The translations under genes were made by a program, and so were the position numbers. From the NCBI RefSeq assembly GCF_000281045.1, contig NW_008246068.1:858707-922706 (forward strand): a DNA stretch of 64,000 nucleotides. The letters run 5' to 3'. The notes under the pieces were generated by a model. That model was not told the origin of the DNA, did not search any database, and saw nothing but the letters and a program-made list of their open reading frames with translations. The stretch comes from Saprolegnia diclina VS20 (Eukaryota > Oomycota > Saprolegniomycetes > Saprolegniales > Saprolegniaceae). Of the stretch, positions 1-64,000 are shown piece by piece (the first letter of the stretch is position 1; each line of letters opens with the position of its first letter).

Positions 1-3000
1 CAAGAGGTAGAACGACCCGATGATTGCCGAGAGTGGCAGTGTCGCTAAAATCGCACCGATCGTTGGCGGCGGCGCAATCAGCGAAAGATAGCTCAAGTAG
101 TAGAGCTTGGGCGGGTCTCGAATGCGCGTCATGAGCCTACAAAGTATCGCAACATGACAGACTGTCTTGCCCATTTCAGACAGTGTACCGATTGATGATC
201 CACGCCATCGCACAGCCAACCCATGCGACGAGCCCCATGACGTTGAAGAGCGTGATGTACATGGACGGCTCGAACGCAAAGTTGATGAGGAGCTCGAGGT
301 ACCCAAGCGGGTGGTACTCGACGTGCAGTGCATAGTCGGTCCGCGTCGTGTCCACATCAAAGTTGTCGAAAATGAGCTTGACAAAAATGAGCCGCTTGAG
401 CTGGAGCGTCACTTGGTAGTATGCAATCTCGAGTGTCATTTTGCGTGGAAAGCACTGGATCGTGCAGCCGCCTTCGATCACGTCGGCCGCCGATCGGTCG
501 ATGAGGACAGGAACAAAGATATCGCTGTTGCCCGCCGCCAGCAGTGTCCCGTAGAGCGCGCTGCCCGTCGAGTACGCTTGGTACGTGACCGGCTCGTTGA
601 CCATTTCGAAAAGCGACGTGAGCGTGCTGGCTTCAAACCAGCGCGGGTTCACGGCGACCGAGCGCAAGTCTTCTTCGTATTCGCAGGCGACGTCGCGGTA
701 GCAGTAGTCGGCGATCGGGTCTTGCAGAATATCGACCGGCCCCACGACGACCACGTCGTCTTGGTTGAGCAGTGGCGGGAGGGTGCGGCGAGACCACGTT
801 GCCGGCTGCTCGGTGAGCGCGGGAAGCTGACAATGCTCGTCGCTCTCGAGCAAGTCGAAGATCGTCATGTACCGGCCATATCCACGGCAGTGCGAAAAGT
901 ATGGCAAGTACGGTAGCATAACCTAGACATCGCCTGAATCCAATACCGATGGTCGAGACGACGAACGTACGTTGGTCATGTCGTACGAAGAATTGTCGGA
1001 GGCGAGGCCCTGGAACGTCTCGCGGTACTTGGCGACCATATCGATGGTGGTCGCGAGCGTCGAGAAGGGCGAGCTCCAGTACGCGTCCGTGGTCACCCCC
1101 GGCACTGGCGTGTCGAGCAAGTTGAGCTGTGGACTCTTCTCGCTGACCACGTTGGTTTGGAGCACTCGACCGCGCTCGAGCTGGCTAAAGCGCGGCGGGA
1201 GGTTCATCGGGTACGGTACATTCAAGCCAATCGCGCGTCGATAGACGGCCAGGAATGCGTAATCCCGCGGCACGAGCTCCTCCTCGAACGAAATAATGGG
1301 CGAGAGCGGGCGGCTGTCGGCCACGATGCCAGCTGTGTTGTTGGCGCGACTTGGCGACCGAATCTCAACCGACGTGGAGTTCACAAACAGGTCGGCCGCC
1401 GACGCAAAGAGACCGTACGTGATGTGAATCTCGGGCTTGATGAGCATGTCTTCCAGCGCCAAAAGGGTCAGGTTGAGCACATCGTGCTGTTGAAACGCTG
1501 TCGACGTCAAGGACGATGGCAGAAGTAGCGGCTGACGACACGGTGACGTCTCGGTCGCTGCCCCCAACGGCAGCCGCACGCGCTTGGCATTGCACACGGC
1601 ATTGTTGCAGAGGCTCGGGGCGACGTAGATGGCAATTTTGAAGTGCTCGTCGTACAGCATGTCGACAGGAATGTGGCGCAGATCGAACGACAAGAGAATC
1701 TCCGAGAGCCCACGCAGCGCAAACCACCCGAGCTCCGGCGGCCACGGCCCTTCTTCCGACGCACGATACCCGCAGGGACTCGCGCTCGGTGGCGACGATG
1801 CGTACGTGAGATCCGCGCCGGTCGACGATATATGCACACCGTAGTTGGACACGTGCACTTTGGCGGCGACGGACGCCGCGCCGTTGAGCGCCATTGGCGG
1901 CGTGCGGCACTGCACACGGCTGCCGTTGACGTACGTGGCGGGGACTGACAAGAAGACGATCGAGTCGACGAGCCGGAACTCGCATGTGAGCTCATTCGTA
2001 TCGAGAAAGTTCCGCCCGATGACAGTGAGCAACTCGCCGCCAGTCGCCGAGAGCTGAGACGGGCACGCTCGCATGACGTCGATCGTACCGTTGTGCCACC
2101 CTAAGGCACTGGCCGACGCGTTCACCGGGAGCACTTTGGTGACAACTTCGACTTCGCCCGTCGGATTCGACGTCGCCCACGAGTTGAAGATCTTGGTCTC
2201 GCCTTGAAACGTATACGTAAACTGCGGGTAGTACGACTTGGCCGGGTCCTTGTCGCAGACGCTGATTTCCGTAATACTGCAGTCGATCTGTGCGTTCGAG
2301 CCCGGGAGCGACGTGGTGCGCGACGGGCACTGGCACTCTTTCGCAGTGCCGTCGGCCGTACCTAGAGGGCAAAATGCACCGACAGGGCACATGTACCGCG
2401 TCCGCTCCGTGTCTTTGGTGCCCCGGAGACACGTGCTGCCCGGCGGACACAGATTGTCAAATGCTGTGGCGAGCGTCGTCTCGGCACCGCAAAAGTACCC
2501 CGCGGGGCACTCGTGCATGTATTGCATATCGAGCGTCGTGGCTTCGCCGCACACGTACCCGGACGGACAAATGATGCTCTGCGTCAGGTTGTTCATGCCT
2601 AGTTGCATACATGCCATTAGACAACTTGTCCATCAATCGCGTTGTACCTTGGACGCCGCAGACGCGCCCGGCGGGGCACGGTTCACAGTACGAAATATCG
2701 GCGACGCCAGAGTTGGGCGACCACGTGCCGGCGGGGCACAGGCGGCACGTGATCGAGTCGGCGATCGACCGGTACGACCCTGGTGGGCAAATCTTTGGAA
2801 TGTAGTTCCCGTACCCCGGGCACGTGTACCCCGCGGGGCACACTTGGCAGTTGGTGCTCGATGCAAAGACGGCAAACGTGCCGGGAAAACACAGCATTGG
2901 CGCGATCGCACCGTCCTCCCCCGAGAAAGTACCCGGGGGGGTGATGACGGGAAACGTCGTCCCTGGTGGACAGTAGTGCCCTGGATAGCACAACGTCGCT

Positions 3001-6000
3001 TCCGTGGTGCCCTCGAGGCAGAACGCGCCTTCGGTGCACGTTTGACGCGACGTCGCCCCCGCTGGGACATTGGGCAGCCAATCGATCGTGAGCGGCGCTT
3101 CGATCCCCGCAAGGCAAAACGTGCCTGTCGCGCACGGGTACGGGCGGAGGGGCGAGAGCTCGGACGGGTCGAGCGTCCACGTGCCTTCGTTGCAGTAAAA
3201 GCCGGCGGGGCACAGCTGCACCGGGTGGGACAAGCCGACGGCCGAGCACACAAAGCCGGCCGGACACAGCGTTGGCGCGGTGTTGTTCCAGCCAGGACAA
3301 ATCGAGCCAATCGGACAGAGCACGCACGTGGGCTGGCCCGTCGCCGGTTGATATGTGCCTGGGTAACACGCTATCGGCTTGGTGTTGCCGACGCCCGGGC
3401 AGTACATGCCACAAGGGCAGAGCAGCGCGTCTGTCGGGTTGGGGCAGAAGTAGCCTGTCGGGCACGGCCCCGTGCCTTCGGGCGTAAAGCTGCCGCGCGG
3501 ACAGAAGAAGCCAGCATAGCAGGTCTGCGGTGTGCTAAAGTTGTTGGCCATTGGCGACAGTGTCGTCGCGCCCTTGAAACAGTACATGCCAAGGGGGCAC
3601 ACGTAGGGCTTTTCGGGCACAAGGACGCTGCTGCCGATGACGCAGTTGCGCACGAGACATCCCGGGTCCTCCAACACCGGTGGATGGTTCAGTCGCCGCG
3701 CGCCGGTTGCCGGGAGCACGCGCGCCACGATCGGCCACGTCATGGAGCTGTCGTTGAAGACAAGGAGGCCCGTCTCGTTGTTCCACAAATAGTTGTTGCT
3801 GGCCTCCCACTCGTGAACGTTCATCGTCTTGGTCCCACGACTGCAGTAGTGTCCTTGGTTGCACAATATTGTCGGCGTCGAGAGCGCTTGGCGGTCGCAA
3901 ATGTAGCCGGCAGGACACAGCACGGGGTGCGAGAGACCAAAATCCGGGCAGAAATAACCTACGGGGCACGGAAGGCAGGCAGTTTGGCCGGCGCGCGGCT
4001 GGAACGTGCCAGGCGTGCAAAGCGTAAAGTTCTGTGCATCCGCGCCGATGTACGTGCCATTGGGCGACGCAGAGACGTCGTGGCCCCAGCAGTACGCCCC
4101 GCGCGGACATGAACTGCGGTACTCAAAGGGCACGCCGCTAGTGGAGAAGGCAATACCGTCGACTGTCACTTCGATCGTCACAGTGGTGGCAGGCGCCACA
4201 AGGTTGCCGACACGGGACGGTGCCACGCAGAGCAGCAGCTCCGGTGAGAGATACGTGGCTTGAGCAAACCGCTCGCCAAAGCGGCACCCGAGCGTCGAGA
4301 TGTTTTGAAAATGTCGGCCCTGCACAAAGACCGGTGTTTGGCCTGGTAGAAGCGTAAACGTCGGTCGGACCCGGGCGACGCGAACATCCGGCACGAACGA
4401 AAATGCCACTGGCGAGGCAAACTCGATGCCATTGGTCGTCACACTGAGGGCGACGCGCCCAATGGGATGCGGCGGCAACAAACATTGCACAGTCGTCGAG
4501 TTGACGTAGATCGCCGGTACGAGTGTCGTATCCACTTGACAGCTGAGCTCGATCGTCGAGCGAAAGCTCGTGCCGTACACATGTACGAGCGTCGTATTGG
4601 CCAAAGACGGTGCGGACGCCGGCGCGACACCGACGAGCGTCACCGCTGCTGCGAACGTTACGGTCGTCGTCGGCGGGGATGGATCGAGACCGTTCAAGAT
4701 GCTAAGTTGCAGCGTCGCCTGTCCGACGGCTAGCGACGGCGGTACGGCGCACTGCAGCAGCGTACTCGAGTGCACGGTCGCCGGCACCACCACGAGCCGG
4801 TTCCATACACACGACACCGGGTAGGGTCGAAAGTGGTAGCCTCGCACCGTGACCGACCCCGTGCCAACCTGCGACACGATGGGTGGCCACGATGACGTCA
4901 CGAGTGGTGTCGGCGCGTATGTGAAGAAGCTGCCGTGGGACGTGAACGATGCATTGTTGTTGGACGTGTGGACGACGACGACGTCACGTCCGTTGCTCAG
5001 CGAGACAGTGGTCGGGTCGGGAGCGACGCAAGTCACTTCGGTTCGCGACACAAACGTGGCGGACACCACCGCGAGGCCAAACCGGCATACGAGCAGAGGC
5101 GACTGGCTAAAATGGTTGCCAAATACCCGCACCCGCGTGCCAACGTTGCCAAACTCGGGCGAGATCGCGCGCTGCACGGCGTCGTTGGCGACCATTACAT
5201 GTCGTGCCGATATGGAAGCGAGAATGCCGTCGTTCGACACCTCGACCAGCAGTTGCATCGGAACGTGCCGGGGAGATACGCACACAAGCGACGTCGGTGA
5301 CCGGTACGACGCCGGCACAACAACCGTGCCAAACATACACTGCAACGTCGGGATGTTTTGAAACAAAGACCCGATGACGGTGACCACGGTGCCGCCGCTG
5401 GACGACACGGTTGGTGGAAAGAGCGATGTAATCGTGGGTCGATCGGTGCGCACCGTCGACTCGACAAACGCGGGGACCGGCGGTGGTACCGGTATCGGTA
5501 CATACGTCACATTCCACGGTGTCGCCAGTGTCGCAAAATACGACTGCAGCGACACGACGTAGGTACCTGGCGACGGTTGCGGCGGGGTGACACAGCGCAG
5601 TCGCGTGGACGTAGCGTAGGCGGGCACAACAGCACTGCCGATGCGGCAATGCGACACCGACTCCAAGTGATTGCCATAGAGCGTCACGTCGCTGCCGCCG
5701 TCGACAAATGCCGTCACCACCGGCATGGCCGTCACCACTGGCGTCGGTAGAATCTCAAACGAAAACGGGTCCACAGAAGCCGGCGCAGATGCCGTTGACG
5801 AGACTGCGAACGCCAACGACGTCGGCGACGCCTGCGGACTTGCGCACACCATCGTCGAGGCCGTCACTTTGGAGGCTTGGACGGCGGTCGCGCCAAACCA
5901 GCACGTCGCGTTCGAAGAGACGCGGACGTTTTGCGTCGCCACGGTAACAACGGTACCACCGATGCTCCACGCTCGCCCCGGTGTCACCGACAGAATGCGC

Positions 6001-9000
6001 TCCAACGCCACGTAAGTGAAGGCAACGACGGCTTTTGGCGCTTGGTTGACCAGACCGACGGCGAAACGCACGGTGCGCGACGTATAGTTGTCGGTTGTTG
6101 CTGGCGCCACGCACATGGCAGCCGTTGGGGACACAAACGTGGCCAACACAGTGGTTGTGTCAAACGTGCATTCGAGTTGCATCGCCGGAAAGAAGCTGGC
6201 GCCTGAAATGCGCACCGTCGTCGACCCGGTGGTTACGCCCGTTGTCGGCGCCACGGACGCCACGTACACTGGTGCACGAAAGGTAAAGTTGCCGTGCCAC
6301 ACGACATCGAAGCCGTTGTTGGTGAGCCCGATAGCTACGGTGCCAGGCACATGCACCGGTGTCCGGCAGGTAGCAAACGAAGCGTTCTCGAATGCTGCGG
6401 GGACGCGGGATGCGTTAAAGACGCAAGCCAGCGCACTTGACGGGTAAAACTTGGCGCCACGGAATGCTACAATGGTACTGCCGCTGTTGTCCGCTTCACG
6501 CGGCTCCACAACTTGAAGTTGAAGCGGTGGCAGCGCTGTAAAGACACCAGAAAGCTGCGTCACCGGGGTGCCAAAATGATACACATCGACGCGCAGCGAC
6601 GTGGGCGACGAGACATGCGGGACCTGCGGCGAGACGCACGACGCCTCGGACGGCGAGACAAAGATGGCAGGTGTCGTCTGGCGCCACCCGCTGTCGTCGC
6701 TAAACACGCACTCTAGTGCCCTCGACTGATTGAAGCCCGTGCCGTGAAGACGCAGATGTCCACCGCCATCGCTCGAACCGAACGGCGGAACGATGGACCA
6801 CACTTCGGTCGGGGCCAGGTACGGTAGCGAGAGCACGTTGGACCGTCCACTGAGCGCGTCAACAAACAGCGTCGCGACACTTGCAGTGGCACGGGGCGGC
6901 ACGACGCACGTCACTGTCGTCGACGATAGAACCATGCCTGGGCCAGACGCTCGCCCGTCGTCAAAAATGCAGGTGACCGGCCCCTCGAAGGATGTACCGA
7001 CAATCGCTACGACATCACCACCGAGCGGACTGACCGCGGTGCGATTCGAAAGAGCACTCAGCACCGGTAACGCACGGTAGGCAAACACGACTGACGACGG
7101 AGACACCTCGAGGCCACCGTTGCTCAACGTGACGTCGACGGTACCGGCAGCGTGCGCCGGCGCCACGCACGAGACACATGACGCGTTGATGTACACGGCA
7201 GGCACCGTTGTTGCGTTGAATCGGCACGCCAGCGTCGTTGAAAAACCAATGTGGCGGCCAAGGACCGAAACGATGGTACCACCGGTGGTCGCGCCAGCCG
7301 ACGGCACGATCGTATCGAGAAGCGTCGCGTATGTGAATTCAAAGGTCAAAGTGGCTGGCAACGCCGTGAGGGCGTCCGATTCATCGAGGAGGCCAACTGG
7401 AACGACGCCCGTCGTGTGAGCAAGCGTGACGCACTGCAGCTCGGTTGGCGACACATACACGGCCGGCACCACAGCAGAGCCAAACGTGCACGCAAGTTGT
7501 TTGGCTTGGTGAAAGCCATGGCCCAAGAGGCGGACACGGGTGCCCCCAAGCGCCGATCCGGTGCGTGGTCGCAGCGATCGCACGTGATAGGCATCCAGCA
7601 CCTCGAACGTCACGCCGTTCGCCGAGTAGTCGACACCGTTGTTGAGGGACACTTCGACTTGCAATGCTCGCTGCAAACGCCCGTCGACGATCGTCAAAGG
7701 CACATCGGGTACAACACACTCGAGTCGCGTAGTCGAGCTCACGTGGGCGAGTACAAGTGCGCGTTTTCCGAAGCGACAGTAGACGTTACCGCGGTCGACA
7801 AACCCCGACCCCAGAACGACGATTCGGGACGCCACTTGACCGCGCGGTGGCTCGACGGCCACCACCGACGGCACCACGAGGTACTCGTAGCTCACGCTGG
7901 CCAGGACGTAGCCAGCGGCATTGCTTGAAAGTTCGACGGTGACGACACCGCGCGAATGCGGCGGCGCGATGCATGCCACCATTGTCGCGTTGATCTTGCG
8001 GGTGGGCACGATGACGCGATCGATGCGGCAGTGCGAAGCCTGGCCGACGTTGGCGCCTTGGAGGTATAGAGTCGTGCCACCCGAGATAGGACCGTTGTTT
8101 GGCGAGATCATCGTTGCGTTCAAGGGTGGATCCACCGGCAAAATAGTCGCCAGAACGAAGTCGAGGCCGTTGTTGGCGACCTCAAGAACGACGATCGACG
8201 TCGACGCCAGCGCCGGGACTGCACAGCGCGCATGGCTCTCCGACATGAAAAACGCCGGTGCCGTCGTCGCCTGGTTGATGCGGCAGACGATGGACGGACG
8301 CAAAAAGACGCCATGCACATCGACCAGCATCGCGACACCCGCGATACCGCGAGCCGGAAACGTCGAAAGCACTTGCATTGGGGGCACATAGGCGTAGCTC
8401 ATTGGGAACGACGCCAGTCGCACGCCATCGGCGCTTGTGTAGAGTGAGATCGTGACGGTCTCGGGCCAAGCCGCCGGCGGCGCGGCACACGACACGGTGT
8501 GGTGCGCTGCATCGAACGTCGCCGGCACCAACGCGTCACCGGTGCCGAGCTCAAACGCACATTGCAGGTGCCACGACGCGCGAAGCCCAGTGGCCGAGAG
8601 AACGACCGGCGTGTGTCCGCCAAGCGGTCCATTCGGCGGCGTAACATCTAGAATGCGGACGTCGTCGACGTACTCGATCGACATATTGAGCCAGTTGACG
8701 AGTGCACCGGAATAGACAATACCGAGAGATACATTTGTCGGCAAGGGCGATGGCGGCGCCGTGCATTCGACTTGATGTACCGATACAAAGCGTGCCGGCG
8801 TGGACTGCGTTGCACCAAACTGACACGCGAGATCCGGCGTCGCGAGAAATCGACGACCGTAGAGGCGCACGACAGCGCCACCGTTGAGAAGCGACACAGC
8901 CGGCTGCATGCCGACGCCTTCGGGTGGCAAGTAGACGGCAAGCACGAGTCGATTGTCCGTGTACGTCTGCCCGTGGAGCTCCAGCCAAATGTCGAGAACA

Positions 9001-12000
9001 CTTGCGACCGTCACGTGCGGCGTGAGGCAGTCGAACGCGCGGGGGGCCACTGTCCGCGCGGGGGCTTGCCACGTCCGGTTGGTCGCCGCTTGGTAAAAGA
9101 CGCAAGAGAGCTCGACGTCAAGCGCATCATAGTGTAAGTGCATCGTGATTGGGACACGTGCATTTGTTGGCACGTACGACGGCAGGACGGAGCGTAGCGT
9201 GTTGCCATCGATGACGTCCATGGACCACCCCGTCCAGATGTCGTGTTGGTCGTTGAGTACCAAGTCGACCGTGGCGACACCGGCGACCATCTGTGTCGGT
9301 ACAGAGCAGGTGATCGTCAGTGTCGTCGACGTCATCGCTACAACGAGCCCCTTGGAGGCAACCTCGCGGTCAAAGAGGCAGTCCATCGCTTGCTCTTGAA
9401 ACGTCGTCGGCACTGACGACGTCAGCGTGAGCGACACGGAGGCATTTGGGTGCATGGCAACCATCGATGGCCACAGCGCCGTGACCAAAGGCGCCTCGAG
9501 GTACTTGAACGTGAGCTGCGGGGCCGACACAAAGTTGGGCTGGAGCTCGGTCGTGATGACGATCGTTACCGTCGCCGGCGGTGCGCCTTGCGGGGGTAGA
9601 GTACACACAAGATAAGTCGCGTTCAGCACCATGGCAGGCAAAAACACTCGAGCGTCGAGCCAGCACCCAAGCGCGGGGTAGAACCCGAGACCCGACACCG
9701 ACACGATGGTCCCGCCCGTGGCCAAGCCTGCCGTCGGCGCGGCCGCTGCAACCGCAACGTCGCCGGCAACGTGCATCGTTCGACTGGATCGTGTCAGCGG
9801 AATGTACTCGGAACCGTTGGCGCTGAGTGAGAACGGTACGGCTGCCAGTAGCGCCGGGATCGGGCAGTGCACACGCACGGAAGAAACGTATGTGACCTTG
9901 GTCGCTTCTGCGCCAAAGACACAGACGCAATCAACACCTTGAAGCATCGGATCGCAGATACCGAGCCCGGCGCCGTGCACCGACGCCGTGAGCGCGGGTG
10001 CATTCATCGGGACAAACGCCGGCTCGACAAAGTCCACAAACACAGCTTGCAACACGGCCGCGATGTCCAGCATTAGGGCACTCGGCTCAAAGTCCACGCC
10101 ATTCACCGAGACAAAGAGGCGGGCAGTCGGCGTGGACGGCGTCGGTGCTCCAAGAACACAACCAAATGTTTGGGTGCCCGACAAGACGGCCAGGCATTGC
10201 ATATCCGGTGTCTTCAGCCAGAGACGCTGGGCGCTCGTAGGCGACGTCGTCACGACTACATGCCACTGCTCCGTAGCATCGAGGCTTTGCTGCACCGAGA
10301 GCAGCGTCGGCACTGCCAAGTACGCATACGTCAAGTTCGTCGCGAACGTCTGGTGGTTCACCACGAGCGCTACGGACACGACACCCGAGGTCGCCTGCGG
10401 TGGCGCCTTGCAGAGAACGTGGCGCGTCACGTGGTCGTAGCTGCCAGCGTGCCACTGTGATCCAAAAATGCATGTGATGTTGCGCGCTTGCGCCAGCCCA
10501 CGGGTCTGCACGCGGACAACGGTGCCACCCGCACTCGGTCCCTCGCTGGGGACCAACGACGGGAACGCGAGCGGTGGCAGAGTCGAAAACACCAGTTGCG
10601 GGCCAGGAATCACGTTGGCGCTGTCCCAGAGCACAGCGATTGGTGTTGAGCCCAGTGGCAGCACCGGAATACCACACGTGAGCTCAGAAGTCGATACAAG
10701 CGACGCAACTGTCGTGGTAGATACGCCGAATCGGCACTGGTACGACGTGATTGCTGAGCTGAAGTTGCCGTACAACGACAGCGTGCTGGAGCGATCGACG
10801 ATGGCAAGGGCTGTCGGGTGGATGGAAGATATTGTCATCGACGCAACATACTGAAAGTGCCATGGTACACTCGGTACCGGCTCGTCTCCCACCAATAACG
10901 TTACGTTGACCGTGCCAGAGCCCGGTGGCGCCGCGCAAGAGACGTTGTAGGCCGAGCTAATGGCGGGCACCAACGCGGTACCAACGCGGCAGCTCGTCAC
11001 AGATGTCAAATGCACGCCTTCCACGATGAGGTTCGCACCGCGCCAGCCAAATAGAGTGCGTGGGGCAGCAAGCGCCGGCGCCGGCGCCACCACGATGATC
11101 GTTTCGTAGTAAATGCGGTCGTGGCCGAGGACCCGCAGCGTGAGGTTGCCTGCGACCAGTGCCGGCGCCTGACATGCGAGGCGCTGGGGCGAGAGATGGA
11201 CGGCTGCGACACGATCAGTCCCGAAGATGCACTCCCAGCGCTGTGCAAAGTTGAGCGCTGCACCGTGCACTTGCGCCCACATCTGAAACGAGGCGACCCA
11301 GGCCAAGCTTGGCTGGACTGTGAACACCACCGGAGGCGTCGTGAACGTAAAAACGAGTGCAGTCTTGACAACTGCGGGGCCAAAGACAAGGGAGAGCGGC
11401 ACCATGGGCTGCACAGTTGTACGTGGTACCTGGCATAGCACGCGCTCTGGCGACACGACTATACCCGGAACGATGGCCGTGCCAAACATGCATTGCACCG
11501 AGATGCCGGCGGGAAAGCCGCGGCCACGGATGGCCACCGTGTAGTTGCCCCCGAGGGGTCCCGTCGCGGGCTCGAGCTGCCACTGCGTCGTGTTCCACTC
11601 TGGCAGCACTGTGATTGGCACCACATTAGAGTAGACAACCCCGTCAATGGCGACACCTAGATGAACCGTCGAGACGAATGGCAGCGGAGGCAACGCACAG
11701 AGGACACGGCGACTCGTGACGTTGGTGGCAGCTACGGTAGTGACGACCTTGTCGACCACTTGAATCACGCACATGAGCGGGACGGATTCGTTTGGAAAGG
11801 CCCAGCCGGAGACGACGACAGTACTTGGTGTCGACGATGCGATAACAACTGGCTCGACATGAACGATCGCGGGCTCTTGAATGTACTGTATAGAAAAGGG
11901 ACCATCGTGCGAGACGGGAACGTCGACGTCGAGGTACAATGCCGCCGGAAGGCTGCCCGAGGGCTGCGCAGGCGCCATGCAAAACACGCAGGACGCATTG

Positions 12001-15000
12001 GCTACTGAGACAGCAGCGGTGGCCGCACCAAAGAGACAGTGCATTCGAGGACTGTAGGGCAACGACGGCGCCCCGCAAAACGTGACCCGCGTCGACCCAT
12101 CCAAATTGGCAACCAATGGCGTCATCGAGATGCGCCGTGGGGCCGCCACCACATGAAGCTCGAAGACGGTATCGGCAAAGATGGGCACCACCGAGACGTT
12201 GTAAACAACCACCGAGACGTTGTAAACACCGGGTTGGACAATGAAGACGCTGCAGGCAATGCGATCTTGCGAGTCGAGAATCGCGGCCACGTACATCTCG
12301 ACGGGGCCTTGGAGGCGGCACTGCATTCGGGGTCCTCTCGGTCCTGCCAGCAGCTTCATTGTGGCCAATAAAGAGCCTTCAAACACAAGCGACGTTGTCT
12401 GGTTGGCTACTTGCAACGTTGGCGTCATGGTCGTCACGACGCCCGTGCTTGTCAGGACGGTGACGACAACGTCTGCGATAGGTTGGAACTGAAACCCATC
12501 TGTGGTGGACAAGGCGATCGCAAACGTCCCTGGTGTCGTCGGCACGGGGCATTCTGCGACGGAGTCCGACACCACGGCGCATGACAAGCTGGACGACGAC
12601 GCACCATACATCACAAGCAGCGTCGGACCGAGGTGGCTGCCCGATATATGGATCAAGGACCCCATCGGCACGACTTGCGGCGAGACACTTACCACCACGG
12701 GCGGTGCCACGACGGTCCAGGAGTGGTCCGCCAGAAGAGCTCCCGACGCCGTCTCGAGTGTCAATGAGACGTGACCTAGCGTCGAAAGCACGGGTACTTG
12801 ACACTGCGCCGTGTTCTCCGAGCTGGCAACAACGGGCATCGACATGGTGCGGTTGAAGTTGCAGAAGACGGGCGACGCAGTTGCGAGCCGCACGCCTCGC
12901 AGCAAGAGCACACTCCCAGTGTAATTGACGTACGACGCTGTCACGTTGGGGGACACGGAGAGAATCGAGGCTGGGAGCGATCGCGCTACGGTTTTGGTGT
13001 GCACTGGTCGGTCGTTGCACCATAACGTCAGCGTCACATTCGGCGATATCATCGTGGACGGTAAGACACATTGCACCGACGTCGCATCGACGCTGATGGC
13101 TGGTACGCGGTCGGCATCGTTGACGGCGCACAACAGTGGCACCGATGCACCGTACTGCCCATAGAACGTCACGAGAGGGTCGTCCACAGTGACCATCGAG
13201 TCGCTTACAACGATTCTCTGGCACGGATCGGTCATGAGCACCACTGTCGACGGCAACGGCGCGCCGTTGTACCACAAAGTCAAGGCGCTGGGCGCATCGA
13301 GACCGGCGCTCGGACAGCGCAGCACGCTCGGTCGGTCGTACGTCGAGGTTACCATCGTCGGCGTGGTTGCAGTTGACGAAGCAATGGCGCACTCATACGC
13401 ACGCACCGACGCATTGACATCCAAAGCGATTGTCCACCCGCTTGGTCCCGACGGCACCGCCTGTACTTGCGTAGGAAAGGCGAGGACCTCGAATGCAAGC
13501 AAGGTGGAGGCGCGTTCGTCGTCGTTCCAGCTCACACTGACTCGGACGCTGGCTTCGTGCAGGAGCGGCGGTGCCGTGCACTGCAGCGCCGAGCTGTTGA
13601 GCACGCGAGCACGGACGACTGTAGCGTCAAAGTGACAGCACCAGCTCGTCGCATCCACAAAGTTGGTGCCGCGCACGACAACGTCTTGGTACTGCGCCAC
13701 GAGACCAAAAGACGGTGCAATCGAATGCAGCTGCACACGTGCGAGGTACGTTAATGGTCGTGGAGCGCTTGACGAAGCAAAGCCATCGAAACTGACGTCG
13801 ACGAACACGACACCGGGCGCATGCGGTGGGGCCGCGCAGACAAAGGTTCCATCGGGTCGTCGATGACCCGACACGATCTCGCCATCGATGCGACACGACA
13901 GTTGTGGCGGCGCTGGGGTGGCTGTGATGCGCAGCAAGGTGCCGCCAGCTTCGCCAATCAAGTTTGGACCAACGTCAAATGATGCGATTGGGCGCAGCAC
14001 CGTGACACTGAAGCTTGCTATGCTTTCGAAGTTCTTGGCAAGCCACAGCTCGTGGGATCCCAGCAGCTGACCAAAGGATAAGTTGGAGCAGCCACCAGTG
14101 CTGTTGCTTAACACGACGAGCGGTACGTCGTTCGGGCATGTTAGCCCGTATGCTGATACATCCTTGTCGAACGTCAAGACCACCGACACTGGCGATACGG
14201 CCGACGACGACACAAAAGCCGGGTACGTCGCAAGGACCGAGACGGAGGGAAGGATCGTCAACACAGTAGGCGACGGAATGACCCGCCCTTCGTAGACAAG
14301 CGAGACCGCGACCGTTGTCGCCGTTGCAACGGCTGGGGCAACACACTGCAACGCGGATGGGTTGAGCACTAGCGCCGGCGAGAGCGCACCTTGAAAGCTA
14401 CAGGCGAGCGTCGACGCGCGCAACGCCGTCGGGAAATAACCCTCGAGACGCACGGTCGTTCGGTGCCCGACGACGCCGTCGCGAGGCGCGATACCGTGCA
14501 CCCGGGCATCCGGTGCGTACAAGAAGGACACGGCATTTGAAAACGTCACGCGGTTGCTCGTCAGCAGGATCGCAACGTTTGACGGACCAGAGTTCCATCG
14601 TACGCTGCACGACACGGCGGTCGCATTGAGCACCGTCCCGATGACGTACATGCCTTGGTAGAAGCACTCGACCGGGTCTTGTCGCCGAAACGGACCACCG
14701 AGAAGCGTGAGGACTTCGGTTGCTGTAAAGCCGACGGCCGGAACGACGGCACGCAGCGTCATCGGTTGTACTACCTCGAGGGGCACCGACGACGACGCAT
14801 CAACGCCATTCCATAGCACCCATAGGTCGTACGCGCCGGCGATCGGCACAGCGGGGAGGTGGCACACGAGTGTCGACACATTGATGTACGCAGCTGGTAT
14901 CGTTGATGGTGGCTGCGTCCCGAGACCGCACGCCACGCTTGAGGACTGGGCCACGGGGAAGGCGTCGCCCAGAATCAGTACGGAGGTCGACACGTTTGTT

Positions 15001-18000
15001 GTCACTGGACGCAACGGTTGACGGCTGGCGATGCGTGGGACGTCGTAGTACGTGTAGCGCCAGCCGTCTTGGACACGCTGGTCGCCCCACGTGATTGCAA
15101 GCGATACCGTCTGTGGCGCCGAGATAGCCGGTGCCAAACAGCTCAGAGTCATATCGTCCACGATCGTTGCAGAAGTCGTCAGCTCGCCAAACCGACATTT
15201 CCAAAAGCCAGCCGAGAGTGTTCGAAAGCCGGCGCCGCGAACGACGACGGGTGTTGACCCTCGCACGTCTCCACCGGTCGGGCTCGCAACGTCAACGCTT
15301 GGCGACGACGCGATGACAAAGCCGAGCTCATTGGCTGACAAGAGCGTGCCGTCGGCGCTCGTCAATGCAACACTGTACGTGTCAGGTACAAGCTGTGGCG
15401 GAATAGGGCAGTCGAGTGCCGTTGTCGAGTACGTCACGGCTGCCACGAGGGTGCTGCCGCCCGTGCTGGCTGCTTGAAACGCGCAGCTAAACGCTTGAAG
15501 CGAAAAGCCAAAGACGCGGACCATCGCCGTGGGCGGGAGCGGGTACAACGCGGTGGTCGGCGCCAAATGCGACAAGAGCATCGGCGGCGCAACGTCGAAC
15601 GCCAGCGGCAAACTCCAGTCGTGGGAGTTCCACGACAAGGCGAGCTCTAAACGACCGGGATGACTTTGCTGCTCAGAAAACGGACACGACACGGTCGTTG
15701 CGCCTTCGATGACACCGACAACCGTCCAGGCGACGGAATCTGCGTGGTACCGGCAGAGCACCGTGTCAAGTGGGCTCACCTCGGCCACTCGCACCCGAAT
15801 CGGACCTGGAAACGTACGGGGCACAACCACGGGCGACACGAGGTGTATCAAGATGGGCGGGTCCGTGTACGTGTAGTAGAGAGCTGCGCTCACGAGGACA
15901 CCGTTCAATGCCACGGCGACTGCCACCGTAGTGGGTGACGCAACCATGGGTGAGGTACACGCTAAATACGTGGCATTCTGCGACGTCGGGACAACCGTGC
16001 GATGGCCAAAGAGGCATGTGGCGGTAGGCGGGAATGCGCTGCCACGTAGCTCGATCGTCGTTCCGCCTTGCAGAGCGCCGTTGACGGGGGTGAGTTCGGA
16101 GAGCGTTGACGCCGGCAGAACGCTATACGTTATCGTGTTTGGGCCTGCGACACGTTCGCCGCTAAACCATAGCTGCAGTTCGAACTCGCCAAGCGACAGT
16201 TGCAACGGGACGGGACAGTCGACAAGGGTCGTCGACTGCCAGCGCCCCATCGACGAATAGCGCTCGCCAAAGTAGCAGACGTAGTCTCCGACGTCGACAA
16301 ACCCGGTACCCGATACGTGAAGCACGGAGGATGCACCGGTATTGACGCCGACGACGGGCGCAATGGCCGCCACGGATGGCGGCGGGACAAGCCAGTACAA
16401 GAGCGCGTTCGAGACGAGCACATCCGTTGCTATAGCAATCTTATGGCTCGTTGCAACTGCCGTCGTTGGCACAATGCACGTGCCTGTCGTGGCGTTGAGT
16501 ACTGTTAGCGGAAGCGAGAGGGTAGCATCCACGTCACACGTGTACACCATCGAGCGGTTGAAGGTCGAGTGCAGAGTGACAAGCCCCGCGCTTCCATACG
16601 GAGCAACACGTGGCTGCAGCGTCGCCAGCCTTAGTGTGGACGCAGCAATGTCGACTGGCGGCGAGAACTCGCGGCCGTTGTTCGAGACGGCGACGGTCGT
16701 GACCGACACGAGTGGTCGGGGGCAGACCACATGCGAGCGGTTCACCACCAAGCCAGGCACAAGGCGAGTCGCGTCAAAGAGACACGTTAGGTCGTCGCTT
16801 CCGAGATACGAGTCAAGCACGAGTACTAGGCCTGTGCCGCCCGTGGCGACCACTGGCGCGACAATGGTCGGCACCGCAGCGTACGTGTACGAGATGCTCG
16901 ACACGAGAGCGTCGACACCATTGAGACGAAGCGCAATCAAAACGGTAGCCGACCCTGCGTCCAGCATCGAGGGAGCGACGCAAGCAATGGTCGTCGGCGA
17001 CACCCACTGTGCTGGCACAACCGCGGATCCAAAGACGCACTGCAAAAGATGCGTGTCAATAAACCCGGTGCCGTAAAGCGTGACGAGAGTGCCGCCTCGA
17101 GGTACGCCGTTCGTCGGCACGATAGCAACTACATTGGGATCGATTACGTACCGAAACGCGACTGAGCTCGATACACCAGCGACACTGACGCTGGCAACGG
17201 TTGGTTGCGACGCCGGTGCGGGCGGCGCGACACACGAGACAACCGACTTGTTCCAGAAATGGCCCGGCACCTCGAGAACCTGGTAGCCAAAATCAAAAGT
17301 ACAGTTGCCAGGTGCCGTGGGCAGCGACGTGCCATGAAGAAAGAGTTGGGTGCCCCCAGCGACGCTACCGCTGAGAGGGACCGTTCGCACGATGGCACCC
17401 GGGACAGTCGTTGAAAACAAGCATGGCGTCGACACCACGGTCGAATCGTCGAGCAAGAGCGACAGACGCGCCGTGACACCCAATGGCAGACGCGGTGCAG
17501 TGCACACGAGGAGCGTCCCATTGGCTCGTGCGGCGGGCGATACGACCGAGATATTGGCCGCGTCAAACTGACACGCGGTTCGGAATGCAGATGCTTCCGC
17601 CAAGTGCAACTCGAGAGCAGAGCCTTCCACACCGGACGAAAGAGGGCAGCGCGCTAGCGTCGGTGGCACGGCGACGACAATCGGATGCGGCGCTTCAAAG
17701 CCCTCGTGGCCGTTGATCGTGATGCGCAGCGTCACACGTTGCGGTGGCGAGAGAGGCGGGAAGATGCAGAGGATGCTGGAGCTGTTGAGCCACTGTGTGA
17801 CAAGTGGTTGTGCCACCGCAGCATCCGAGATGGCCACGCACTGCAAGACCGACGCGTCTCGAAACCCAGTGCCCGAGACGACCACTGGCGTAGAGTGGTT
17901 GGTGGCGACTACGCGTGGCGAGATGTTTGCTACGATCGGCACCGGTACCAGTTCGAACCCGACGCTGTTGGTCGCCATATCATCGTTCTCACTCGACAGC

Positions 18001-21000
18001 CATTCTAGCGAGAGGGCGGCGACACCAGGCTTGGCAGTCAGCGGCGTCGAGCACAGAACGGCAGTCGTTCCGTTCATTATGCCTTGGGTACGGACATCAC
18101 CAAAGCGGCACGACACGTTCACAATTGATTCGGGAAAGCCAGTGCCGACCACCGACACGAGAGCTCCGCCACGGGTGGTTGCAAAGCTCGGGACGACGGC
18201 CGAAATGCGCGCCGCGGCCGCCACCGACACGACAAGGTTGGACGCCAGTAGCGACACACCGCCGTCCAAACTGATGGTGACAGACACATTCTGCAGCGAC
18301 GTCGACGTGTTGGGCGCCTGGCAGAGGACCCGCGACGGAGACTCAATGATCGCTGATGTGCGAAAGGCACCGATCCAGCACACTGCGGCACCCGGTGGTG
18401 CCATTCCCGCGCCCGTCATTGAAAACCAATGTCCAGCGGCGACGCGCGTCGCAGAGAGCTCGAGGAGGCGTGGGGCCGACCATGCAAACCCCGAGCTCCA
18501 CTCTTGGCCGTTCCAGCTCAGCAGGACGGATGTAATCGCTGTCAGCTGCCCAGCATCGAGAAGAGGACATGCCACCGTGCCCGCCGCGTGCCACGATCCG
18601 ACGACTTGCGTCGTGGCATTGTTGAAGCCGCAGAAGATACGGGAGGACGGTACGGGGTCCGGAACACTGCATTTGACAAACACGACGTCTTGGGACGCTT
18701 GCACGGCGGTCACGCGTGGCGGTGATACAACTGTGAACCCGCCCGGTGCGAGCACCGACTCGTTCGTCCTCGTGTCCAAGATGGCGAGTGACGAGTCCGT
18801 GCTCACGCCCGCCGATGGCCAACACGACATTTCGGATGCACTGAAGACAATTGCACGCGTCGCGCCCGTAGCAAAGACGCAGTCGTAAGCACCGTCGAGT
18901 TGAAAACCTGAGCCATAGACGCGGAGAAGCGTCGAGACGGACCCACACGATGGAGACACCTCGAGGACGATCAATGGTGCGACGATCGTATACTGCGTGG
19001 ACAAGACAATCACGCCGAGCGCTTGGACGACGACCGGGGTCGTTACGGGCGCGACGACTGTCGGTGGCAGCGTCGGCACCTCGCATTTCATAGTCGTGTC
19101 GTTGAACGCTGCGATTGGTCGCACGATGTCCCCCGATACAAACTGAAAGACGCAGGCATACACGCTCGCATTCCCAGGTGACGGACGTTGAAACAAGAGA
19201 CTGGCGCCCGGACGCCCGGACGATGGCGAAACGAGCGTGACCGTCGCATTGGTGATGTTCATAAATACCAATGGAAACGCGCCCAAGGTGACATTTTGCA
19301 GCATAAGAGACACCGACACCGTCCCAGTCGTTGGCCACGATGGCGCGACGCACGCGACATTAGTTGGGGACAAGGCCTCGACGCTCGTGGTGACGCCAGG
19401 CGCGTCCCCAAATCGACACGCAAGCTGGTTGGTTGGCGGAGGGATATCCACCACGTCGATCGTAAAAATGATACGACGACCACCCAATGTCGGCACAACG
19501 GTAGGAGCCATCGCCGTTGCCGTCCACCCGGCGCTGGAGTGAATCGCCAAAGTGTTGAGACTGTAGACGGCGCCGTTGAGACTCAACGCGATCCTTGCGA
19601 GTAGCGTCGTTCTGCGTGAAGCGATGTTGAGGACAGGAACAGTACACGTTACCGAGGTTGCATTGAGCACCGTTGTCGTCGCCGGAACGCCGTTGAAGAG
19701 GACGACGGTGCCGGGCGAGATGGTCGTTGCTTGCAGAACGACGTGTGCACCAGCCGTTCCAACAGCCGGCTGCAACGACGTGATCAACGACGGTGCCTGG
19801 TACGTAAAAAACGTCGGCGCCAGCGTCGCCTGCTGCCCTTGAACGAGCAACGTCACAGCCTGCGACATGACGGCGGCGACCGGCGGCGCCACGCACTCGA
19901 CGGTCGTCGCATTGGTGAGATGCGCAGCTACCACCATCGATCCAAAAAGGCACTGGAGAGACGTCAGCGGCATCAATGTCGACTCGAGCTGCAGCGTCAC
20001 CCGAGTCCCCGCAAGGCCCGTCGTCGGCGTCATGGTGCGAATGACGAGGGGCCGATACACGGCGCACGGGACGGACCACAAGGCTGGACCTTGCCCAAGC
20101 TGAATTTGGAGCGTGCTTGCCTGTGCGTCTGTCGATGTGTTGATCGGGACTGGGCATGAAAGCGTCGATGACGTCCGCAGCGTCGCCGTCGTGACACCGA
20201 TGCCCGAATAGTTGCAGAGAAGTGGCATGGTACTGTCAACAACGTCAAAGCCAAAGCCGGTGACCGTCATCACGGCGTCCGCCCGAGAAACAACCCCCGT
20301 TGGCGTCGCTTGCCAGGGCGTGTCGGTGCCGACGATGGCTACGCGATGTCCGTCCTGCGTTGCGTCAACAGTGTTGAAAGACAACTCGAGTCGCGCCTGC
20401 ACCGACGTCGTCCACGCCCCGGGAACGTTGCACCTCGTGAGATTGGCATGGATCCAAGTAGCGGGCACGCGGGCCGTGACACCCAAGTCGGTTGCCCAGA
20501 CACACTCAGCACCACTGGCCAAAAAGTATACCCCGATAACGTCGACACCTTGATTCCTTGCAGCAGCCACCAGGGCCGGCTGTAGGCTGAGAATGCGTGG
20601 TGTCTCTATACAGTGTTCATCAGCTTGCTGCCTTTAGCATCGTAGCGTCCACAGTAGAACGTACCGTACACCGTAAACGGTACCGAAACGCGGATAGTGT
20701 CGAGCTCGTCCAAGACGATAGCAACATGGACTGGGCCAGCTAAGTCGAAGAAGGGCGTGGGGCACGAGATACGGAGCACCGACGCCGTCAACGACGCGGA
20801 CGCTGGCACGACCCACGAAGTGTTGGCGCCAGAGAATGCACACCGCACCGGCACCACTGGTGGCGCCCCGATGAGCCGCAAGGTGACTTGAAGGTTGGTG
20901 TTGCCGCTCGCGGGCCCTCGCTGTGGCGTCATCGAGAGAAAGGACGCTACGACGAAGGTTCACTTATATGCAGCAGTAAAAATGCATACCTCGCGTGCGC

Positions 21001-24000
21001 GCCAAAGATAATGAAGTCGACAAGTCTTGGCCGTTGGAGGCGACGGCGACGGTCGTCGCATTTTCTGGCGCAGAGCACGCAATCACCGATGCGGTTTTAT
21101 AGGTCGCAGGGACAATATGGCGAGCATCAAAGTTGCACGTCCAGTCCACCGACGGCGGCAAGTTTACGCCGGCTACCAACACCATTGTGCCGTTGTTGTG
21201 CAGCGTGGCTTCGGTGGCGCTCCACGGTGCTAATTGCAATATTGGTGTTAGAAAATCGCAAGTGAAGTAAGCATACCGTCGTATGTAAAGCGGAGAAGGT
21301 TCGACCATTGATCATAGCCATTGGTCACAACAAAGAGTGTCTCGCCTGATGCCCCAGGTGGCGAAATGCACGATACGACTCCGCCGTCGACGCGCAATGG
21401 TACGCGGGCGGCAGGACCAAACTGACAATACCACGCCGATGCATCGCTCAAGCCGGTCGTCGCGACCACCACCCGGGTCCCACCCTCCGCCTGGCCGTGG
21501 GTGGGTGCAAGCGACGACACAAGAAGCGGTGCATCTACTCAGCAAGCGTCAGCGCCGGCGATAGGATGCACTCGCACGTACCGATGCGCGACGCATTGGC
21601 CATGCTTAGCTGCAAAAAGGTCACGTGTCGCACGCCAAACGCGGCGTCCGTGCTCGCTTCGACCGAGATGATCTCGGAGCCAAAGTAGAACACATCCCGA
21701 CGATAGACCAAGGACGCCATCGTTGCGCTGACCGACATCGACGTACCCGACACGCGCAACGCCCGTGCCGACGATGTGACGACGGTGGCACCGGGCGCCG
21801 CCTCGAGCTGCAGTTGGCCCCATTCCGAGAAGGCTTGGAGACGAAGGTATAGTAGAGTTGCCGTGTCTGCGTACGTGACGAGGTACCCTTGCAGTTGAGC
21901 CTGCAACTGGCTCACGTCAATGCTTGGGCGATCGTTGACGGCGGTGACAGTGATGGGCCAAGCCGCGGTGGCGAGAAGCCCCGACGCCACGTTTTCAACG
22001 ACAACGTCGAGGCTCTCGGCGTGCTGGAGCGAGTTGAAGTCGTCATCGGGCGTGTACACAAGTACTGCGAGTGCGCGGTTGACATCCTGGAGCGACCCTG
22101 TGAAGTGCATCATGGCGTCCTTTCGACCCGAACCTCTCGCAAATGACAAGTTGCTTGTCGAAGAAAGCGAGACGAGACCGCTGGCGACACGCAAGGCGAC
22201 CGCAATGGTTTGTGGTACAAGCCCGAGTACCGAGTACGAGACCTCGTCACCGACGATGCGCAGCCCAGTGATCGCACCCGTCGCACCTTCTGCGATGGCC
22301 GTTTGGCCCAGCGGCAGCGTAATCGTCGGCGCGACCGGCGTGTAGTGCATCGCTACGACCACGGTCGTGGGCGCTGGAAACGTCGGCTCGATCAAGTACA
22401 TGGTCTGGTCTTGGACCGCCATCGTAAGCGTTGCATTGCCAAACCAGTTGGTCGGCGGTGTGTACACTATATTCGAGAGCACGCGATTCACATCCAGCAG
22501 CGGACCCTTGAGCAGCGTTGTCGTTGCCGAGGGCGTCGATACCGTGACCGTCGACGGCGCGGGAGGCAGAGCAATCGTGCCATGGTCGACGCTACACGAA
22601 ACGACAATCGGGTAGTTGAACGACGTGTTGGTGTGGTCGACAACCGCGATCGCGTCCGGCGGCAGCCGTAGTGCTTGGTTCTGGTGCCCCAAAAGGACCG
22701 GTGCCGAGGCCACCACCGTCGGTGTGTTGATCCACGAGTCCATGTGCACGCGAAGCGAGAAGCTTTCGTGGCCTTCGGTGATCGCGTTCATGATCGTGAT
22801 GATGTCGCCAGGCTCGAGCCCGTCTTGGTACATCCATTGAAGCTTGACCGTGTGCGGACCCGGAAACAGCTGCAGCGCCAGCGACGCCTGCGCAATCTGG
22901 TTGCCACGGGCTGCCCCCGCGACCCGGGCCGCGCTGCTCGTGTACGGAATCGAGTCGACGAGGAGACGTGCGCTCACGGCGCCCGCGTCAAACTGCGAGA
23001 ACGAGTTGAAATACGGGTTGTTGAGCATCTGGATTGGAAGCAAGTACGTGAGGAGGACGGTCGTGACGGCCCCCACAACGTTGAACGGGACGGCCGACCC
23101 GACGTCGAACCACTTTGTGCGCGGTACCGACAGCACGGTCGTGTCGACTTGGTAGGATTCGATCGTCGTCGGCGCTTGCGCAATGACCGCGAGGAGCCGC
23201 CCCATGAGAAAGCCGTCGCCGGTCGTCGGAAGCGACCGCCAAGACCGCCCGGACGGTGACTGGAGGCGCAAAAGCAGCTGCACCGAGTACTCGCCGGCAG
23301 GTAGCGTGAGTGCGACATCGGAGAGGAGCGCGTTGGGTTGGGTAAACTTGGCTTGGGTCGAATACGTAGCGCGCGTTGCGTCGTTCAGTACGTTGTTGAT
23401 CGACAAGATCGTGTCGACGCGATCGATGTCCGACCCGACTACATACGTCACTAGACTCAAACCTAGATCTTGGATTCAGCATGGTACCGCCGGTGAGGGG
23501 CATCGCATCCGGTCGCAGCGGCAGATTGTAGAGAAAGCGTAGTGGCGTCGGCGTCGGCAGCGACACTGAGAGAGACATGCCCGGGACGCTGACATATGCT
23601 GCAGTCGGCTCCATTGCTATCGAATACAGCGGCTGCGTATACCACACGTACGAGTGCTGCGCCGCCGCAATGAGCGAGCACGCGCCCGAGAAGCCCGTGT
23701 CGACCGTCGGGTCGATGCGCCATGAGGTCACAAAGGTGCCGGTCTTCTTCCATTGCAGCTCGAGTGTATGGTTGCCGGCGGCGAGCGAAACGACGAGGTA
23801 GCCTCCAACGAGCGATGACGCGCCTTGGTAATATCCCGACGATGCGCCCGACGCTCGCATCGGCGCCCCGTCGACAAGGACGCGGAACGAGACGAGGTCG
23901 TCGGCGCCGGGCGGGCGGCTCTTGTCGATGATGGCGACGGGCGGCTGCACTGAATCCGGGTACACGGTCGCCGAGTATGTAACAAGCAGCGTCATGGGCA

Positions 24001-24190
24001 GCGCGAGAAAAGCCGGGATGCTCGCGCCGGGCACGTCGACCCAGCGCCCGGGCGTCTCGAGCGTCGTCGTCGCCGTCGTCGTCGCACTCCACATCGAGTG
24101 CAGAAGGACGTCCGGGACCGTCGCCTCAATGAGCGCTACGAGAAGGAGAACGAGGAGCGCGCTGTAGGAGGCGCCATGGTACGCGTCCAT
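1..24190 (-). CDS. giant IPT/TIG-repeat, GCC2/GCC3 membrane glycoprotein (partial, C-terminus outside window)
   Basis: One minus-strand gene reassembled from collinear open frames. Proposed exons: 24190-23488, 23450-21582, 21534-21277, 21229-20990, 20946-20665, 20605-2648, 2598-971, 922-189 and 136-1 (continues). Each junction restores frame with GT...AG introns of 37-59 nt. About 7,936 codons lie in the window. Order: hydrophobic signal peptide (about residues 1-25); three related beta-rich domains; cadherin-like segments (an AVNDRP motif is visible); three IPT modules in exons 3-5; about 62 IPT modules in exon 6; a cysteine-rich CPAG/CPxGxxC region (about 6610-7210); one more IPT; then a less familiar extracellular stretch ending in at least two hydrophobic helices. 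IPT modules are immunoglobulin-like folds of large surface receptors such as fibrocystin-like proteins. I infer a very long extracellular rod anchored by a C-terminal membrane domain. The function is unknown. Confidence 0.85.
2276..4113 (-). other. GCC2/GCC3-type cysteine-rich domain of the giant protein
   Basis: This segment encodes a run of CPxGYxC, CxPGTF and LCPAG motifs spaced a few tens of residues apart, as in GCC2/GCC3 (ephrin-receptor-like, TNFR-like) cysteine-rich domains. It crosses the 49-nt intron 2647-2599, whose removal joins CGVQG to MNNLTQS in frame and continues the cysteine pattern on both sides. It separates the IPT rod from a single further IPT and the membrane-proximal part, a layout seen in large protist surface proteins. 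Confidence 0.8.
4120..21534 (-). repeat. array of about 65 IPT/TIG modules inside the giant gene
   Basis: Modules recur about every 88 residues. Each follows a P..G...GGT.V...G..F pattern, then CxFG/CxFD, then about 20 residues on C-x-A-P or C-x-V-P. I counted by eye 62 modules in the single exon 20605-2648, plus one in each of exons 3, 4 and 5. Most keep both cysteines, which in this fold would form a disulfide; a few are degenerate, for example near 14150 and 13400. Modules differ clearly in sequence, so the array is old and not a recent tandem satellite. An exact 21-nt tandem duplication sits inside one module at 12187-12228. Confidence 0.85.
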
Positions 24191-24530
24191 GGTGGCGCGG
24201 TCGCAAAGTCGTTCGATCTTTCACGCGACCTTTCGACCGCCTCGCATGTGCACATTGATTGGGCAATGCGAATAAAATATATACATTTCATCCAATGAAG
24301 AGCCGCAAGACACTTGGCGTTTGGTGTTGACATGGGAATCTTGATCGTACAACAGTACCTGCATCGCCCGAGCACGATTGTGGTTGGCCACAACAATCAG
24401 TGCACCTAAGGACATGGCGACACGAGATAAGGGGTGGAAGCGAGATCTCTATTTATGCGGAGCCTCAAGCCGACGACGCAAGATACCAATGCGGCCTTTT
24501 TTGGAACGGTCGCAGTTTCAGAGCCGACCG
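24191..24530. promoter_or_regulatory. 340-bp divergent intergenic region shared by the giant gene and the SPEF1-like gene
   Basis: The two start codons face away from each other. The interval holds an ATTGG box at 24258-24262, an AT-rich AATAAAATATATAC tract at 24271-24284 and a CCAAT at 24292-24296. CCAAT/ATTGG boxes 70-110 bp from a start codon recur at other genes in this window. Shared control of the two genes is an inference from spacing. Confidence 0.45.
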
Positions 24531-25440
24531 ATGGCCTCAATTCCGCTCGACGACGCCATCTTGCAGAAGATCTACGCGTGGATCGACGAGGTTCCGCTCT
24601 CGCGGCCCAAGAAGAACATGGGCCGCGACTTTAGCGATGGCATCTTGGCCGCCGAAGTCATTGCGTACTACTTTCCACGGCTCGTTCAAATGCACAACTA
24701 CAGCGCCGCCAACTCGGTGACCCAAAAACAGTACAACTGGAACACGCTCAACAGTGCGTTGGCGCGATATTGTACAAGGTGCTCACATTGAAGCTAGCCA
24801 AAGTCCTTCGAAAGCTCGGGTTCCAGCTCACCAAGCGCGAAATGGACGACATCGTTCAGTGCAAGCCTGGTGCTGTGGAAGAGTTCCTCACCAGACTCCA
24901 GATCAAGGTCGACTCGTGCTACACAAGGTGTACACATGACGAGTGAATGCGTCATTAGATCGCCAACTATCGGCTCAAGCGCAGTAGCCAGTATGACCCC
25001 GACACGGACGGCCCCCCGGAGGCACCAAGCCCCCTCGATCGGAAGCGCTCCGAGGTCCGCGACGTCGAGAGCAAGGACCACTACCACGACGAAGCACTGG
25101 CCGCCGACAAACTCGCCTCACCTGTCTCGATGGACGAGTACCCGTCGAGCATTGCGGGTCTGGCAAGGTACATTTTTCAGATCTGGTAAAGCTCTAAAAT
25201 TATCTAGAGCGTTCAAGCCAGAGGGCGAGCTTCAAGCGCAGCTGCAAGAAAAGAACAGCGTCATAGAAGAGCAAAAGGAGACGATCCAGGTGATCGTAAT
25301 CTCCTTTTCGCACGTCAGCTCACGCGTTTCGAAACTAGATTCTGGAGCAGAAGATCCAGAAACTGGAGCAGCTCGTGCGGCTCAAAGATGGAAAAATTCA
25401 GACGCTCGTCGCCAAATTGCGGACGCAAACCAAGTCGTAA
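24531..25440 (+). CDS. SPEF1: SPEF1/CLAMP-like calponin-homology microtubule protein
   Basis: Five exons (24531-24753, 24798-24907, 24959-25167, 25208-25289, 25339-25440) give 241 residues. Introns are 44, 51, 40 and 49 nt, all GT...TAG, and each join keeps frame. The N-terminal CH domain (about 1-105) carries the SPEF1-family run around VLRKLGFQL and IVQCKPGAVEEFL. The middle is a variable linker. The C-terminus is a short coiled coil with KIQKLEQLVRLKDGKIQ, matching the family's tail. Known family members bundle and stabilise microtubules in cilia, the sperm flagellum and polarised cells. Here it is plausibly axonemal, since oomycete zoospores are flagellate. The start at 24531 was chosen because the family N-terminus begins there; the frame is open further upstream. 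Confidence 0.85.
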
Positions 25441-25960
25441 GTGCAAAAACAAAGGTCGCCGAGGTATCCAACACCGTATTTTCTTCGACGTCGATTCATG
25501 GATGGACCGCAAAATTTGGATCTGGATCTGGTACCATCGTCCAGATGTTCCAACTCACTTCCATTCCAGTGACGCAGCCATCCGAGGTGATCGAAAAACG
25601 AGCACACGATATATCTTGATTTCATTATGCTACATGGGAGATCGGGACGACGGGAAGCACGGTTGCGGCCCAGCTCCTGGCACATGATCGTGGTCTGCGC
25701 CTCGATCGCATCGACGCGACGCTTCGCCATTCTCTTGTCTCGCGGTGGTTACTTCGTGGGACAGAACACCTCGGTGGCTCGGTGGGACGACACGTCGACA
25801 CGTTGGCTTTTTGGGCTAAATCCCATAGAAATTCGAACTGTCCGGAGGGCGCGCCACGTCATAAGTTCGAATATCCACGGATCGCCCGTTTCAGATTTGA
25901 GCAAATAATGTTCCCTGAGACCTTGGACCACCCGATTTGCAGTTTGGATTTGCGGCTCTC
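25441..25960. other. intergenic, no confident gene
   Basis: Only short frames occur here, the longest being a 110-codon minus frame at 25398-25730 that overlaps the last exon of the SPEF1-like gene and shows no family motif. Just before the next gene lies CAGTTTGGATTTGCGG (25940-25955), which resembles the core promoter element seen at other genes. Confidence 0.5.
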
Positions 25961-28900
25961 ATGGCATCGACCAAGCTGCACCGTCGCGTCTTGCGCAAGT
26001 CGGTCGAGCTCTACCGACCGGAATTGCTCCCGCTCTTTCTCCTCTTTCACAAGTCGGAGACGTCGCACGAATGGCAGGTACGCTGCCTCCTACGCCTCGC
26101 AACGTCCAACACGAGGCATGTAGATCCAGCACATGGCCGACGCGGTCAAGCTCTCGACGTTTCTGCACTCGAAAATGCTCTTGTCGCCCGAGCTCAACCG
26201 CAACTCGCCGTGCTACATTGCGCGCCGCATTGTGCAACTGTACATCAAGCTCAAGTACATTGCGACGTTCCCTGCCCACGAAATCGACGAGTATGCTGCG
26301 ATTGGCGACCAAGAGTACGACGAAGTGCGCATGATGCACCACTTGGTGCACAACAGCAGCAATGCGACCACCGAGACCGAGCACGTGTACCGGCTTGCGG
26401 CCATGCTCGGCATCTCGTACCACGGGGACTCGTGGCAAGAAATCCTCACCTTTGTGCGGTGCGCACTGCCGTTCGCCGAGCAGACCGAGACGCTTCTCAT
26501 TCGCGGCTCGGACGACCGGTCGATCTTGGACAACGCCACGCAAACCAACAAGTACAACACGACCACGATCCCATGTGCTGTGCCGCAGCACGCGTGGATC
26601 TCACGGGCGAGTTGCACGAGCTCGAGTGTCGCCCTCGATGCCTACACGGTCTGCGAGCGCATTCGCCAAGAGCTCCTCCTCTCGTCGCTCTCGATCAACA
26701 ATGAAAACATCCGCGAGGTCTTTGACCGCAAAATGCAGTCGATTCGAGACCGTGTCGCTGACTGCCTCGGGCTCAAAGCGCTCTATGACGACGGCGCTTT
26801 TGAGTGCGTCATTTCGCCCTCCGGCACCGACGCCGAGCTCCTCGCCACGTCGGTGGCCCTCGCCCGACTGGCCAGCGTCGCCTCCGAGACGACGACGACC
26901 GGCCGCATGACGCTCATCGTGACCGCGGGTGGTGAAACCGGAAGCGGGTCCGTCGCAGCCTCCAATGGCAAGCACTTTAGCAAGCTCTCGCCGAGTGGCG
27001 ACGCTGTCGAGCCTGGCAAGCTCCTGCGCGGGTTTCCAACCGCCAAGGTCCACTGCGTGCAGATTCCCGCGCGCCAAGACGACGGGCACGTCGAGAACGC
27101 CGACGCGACCGTGCGCGCGAGCGTCATTGAAGCACTCTCAACGTCGCCGACCGCCGCCCACAACGTGGTCTTATTGCACGTTGTCATGGGCTCCAAAACC
27201 GGGCTGAGTTGCCCGAGCTTGTCGCTTGTGGACGAGCTCTCGGCTATCTACACGACCCGACTCCTCGTCGTCATTGACGCGTGCCAGATGCGCCTCGACA
27301 AGCTCTCGCTCGCCGAGTACATGGCGCGCGGGTACCTCGTGCTCATCACCGGATCCAAGTTCTTTGCCGGCGTTCCGTTCTGCGGCGGTGTCCTCATCCC
27401 ATCCGTCTACATCGACGAGCTCGAGGGGAGCGAGGACCTTGGCAGCATCTTCCCGATCGGGTACACCGACTACTTTTCCAAGTATGAGTTTCCGCCGCTA
27501 AGCATGCCGCTCACCCGCGCCCGCTTTGCCTCGCGCATGAACGTCGGGCTGCTCCTGCGGTGGGAGACGGCGCTCGTCAACATGGAGCTGTACGCGTCGA
27601 TCCCGTCGGCGATGGTTGGGCAAATCTGCTACGAGTACATTGCCCGGTCGAAAGCCATGATGGCCACGCACGCCCACGTCTCGCTGCTCGAGCCGCCGCG
27701 TGACGTGCGCAAGCCGTCGATGGCGGCCGACGGCACGTTATTGCGGCCCCTCGACACGATCATCTCGTTCCACGTGGTGGAGCACGGCGTGTGCCTTAGC
27801 GTCGACCGTCTCAAGCTCGTGCACATGTTCCTCTCCAAGGACATTTCGAGCGTCATCACCGAGACGTGCCCGCTCGAGGTCGCGCTCGCGAGCAAAAAGT
27901 GCCTTGTCGGACAACCCGTGACGCTCGGGAAGCTCGCACACGGCGTGTTGCGCATCGCGCTCGGCGCCGACATGGTCAACCACATCTACCGCGGCACCAA
28001 GACCATGGTGGAGCTCGTCTTGGAGGACGCCATCATCTTGCGCAAGCTCGCGCTCATCCTCAACCACTGGGACCCGCTCTGCGCCAAGTTTGTCGACGTG
28101 CCGGTGACGCACCACCTGCCCTCGACACCGCCCAAGCCCGAGAGCAAGAGCATTTGGGACTTTGGTGTCAAAGCTGCGGGGCGAAGCCCGGCGCTGCGGT
28201 CGCTTTTGGCGTCCGGGCACGAGCTCTTTCCGCGCATGGTCCTCTATGACCTCGACGGCGTTGATGTCGCGTTTCAGTCGCTCGTGGCGCCGTTCCCAGC
28301 GCACTTTGAGCACCGCTTCCACGTCTCGTCGTGCCCGTTAGCCTTCTTCCTGCGGCGCGCGATTGAGAACGACATTGGCTTGACCTGCGCGTCGATCGTC
28401 GAGGTGCAGCACGCGCTCCGCCTCGGCTGCGCGCCGCACAAGATTGCGTTTACAAGCCCCGTGAAAACGCGCCGCGAGCTGGCTTATGCCATTGACATGG
28501 GTGTCGAGGTCAATGCCGACTCGTTTGAAGAGCTCGAGATCATCAAGGAGCACGCGCAGATGCGGTTTCAGAGCAGCTTCCCCGAGTGCACGCCCCGGTA
28601 CGCCGGCGAGCTGCCCCGCATCGGTGTCCGCGTTCACGTCTGTCACGAAGCCGCCCACACGTGGATGGCTGGGATTTCGCTCACGAACGACAACCGCGCC
28701 AAGCTCCTCGGAATGTTCAAGGAGCACCCGTGGCTCACGGGCCTCGTCCTTGCCACGTGCCCAAAGCGCGCTGACGGCAACAAGGCGCTCCTGCGTGAGA
28801 TAGCGGACGGCGCCAACCAGCTCTGCGACCTTGCGAATGACATTGACGCCGTCGCCGGCGAGACACGCGTCAAGGTGCTGAACGTCGGTGGCGACCTTGA

Positions 28901-29528
28901 TGCGCGCTATGACGCCGACGATGTCGGCTTGACGTTTGCGGACGTCGTCGAAGTGCTGCATGCCGAGGTGCCCAAGATATTTGAGCGCAACGGCCGCACT
29001 GTGGTCACCGAGCACGGCGACTACGTTAGCGCCAAGGTGGGGTGGACCGTGAGCGAGGTCGAATACATCCGGTTCCACGGTGCTCCCGACGACCGGTCGA
29101 CCCCGACGCAAACCGCCGTCATTGACGCCGGCGCCGACGTGCACACGCGGCTACCAAACGGCAGTTACAAGCACCGCGTCTCGGTCTACAAGTACGATGA
29201 CAGAATGTAAAGCTCACGACGCTAACGATGAGGATTTAGGGCCAACGGGCAGCTCTCGGCGGCACCCAAAGAGCTCCAATCGGCCATTTGCCTCGGGGAG
29301 CCTCTGCACCACGAGTGGAGCGCACGGACCATGACCGTCCCTCGGCTCGAGCGCGGCGACTACGTTGCTCTGCACGACACGGGGGCCAACATGACGACGA
29401 TGGGCCACGGCGCCAACGGGCAGCCAGCGCCGCCCGTGTACGGCTACCGCCGCCATGACGACGGCGTCCACGTTGTCCTGCTCAAGGCAGCCGAAACCCC
29501 CGAACAAGTCATGCAGCTCTGGGGCTAA
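25961..29528 (+). CDS. fusion of a fold-type I PLP enzyme and a decarboxylase-like (fold-type III) barrel
   Basis: Three exons (25961-26077, 26124-29191, 29240-29528; introns 46 and 48 nt, the second with a CTAAC branch site) give 1,157 residues. Residues 1 to about 220 are a helical region I do not recognise. About 220-650 is an aspartate-aminotransferase-fold PLP domain: VVIDACQMR supplies the pyridine-binding Asp (about 424), and ITGSKFFAGVPFCGG holds the probable PLP lysine (about 451). From about 740 the chain resembles ornithine/diaminopimelate decarboxylases: CASIVEVQHAL, KIAFTSPVKTRRELAYA, VNADSFEELEII, and near the end GDYVALHDTGA and GQPAPPVY. The canonical YAVKAN lysine site reads FHVSSCP, so the PLP lysine is missing and the barrel is probably not a normal PLP decarboxylase. 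The substrate is unknown. Without the last exon the barrel's beta domain would be lost. Confidence 0.8.
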
Positions 29529-29968
29529 CCACTCTCTTTCCCTTGCTTTTCAGTACAGTGTATGTAGATGAATACAAATTGGTTTCTCAAATTGTGTTCT
29601 GGCCTCGGACAACTTGAATCAAGTGCACATGAGGCGATCGGTCACTTCGATCATCCTAAGCTCCGTGCACAGTGGTCGGTCCAGTGTGTCGCGCTGTCGA
29701 AGTTGAAGCTGACCTTTGCCCTACCCCTTGGCTCGCATGGAGCGCACGAGTTGGACGCACGGTCTACGCGGTCGAAGACCTCGGTTGCTCTTTGCTAGCG
29801 TGCTAGTCAAGTCTGTATTCGAGATTCTCGTTATACGCTATCTGGCGCCGGACAGCTCTGGACGAACGAGATGTGTGGTGTCAAGTGGTCGGAGGACTCG
29901 AACGGTCCCAGCCCCTTCCGACGTCACTTTGCGTCAACACGGTACTATTCCAGTTTGGGATTTGCGGT
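29529..29968. other. intergenic, no gene seen
   Basis: No frame with family features. CAGTTTGGGATTTGCGG at 29951-29967 abuts the next start codon and closely matches the element before the PLP-fusion gene. Confidence 0.5.
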
Positions 29969-30959
29969 ATGGCGCGTGCGTACGCAACGCTGGTTTGTAC
30001 GGACGCGTACGCTATCGGGGCGCAGGTGTTGCGCGCGAGCCTCCACCGCGTTGGGTCGACGCTGCCGCTTGTCGTGCTCGTCACGCCCAATGTCTCGGCC
30101 TCTGTGCGGATGCAATTGACGACATCGCTCGAGAATGCGCTTTTGTACGACGTGGCGCCGATTCCGCTGCGGTCCGACCAAGCGACGCGCTACGCATTTG
30201 CGCGCTTCCAGCACGCGTGGGCCAAGCTGCGCGTGTTTGAGCTCGAGATGTTTGACACCATTGTCTTCCTCGACGCCGACATGCTGTGCGTGCGCAACAT
30301 GGACGACCTCTTTGACGCGATCGCACCGGACGCGACCACCATCGCCGCGAGCCGCGCGTGCACGTGCAACCCGCAGCGCATCACCCATTATCCCCCGTAT
30401 GTTTTTGTGTTGTTATAAAAATGCAAGATCTGTCGTGTAGGTCGTGGACGCCAGCATCCTGCGCGTATTCCGAGACAACGAATAACGTCCGTCGGTACTT
30501 CAACTCGGGCATGTTGGTGTTGCATCCTAGTAGGTTATTCCACATCGATTTAGTATGTGCTTATGCTTGCTGCGCTGTGTACTAGGCTGCGCAACGCTCG
30601 AGTCGCTGCTCGCAAAACTTCAGGGCGAACGCAGCGTCGAGCGGTTTGTGTTTTCGGATCAATGCTTCCTCAACGAAGCGTTTCCCGACTTTATCGACGT
30701 GCCGTATGTGTTTAACGCGCTCAAGACACTGCCGATCGCGCACCCGCGCCTGTGGCAACTCGAGGTATCCACCATAGTGGAACCCTACCCCTAGTATCAA
30801 GTTTACGTATAGGATGTCAAGGCGATTCACTACATTTTGGAAAAGCCGTGGCATGTCGAAGTACTCGCGGGCGGACCGTACGACGACTTGTACGCACTGT
30901 GGTGGGAGGTTGCTTCGCACGTGAAGGATCGCTTGCAACCTTGCTTCAACGCACCGTAA
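29969..30959 (+). CDS. GT8 family glycosyltransferase, glycogenin/galactinol-synthase-like
   Basis: Four exons (29969-30396, 30441-30529, 30586-30764, 30813-30959; introns 44, 56 and 48 nt) give 280 residues. The N-terminus YATLVCTDAYAIGAQVL starts a nucleotide-sugar-binding fold. FLDADMLCVRNMDDLF carries the DxD metal/donor site. FNSGMLVLHPS and SDQCFLNEAF are the next conserved GT8 segments, and IHYILEKPW is the usual C-terminal motif. GT8 enzymes of this type are retaining transferases that use UDP-sugars (glycogenin self-glucosylation, galactinol or glucuronyl transfer). No signal peptide is visible, so a cytosolic role is likelier. The exact acceptor cannot be read from the sequence. Confidence 0.85.
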
Positions 30960-31688
30960 TACTAGACACGTGTTTGTGGCGCAGCCGACTATAAACTACA
31001 GTGGGGTAGTTCGTGTGACGAGCCTTGTCAAATGCACAGTCATGAACAAAATCGTTGTCGCTGGTGACGACGTCGTTGCAGTTGATAAAGGGAGCTGTTT
31101 TGGTGCTCACGAGTTTTCAACCATTTTATGACACATCAAACCTTGATATATGTATGGTATAAAATACACTGGTTTAATGTTGTGAGTGGCCAAATCATTT
31201 CGATTTTAAGCCAATGGGATGCGAGGCCCTGCCTGCGCTGCCGCGCGCGGACGCTCTTGGTGCGCCATTTGAAGTCGAAACAAAAAGTCGCCAAAAGTTG
31301 GCACATCGATAGAAGGCATGTTGGAGAGCGTATCGCGCTGCGTCGCTTCACCGCGCGAGGTGTACAACCCGAGCTATTGCCCAAGCCATTCAATGTGGCA
31401 AACGCCATATATAGACCCAAAATGCCACATTTAGTATGCAATCCATCCAAGGCATTGTCGAGTTCCTGCAGACATTTTTGAGGCCGCTGACGTGTCAGTG
31501 TCATGACGACTACCAGGACTCACTGCTCTACAAGCCACTATACCTCAATGACTTTACAGTGTGCATGGTCGAAGGCAACCCGCTGCGTGTGCTCCATCGC
31601 ACGACTACATAGGGCGATGCCTAGTTTGCTCGGGGTAGTATGAGACATGATTACCAAACGCACTTGAGTACAAGTATTTAGTGGGGCC
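30960..31688. other. intergenic with one unassigned 58-codon frame
   Basis: AT-richer spacer. A plus-strand frame of 58 codons (31436-31612) has no recognised motif. A longer plus frame lies at 31128-31481. An alternative splice (a possible intron around 31393-31433) would join parts of these, but nothing supports it. Possibly a decayed gene. Confidence 0.3.
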
Positions 31689-32573
31689 TTAGAGCTCTTT
31701 GGTCGGCGGGTCGTCGCAGCTACCGCGGTGCAAGAGAGTCAAGGCGTGGTTACCGCACTGCGCGTTCTCAAAGAGGCACATGTTGTTGTACGTCTTGTTG
31801 TCCGAGCCGCAGACGGGAGCAAACATGCGGTTGCACGGGCGGTCACGGCAATCGCCCTTCGGAATGACAACACTTGCAGGCGAATCGTCGCAGGCGCCGC
31901 GATGGACGATGCGCATGTCGTCGTTGCCGCAGTGGATCTTCTTAAAGCTGCATTCGTTGACGTACGTGCGCCCGTCCGAGCCGCACACGGGCGCGTGCTT
32001 GTCATTGCACGATGTCGGGCAGGCTTCGAGGTGGCGGACCGACGCAGTGTCGTCGCACGGACCCTCGTGGGCGATGCGGAGCGTCGACTTTGGCCCGCCG
32101 CGGCAGCGCGCAACTTCGAGCTTGCACTTGTTGCTGTACGTTGTCCTATCAGTCCCGCAAACGGGCGCATACTCCATGGTGCAGATACTGGGACACTCGA
32201 GTGTCTGCCGCGCGGGGCAGCGGCCGGCGTGGTCGAGCGTCACTGTCGGGTTGGCGCAGTGGGCCTTCTTGAACTCGCACAAGTTGGCATACGTCATGCC
32301 GTTCGAACCGCACTGCGGATCGTATGAGACTGGGCACTCCATGGCACAAATGTGCATCGGCGACGTGCACACTCCAGTGCTTGCGAGGCCAAGGCTCGCG
32401 TTGATGCAGTTGGCCTTGGTCAAGCCGCAAGCGTTCGTGTAGGTGACGCCGTTGGTTGCGCACACGGGGCTCCCGCCCTTGGGGCAAGGCGCCGAGTCCT
32501 CGCACAAGTTCGTGGACGCGGTGGTGAGCGCGGCGAGGAGGGCGGCGACGGCGACGATGTAGCGCAGCAGCAT
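31689..32573 (-). CDS. secreted five-domain Kazal-type serine protease inhibitor
   Basis: A single exon of 294 residues starts at the ATG that opens a clear signal peptide (LLRYIVAVAALLAALTTA); the frame is open further upstream but without signal features. Five Kazal domains follow, each with the C..C....PVCGxDxxTYxNxC core. By the turkey ovomucoid register (P1 is two residues after Cys2) the predicted P1 residues are Lys, Val, Met, Asp and Arg. Oomycetes secrete Kazal proteins that inhibit host or competitor subtilisin- and trypsin-like proteases, so this is probably an extracellular effector or self-protection inhibitor. It is related to, but clearly distinct from, the four-domain pair at 42419-45459. 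Confidence 0.9.
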   Translation of the reverse strand: MLLRYIVAVAALLAALTTASTNLCEDSAPCPKGGSPVCATNGVTYTNACGLTKANCINASLGLASTGVCTSPMHICAMECPVSYDPQCGSNGMTYANLCEFKKAHCANPTVTLDHAGRCPARQTLECPSICTMEYAPVCGTDRTTYSNKCKLEVARCRGGPKSTLRIAHEGPCDDTASVRHLEACPTSCNDKHAPVCGSDGRTYVNECSFKKIHCGNDDMRIVHRGACDDSPASVVIPKGDCRDRPCNRMFAPVCGSDNKTYNNMCLFENAQCGNHALTLLHRGSCDDPPTKEL

Positions 32574-32941
32574 GGTGTTGTTGCTTGTCGAACCAGGATC
32601 TGGGAGTCGGTAGCGCAGGCAAATGCCATTGGTCAAAACAAGTAAGATGCTCGATTTGGATTGGCTGTTTTTTAGAAGGATGTTGAACCAGATCCCTCGA
32701 GGCAACTGCACATTGCAAGCTTGCGACGACACATACCGAGGGATGCTGGTACAATGCTTGAGGTATGCTTAAATCGGCAGGTAGCTCTACCAGCTACCCA
32801 GTTCTTGCATCCAAGCGTTTGTGCAAGGTCCAGGGATGTTGACAGCAGGCGACGTTTGATTGGCTTAAAAGAAACGAATCCCAACGCGCTATTGATTGAA
32901 TTGTCGCCCAATGGCATCGAGCCGAGCTGCTGAATTCGAAA
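32574..32941. promoter_or_regulatory. divergent promoter region, Kazal gene and DOT1-like gene
   Basis: The region between two outward-facing genes has an ATTGG box near each start: 32660-32664 (about 87 bp from the Kazal ATG) and 32859-32863 (about 80 bp from the DOT1-like ATG). On the minus strand CCAATGGCATTTGCC (near 32620-32635) resembles the CAATTTGCC core element. Function is inferred from position only. Confidence 0.4.
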
Positions 32942-34246
32942 ATGGCAGCGTCGCACACCGAGGTGACGGGCTGGCAGCGCGTCTTGGCGCAGTACGCGCC
33001 GCAGGAAGAGGCGTGGAAGGGCGCCGAGGCCAAGATGCGGGCGTATGCACAGCAGGTGCTGCGTGACATCAAGGGCACGGATGCCCAGAAGCGGTCCGCG
33101 ACCATTGACTTTGTCAAGGATCTCGTGCCCGAGGACGTCAAGCCCGAAGTCGAGAGTTTGCCTGTCGAGCAGTTTGCGCTGGGCCTCATCTTTTACGGCC
33201 CGTTCCAGGTCTACGATCGCGTGTACCGCCACATTTCGTCTGACGTACGCAAGCTGCTGCAATCGCGCGGCTTTGAACTTCATCATTCTCGTCTTAGTAT
33301 GGAAAGGAAATGTCCATGCAAGCGCGCAAGGGCACCGAGCACGACACGACGGGCCACGTACTATTTCAATGCAACGCCTTGCATGCTATATTGTCTGTAG
33401 GTCTACGGCGAAATCGCCTTCTTCCCGTTCGCAGACATTTTGCTGTCGATCGCGCCCGAGCTGCCGCAGAACAACGCCATCTTCTACGACTTGGTGCGAT
33501 ACCATCACGCTCGTACCATGGCCCTCATGCGTAAGGATCTAGGGCTCGGGTGTCGGCAAGGCGGTCGTTGCGGCCGCGCTTTTGCATCCGTTTCACAAAT
33601 CCGTGGGCATCGAGGTGTTGCAGGTTGATTCTCATCGTGCATTGAAGACACGTCGTCTCAGTTTGCTGCGATAGCCGCTTGTGGACTTTTCCCTTGCACG
33701 CGTCGACAAGCTCGGCCAAGACTATGACGGCATTGCGCAGTCGATCTCGTTTGTATCGGGCAGCTTCTTGGACCATCCGTGGAGCGACGGCGACCTCGTC
33801 TTTAGCCACAGCACGTGCTTCTCGCCCGGGTACCGCACTCGCTTCATGAACGCTACGTGGATCATGATCATGGATGCTAGGACTTGGGAACGCATCTCCA
33901 AGCAGGCCGAGCAGCTGAAGCAAGGCGCGTACTTTGTGTCGGTGTCGCACGTTCTCTTGTCGCCGCTCTTTGAGGTAGAGATAGATACCCGGCGTATACC
34001 CCACTCAACGATATGTCTTAGGTACTGCGCACGATGGTCGTCACGATGAGCTGGGGAAGCTGCACCGTCTACGTCCACGTACTCGACTCGCTTTGAACGC
34101 GAAGGATCTCACATCCTACGTAGCGTCGCATGCGAATTGGCCGCTGGGCGACCAAGCTGTTGCAAGGCGGTAGCGCGATTCGCACGGACCTCCAGCGAAC
34201 CCGGGAGCCCGCGACGCCCAAGGAGAACGAAGTTCGCAAGCAGTAG
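32942..34246 (+). CDS. DOT1-like SAM-dependent methyltransferase
   Basis: Proposed exons: 32942-33296, 33323-33357, 33401-33493, 33543-33623, 33675-33974, 34022-34078 and 34124-34246, giving 347 residues. The second exon is a 35-nt microexon and its flanking 26-nt intron is uncertain; the other introns (43-51 nt) are typical. Splicing restores FYDLGSGVGKAVVAAALLHPF, the DOT1 SAM-binding signature, then GIEVLQ, DFVSG-like FVSGSFLDHPWSDGDLVF, and the C-terminal SWGSCTVYVH strand. An earlier stop at 34094-34096 is avoided by a 45-nt intron (34079-34123) that adds a basic tail ending ENEVRKQ. DOT1 enzymes methylate histone H3K79, but oomycete relatives form a broad family, so the substrate is not certain. 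Nuclear action is inferred. Confidence 0.8.
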
Positions 34247-34297
34247 ATAGAAGGTCGTTTTGGCTTCGATTTTTGATTCGAAATTTCACCGCCGCTG

Positions 34298-34302
34298 ATT
34301 GG
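34298..34302 (+). promoter_or_regulatory. ATTGG (CCAAT) box upstream of MsrB
   Basis: GATTGGCT lies 90 bp before the MsrB start codon, at the same distance as similar boxes upstream of the Kazal, DOT1-like and armadillo genes. It is a candidate NF-Y-type site. Confidence 0.35.
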
Positions 34303-34391
34303 CTACTTTTACAGGCCTTTTTGGAATTCCAACGAGAGCGACGACGTCCGTTCCAGTGCTGCCACGCAGGAGCGCAGTGATAGATTGACTA

Positions 34392-34826
34392 ATGGGGGCG
34401 CAAAGCTCGAGCCCGGCGCCGATGCCATCCGTGCCGTTCAACCTCCCCGACGGCGAATGGCGGGCCAAGCTCAACCCCGAGCAGTACCGTGTTCTGCGCC
34501 AGAAAGGCACCGAGCGCCCGGGCACCGGCGCCTTCAACAAGCACACCGCGCTTGGCACGTACCTCTGCGCGGGCTGCGACGCGCCGCTGTACACGTCGGC
34601 GCAAAAGTTCAACTCGGGCTGCGGGTGGCCAGCGTTCTTTGATGCGATTCCTGGTGCGATCAAGGCGCTCCCAGACGCCGACGGTAGCCGCATCGAGATC
34701 ATCTGCGCCAACTGCGGCGGGCACATGGGCCACGTCTTCAAGGGTGAGGGCTTCAAGACACCGACCGACGAGCGCCATTGTGTGAATAGCGTTTCGCTCA
34801 AGTTTACGGCCTCGCCTGCGCCATGA
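34392..34826 (+). CDS. MSRB: peptide-methionine (R)-S-oxide reductase (MsrB)
   Basis: Single exon, 144 residues, the usual MsrB length. It reduces methionine-R-sulfoxide in proteins using thioredoxin. Two CxxC pairs, CAGC (59-62) and CANC (105-108), bind structural zinc. GCGWPAFF and GGHMGHVF are the family core. RHCVNSVSLKF contains the catalytic cysteine (about 130). It starts MGAQSSS, a possible N-myristoylation signal rather than an organelle presequence, so cytosolic or membrane-associated action is likely. Confidence 0.95.
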   Translation: MGAQSSSPAPMPSVPFNLPDGEWRAKLNPEQYRVLRQKGTERPGTGAFNKHTALGTYLCAGCDAPLYTSAQKFNSGCGWPAFFDAIPGAIKALPDADGSRIEIICANCGGHMGHVFKGEGFKTPTDERHCVNSVSLKFTASPAP

Positions 34827-35093
34827 GCAGGCATGTAAACTTCGAGCAACAATACTTTGCATCATTACGAGGTTCTAGCATCAACACACATCTCGATGTA
34901 CAGAGGTGGGCACAGTAGTGTCAGTCTCTCTGGCGTACGGAGTCTTCATTCTGTGGGCCTCGTCACTGTTGTCACGTTGCCGGTGTTGCACATGCGCCCT
35001 CGCACGGACCGCACGTCAGCCTGCTCCATACAAAGCGCGTCGTGGTCCGCTCCATCCGACGGTCGAAGGGGCACCGCTCGCTGTATTTAGGGG

Positions 35094-36316
35094 TTATACG
35101 ACGTGGATGTCCTCTTGCTTGGGTACATGCTTCTCCACCGACCACCCGCCTTCGAGAATGACCTTTTCAGTTGTCGTCTCGGCGCCGTCGGGCACGGACG
35201 GGTCGAGGAACGCAGCCGCCTCGTCGACGTCGTCCTGCACCCGTGCCGACTCGAGCGCGTAGCCGAGCAACTGCTCCTTGATCGACCTACGCCATGCATG
35301 AGGCTACGACAACGATACGAGGCGTACTCGGGGAACCAAATGTTGACGGGTAGGAACCAGTGCAGCGCGATCTTGTTGTTGACGCCGCCAAAGACCTCGC
35401 GGATCCCGAGGTTCTCGCTTGTCTCGCCTTTGAGCCGGTCGATCTGCGTCGTGCCCGTCGTAATGACGCTGTACTGGTCGCACATCATGCACATGGTGAA
35501 GAGGCCGAAAAGAACGGCCTCGAGGCAGAGGCAGATGACGTGAACGGCGCCCGTGCTCGCGCACCTAGAGTTCAAACGTGATGCATGAACGCGAGCAAGA
35601 GACCTACGTTTCGTGCATGCAGTGCGAGTAGCGGGCGACGACGAGCGCCATGGCGTACAGCGAGAGGAGAAAGACGTAAAAGATGAAGAGGAGGAAGAAC
35701 TTGTGGTTCCCGAGCCCGACGCAGTTGTTTACCCACGGGCAGTGGTGGTCCATCTTGACGACGCAGCGCTCGCAGATGCTGCAGTGGTGCGCCCGCGCCG
35801 GCTTGTAGATCTTGCACCGCCGGCACGTCCGGTACCGCTGCTCTTCCAAGCTACGCGCCATGCTTCATCTATCACGGCGTCAAGTCGGTGTCATTACCGA
35901 TTCATCTCTTCACGCGGCGCGTACTTGAGCGCGACAGGGATCGCATCGTCGGGCACGGAGCCCGGGTCCGTCATCATGGCTAGTGGAATGCAAAGTCGGC
36001 GCAGCGACCACGCGTAAGATGTACCTTTGCCATGCGAGACGAGCGCCATAAAGCACAGCAGCGTGAAGACAGAGATGTGCAAGAGGCCAAGCAGGCTGGC
36101 GCCCATCCAGGGCACGAGCACGACGCCCTAGCCCATGTGTCGTCACGGCGAGAGTGGCATGGCACCTACCACGACGACGTACTCGGCGTAGACGATGAGG
36201 AACCACGAGATGGCGGCGCAGACGAGGCCGCAGCAGTCCCAGTTGAGCCACACGGTCGAGCGGAAGCCCGTGCCACAGCGGTCGGGCTGGCGTCGCTTCT
36301 CGAACTCGTGGCGCAT
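35094..36316 (-). CDS. DHHC-type protein S-palmitoyltransferase
   Basis: Six exons (36316-36170, 36127-36025, 35979-35898, 35850-35608, 35564-35328, 35286-35094) with introns of 41-47 nt give 334 residues. Two N-terminal membrane segments ([18 protein letters not shown] and [18 protein letters not shown]) precede the TDPGSVP motif. The cysteine-rich domain [18 protein letters not shown] leads to [12 protein letters not shown] with the catalytic Cys near 148. Two more membrane segments follow, then an acidic cytosolic tail ending EDIHVV. The enzyme transfers palmitate from palmitoyl-CoA to cysteines of membrane proteins, typically at the Golgi or plasma membrane. All motifs fall into one frame only after splicing. 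Confidence 0.92.
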
Positions 36317-37914
36317 CGGCGGTCGACCTTCGAACCTCGTTTTTAAAGGCAGTCGGCGGTTCGGATACGATGGCACATGTGTATCCGGACGATCCAGAAA
36401 TAGCCGTATCACGGTCTTTCTACGCGACACAATGTCCGTAAACAGGTATTTGTACCCGACTGCGCACGCTGCATTTGTGGGACAACTAAATCGTTCATGC
36501 ACTTGATCTCCAACTGTGTTACCGGTACCTTTGATGCAGTGATGAATTGTACATCTTTCGTATACAAACATCGCAGTTATTACGAATCTTGCACTCTACT
36601 TGGGACCCCGACTAGGACTCAAATGCATCAGCGGTGGACAATGCGGGCCACCTCAATAGTAGTACTTTCTACGTACTAGCAACCTTTGTGGACTAACGTT
36701 GGCCATGCTCTGTGGCAACTCTGTAGAAATGACTTTGCACGGAATGCAAATAATGAATGGTTATCGGTACAACAACTGTAAGACAGGGTTTCCACTGCTA
36801 GAGCGTCAACGAACATCTCCTTCTGAGACGAAGTTTGAGGTCCGGTGGCGGTAGAGACCGCAACGCCTTGCACGAGCATTGCAGTCGGCGCGTTGCAACC
36901 GTCCAAATTAGCCGCAAGACAGAGGACTGGAGTTATGCTACGCGCCACATGGAAGAGGACCCCCGTAAGTGATCGGCGTCATCACACCACGACGCGTGCA
37001 TACAAAGGACTGCAAGGTCTCGTCGGCTTCGGACACAAGTTTGTACGCTGCAAGTATTACGCCGTACCAACAGCGCCCCAGCCAACGCATTGGTGTCGTC
37101 CAGTCTTTCGCAGTACCCAATAAGAACATATACGCGTACCCTACACCGTGCATGGGTCCCTACACTTTCTCGCAGTGCATGCACCCAACGGTGTGAGCCC
37201 GCGTCGCAGCCGCAAAGCCACACGGCGCATAAGACCAACCCTAGCAGCACAAGCACTGTTGCTTTGCTCGCCTTGACTTGCCATTGCCAAGCTAACAACG
37301 AATGGCTTCCTCAGCTTCCGCGTCATTCGACTTTCGACGTGGCGCCAACTTCTGTGGTTCACACTGGGCCAAGGTGATCCAAAGGAGGGTTGTACTACTC
37401 TTCCCAGCGTCGCTGCGTGCACTCGGTGACAAAACTGTGGTGCTCACACCGAGAGAGGCCACTGCATCATCATCCGCACCCGCCTTGTAGCGTCGTCGTC
37501 GTGCATGGCCAGGGCGAGTGCGTGCAGTGTGGTACCAACCTTGGCCGCCAACGGCAACTTGACGACCCGACCAGGCCGTCGCCGAGTGTCTCGCCGTGTG
37601 ACCGACGCCGTTGCATGGATGAGGGGGCTCAACGACTGGCATCGTCACCCGCGTCGTGCAAATTACGTGGCTGCCATCGAACGCACGTGGCGTCTGTATC
37701 TTGGGGCGCCGCGATCTTGCTGGCCAACTGTTTGCATGACATACGGACCCACGGCGCGGTCGCCGCCATCGGATTGGTGCAGACCTACTCAAATCACCAA
37801 CTCACCGCTCCCGTCGCGCTGTGACACACTACAATAGTACGCCGCCGTCGTCCAAGTTTTCCAATTCTGAAGAGCTTTTCACTTTTGCATTTGCCTTCAA
37901 GCCTTCAAGTCAAC
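36317..37914. other. 1.6-kb intergenic region without a confident gene
   Basis: Many short overlapping frames on both strands and none with a family signature. The most suggestive is a minus frame near 37298-36933 with a hydrophobic start (TVLVLLGLVLCAVWLC) that could be a signal peptide or membrane helix, but no coding continuation could be supported. Confidence 0.45.
37879..37895 (+). promoter_or_regulatory. candidate initiator/FPR core promoter element of the 5'-nucleotidase gene
   Basis: TCACTTTTGCATTTGCC lies 20 bp before the start codon. It resembles the oomycete initiator plus flanking promoter region and the element at 44770-44786 before the right Kazal gene. Confidence 0.45.
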
Positions 37915-39516
37915 ATGCAACTTGCCGTGCTCTTCTCGCTTGCCGCGAGCGTCCTTGGCGCCAACTGCGCCAACAGCTCCGTGGTGACGCGCCCCCCGAC
38001 CGCGTCGCTTCAGATCCTCTCGTACAACGACGTGTACGAGATGAAGCCGGAGGACGATGCGACCCAGCACGGTGTGCTCGTCGGCGGCCCGTCCCGCGTT
38101 GTGCCGCTCGTCCACACCATGCGCAAGAACTTTGAGAACAGTTTGGTCATCTTTGCGGGCGACACCATGTCGCCGTCGCTCTGGTCCGGTCAGTTCAAGG
38201 GTCTCCAGATGATCGAGGCTCACAATGCGCTCGGTGTCGACTTTGCGTGCCTCGGCAACCACGAGTTTGACTTTGGCATTGACGCTTTCCTCAACGTCTC
38301 AAAGGCCTCCAAGTTTCCTTGGCTCAACGCCAACGCGTTCGAAAAGTCGACCGGCAAGCTCCTCCGCGAGACGATCCCGAACGCCGTCAAGACGCTGACG
38401 TCGCCGACGATGGGCACGATCAAGATCGGCGCGTTCGGCGTCATGTACGACATGAAGGACAGCTCCAAGGGCATGTACTGGACCGACCCGATCGCGGCGG
38501 CGAAGGAGCAGGTCAAGTACCTTCGCGAAGTCGAGAAGGTTGACATGGTCATCGCGCTCACGCACCAGCTCTGGGACGACGACAACCGCTTCTCGCAGGA
38601 CGTCAAGGGCGTCGACATCATCTACGGCGGCCACGACCACTCGGCGATGCTGCAGTCGACCTTTGGCGCGTGGTACCTCAAGTCGGATTTGAACTTCCGC
38701 TCCGTGTGGGTCTCGGACATCAAGTACTACAGCCCGTCGACCGAAGGCAAGAACAAGTACGCGCCGTTCATCAAGCAGAGCCACAAGAACCTTGCGATCA
38801 CCGGCGATATGCCGACGGACGAAGCGTTCGAAGGCGTCATTGCGAATTACGAAACCAAGATCGCTGCGCTCTTCAACCGTGTGATTGGCTCGCTCTGCGC
38901 CGAGACCGACCTCACCAAGAAGGCCGTTCGGTTCGGGGAAGCGCCGATTGGCAACTTTTTCGCCGACGCGTACAAGTCGTTCTACGGCAAGGTCGATGTC
39001 GAAGTCGGCGTCATGAACGGCGGTGGCATCCGCACTGACAAGGTCTGGGAAGCCAAGCCGCTCACGCTCGGTGACGTTGTGTCGTGGTCGCCCTTTGGTG
39101 ACATGATGGTCGCTATCAAGACGGACGGCGCCAACTTTAAGACGTTCCTCAAGTTTATCATGAATGGCAGCTGCGGCGAGCGCACCGTCGCTGAGAACGG
39201 GTACTTTGCGCACGTCGCGGGTCTGTCGTACAAGATCAAGTGCCTTGGCGCCAAGAACGCTGAAGTCTCGGAGCTCAAGTGGATGTCGGCCAAGCGCAGC
39301 GGCGACGTCAAGGACGACGACGTGTTCCATGTCGTCACGTCCGAGAACGTCAAGGGCCAGTTTGACCAGTCGGGCGCCAAGAGCACCTTTGTCGTGTCGC
39401 CCAACGAAGCCTCGCGCGTTGATATGCTCTTGGAAGAGTACATTGCGGCGCTTCCGGATCGCAGCGTGTGCCCCAAGGCCGAAGGCCGCGCCGAAGTCAT
39501 TCCGTTCACCAACTAA
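37915..39516 (+). CDS. secreted 5'-nucleotidase / metallophosphoesterase family protein
   Basis: Single exon of 533 residues. The signal peptide is MQLAVLFSLAASVLG. The N-terminal calcineurin-like metallophosphatase domain has LSYNDVYEMKP (about 36-45), FAGDTMSPS, LGNHEFDFG (about 113-121) and YGGHDH, the two-metal ligands. The C-terminal 5'-nucleotidase domain has the GVMNGGGIRTD substrate-binding segment and the SPFGDMMV motif. Family members dephosphorylate extracellular nucleotides to nucleosides. The first metal motif reads NDVYE rather than the usual NDxHG, a variant also common in relatives. The C-terminus is hydrophilic, so no GPI anchor is predicted. Export suggests phosphate or purine scavenging, or removal of extracellular ATP/AMP. 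Confidence 0.9.
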   Translation: MQLAVLFSLAASVLGANCANSSVVTRPPTASLQILSYNDVYEMKPEDDATQHGVLVGGPSRVVPLVHTMRKNFENSLVIFAGDTMSPSLWSGQFKGLQMIEAHNALGVDFACLGNHEFDFGIDAFLNVSKASKFPWLNANAFEKSTGKLLRETIPNAVKTLTSPTMGTIKIGAFGVMYDMKDSSKGMYWTDPIAAAKEQVKYLREVEKVDMVIALTHQLWDDDNRFSQDVKGVDIIYGGHDHSAMLQSTFGAWYLKSDLNFRSVWVSDIKYYSPSTEGKNKYAPFIKQSHKNLAITGDMPTDEAFEGVIANYETKIAALFNRVIGSLCAETDLTKKAVRFGEAPIGNFFADAYKSFYGKVDVEVGVMNGGGIRTDKVWEAKPLTLGDVVSWSPFGDMMVAIKTDGANFKTFLKFIMNGSCGERTVAENGYFAHVAGLSYKIKCLGAKNAEVSELKWMSAKRSGDVKDDDVFHVVTSENVKGQFDQSGAKSTFVVSPNEASRVDMLLEEYIAALPDRSVCPKAEGRAEVIPFTN

Positions 39517-40810
39517 GTCAACACGAAACGCAGTGTACCATACATGCATTTTGTGTCGTTACCAGCGCATCTTTAGTCAGCACTGCTGACAAAAGAATGC
39601 TCTGCGCAAGGATGGCCGAATTGGAACTGTGGTGGAGGCTCAATCCTCACAATTCACCGTCCTGTGTTTGTCGTTTGTCGTGCTGAAGTTGCTCTGGAGA
39701 TCGATAGGAAGAGGGTCTTTGAACTCTGGACAAGCATTGCTGGACGAGTGGCTCGTGGCCGATTACTACATTACCATGGATGATATTAGACGGGCCGTGC
39801 GGTGCCCCATGGACCAAAGACACGCGACAGCCGATGCGAATCCTGCCTCGTGGTCTTCACACGCCGCACTCTTATTCGACCAGCACAGATGGAGCCTTCG
39901 GCAAAGACCAAAGCGCTAGTGTGCCCCTATATGCCAAAATGCTGGCTACGAGAACACCGTGGCGAGCATCGCAATCGTTCTCATTCGAGCGATTTCCACG
40001 TACCGCTGAAACGGGTGTTACGGCTTGTTGAAAACATGTGCTAACGGGCTCAAGCTGCATGTCACATGTTGAGCGGTGGAGATATGGATGGACCGCGTCA
40101 CTGGACCGCCACACGAACGAGACAGTGGCCAATTCATATAGTTTCAAGTCCGCGAGTAGTATAACCTGGTACCGAGGGCGTACGTCCCGACGCAGTAAAC
40201 GCGTGCTGCTGCGTTTTATAGCATTCCAACGCTCCAGATTGCACCACGCGCCAATGATACATGTACGGCCGCCTGTTGCGATCACTCGTAGCGCGTCTCG
40301 CGTCATATGGCTCGAAACGCAAGTGCATGCAAGATCGCGCACAACCGGCGCACTGGACGTTGAAGTGTCGGCTGACGTAAATACGCGCCGCAACATCGCA
40401 AGGAGCAAGGAAGCCACCCAACACGAATCCACATACCTCCACGACGCCCAGCTGCACGACGCCTTCTCTTGCAAGTCATAATGTGAGTGCAGTGACGGGC
40501 TCCCGACGCTGACGCGCCGACCTACGGCCGTGCTGATGTGGGTGCCTCGGGCGGTGTACTGCGGTCCGTCGTCACGCGTCGCGGCTCCTGTCCGTAGACA
40601 TCGAATTACGGCATGAATGCTCATTGGTCCATGGCCGCGTTTTCCTCGTGTCGAAGCCCGCACCTAGCTGGACAAGCAGCGCCGACGTGTCCCAGCACTC
40701 GGTGTAATTGAATATGTCTCGGTACACGCTGGATCTACTTGGTCCATCGACTGTGCGTATGCCTCTACCGACATCAACGCCGTCGGCGAAACCAGTTTTT
40801 GTATCGCCCT
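39517..40810. other. intergenic, no confident gene
   Basis: A 263-codon minus frame (39872-40663) and a 147-codon plus frame (40038-40481) overlap each other. Both are rich in Arg, Ser and Cys, have no motif, and look like chance frames in GC-rich DNA. Confidence 0.5.
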
Positions 40811-42133
40811 ATGCAGCACGTAGCGTTCGAGTGTTCGCCGTTGGGCCCGACAGCCACCGACCACTGGAACGACGCCAGCGTTGAAGCGTGCGTCGAGACC
40901 ATCCAGGCCGTTGAAGCCGTCCGCGCATACCCCGTCTACGGCGTCTACACGGACCCCAAATCCGGCGCGAGCATGACGCTGCACGCGGGCCACGAGCCGG
41001 GCAACGACGCCAACTACTCCATGTGCGGCCACACACAGCTCCGCGCGTCGCTCGCCGAGGCCGCAGCGTGCTTCCAGCGCCTCAATTCGCACGAAGCCGA
41101 GTCGTTTGTCGCGATGCTGGGGCGCCCTATTCTCGGCAGCACGACGCTGTACACGCTCATGGAGCCGAGCGAAGAGAGCCCGATGCAGTACACGGGTATC
41201 GAGTGGACAGCGTTCGAGGCGCCGCGGCTCGGCGACTCGACACCGATCCGGGACCTTTGCTACCTCGAGAGCCAAAACCAGTTTTTCCACCAAGGCGAGC
41301 AGCGCCACGGGTGGGTCCGGTCGCTCCACTCGATCGACGTCGACGCGTGTCCGCCGTTTGCAGAAAACATTTACCGCGCCGAGATCTACCAGTCGGGCCA
41401 AGTGTTTGTGCAGTCGGGCACGCCCGGCGTCCTCGACTGCTACTCGCTGTGCTCGATCGACCTCAAGTACACGCTGCCCGAGCCCGATCACATGACGTAC
41501 CTCACCAAGTGGGTCACGCAGATGCTCCAACTGCATACGCACATTGCGATGCAGCGCGCCGCGTGCGCCCGCGCCGTGCACTCGGCCGTCCAAGACGCTA
41601 CGAACCATCACTTTGTCTGCCCGACGTGCGACGAGACGCTTGCGCTCTCGAAAGCGACTTGTCGCGAGTGCGCCCGCCCGATTTGCGAAAAGTGCCACCC
41701 GAAATGGAGCCTCACGAGCATGTGGCGGCGCCTCAACAAGAGCCAAGTGTGCGTCGAGTGCAGTGAAGAGCTGCGCGGCGTGAGTCTCCTCGAGCGCAAC
41801 ACAACGTCCGAGTCGTGGGAGTGCACGACGCGGTCCACGATTGGGAGCGCGGCGAGCACCGAGACGACTCTGCGAAAGCGCCCGAGCAGTTTGGTCGCCA
41901 ACTACGTGGCATCCGCCCGGGACCTCGAGACAGTCTGGATCGACGTCTCGTCGATCGACTCGTCTGCCGCCCAGACGCCAACCGGCGATGACATTCCAGT
42001 CGCCCGCGCCGCCAAGCCCCGCGACGAAGTCAAGCTACACGAACTCCTCGACAGCTATCACGCCAAAAAGCTGATCGAAGACCCGCGCGTGCAGCAGCTA
42101 TATAAGGACCTCCTGGCCCTCGACAGGTCATAG
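40811..42133 (+). CDS. START-like domain plus FYVE-type zinc-finger protein
   Basis: About 440 residues from the ATG at 40811; the frame is open further upstream and a missing 5' exon is possible. The N-terminal half has the oomycete START-like pattern (IRDLCYLESQNQF, GWVRSLHSID, VFVQSGTPGVLDCYSLCSID), a presumed lipid-binding domain. Residues about 268-325 form a treble-clef zinc finger with CPTC, CREC, CEKC and CVEC pairs, like the FYVE-related fingers of the large oomycete START-FYVE family. The acidic, Ser/Thr-rich tail ends KLIEDPRVQQLYKDLLALD. FYVE fingers bind phosphatidylinositol 3-phosphate on endosomes; here the R(R/K)HHCR-type basic patch is not obvious, so membrane targeting is inferred. 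Confidence 0.8.
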   Translation: MQHVAFECSPLGPTATDHWNDASVEACVETIQAVEAVRAYPVYGVYTDPKSGASMTLHAGHEPGNDANYSMCGHTQLRASLAEAAACFQRLNSHEAESFVAMLGRPILGSTTLYTLMEPSEESPMQYTGIEWTAFEAPRLGDSTPIRDLCYLESQNQFFHQGEQRHGWVRSLHSIDVDACPPFAENIYRAEIYQSGQVFVQSGTPGVLDCYSLCSIDLKYTLPEPDHMTYLTKWVTQMLQLHTHIAMQRAACARAVHSAVQDATNHHFVCPTCDETLALSKATCRECARPICEKCHPKWSLTSMWRRLNKSQVCVECSEELRGVSLLERNTTSESWECTTRSTIGSAASTETTLRKRPSSLVANYVASARDLETVWIDVSSIDSSAAQTPTGDDIPVARAAKPRDEVKLHELLDSYHAKKLIEDPRVQQLYKDLLALDRS

Positions 42134-42262
42134 TCTATCGACTACATACATATATAACTATACCCGCCAACTCGATTGTGGTGACAAACAATGTCGTGAC
42201 CGAACGTCGAGGAAGACTCGCAGAGCACAATGGCGCGACCTTTCATTGTAGAGACGATGTGT

Positions 42263-43599
42263 CCTCCCTCTTGCCATTTGCCGCTGCTCAACAACCCGAC
42301 GCTGGAAGTACAACATGCAATTTGGCTTAACAATAGAGAAAGTAGTGGATAAAGGGATCCCTGGATCGACACGCTCGTCAGTACACTGGTAGTACCTCGC
42401 GTGCGCTCGAGTTGGCGCCTACTTCTTGCAGACGCCAATGCTGCGGAACGTGAGCTCGGGCTGCTTGCACACGGCCTTGCTAAACTCGCACCAGTTGCTG
42501 TACGTGCGCTTGTCGGACGCGCAGATCGGGTCGTAGCTGCGCATGCACGCGTAGTTGCACTTGCAGTCGCCGGTCGCCGCGAGGAGAATGCTCGGGTTGC
42601 GGCACTGCGCGGCTTCGAGGAGGCACTTGTTGGCGTACGTGACCCAGTTGGAGCCGCACACGGGCTCGTACATCTTGTTGCATGCATCCGAACACGATGG
42701 CTTGGGCGTCGGCGTCGGCAGCTTGCACGGTCCGTCGCGCGCGCGCGTCAGCGACGGGTTCTTGCACGCGGCAATGTTGAGCTCACACTCGTTCGAGTAC
42801 GTCTTGCCGTCCGAGCCGCACACGGGGCGGTAGATCTCGAGGCAGTAGCGCGGGCACTCGGCCGTCTCCCATCCGCACGCCGTCGCGTTGGCCATCGTGA
42901 GACCCGGGATCTTGCACGCCGCGACGTCGAGCTCGCACTTGTTGGAGTACGTCACACGGTCCGAGCCACACACGGGCTGGTAGTACATCGGGCACACCGC
43001 GATGGGGCAGTCGGTCGGCGCGCTCAGCGACACGACAGTCGAAGCAGCGAGCATGGTCAAGTAGATGGAAGCCACCATGGTTTGGAGAAGAGGCAAATTG
43101 AAAAGTGAGTCGAGAGGGCCGTCGCGATCGAAAAAACGTGGCGCAACGACAGCACAGTAGCCCTCGGCCATCCACCTCATGCGACAGAGCTCTTGAGTGA
43201 TCACATACGCGTCCACGCCGGCTGGTGCACATCGTGCGGAGGACACCGTCCCATGCGTCTCTCTGCGCCTCGATCGCGCGTTGTGCGCTCTCGTCGAGCA
43301 ACGTCGTGTCTCGGGCGTCTCTACGACACGGGAGAGGTATCTCCGCGGTAGGAACTGCGTCTCGTGTTTTCCCAGTTGCACCCAAAGCTCCTAGAGAGCG
43401 CTAGAAACAACTAGTCCTTTGACGCGACAGCCTCCAGAAGAGCACGCGTAAACCAAGCACGCAAGTGTCATTGCTTTGGCGCTGGGACATCGCTTGGAAG
43501 GGGTGACCAGATTTGATAGGCATGATAGTCGTCAACGAGTCGCAGGTTGCGCCGGCGTACTACATGAGACAAGCGACGGCCTTTCCTGCAGCCAACGCG
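42263..43599. repeat. left arm of a large inverted repeat
   Basis: This stretch is nearly the reverse complement of 44255-45615. Homology begins at the CCTCCCTCTTGCC block near 42263, covers the whole Kazal gene and both flanks, and runs to the assembly gap, where the two ends (GCCAACGCG and CGCGTTGGC) mirror each other exactly. Arms differ by scattered substitutions and about 24 bp of small insertions in the right arm. Confidence 0.9.
42419..43078 (-). CDS. secreted four-domain Kazal-type protease inhibitor, left copy
   Basis: Single exon, 219 residues. The start is the ATG opening the signal peptide VASIYLTMLAAS; the same frame stays open about 100 codons upstream without coding features. 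Four Kazal domains, each with PVCGSD/PICASD and TYSN/TYAN cores, are separated by short linkers, one of them LPTPTPKPS. Predicted P1 residues are Met, Glu, Lys and Arg. A TCACTTTTCAATTTGCC-like core promoter element is at 43108-43092 on the coding strand. It is a secreted serine-protease inhibitor and probable effector-type protein. It differs from the right copy at only two residues (14 Thr/Ala, 27 Ala/Thr). Confidence 0.9.
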   Translation of the reverse strand: MVASIYLTMLAASTVVSLSAPTDCPIAVCPMYYQPVCGSDRVTYSNKCELDVAACKIPGLTMANATACGWETAECPRYCLEIYRPVCGSDGKTYSNECELNIAACKNPSLTRARDGPCKLPTPTPKPSCSDACNKMYEPVCGSNWVTYANKCLLEAAQCRNPSILLAATGDCKCNYACMRSYDPICASDKRTYSNWCEFSKAVCKQPELTFRSIGVCKK

Positions 43600-44254
43600 N
43601 NNNNNNNNNNNNNNNNNNNNNNNNNNNNNNNNNNNNNNNNNNNNNNNNNNNNNNNNNNNNNNNNNNNNNNNNNNNNNNNNNNNNNNNNNNNNNNNNNNNN
43701 NNNNNNNNNNNNNNNNNNNNNNNNNNNNNNNNNNNNNNNNNNNNNNNNNNNNNNNNNNNNNNNNNNNNNNNNNNNNNNNNNNNNNNNNNNNNNNNNNNNN
43801 NNNNNNNNNNNNNNNNNNNNNNNNNNNNNNNNNNNNNNNNNNNNNNNNNNNNNNNNNNNNNNNNNNNNNNNNNNNNNNNNNNNNNNNNNNNNNNNNNNNN
43901 NNNNNNNNNNNNNNNNNNNNNNNNNNNNNNNNNNNNNNNNNNNNNNNNNNNNNNNNNNNNNNNNNNNNNNNNNNNNNNNNNNNNNNNNNNNNNNNNNNNN
44001 NNNNNNNNNNNNNNNNNNNNNNNNNNNNNNNNNNNNNNNNNNNNNNNNNNNNNNNNNNNNNNNNNNNNNNNNNNNNNNNNNNNNNNNNNNNNNNNNNNNN
44101 NNNNNNNNNNNNNNNNNNNNNNNNNNNNNNNNNNNNNNNNNNNNNNNNNNNNNNNNNNNNNNNNNNNNNNNNNNNNNNNNNNNNNNNNNNNNNNNNNNNN
44201 NNNNNNNNNNNNNNNNNNNNNNNNNNNNNNNNNNNNNNNNNNNNNNNNNNNNNN
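43600..44254. other. assembly gap, 655 N
   Basis: A run of N lies exactly at the symmetry centre of the inverted repeat. Its true content and size are unknown. Confidence 0.99.
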
Positions 44255-45615
44255 CGCGTTGGCTGCAGGAAAGGCCGTCGCTTGTCTCATGTAGTACGCC
44301 GGCGCAACCTGCGACTCGTTGACGACTATCATGCCTATCAAATCTGGTCACCCCTTCCAAGCGATGTCCCAGCGCCAAAGCAATGACACTTGCGTGCTTG
44401 GTTTACGCGTGCTCTTCTGGAGGCTGTCGCGTCAAAGGACTAGTTGTTTCTAGCGCTCTCTAGGAGCTTTGGGTGCAACTGGGAAAACACGAGACGCAGT
44501 TCCTACCGCGGAGATACCTCTCCCGTGTCGTAGAGACGCCCGAGACACGACGTTGCTCGACGAGAGCGCACAACGCGCGATCGGGGCGCAGAGAGACGCA
44601 TGGGACGGTGTCCTCCGCACGATGTGCACCAGCCGGCGTGGACGCGTATGTGCATCTGATCACTCGAGAGCTCTGTCGCATGACGTGGATGGGCGAGGGC
44701 TACTGTGTCGATACGCGATGGAGCCCTGTCGTTGCGCCACGTTTTTTCGATCGCGACGGCCCTCTCGACTCACTTTTCAATTTGCCTCTTCTCCAAACCA
44801 TGGTGGCTTCCATCTACTTGACCATGCTCGCTGCTTCGGCTGTCGTGTCGCTGAGCGCGCCGACCGACTGCCCCATCACGGTGTGCCCGATGTACTACCA
44901 GCCCGTATGTGGCTCGGACCGTGTGACGTACTCCAACAAGTGCGAGCTCGACGTCGCGGCGTGCAAGATCCCGGGTCTCACGATGGCCAACGCGACGGCG
45001 TGCGGATGGGAGACGGCCGAGTGCCCGCGCTACTGCCTCGAGATCTACCGCCCCGTGTGCGGCTCGGACGGCAAGACGTACTCGAACGAGTGTGAGCTCA
45101 ACATTGCCGCGTGCAAGAACCCGTCGCTGACGCGCGCGCGCGACGGACCGTGCAAGCTGCCGACGCCGACGCCCAAGCCATCGTGCTCGGACGCATGCAA
45201 CAAGATGTACGAGCCCGTGTGCGGCTCCAACTGGGTCACGTACGCCAACAAGTGCCTCCTCGAAGCCGCGCAGTGCCGCAACCCGAGCATTCTCCTCGCG
45301 GCGACCGGCGACTGCAAGTGCAACTACGCGTGCATGCGCAGCTACGACCCGATCTGCGCGTCCGACAAGCGCACGTACAGCAACTGGTGCGAGTTTAGCA
45401 AGGCCGTGTGCAAGCAGCCCGAGCTCACGTTCCGCAGCATTGGCGTCTGCAAGAAGTAGGCGCCAACTCGAGCACACACGAGGTACTACCAATGTACTGA
45501 CAAGCGTGTCGATCCAGGGATCCCTTTATCCACTACTTTCTCTATTGTTAAGCCAAATTGCATGTTGTACTTCCAGCGTCGGGTTGTTGAGCAGCGGCAA
45601 ATGGCAAGAGGGAGG
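44255..45615. repeat. right arm of the inverted repeat
   Basis: Mirror copy of 42263-43599. Homology ends after GGCAAGAGGGAGG near 45615, where the two flanks become unrelated. The differences, including extra codons upstream of the Kazal start (VHLI and VDTRWSP in the open upstream frame), show that the arms have diverged or represent two alleles. Confidence 0.9.
44800..45459 (+). CDS. secreted four-domain Kazal-type protease inhibitor, right copy
   Basis: 219 residues, single exon, with the same architecture as the copy at 42419-43078: signal peptide, four Kazal domains, predicted P1 residues Met, Glu, Lys and Arg, and C-terminus SIGVCKK. The core promoter-like TCACTTTTCAATTTGCC is at 44770-44786, 14 bp before the ATG. 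Both copies are intact. Whether they are two loci or two alleles brought together by assembly is open. Confidence 0.9.
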   Translation: MVASIYLTMLAASAVVSLSAPTDCPITVCPMYYQPVCGSDRVTYSNKCELDVAACKIPGLTMANATACGWETAECPRYCLEIYRPVCGSDGKTYSNECELNIAACKNPSLTRARDGPCKLPTPTPKPSCSDACNKMYEPVCGSNWVTYANKCLLEAAQCRNPSILLAATGDCKCNYACMRSYDPICASDKRTYSNWCEFSKAVCKQPELTFRSIGVCKK

Positions 45616-46394
45616 CCAGTGTCAAAATGTGATTATACCCAGCGCGTTTGATTTTCACCAGTAAAGATTTGAGTCTCGGCGGGTTTCATGGGTGCCAGCC
45701 AGCATGGACACGACTTGCAGTTGACTTCTCGAGTAGCTGTGTGCAGTACGCGCGAACCTGGTCATTTGCGCAGATAATGCGACCGGTCCTTCGACACCGG
45801 CTATGGTCGCTTCGATCCCTGAGCAACCCGGTGCCGGTACCCTCCGAATGCACCAGATTCCGATCACCGTGCTTTGCATTTGGCGTGCACGACAGGTGTC
45901 TCTTCTTCAAGTCGCAGTGAGTGACAGCAGCTCCTCTGCCCACAGCCGCTGCATCCGCTTTCCGGCATGTGGCCCAACAGAAAGCAACGGGTCGTAAATG
46001 GAGTACAAGGTTGATGCTCCGCCTCCATGGTCGTCAACCTGGTCGCGCCATGACGCGCCGATTTGCACGCGGGAGCCAGTCCTTCGAAACTCTCGGTCGC
46101 TGGATCGTTGCGGTGTCACGCTGCCACGTCACGGCGGCCGTCCACCCAGTACATGTACCAAGTGCAAAGCGCCCAGCGTCCACCAACCCAAGGGAACTTG
46201 ACCAACCTTACGACTGCAGCGAAGCATCGCCCCAGGGCTGCATGGCCGTCGCAACCACGATGCATACAACTAAACCTAATCCTTGTTGCGCATTACGAGA
46301 CCAATGAGTGTCTGTCCCGACTACTTCGGTCCGTGCTAGTCGTCTATGGTACATACGCGCATGCTTCTTCTTCTTTTGGCGCTGTCGACAGAGC
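45616..46394. other. intergenic, no gene seen
   Basis: Unique sequence right of the palindrome. Only short frames, none with motifs. Confidence 0.5.
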
Positions 46395-47636
46395 TCATGC
46401 GAGCAAACCGGCGCGTTGCAGCGCGCGGTGGGCTCCACAAGCATGCTTCTTCAATCGAGGGTCGACGATGGATTCCCATTCTTGGATGAGCGCCAGAACG
46501 GCGCCCGCGCCGTCGGCGTTGGCGAGCTCCTCATAGTACAAGGGGCAGAGGATCTCGAGGATGTGCAGACTCTCGCGCTGCAGGTCCGAGGCGATGTCGG
46601 CGCCGCCGGCCGCCATCGTCATGATGACTTGCCACCCATCGCAGTTGATGAACGCGCGCCGGCACTCGGGGTCGTCGCAGAGCCGCGCGAGCGCAAACGA
46701 CGTGCACTGGACAATCTTCTTGTCCGAGGACGTCGTGAGGCGCACGAGGTGGGGCACGAGCGCAGCCATGATGTCCTTGTACTGCGGCGTCGTCGCCAGC
46801 GAGATGCTCGCCAGCACGCCCTGGAGCTGCACGTCGCTGTGCTTGCTCGTGAGCATCTCGTGAAGGGACCGGACCGCGTCCTTGACGTGGAGGTCGGTGG
46901 GCGATGCGGTCGTCGACGGGACATTGAGTGGCGCCGGACGCTTGTGCTTGAGCGGCTTTGTCGCTCCTTGACCACTGAGGAGCTGCTGCTTCTTGCATGC
47001 GTCGACGGCCTCGCCGTACATGTCCATCATGCTCACGATATCGCCGTCCCGACGCTGAAACTCGACCACGAGCTCGGCGCCGGCTTTGAAGAGCGTCACG
47101 TTCAGTTGGACGCGGCTCGTGCCGAGGACGCGCGAGACCTTCCACTTGCCCTTCTCAGCCTTGAAGACAAAGTCGGCGCCCATGTCCATGAGCTTCTGAC
47201 CGATCGTCATGCAGAGGCGCTGGAGGCTCGTGCCTTTGACGTGAAAGTGCGAGTGCATCTCAAGGCGGAACGGCGGCGGTGGCAGCGCTTTCACCACCGT
47301 CTTGCCATAGTTGGTCGGGTCGACCATCGCAATGCGCGGCTCCGACGGCGTGTGAGCCTGGCGCGGCTTGGCGCGCGCGCTAAACGGCGCCGGTGCGGCC
47401 ATCGTGAACGCCGGCGCGTGGTGCATGTGGCCAAGACCCGGGCCAAACTGCTGCGGCATGGCCATGGCCGCGATCGACCGGTACTCGATCTTGTCGTCGG
47501 CTTCGTCGAGGACGCTCGGGACATGCGGCCGCGCCGACGTCGTCGTCGTCTTGGCCTCGTCCTTGGCTTCCTCGTCCTCGAGCTGCTTCTTCTTGGCCTG
47601 CTCGTCGGCGTCCGTCGTTGCGTCCCGGCGGTCCAT
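46395..47636 (-). CDS. armadillo-like repeat protein with a KA1-like domain, function unknown
   Basis: Single exon, 413 residues from the first true ATG (MDRRDATTDAD). The N-terminus is a charged, low-complexity region with an acidic/lysine run. About residues 115-215 (HFHVKGTSLQRLCMTIGQ, KAEKGKWKVSRVL, LNVTLFKAGAELVVEFQR) resemble a kinase-associated KA1 fold, which binds acidic lipids. About 240-413 are helical armadillo/HEAT-like repeats (VKDAVRSLHEMLTSKHSDVQ, VPHLVRLTTSSDKKIVQCTS). There is no kinase domain. An ATTGG box at 47757-47761 lies about 120 bp upstream. It could be a scaffold for a kinase or cytoskeletal complex. The KA1 call is by eye and moderate. Confidence 0.7.
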   Translation of the reverse strand: MDRRDATTDADEQAKKKQLEDEEAKDEAKTTTTSARPHVPSVLDEADDKIEYRSIAAMAMPQQFGPGLGHMHHAPAFTMAAPAPFSARAKPRQAHTPSEPRIAMVDPTNYGKTVVKALPPPPFRLEMHSHFHVKGTSLQRLCMTIGQKLMDMGADFVFKAEKGKWKVSRVLGTSRVQLNVTLFKAGAELVVEFQRRDGDIVSMMDMYGEAVDACKKQQLLSGQGATKPLKHKRPAPLNVPSTTASPTDLHVKDAVRSLHEMLTSKHSDVQLQGVLASISLATTPQYKDIMAALVPHLVRLTTSSDKKIVQCTSFALARLCDDPECRRAFINCDGWQVIMTMAAGGADIASDLQRESLHILEILCPLYYEELANADGAGAVLALIQEWESIVDPRLKKHACGAHRALQRAGLLA

Positions 47637-49105
47637 CGTTGGTTGCAAAATCCAAAATGGCCATACAAAAGGCGAGGTCCATTTCTACAGCGTGACGCCA
47701 TACAAACAGCCAGTCTAAGCGCTGGCCACTTGCCGTCTGCTTTTTCGAGCCATCTGATTGGCCAAAAAAGCGTTTCTTATCCAACTGGCTGGAATCATAT
47801 TTTTCGACGGAACGTTCGCCGCGCCTTCCGGTCCCGTGCGTCCACGGATTCCTCTTGGCATGTGTATACCATACAAACACACTGTGTCGCGGTCAGAGAC
47901 CACGGCATACGCCGCGCAAGTGCGCGCCTCGTCGCGCCATCCAAAGCTAAACCCACCCAACTTCACCCCTGCTGGCATCGTCGTGGGCAACCGCTAGCGG
48001 CCAACCGATAGCAGATCTTCGACGCAAAACCCACGTCGTCAACATGGTGGTTGAGAGTCGTTCGAGTCCTTTGGCGTAGCGTGTAACGCGCTCGCACTCG
48101 CTCTTGCTTTCTTCATAGCGTGACGCCAGCGAGTGGCTTCATTCCTTCGATTCACACGGTGTTGGCATTTGTGGCAAATAGCCAGCTGCACAAAACCTGC
48201 CACCGACCACCTGTGTGTGCCAGACGCGCGCCATCGTCTCGGCCAACACGGCTTGTCCCGGGCAGCTTGGGCGTCCGCAAAGGCATCGATTAGGTGACGG
48301 CCCACTCTTCGCCGCGAACGGGTTGGGTGCACGACTCGGCTCGGTCGTTGTATGGCGCCCTGAATGGCGACGACAACGAACAGTCGGGGCGGTGGCGCCA
48401 AGTTGCGTGATATTAGTCGATCGCGTCCGCGAAACGCTCGCCGTTTCTATATTGCCGTTTGGCAGACAGGCGGCGCTTCGAAACGAAGACGTTCGTCTTC
48501 CCAACGTTGTGGGCACGCCTCGGGTGGTCGCGGTTGCGCCGGAAGATCCTTTGCTACCGTCGCATGTGAGTCTGGCCAGAGAGTGGACTTCTCCGCTTCT
48601 CCGCTTCCGCGCGTCTTCCGGGGTTGACGACAGAGAACTGCGTCATATCACTGCAGTGTACCAACCAAGCACGCCTGCCTACGTGGCACGCGCACAGCGC
48701 GCGAGAGCCATCTCGTACCGGTACAAATGGTCGTCGCGATGGCCCATCGCCCTCCTGTGCCTACCGCAGGAATGGGATCGGGTTGAGCGGGCGACAGCGT
48801 GCTACTTCAACCACACAGAACCAACGGTCCACAGCAATCAGCGACGACGACATATCGCAGCACAGCAAGGTACCGTGCTGGTTCTGTGCCACCACATTTG
48901 CAGATCATATATTGTGTGCGACTTCATTCGCAGCCACATCCGTTGCCCCATCGGCCCTGAAATACGGGACTCTCATGTCGCCGCCTGTGCCCTTCCGACG
49001 ACCATATTCTTTCAGCTAACGAGAGCGTACTCGGCTCGTTGAGCATAGAATACATGATGACGTTAACCGCGTCACCAAAGGTACAGACAATAGCGTGCAC
49101 AACGA
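47637..49105. other. intergenic, no confident gene
   Basis: Includes the upstream region of the armadillo gene (ATTGG at 47757-47761). A 275-codon plus frame (48215-49042) has no recognisable motif and an Arg-rich composition typical of chance frames. Confidence 0.45.
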
Positions 49106-51496
49106 CTAGGCTGGGGCGACGAGCACATCCGTTTCGAGGCGCGTCGCGTACGAAGCAAGAACCTCGGCGGCGACCGCGAGCTTGGGCGACGCGGGGTCTT
49201 CGTCGCAGTAAAAGAGGAGCGTCTGGAGGCACAGATTCTCATTGTGGATCTGGTTGTTCTCTTGGGTCTCGCGCCAGTCTGGATCAAATTGCGGACACTG
49301 GGGCCCGACGCCCGAGAAGCCGAGCGTGCGCACCAGGTGTGTCCAGATCTCGCGAAAGAGGAGGCCGATCGCACCAAAGTCCAGATGCAAATAGCGGTCC
49401 CACTCGGCGTCCATCGTGCGCTGGAGGTCTCGCATCGACGGCAGCTTCTCGTTGCGCATCACCGGCGCCTCCATGTACGTGGCGAGGCGGTACGCGCGGC
49501 TGAGGTGCTCGGGCTCCGTCACATTCAGCGTCCGGCCCTTTCGCTGCATCTTTGCATGCGCCTTTTGAAACTTGCTCCGGCGGTCCTTGCTGTCGCGGTG
49601 CGCAGTCTTGGCGTCCACCTCGCCGGCTTGGTTGCGGGAGCTCGCAGCCACGACCGGTGCATCCTTGGCTTCGTAGCCCCACGCGAGAAGGTGCGCCTTG
49701 AGGAACCCACCGGGCGCGTTGGGGCGACTGCCGGCCCACACCGACTTGCCCTGTTCAAAGAGGTCGGCGAGCATGTCGAGCACCGGTACGGGCGCAACGT
49801 GATCGCGAATACGGAGCGCGTTGTAGAGGTGGAGCACCAAGCGGCCTTGGCCAATGTCGTCCAAGAGGAAAATGCCCGTGTCGAGGCCCAGCGTCATCGT
49901 GGTCATGAGCACATGCTGGCCGGCCATCCACGGGTTGAGCCACGCGCGTGCGACCTCGTTCTCGGTAAAGCCAGGGTACGTGGTCGCGATACGAAGCGTA
50001 TTGCCGAGCCAGGCCACCGTGACGTTGAGGTTGCGCTTCGTGTGCGGCGGTGAAAAGAGCTCGCCGGGCGACTCCTTGAACGTCTGCAGGTGCTGGAGCA
50101 CACGGCGCATCGCGTCCGTCGCGTACGCCCCGACGCTGGCCACGGTTACCGCGTCCGAGGGGGGTCCTTGGACCGCCAAAATCGACTCGAGCAGGCACTG
50201 CGCCGCAAATACAAACGGAAGCGTGACCACTTGCGTCGTCTCGTACTCCTTGACGAGCTTGTGGAATGGCATAAAGTCGTCTTGGTGGTCAATCTTGAAC
50301 GCGCGCTCGTCGAGCACTTGATGCAAGAGCGGCGGCAGGACGTCGGCGAGGAGCGTCTGGAACAAGGCCTTGCGCGTCGGCGCCGACTGCCTACTCTCGT
50401 CCCAAGTGGGGCCAAAGAAGCCGTCCCGGCAAATGAGCCGCGTCCCTGGCTGCAGTGCATCCAAGAGGCCCACGAGCAGCAAATGCAAGTCGAGGAGGTT
50501 GTCATTGTCGTCTTCGTCGAGGTGGTTTGTGTAGAAGAGCGCCGACCCACGGTTTACGAGATCGATCGGCATGACGCTCTGGAGCACCGAGTCGGCCTCG
50601 GACGCGGATACCTTGAGCTTTTGCATGACGATGCGGAGAATGCCGTCGTACTTGCGGGGCACGGCCGCTCAGCGCGAGAGCACAATGACCTCGACCATGC
50701 GCTCCAGCGGCACGTTGTACTGGAGCGTGATCGGCTCGAGCATGCCGTGGTCGCCAAGAAGCACAGCGATCTCGTCCAATGTCTTGAGATACGGGTGCTC
50801 GACCTGGAGCTCGCTCGAGAGGGTGCCGACGAGCTTGACACAGGCGTTGGTGACTGCGGTCGCCGCGACCAGCGTCGTTTTGCCCTGCTTGAAGTCGCGC
50901 CACACGGCCTTGACCTCGCCCATGAGCTCATCCATGTCCGAGACAAAGCACCACGCGCGGAACTTTTCGGCGTCGATGCGCGCGAGGAGCTTGGCGCGCG
51001 ACGCCTCGGCCCGCGTCGGCTCGACGGGCGGGACGAACGCTGCGACGTCAAACGCCGGCATGTCGGGCGCGTCGGTATCGTCGTCGTCATCATCGACAGA
51101 GAGCGCGTCAAACGTGTTGGAGAGGTTCGTGGCGTCGACGACGGGCGCTGCAGGCGACGGCTGGCGGGCCTCGACCAACGGCTCGAGCTTGGCCTTGATC
51201 GCGCGAAGGAGGTCGAGGAAGTGCACGTGGCCCTCGTCCGGCTCTGAAACCGCTTGGCTCGAGAGCCACCGGAGGCGGATGCTACGCGTGAGCTGGCGCA
51301 TGATGCTCGCTGGGACCGGCATCGCCTTGTCCGCGATCTTGACGGCCGCCGCCCAGATCATCGGCGTCGTCCACTCACCCGCGCTCGCCTTGGCCTTCTT
51401 GGCCTTGCCAACCGACGAGCGCTTGAGCCATGCAACGACCGCGTTCGTCGCCGTCTTGTACCGGTACCACCGACCACACTCGCTATGGCGCCCCAT
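49106..51496 (-). CDS. DUF6604-like protein interrupted by an in-frame TGA
   Basis: Two long frames in the same register (51496-50669 and 50668-49106) are separated only by a TGA at 50671-50669. Together they would encode about 795 residues. The N-terminus WYRYKTATNAVVAWLKRS matches the start of DUF6604 proteins, a large family in fungi and oomycetes with no known function. An acidic linker (SVDDDDDDTDAPD) follows, then helical sequence to the end. Possible explanations: a 45-nt intron, for example removing the block from GTCGAGG to CGCAAG around the stop (a multiple of three, but with weak splice sites); a recent nonsense mutation; or a sequencing error. The lack of other lesions argues against an old pseudogene. 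Confidence 0.65.
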
Positions 51497-52074
51497 ACTT
51501 TGCGTTCCGATACATTGTATGGCCTCGGAGCTTTGATGGCCGCTGGCAGACAGCTGGTGCAGCCAGTTCGCCTCAAACATGGGCTTTTTGTCCTAATTAG
51601 GTTGAACGGGGCCTTAAATGCGGGCTTTATATCCTAATTAGGCTTAATAAGGCCTCGGCTTGAAGGTGGCTGCGCTGCCATATCCGCTTGCCAGGTCATG
51701 CAGAGGCCACGAAAGGAAAATATGCAGACAGGCGTATGTTTTGTACAGCACTGGTACGCGGGACCACACACAACTCGAACGTGCTTTGGCAAGGGTCGCT
51801 ACGGAACTGAGAGCGAAATCGTGTGGCGTTACCACTCGATGCGCACGCGCCAAGGTATCGCGGTCCGAACGATGGGCAAGCTACCGTACTGTAGATCTCG
51901 TTGCTGGTACACAAGAAAACAATTAGAGTTCATGCGTAGCTGCATCTAACGTTTGAAAGCTTGTTATTTCGAAGCATATTTCAAACAAGCCGAGAGGTCA
52001 TGTGTACACTATGACTATATATTGGATAAAAGACACAAATTTCGAGACTACGTGGCGCGCGTCTCGCTGTCGCC
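51497..52074. other. intergenic between two minus-strand genes
   Basis: Contains the tandem TCCTAATTAGG repeat and no frame with coding features. Confidence 0.5.
51581..51654. repeat. imperfect tandem repeat with TCCTAATTAGG palindromes
   Basis: Two copies of a roughly 41-bp unit, GGGCTTT..TCCTAATTAGG..TTAA..GGCC, place TCCTAATTAGG at 51591-51601 and 51632-51642, in the upstream region of the DUF6604-like gene. A third copy of the palindrome is at 57051-57066. Confidence 0.7.
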
Positions 52075-52797
52075 TTAGCAGGCGCTGGCGACTTTGGTCG
52101 AGTAGTTTGCGTACGGCGTATCGTTCTCGTCGGGCAAGAGCACAGTGGCTTCCTCGTCCTCGCCGTCTTCGTGCGTCGAGAGGTACCGGAAGGTCCAGTA
52201 CCCGAGCGAAAACATGAGCGTGAGGCCAATGAAGGGCGAGATGAGGATGATCGTGCTCACAGAGAGGAGGTAGATGAGCACGATGCGGAAGATCGCGTCC
52301 GTGATCATGAACGTGCCCCAGACGATGCAGAGGAAGCGTGAGACCTCGCGGACTTTGGGGTTGGCCCACTTGGCGTCCATCTCTTCCTTGGATTTGTCGG
52401 TGATTTGGCGCCGGAGGCTAAAGAAGAGATCTTCCTTCCATGTCAACGATAGAAAGTGCATCGAGCCAAAAAAAATCGTCGTGCACGAGTCCTTGGCCAT
52501 GAGCACACGCGGGTCCGTCGTCAGCGAGAGCAGCACCAGCGAGAAGATCATCGAGAAGATTTGCATGAACGAGACCAAGTCCTTCCGGTTGTGCGCAAAG
52601 ATCTCGTACAATGTCTTGAGCATCGGCGGCACGCCCGAGAGCGCCACGGCGTAAATCTCGGACGTGTGCGCCTTCATGTAGTTGTAGATGCCAATGGGCA
52701 GCGCAATGTTGATGACGACGATGCCAAGGATGTGCCACGTGCGGTCGGCATGCGACTTGGTCGGCGGGGCGTGCGTCGGCGACTTCATTTTGGACAT
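52075..52797 (-). CDS. multi-pass membrane protein, VC0807-like
   Basis: Single exon, 240 residues from MSKMKSP. Hydrophobic segments lie at about 24-42 (HILGIVVINIALPIGIYNYM), 48-63, 75-95 (FMQIFSMIFSLVLLSLTT), 155-175 and 180-205. The segment ALSGVPPMLKTLYEIFAHNRKD followed by DPRVLMAKDSCTT resembles the VC0807 family of small uncharacterised membrane proteins found in bacteria, fungi and oomycetes. The acidic C-terminal tail is probably cytosolic. No catalytic motif is visible and the function is unknown. TCACTTTGCC upstream on the coding strand (about 52830) may be its initiator. Confidence 0.75.
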   Translation of the reverse strand: MSKMKSPTHAPPTKSHADRTWHILGIVVINIALPIGIYNYMKAHTSEIYAVALSGVPPMLKTLYEIFAHNRKDLVSFMQIFSMIFSLVLLSLTTDPRVLMAKDSCTTIFFGSMHFLSLTWKEDLFFSLRRQITDKSKEEMDAKWANPKVREVSRFLCIVWGTFMITDAIFRIVLIYLLSVSTIILISPFIGLTLMFSLGYWTFRYLSTHEDGEDEEATVLLPDENDTPYANYSTKVASAC

Positions 52798-53817
52798 TGA
52801 ATCCGTGAGCTTGACGCGCGTGAAAAGGCAAAGTGACCAGCACTCTGAACGAATGTAGGTCGTTCAATCCGATCTCGTTGAAGGTCATCTCCTTGAAAAC
52901 ATTAGCAGGTACATTGCGAAACACGACTTTGCAGTCAAATAGTGGGATAAGCTCCCTATTAACAAGGTCATATGCCATTGCAAAGAGGGAGAGAGCATGT
53001 GATGCCCACGTTCACGTCACGCTCGAGTCATTGACACGGATCATGGGCCGAAGTTCTGGACCATAAACATCGAAGTAAGCGGTGGTGTAACACAGAGTTC
53101 CGCCCGAAGTCGAAGTTGGCGCGGCTGATAAAAGGGTAGTAAGCGCCGTCGTGCACGGCGCTTTACCCAAGTCAAGACGCAGCTGAGACGACGTAGCGCC
53201 ACTCTAGACGCCAAGGTCGACGTCCAACGACCTCTGTCAACTCAGATGGCACTGGATTACGAAGGGGCTTCAAGAATCGACAAACCCTTCGATAAACTTT
53301 GTGGCACCGGCTAAGCTTAGTGGCATCTTATAGGCAGCTTTATAGTGTGCGAGCGCACTTGCTCGTATCCATTCCCTCAAGCTCCGCACAACCTTCGCCT
53401 TTGCAGCGGTCCAACAACTATAGACTCAAGCATCAATGCAGCCGCTCGTAGCTGCCACCCGTGTCGCCACTGCACAGGTGGTTCCCATCCGAGATGGGAA
53501 AGCATCGTCGGATGATCGCGTCGGGTGCGTGTTTACTCGGTTGGGGAAGCTTCTCGGGCCACTTCCGCCGGGACCAGTGTGGCTCAGTGGGTGGCTCCGA
53601 CCGGCAGCGCTTCCTCCTGCAATGACGTGTGATCGAAATGTATTGTAGCACTAAGATCGCAGCCGCGCACGAGCCAATCCAGTAGCGTTGGCGTAGCGTC
53701 ATGCACCTTGCACAACGAGTATCTATTTGTTGTATCTATCTTTCAAGTCGAGGCCGGATCCTCCGGATAAGTAGCCTGTAGGATTATCCGGCATCCGTGC
53801 AATCTTGCGGCTTTGCG
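52798..53817. other. 1-kb intergenic, no gene seen
   Basis: Short frames only (77 codons at 52833-53066, 70 codons at 53436-53648, plus strand). No tRNA or 5S rRNA pattern was recognised. Confidence 0.5.
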
Positions 53818-54481
53818 ATGCCCAACCAAGTGTCCACGGCGGTCTTCTGGAATATGTTCTACGGCCGCACGGCGAGCCCGGACGAGTGGTATCTCTCGTT
53901 CGAGCACGATGCGATGAAGGCCATGGCGCCCGAGCTGACGGCGCTCGCCGACGGCGCGCTCGTCCTGCACCTCGGCTGCGGCTGCTCGGCGATCGCAGAG
54001 ACGCTCGCCGCCGCAACAGGCCGCCGCTTTGTGCTCGCCAACATGGACTTTTCTGGCATTGTGCTGCAGCAGCTGCAGGCCAAGGAGGCAGGCGCTACGA
54101 ACTCGCTCGTGGAGTTTCAGCAGATGGACGCGCGTCACGTGTCGTACCGATCGGCGACGGTCGACTATATTGTGGACAAGGGCACGCTCGACAGGTACAC
54201 ACACGAATGACACGTGCAATGAGACAGTGTACCATGGGCGAGCTAGCATTCTGTCCGACTCGACCAAGGTGGACGCCAACAGCCGCCTTGTGACGAGCGA
54301 GCTCTGCCGCGTGCTCCGACCTGGCGGCAAGGTGCTCAGCGTCTCGACGTTCCACAGCGAGACCCGGTTGCGCTGCTTGGCACACCCAGGTTGGCGCGTC
54401 GAGTGCAAGGTGATTCCCACGACGCCGTACGAGTACCCGGACCAGCCCGAGTGTTATTTATACGTCATGACCAAGCTGTAA
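53818..54481 (+). CDS. METTL13/EEF1A-lysine-methyltransferase-like SAM methyltransferase
   Basis: Two exons (53818-54194, 54247-54481; intron 52 nt) give 203 residues. VLHLGCGCSAIAETL is SAM motif I, NMDFSGIVLQQL motif II, QQMDARHV the mDaR motif, and VDYIVDKGTLDS the hallmark FDxVxDKGTLD of the METTL13/METTL12/CS-KMT group, which methylates lysines of eEF1A or citrate synthase. The second exon supplies ELCRVLRPGGKVLSVSTF and the C-terminal strands ending YLYVMTKL. Small size and absence of a targeting peptide suggest a cytosolic protein methyltransferase. Confidence 0.85.
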
Positions 54482-54586
54482 TACCGCGTCAATTCATTCA
54501 CGTCACCACCGTACCCATGCATGTGGATCGATCTGCGGTGACAACATGTACACTACATTCACGCCACCCCGACTAGAACCACCAGC

Positions 54587-54602
54587 ATATATATATATAT
54601 AT
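54587..54602. repeat. (AT)8 microsatellite
   Basis: Pure AT dinucleotide run between the convergent methyltransferase and ankyrin genes, in their shared 3' spacer. Confidence 0.95.
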
Positions 54603-54751
54603 GAATATCCTTTATCTTGGTTCACAGCGACTTCGCCCACGGAGAGACTCGCAAGCTCCCTTGTCTCCAAGCGCTCGCCGAGCATGGCCTCAAAAAAGTC
54701 TCTTAAACTCGTAGCGAGCGCGTAGTTTGTAGCTTCAGTAGTTAGTTTGTA

Positions 54752-56359
54752 TTAGTGGTCGTAATAGCCATAGCCGTCTTCAAACAGGTCGTCGTCGTCG
54801 TCGCCGTAGGTTCCTTGATCGTCCGACAAATCGGATCGAATGCGCCATGCGATTGGAAACCACTCGGTGGTCGCCGCCGCCTCGCGGTCGGCTTGCGTCG
54901 TGCAGCCCGCGAGGCTCAAGTTGTCAAACACGAGCTTGTGCCCGATGTGCAACGCGCGGCGCGTCGCCTTTCTCGCGCCCCGTCGTTGCGGATCGCGGGC
55001 CGCCAGAAAGGCCAACACGTCCATGTGCCCGCCGCGCGCCGCCCAGTACAGTGCTCGAAACGTACAGCCGTCGTTGGTCGGGTGGGTGTATAAGAAGCGG
55101 ACGATCTCGAGGTGACCGGCCGCGGCGGCCCAATCGATCGCGCGCGTCGTGCCGCCTTCGGACCGATGCGTCTTGAGGAATTGCACCATGGCGCCGTGGC
55201 CACGGTGCGCGGCGCGGTCGAGCGCGTTGGGCGTGCAGCCGTCGGACCGGCGCTCGTGCAAGAAGAGTACGATGGCCATGTGATTGTTGCGCGCAGCGGC
55301 GTCGAGGATACGCGGCCCAAACCCGCGCTGGGCAGCGGGGTGCGCATGCAGAAACGTAATCACATCCAAGTGCCCGTGCGCGGCCGCGCCGATCATGGCC
55401 GACGAGGGCACGCTGCCTGCCGCTGGACTGGACAAGAGAAGCGCGAGCATGTCGAGGCGACCATATGCAGCCGCATACGTGAGCGCGGTCTCGGAGATCT
55501 CGATGGCTTGACTAAAGTGCGTGACCACATATGTGAGCACGTTCAAGTGGCCTCGGAGCACGGCAGCTTCGATGTCGTACGCCTGAAACGAGAAATGGTC
55601 GCCGTAGACCCGCCGCACATGGTCTGCAACGTCAACGTGGCCGTTTGCCAATGCCAAGAGCAAGGCGTTGGCCGTGCAGCCCTCGGACCGATGGTCGCCG
55701 AGCCACTGCACCATGCGCAAATCGCCAGCGAACGCAGCGTGGTCCATTGCGTCCGTCGTGCACGCCGTCGAACCTGCGTCGTGGAGAAGCTTGAGCACAT
55801 CCAGATGTCCGTGGTACGCGGCAACGTCCATGGCAAGGCCGTCGCGGCCATGCAGATGCTGGATCTGGCCGAGATCGACCTCGGTACTGGCTTGGAGGTG
55901 GCGAAGAAGTGTCACGTGACCGCCCGCAATCGCCGCGTGCGCAAGTGCGACAGGATGCGCCAAAAGCGCCGTGAGCTCATCGAGCCACATGTGCTGCATC
56001 GGTACATGATCAATGTCAAGGACGCGCACCATGGCCCGGGCGCCGCTTCCATCGTGGCCGTCGGCATAGTCGACCCGGTACGCTACCTCGTTGTAGTCGG
56101 ATCGGCGTTTGACGTGCTCGTACATGCGACGCGACGTGATGAGGCGAAACGACTGGCAAAGACCTCCATGCGGCGGGAGACGTGGCAGCGCCGGAAGGTC
56201 GCCATCCCAGTCGCACCGAAAGACGTCTTGCCACACGGCGAGCGCAGTCGCGTCGGTCAAGGTGGCCGGAAGGTACCCATGCAGGAGCTGCGTGAGTGGC
56301 CCGGCGTAGGCGGCGATGACGTCATGGAGCACCTCGACGTCGTCCCAGCTCGGTGCCAT
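54752..56359 (-). CDS. ankyrin-repeat protein, 11 repeats
   Basis: Single exon, 535 residues from MAPSWDDVEVL; the frame is open upstream of this ATG but that part crosses the ATTGG boxes and looks non-coding. About residues 125-480 hold eleven ankyrin-like repeats with the (A/D)AAxxGHLDVLxxLH pattern, of the divergent type abundant in oomycetes and other protists. A very acidic tail (DDDDDLFEDGYGYYDH) ends the chain. Ankyrin repeats bind proteins; no catalytic domain is present, so the partner is unknown. Confidence 0.85.
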   Translation of the reverse strand: MAPSWDDVEVLHDVIAAYAGPLTQLLHGYLPATLTDATALAVWQDVFRCDWDGDLPALPRLPPHGGLCQSFRLITSRRMYEHVKRRSDYNEVAYRVDYADGHDGSGARAMVRVLDIDHVPMQHMWLDELTALLAHPVALAHAAIAGGHVTLLRHLQASTEVDLGQIQHLHGRDGLAMDVAAYHGHLDVLKLLHDAGSTACTTDAMDHAAFAGDLRMVQWLGDHRSEGCTANALLLALANGHVDVADHVRRVYGDHFSFQAYDIEAAVLRGHLNVLTYVVTHFSQAIEISETALTYAAAYGRLDMLALLLSSPAAGSVPSSAMIGAAAHGHLDVITFLHAHPAAQRGFGPRILDAAARNNHMAIVLFLHERRSDGCTPNALDRAAHRGHGAMVQFLKTHRSEGGTTRAIDWAAAAGHLEIVRFLYTHPTNDGCTFRALYWAARGGHMDVLAFLAARDPQRRGARKATRRALHIGHKLVFDNLSLAGCTTQADREAAATTEWFPIAWRIRSDLSDDQGTYGDDDDDLFEDGYGYYDH

Positions 56360-57126
56360 CGCTCCCGCAACAATCCAATGACAGTCTGTCGCTCGCTTGA
56401 TAGAATTTTTCCACCAATCAAGCGATTTCACAATGTCGATTTCAGCCAATGAAAATGCGTGGATATTAAAGAGTATAGTTAACGTTCCGCTCGGCTGCAC
56501 TGCACTTGGGCGATGACTTCGACGCGCACACCAGATTCGCTTGACGCACGACGAGCTCGCATGTCCAACGAGTCCATGTGCTGGTAGCTGACGACGCGCC
56601 AGCCTGTAGTCATCAGCGTGTTCGGATGTGATCGGTGGGCGACCTTCATTTAGGATTAATCCTCGTGTTGAAGATGACGCCAGGAATCTTGTCGTCATCA
56701 CGTCCATGCATGTTCGCCCTACGGCGCCGCAAGGGTACGTCAAGCTCGCATCCAATAGCTTCACGCGTAGGACACGAGGGTAGAACACTACTGTGTTGGG
56801 TGTTGGTGTATTCTCTTGTCCATTCACCGGAGCTAACGTGTCCGGAATGTTCGGTAGAGGTTAGCGAACACAAGTAGTGGTGACCTTCAGTTGCATCTCC
56901 GTCGTTTGGTAAGCGCACCTCTATCGCTACTACTTAGAGTCCTGCAAGCGCTGAACATGGCTCTCGAGTGCGGACTTCTTGGGACTCTCACGAGGTCTCT
57001 GTGATAACGTCGTGGCCTGTCCATTTCGACTCCATGTGTCCCACGGGACATGTCCTAATTAGGACACGTGGCGTTACCACGCTGACAACGCATCGCATCA
57101 CATTCACCAAATCCCTGTGTCAACGC
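56360..57126. promoter_or_regulatory. divergent upstream region of the ankyrin and ABCA genes
   Basis: CCAAT boxes at 56374-56378, 56414-56418 and 56446-56450 and an AT-rich TATTAAAG (near 56464) lie upstream of the ankyrin gene. The perfect palindrome TGTCCTAATTAGGACA lies at 57051-57066, about 60 bp before the ABCA start. No gene was recognised in between. Confidence 0.4.
57051..57066. repeat. perfect 16-bp palindrome TGTCCTAATTAGGACA
   Basis: Shares its TCCTAATTAGG core with the two copies at 51591-51601 and 51632-51642. Its position just upstream of a start codon makes a transcription-factor site possible. Confidence 0.5.
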
Positions 57127-60100
57127 ATGAGCCGCCACCACGTGCGCACGTTGCTGTGGAAGAACGCGCTGCTCAAGAAGCGCCACCCGATCCGCCTCGG
57201 CTTTGAGCTCGTGCTGCCGGTCGTCTTCATCGTGATCCTTGGCATCTTGAAGGGGCAGGCCGCCGACATCACCGTCCCGAGCGGCTGGTCGGACAACATG
57301 GAGTCGACGTTCTCGTCGTCGGCCTCTATCGCGCCAACGTACTCGGTCTACCAAGGCTACCCGGCCACGTCGCCGGCGCCAGCCAAGTTTGCTGCCACCG
57401 AGGCTACCATCTCGGGCCTACTACTGCGGCTGAGCACCATGTCGCTGGCCGAGGGCCGGCGCCTCGACGACCTCTCAGCCACGGACCGCCAGCGCTGCTC
57501 GTCGCTCTTTCTCTTCAATGGCGCCATCAATATTGATCCTACGTCGCCGTACGCTGTGCCCACGGCCTGCGCCGGCAAGGTCGTGCCGTACAAGCTCGCG
57601 ATTGTGCCCGACACGGCGTACACGCGGGCGTACTTTGCCGCTGCCGTCAACGCATGGTACCCGCGCGTGCCGCTGACCAATGCCTCGAGCGGCCTCGTCA
57701 TCCCGAGCTTCGTCGACGCCCTCGCCTTTTACCATGACGAAGCAGCGCTTGAAAACTACGTCTCGGGTACACACCACTCTGCAATCCCCACCTCATGTAC
57801 ACGACTGTGTAGGCGGCTCGTACGGCCAAGATCTGAGCCATCCCAAGATATACGCGGCCATTGTCTTTGACGTTGCGACGCCGCGCCTCGGGACGGCCGG
57901 TGCGCTTTCCTACACCTTGCGCTTCAACGCGACGTCGGGCGATGCGCCGTCGACGGCCGGCGCCGGCGTCGATCCCAACCAAAAAGCGTTGGCTGCCACA
58001 CCGTACCAGCGGTACCCTACCCCTACCCTAGCCCTACTTGAATCGTATGTGTTTAGGTACGCGCGCAACGGGTTCCTCGCGCTGCAGACGCTTCTGACGC
58101 GCTTTGCAGCGTGCGTGCCATCGTGGAACGGGTCGGCCCCGGGCGCCTGCACCGTGGCAGGGAGTACGTCTGTTCAAAGCGACCTCCTCGACGACCGCTT
58201 CATGGTGCAAGTCCAGAACGACGATGCGCTGCTTGCCGCTGTCGCAGCCTTCAACAAAGCGTCGGGCGCGTCGCTCACGTTGCGCGAGCTCTCATTCGAG
58301 GCGCGGCGCCTGCTGCTCGTGCCATTGCGCCAGGCGCCGCAGCCGTACTTTGGCGGTCTCGTGCTGCCGCTTCCGATATCGGCGTACACGGCGTCGCCCT
58401 TCTTTGCGACGGCCGGCGACTTTTTCTCGTTTGTGTTTGTGGTCTCGTACGTCCAGCTCGTGACGGGGCTCTTGGTCGCGCTCGTCAAGGAGAAGGAAAC
58501 CAGAGCCCGCGAGATGATGAAGGTGCTCGGTGTCACCGACGGTGCGATCGTCGGGTCGTGGATGCTCACGTACGGGATCGTTGTCCTCGTCGTTGCCGCG
58601 CTGCAGACGATTGCATCGAGCCAACTGCTCTTCCCCCACACGTCGCCACTGCTCTTGTACCTCTTTTTCGCGCTCTTTGGCTTCGCCGTCGTCGCGTTTG
58701 GCTTCTTCATGAGCACGTTTTTTTCGAGGCCGCGCACCGGCGCCTTCCTCGGGCTCGTGGTGTTCCTCCTCCTCTTCCTGCTTGGCCAAGCCTTCTCCAC
58801 ATCGGCGTCCGAAGGCGCAAAGGCGCTCGGGTGCCTCGCACCGCCGGTCGCCATGTCGTTTGGCATCTCGGCGCTGGCCCGCGCCGAGGTCAACGGCGGC
58901 GGCATCACATGGCACTCGGCGCATCTCCTCGACAGCCACAACATTCGCTTCGACACGGCGCTGTACATGCTCGCACTTGACACGCTCCTCTTGACGCTTG
59001 TCGGGTTCTACTTTGAAAAGGTCATTCCCAAGGATTACGGCGTGCCCGAACACTGGACGTTCCCGCTGCAATGGCTCTACCGATCCCGCGGGGTCTCTTC
59101 CTCAGCGACATCGCGAATGTCGGCACGGCTCTTGGCACAACACGAGCCGCCACCACACCCGTATGTCGAAGCTGTCACGGACGACCTCAAACAGCAAGAG
59201 CGGACCGGCGACGCGCTGCAGATCCAGTGCCTTCGCAAGGCATTTCTCGGTGACGACAAGATCGAAAAGGTGGCGGTCCACGGCCTCCAGCTCACCTTGT
59301 ACAAGAACCAAATCACGTGTCTCCTCGGGCACAACGGCGCGGGCAAAACCACATTGCTCTCGATGCTCACGGGCATGCTGCCGCCGACCAGCGGTGACGC
59401 GACGCTGCTGCGCGGTCTCTCGCTGCGAAGCGACATGCATGCCATCCGCCAATCGATTGGCATGTGCCCGCAGCACGATGTCCTCTACGACGAGCTCAGC
59501 GTCTACGAGCACCTAGCGTTTTACGGCCGGATCAAGGGCTGCGACGAAGCCGAGCTCGACCAGAAGCTCCGGGCCGTTGGCTTGACTGAGAAGCGCCACA
59601 CACCGAGCAAGGCCCTTTCGGGGGGCATGAAGCGCAAGCTCTCGCTCGCGATTGCCTTCCTCGGCGACAGCCAGATTGTGTTTTTGGACGAGCCGACGTC
59701 CGGCATGGACCCGTACAGTCGTCGGCATATGTGGTACACTTGACTTGCTATCTCGATGCATTGAAAGATTGATACTCATGGTGCCTGTGCAGGGAAACCG
59801 TGCTCAGCCACCGGCAACACCGCATCATTGTGCTCACGACGCATTCGATGGACGAAGCCGACATCCTCGGCGACCGCATCGCGATCCTTGCCGACGGGGA
59901 ACTGCGCTGCGCTGGGTCGTCCTTGTACCTCAAGCAAACGTTTGGGGCCGGCTACAACCTCTCGCTCGTCACGACGACCAGCGACCACTTGGCCGACCTC
60001 TCGTCGCTCGTCGTGTCGTTTGTTTCTTCGGCAGCCCTCGGCGCGCACGTCGGCACGGACGTCACGTATCAGCTACCGCTCGAGAGCGCACCGAGGTTCC

Positions 60101-63100
60101 CCGAGCTCTTTGCCGCGCTCGACGCCCAACGCACGCAGCTCGGCGTCGAGTCCTACGGCATCTCGGTCACGACGCTCGAGCAGGTGTTTTTGACCGTCGC
60201 CGAGGCGCCCAGCACCGACGGTGACGACGGTGACGTCACCCGCAGTCAGCCCAGTGACCTGTCGCCCACCGTCGACACGTCGTCCGTCTTTCGAATCCTC
60301 GAGGCCGCCCCAATGTCCAAGGCCGCTCGGTTTCTTGCGCACTTTCAAGCACTGTGGCGCAAGCGCTACTTGTGCGCCAAGCGCGACCGCAAGATTGTGA
60401 CGTTTTCGACGCTGTGGCCGGCCGTCTACATTGCGATCGGGATGCTGCTCCTCACGACGAGCGCGACCCGGAAGAACGATCCGCCGATCGAGATGTCGAC
60501 GCGCGCGTTGCCGCTCGGCGCCGAGACGCCACTGCCGTGGACGTGTCTCGACGGGTCGGACGCGTGGTGCGACGGCGTCACACGCAGTATCCGCGCGGCC
60601 GCCGCGTCCTCTTTGCCGCTCATCACGTACCCGACTTCAACGCCGACGGTCTTTGATGTCCCGTACACGATCAACGCCAGCGATACGAGTGGGTACTGCC
60701 TCAGCATGGCGCAGACGTCGCTGCCTGCGGTGCTGCCCACCGCATTTGGCCGTGTGCTTCTCTTTACATCGGCGTCGAGCCAAGTGGTCGGGTACGCGCT
60801 CTTGAGCAACACGACTGCGACGCACGCGCCGAGCATCTACAAGGCCGCCGTTGATGATGCGCTTGTCCGGTGGGTCACACAGACACCGACGGCCACGGTG
60901 GTTGTCATGAGCCATCCGCTGCCGCTCACACAAGCCAGCAAACTGCTCTCGACGACGATCCTCTCGTTCACGGCCACGTCATTCATCGTGGTGGCGATGG
61001 CCTACTTTTCAGCGTCGATCGTGCCCTTCCTCGTCCAGGAGCGACATGTGAGCACGAACGTCAAGCACCAGCAGCTGCTCGCGGGCGTGAGCATTCCGGC
61101 GTTCTGGCTGGCCAACCTCGCGTGGGACTGCACCTTGTACTTGGTCCCCGCGGCGCTGGCGCTCGGAGCGATCCAGATATTTGATATCACGCCGTACACG
61201 GGCGTCGACTGCGCGACGTGCGCCACGAACGCGTTCGCAGTTGTCGTTGCTCTCTTTGTCCTCGCCGGCGTCGCCGTCGTCGGCTTTAGCTACTGCGCAT
61301 CGTTCCTGTGCAAGGAGCCGGCCGAAGCACAAGGCTACATTATCAACTGCAACATCTACCTCGGCGTGTACCTCATGCTTGTCTCGACGATCCTCGGGCT
61401 CGTCCCGTCCACCGAGTCGCTCAACGACGTACGTTCATCTCTGATGTTATGATCCGGAGGGTTCGCTGGGTTGAGTGCGGTTGTAGACGCTGGTGTTTGT
61501 GTTCCGCCTCTCGCCCCTCTTCTGCCTCGGCAATGGTCTCTACAGCCTCAGCCTTCGCGCGATCATCGGTCCGACGTCCGGCACCGTGTCGTCGTCGGCA
61601 TTTTCGACCGAGAATGCTGGCTGGAGCATTGTCTACTTGGCCATCGAAGCCATTCTGTACCCAAGCCTCGCCATTGCTATCGACTACCTCCTCTGCTTTC
61701 CGTCGATCGCGGCCTCGTGGCGCCGCCGGACCACGCGCGTCAGTGACGAGCACGACCCAAGCACAATCGACCACGACGTCGATGTTGAAGCCGCACGGGT
61801 GCGCGCTGGCAACCATGACGACGCTGTTGTCATGACGTCGCTGCGCAAGACGTACCCCGACGGCAAAGTGGCCGTCGCCGACCTCTCCTTGGGTTTGGGC
61901 CGTGGCGAGTGCTTTGGTTTCCTCGGGGTATGTGCTCTTGCTTGTCGATATTTGCCGAATGCATATGTGAATGCGCGTAGATCAACGGCGCGGGCAAGAC
62001 GACAACGATGAAGATGCTCACGGGCGACATCCTGCCAACGTCGGGTGCGGCAACCCTCGGCGGCCACGACCTCCTGTCGCAGCCGCTCGCCGTGCGCCGG
62101 CTCATTGGCTACTGCCCGCAGTTTGACGCCCTCTTTGACTTGCTCAGCGTCCGCGAACACCTCGAGCTCTTTGCTGTGCTCAAGGGCGTGCCAGGTCCCT
62201 TGGTCAAGGCCGTGGTCACCGAGAAGCTCTCGCAGTTGCACCTCGAGCCGTTCGCTACGAAACTCGCCAAGACGCTCAGCGGCGGCAACAAGCGCAAGCT
62301 CTCAGTAGCGATCGCTCTCATTGGCGCGCCGCCGCTGCTCTTCTTGGACGAGCCATCGACGGGCGTCGACCCGGTCTCACGCCGGTACGATGCAGCACAT
62401 GTACATAGGGCAACTAACTCATCTTTTGTCGCATTAGGTTTCTCTGGAACGTGCTCGCCGACCTCTCGACCAAGCGCAAGGCGGCCACGATCTTCTTGAC
62501 GACCCACAGCATGGAAGAGTGCGAAGCGCTGTGCACGCGCGTGGGCATCATGGTCGGCGGCCGGCTTCGCTGCCTTGGCAGCATCCAGCACCTCAAGTCG
62601 CGCTTTGGCGACGGCTTGCTTCTCCATCTCAAGCTCAAGCCTGTGGCTACAATGGTGGACGACGCGACCGAAACGGCGATGGATCGGGAGGCAGTGGCGA
62701 CGTACTGCACGGCCCATGGCCGGCCCGACCGCGTGCACTTGATCCGAGACGACCATCCGACAGGGTATACGCTGGCCGACAGTCTCGCTCGCGACGGCAG
62801 CGTCTTCTTGCACGACGTCAGTGCTTGGTGGCGTCGGGAGGACCGGTACGACGCTTGCATTAGCGCGCTGCAGGCGTCGCTGGGCGAGACCAACGTCTCG
62901 GTTGTCGAGCGCCACTTGGACGTTTGCCGCCTCAAGATCATTGGCGACAACATGTCGCTGGGCCGTATCTTTGGGCTCATTGAAGAGAAGAAGGCGGCGC
63001 TGCATATCCGAGAGTACACCGTGTCGCAGACGACGCTCGAGCAAATCTTCAACAGCTTTGCCAGCGCCCAAGTCGACGAGGTCCGCGTTGCCCGTGGCGT

Positions 63101-63110
63101 CGCCGCATAA
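57127..63110 (+). CDS. full-length ABCA-subfamily ABC transporter
   Basis: Seven exons (57127-57766, 57813-58011, 58057-59733, 59793-61428, 61487-61927, 61981-62384, 62438-63110; introns 45-59 nt) give 1,889 residues, the usual size for ABCA. Order: cytosolic start with [16 protein letters not shown]1, large extracellular loop, TM cluster, NBD1 (Walker [10 protein letters not shown] near 704, signature [12 protein letters not shown], Walker [11 protein letters not shown]), second TM half with its own loop, NBD2 ([10 protein letters not shown] near 1532, [22 protein letters not shown]) and the TTLEQIF tail motif typical of ABCA. These proteins move lipids across membranes. The 45-nt intron 58012-58056 has no stop and keeps frame; it is called an intron because removal gives a smooth PYQRYARNGF join. 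Confidence 0.93.
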
Positions 63111-63345
63111 ATCAACGACATTTTACATTATGTCTTGGGCCATACTCATATAGGTAGAAAGTGCAGCACACGAGCCAGAACGTGAGCCGTTGGACCGCCC
63201 ACGAGACGAATGAGCTGCTCGCAGCGGGTGGCTTTTCTTGATAGACAACGCTTCTCTACGTCGAGATGCTGCAAGCATTGCATGTGCATAGGCACTCTGT
63301 GGTTGCATAAGTGTTGTTGCAAACCTCTGCGATCATGAAGACTCG

Positions 63346-63850
63346 AAGACATTTGGCTCAAAAGCTTTTATTGGTGTTGTTATCGTAAGAGTACCAAGGT
63401 AAACCTTGATATAGAGAGTGAGCAAGCAACCCGTCGACGTAGATGTTTTCGGGCTCGATGTCGCGGTGCATGACGCCAGCAGCGTGGAGCGCACCGAGGT
63501 TGGCCGCGATCTGCCCCGTGAACTTCCGGATCGTCCGGCTCGGCAGCGGCTTGTTGACTTCGTTGTAGTCGAACAAGTCGCCGTGGTAACAGTACTCTGT
63601 TGCCAAGAGAAGGTACGAGACCGTGAAATGGCACCCGTGAATCCTTGTGATATTAGGATGGCGCACGTGGTGCGGGACTTCAATCTCCCGCCGGGCGCTC
63701 ACGTCGATGTGCGCAAGCCGCAAGGCTTTGAGAGCCACCACGTGGCCGGTGGCGATATGGCGGGCTTCTTGTGGTCGCCCTTGCGCCGCGTCGGCGACTT
63801 GCCCGAGGCCCAGCTTGGCGGTGGTTCGCGCAGGCGGGCGACAAGCTCCG
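63346..63850 (-). pseudogene. truncated serine/threonine protein kinase (Aurora-like N-lobe)
   Basis: The minus frame encodes VVALKALRL (ATP-binding Lys), RREIEV (helix C Glu), HPNITRIHG, an LLLATEYCYHGDLFDY hinge, and HRDIEPENI in place of HRDLKPEN, so the catalytic-loop lysine is glutamate. The frame stops about 25 residues later at 63358 with no DFG, activation loop or C-lobe. Upstream, the glycine-rich loop is not intact: sequence such as LGLGQVADAAQ is split between frames, and a possible intron (GTAAGT...TGTAG around 63860-63910) leads towards the window edge. Either a decayed kinase copy or a misassembled or mis-spliced gene. The spacing RREIEV..HPNI resembles Aurora/PLK-type kinases. 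Confidence 0.6.
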
Positions 63851-64000
63851 CCACCTACAGTGCACTACATTGTAGTACCATGCCCACCAGTGGTCGCATG
63901 GAGACTTACGTGGTTGTCGTGGCGAGCAGCAGGTGACGCTGGCGCGTGTTGAGGAGCGACTCCTTTCGCAGAAAGGCGCACTGCGTCGAGGGCTTGGCGT

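Follow-up and report, generated by a model that had tools for sequence, protein, structure and literature searches.

A giant predicted surface protein of the oomycete Saprolegnia diclina with an IPT stalk, a GCC stem and C-terminal membrane helices

Nonagonal cadherins of stramenopiles, oomycetes among them, combine a long modular ectodomain with nine membrane passes. The paper on these proteins is cited in PMC7409359 and PMC8164589. Among IPT-bearing proteins, animal PKHD1L1 is described in the text of PMC11043200 as a chain of 4,243 aa with one membrane span, a tail of 8 residues, a TMEM2-like region and IPT domains numbered up to IPT14. Tgr (Tiger) proteins of Dictyostelium mediate cell-cell adhesion (PMC3188802, PMC4404348) and are presented in PMC4404348 as single-pass proteins with a short tail; according to the title of a reference cited there, TgrC1 binds TgrB1 via mutual IPT/TIG domains. 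The extracellular proteins of Phytophthora mastigonemes have, as given in the text of PMC12223298, EGF-like domains and no membrane span, with PnMas1 amounting to 64 kDa. Closer to the organism considered here, the IPT family PF01833 is listed as differential between the Plasmopara and Phytophthora secretomes, the direction not being recoverable from the text (PMC7217449), and IPT and Fibrocystin-L entries were enriched in the stationary phase of a marine stramenopile (PMC7852580). Among the literature titles listed, we found none on a giant oomycete IPT receptor.

The window analysed here is a stretch of 64,000 nucleotides (C1:858707-922706, with C1 denoting contig NW_008246068.1) of the Saprolegnia diclina VS20 genome (54.15 Mb, 169 contigs). 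On its minus strand, one frame extends over 6,058 codons from stop to stop and is accompanied by several shorter frames. With the codon use of the two longest for training, a splice model joined these frames from an ATG at window position 24190 into gene A (C1:856099-882896, minus strand), which overruns the left window edge (C1:858707) by 2.6 kb up to its stop codon. According to the final model, with its splicing predicted, the gene has 11 exons, 10 introns and 8,746 codons, corresponding to a protein of 928 kDa. Its parts are the following, with positions given in window coordinates:

Exon 1, 23488..24190, minus strand: ATG, signal-like segment, the whole of repeat R1 and the beginning of R2.
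Exon 2, 21582..23438, minus strand: remainder of R2, R3 and a cadherin-like/tandem-95-like stretch.
Exon 3, 21277..21534, minus strand: a single IPT module.
Exon 4, 20990..21229, minus strand: a single IPT module.
Exon 5, 20665..20946, minus strand: a single IPT module.
Exon 6, 2687..20605, minus strand: 17,919 nt without a stop, with 58 detected and 4 degenerate IPT modules, then the start of the GCC stem.
Exon 7, 971..2598, minus strand: end of the stem and a membrane-proximal IPT module (residues 7255-7356).
Exon 8, 204..922, minus strand: extracellular part without a Pfam match; the first predicted membrane helix begins here (residues 7852-7870).
Exon 9, first part, 1..136, minus strand: the exon extends to C1:857393.
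Exons 10 and 11, beyond the window and ending at C1:856099, minus strand: together with the outlying part of exon 9, these encode the further predicted membrane passes and the tail.
Tandem IPT array, 4107..21534, minus strand: residues 851-6613, exons 3-6.
Cysteine-rich GCC (PF07699-type) stem, 2228..4028, minus strand: residues ~6640-7210, spanning intron 6.

The introns of gene A measure 43-88 nt each and all 10 end in TAG; the donors are GTAYG in seven cases and GTACC in one, and the other two are weaker (GTGAAC at window 2599-2686 and GTGGAT at window 137-203). Since the splice model rewards consensus sites, this consensus is partly built in. The eight short introns that the earlier note on this DNA had placed in the window were all recovered by the independent splice model and kept in the final one, and the leftward extension of the contig that it had proposed led to the stop codon at C1:856099, lengthening the protein from the more than 7,900 residues first estimated to 8,746. 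One stretch of 132 nt, read as an intron at first, was dropped as such because it is open in frame and codes for a lysine-rich loop at a place where paralogue B, located 416 kb away on the opposite strand (C1:402065-439945), has a basic loop as well. As B continues through the tail, the end of gene A was extended past a first, too-early stop.

That the frames form one gene spliced from 11 exons is a prediction from the DNA. Introns 2-5 do not interrupt the run of IPT modules, of which exons 3, 4 and 5 encode one each. Of the N-terminal repeats, R1 aligns with R2 and with R3 at scores above those of all 1000 shuffles (there is no match between R2 and R3, whose score is reached by 473 of 1000 shuffles), and R2 is split by intron 1 such that both halves match the unsplit R1, with neither score reached in any of 1000 shuffles. 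Alignments of A with B span the exon 6/7 and 8/9 junctions of A, and the two proteins have their parts in the same order from the signal-like segment through the tail. Two or more separate genes might instead have been joined wrongly by the model, an alternative that can draw on the two weaker donors, on joins predicted from sequence and on the first splice model having taken a coding stretch for an intron and ended too early. It would leave the modules and R2 carrying on over the junctions, the bridging A/B alignments and the matching order of parts in B to be accounted for, and we consider it very unlikely. The single minus-strand gene that had been proposed from seven frames is thus retained, with module and R2 continuity as well as the part order of B speaking for the predicted splicing.

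The IPT/TIG domain of A lies above the Pfam cut-off: the two halves of exon 6 score 312.8 and 518 bits against TIG and exon 7 scores 29.1 bits, and the GCC-type cysteine-rich region, likewise anticipated in the earlier note together with the HMM search as its check, gave a PF07699 match of 32.4 bits. A profile built from 35 TIG segments of the two paralogues and iterated on both proteins (domain E 0.1) found A to have 62 modules and B 65, and produced no match in four control sequences (two shuffled, two reversed). Four module-sized gaps in the array of A score weakly, at 10-18 bits each. Counting these as degenerate modules, A has 66 IPT modules, 62 of them (58 detected and 4 degenerate) in exon 6, in agreement with the approximately 66 modules, and about 62 in a single intron-free exon of 18 kb, originally counted. 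The array is old and diverse rather than the result of recent expansion or assembly stutter, since the 127 detected modules of A and B share a mean pairwise identity of only 22% (maximum 44%), the best partner is the neighbouring module in one of 127 cases, and among the 17,919 nt of exon 6 just 4 positions belong to repeated 20-mers. Two cysteine columns are kept, in 123 and 125 of the 127 modules. A structure model of three IPT modules adopts, with confidence (pLDDT 91.7), the plexin/EBF-type IPT fold, with plexin A1 IPT3-6 as the closest solved structures; matches of this model to cyclodextrin glycosyltransferase and NFAT structures were set aside as having only the fold in common.

At the N-terminus, hydropathy reveals a hydrophobic, signal-like segment at residues 3-31, in line with the signal peptide previously suggested and with predicted secretion. 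The cadherin-like/tandem-95-like stretch encoded by exon 2 scored 27.9 bits, below the cut-off of 90. The structure model of the N-terminal repeat is poor (pLDDT 53.6) and its top Foldseek match is a TNF-like lectin at E 0.002, for which reasons we give the repeat no fold name; with such a model, the nature of the head of A is a guess.

Paralogue B is modelled as 10 exons, one of them 25,390 nt in length, encoding a predicted protein of 12,459 aa (1,300 kDa), its start codon being assigned with less certainty. The protein begins with a signal-like segment and has two LamG_3 stretches at the tip (71.8 bits), 65 IPT modules, a GCC match (27.5 bits) and a multi-pass end. Identity between A and B amounts to 33% over stalk end plus stem and to 26% over the membrane module (HSPs of 33%, 34% and 26%), and the multi-pass module with the tail is kept at 26-30%. 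Together the two proteins account for 70 of at least 72 TIG-profile matches in the genome, among the matches listed; the two others listed fall in a Kelch-IPT-filamin dynein heavy chain and in a Kelch-IPT frame. The former, a frame with Kelch, IPT, filamin and dynein heavy chain N-terminal domains on contig C7 (locus L015 5938-8994), may be taken as a sign of a flagellate organism. Between its IPT blocks, B also has 31 copies of a repeat of ~100 residues without a Pfam name. Of 40 matches listed for this repeat, 29 lie outside C1; it recurs in other large open frames, on contigs C4 (716655-736588, minus strand), C86, C19, C14, C18, C62 and C7, and one of these frames, on C4, measures 8,849 codons. 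Several giant proteins of modular build are therefore encoded in this oomycete.

Other features of window and genome were recorded alongside. Pfam domains were scanned in 10 of the 21 frames listed for the window. Residues 724-967 of a plus-strand frame of 1,025 aa adjoining gene A (window 26133-29207) form a pyridoxal-dependent decarboxylase domain; open frames at 31692-32732 (minus strand) and 44473-45456 (plus strand) have five and four Kazal-type protease inhibitor domains, respectively, and frames with 5'-nucleotidase, ankyrin and ABC-transporter domains are found at 37885-39513, 54755-56827, 57680-59740 and 59800-61449. An elicitin profile gave 19 matches in the genome and none in 14 control genomes, as fits an oomycete; two elicitin-profile matches, at C4:767012-767551 (minus strand), lie within one open frame of 2,450 codons. 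The polycystin channel profile has 16 matches in the genome, on contigs C8, C21, C25, C36, C18, C66, C10, C63 and C88, several of them clustered on C63.

The C-terminal membrane helices expected for A are indeed predicted, although only the first lies in the window and the remainder, with the stop codon, outside. Strong hydropathy peaks amount to eight passes in A and nine in B, and to as many as 12 in each if weak peaks are included. We read the anchor of A as nine predicted passes with the N-terminus outside, the count being soft, at positions 7852, 7897, 7963, 8020, 8095, 8218, 8257, 8335 and 8361. In this topology, the loop after pass 5 is basic (24 K+R versus 21 D+E in A, 14 versus 11 in B) and fits its inside placement, as does the loop after pass 1; the loop between passes 3 and 4 is acidic in both proteins though placed inside, a poorer fit. 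The tail of A exceeds 300 residues and shares with that of B a WLAKAR motif and two CxxC pairs some 50-65 residues apart, which might bind zinc. Searches beyond the A/B pair gave no relative: Pfam at E 1 returned no family for the C-terminal 1,341 residues of A (a 44-residue loop left out), PDB sequences at E 1 no match to the membrane module, and NCBIfam at E 0.01 none to the last exon of B. In the genome, the membrane exon of B retrieved itself and three stretches of A only, and a profile of the A/B C-terminus found no match at E 1 in 946 frames taken from nine regions with GCC or IPT hits among the matches listed, and nothing better than E 0.05 in a 10-kb stretch near the end of the giant frame on C4. 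Viral contigs gave no pattern match with the last exon of B; with the A/B membrane alignment, 46 viral and 43 prokaryote contig pattern matches arose, none of which was confirmed. One could imagine a mechanosensory, channel-like protein, in which the nine-pass module forms or gates a pore, with the stalk serving as its tether. A multi-pass module behind a very long tether would suit this idea, and the 16 polycystin channel matches could represent partners; yet the membrane part lacks a Pfam family at E 1, channel profile included, and none of those matches is on contig C1, making such a role quite unlikely in our estimation.

The sequence supports A being a giant surface protein of this oomycete that combines an IPT stalk, a GCC stem and C-terminal membrane helices, and adhesion or sensing is still the best interpretation of what it may do. 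More specifically, we see about an even chance that A is a giant surface receptor, composed of the N-terminal repeat head, ~66 IPT modules, GCC stem, nine-pass module and tail, which serves long-reach contact or adhesion, likely on the zoospore or young cyst. The extended stalk, ~0.26 µm in length at an assumed 4 nm per IPT module, would carry the head clear of the cell coat; when the head binds or is pulled, this would be passed on to the membrane module, and the tail with its paired CxxC motifs might signal or anchor inside the cell. As a stalk of such length suits a surface without a wall, the wall-less, flagellate zoospore or the young cyst that it forms would be the likeliest site. An adhesive role for IPT domains has its precedent in the binding of TgrC1 to TgrB1, and the dynein heavy chain frame on C7 fits a life cycle with flagellate cells. 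A and B may then be two versions of one design, with different heads (two LamG-type domains in B) and different stalk lengths.

Many copies of A side by side could also form a thick fibrous layer without a specific ligand, i.e., a structural coat as proposed for PKHD1L1 on stereocilia. Length, IPT stalk and the 96 N-glycosylation sequons in the predicted ectodomain of A (95 with a stricter rule) would be in line with such a coat, of which PKHD1L1 is thought to form the greater part on stereocilia (PMC11043200). For that purpose an anchor would suffice, yet A and B have conserved a large multi-pass module and tail, and B displays LamG-type domains at its tip; we therefore hold a mere coat function to be unlikely. 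Oomycete zoospores bear mastigonemes, and the genome belongs to a flagellate organism, so that A might be part of these flagellar hairs, as the earlier note had also contemplated. Known Phytophthora mastigoneme proteins, at least as described in PMC12223298, are extracellular proteins of zoospores, as A would be, but differ from it by their EGF-like domains and missing membrane span: no EGF family was found in the scanned parts of A, and membrane passes are predicted. We regard the mastigoneme reading as highly improbable.

Returning to A as a contact or adhesion receptor, a bolder version, which we put forward as doubtful, would have A and B (0.9 and 1.3 MDa) represent a new oomycete receptor class with IPT arrays among the longest known, in which quarter-micrometre tethers on a new nine-pass signalling module allow wall-less spores to sense contact at a distance set by module number. 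If the receptor reading is true, a protist would possess two giant IPT receptors sharing a so far unnamed multi-pass module, and surface contact and recognition by oomycete spores would have a defined candidate; for this step, a study of P. parasitica aggregation assumed mechanisms that were still uncharacterised (PMC7409359). Gene prediction easily fragments genes of such size and repeat content, and relatives may thus go unnoticed in other genomes.

Among known systems, PKHD1L1 and fibrocystin resemble A in their very long ectodomain, signal peptide and IPT array. A differs from PKHD1L1 by its 66 IPT modules (versus the numbering up to IPT14 in the animal protein), several predicted passes, a long tail and the absence of a G8 match: no G8 was found in the N-terminal 860 residues (E 1), exons 6-8 (E 0.05) and C-terminal 1,341 residues (E 1) of A or in the scanned parts of B, and the genome's single G8 match lies on contig C14. 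The fibrocystin-like tie drawn earlier hence stands at the level of the IPT domain, but with several predicted passes instead of one and no G8 match, A is not a fibrocystin. Plexins and MET provide the nearest solved structures to the IPT stalk; the Sema and RasGAP families that mark plexins were absent from the same three scanned parts of A at the same thresholds. Of the polycystin-1/PKD hallmarks (PLAT/GPS, PKD_channel), Pfam at E 1 likewise found none in the C-terminal part. TgrB1 and TgrC1 of Dictyostelium are, like A, IPT-bearing surface proteins of a protist; A is far larger, with several predicted passes and a long tail. Cadherin PF00028 had no match when the genome was searched in six frames. 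In architecture, nonagonal cadherins as generally described nevertheless come closest to A, the one built from cadherin and the other from IPT modules.
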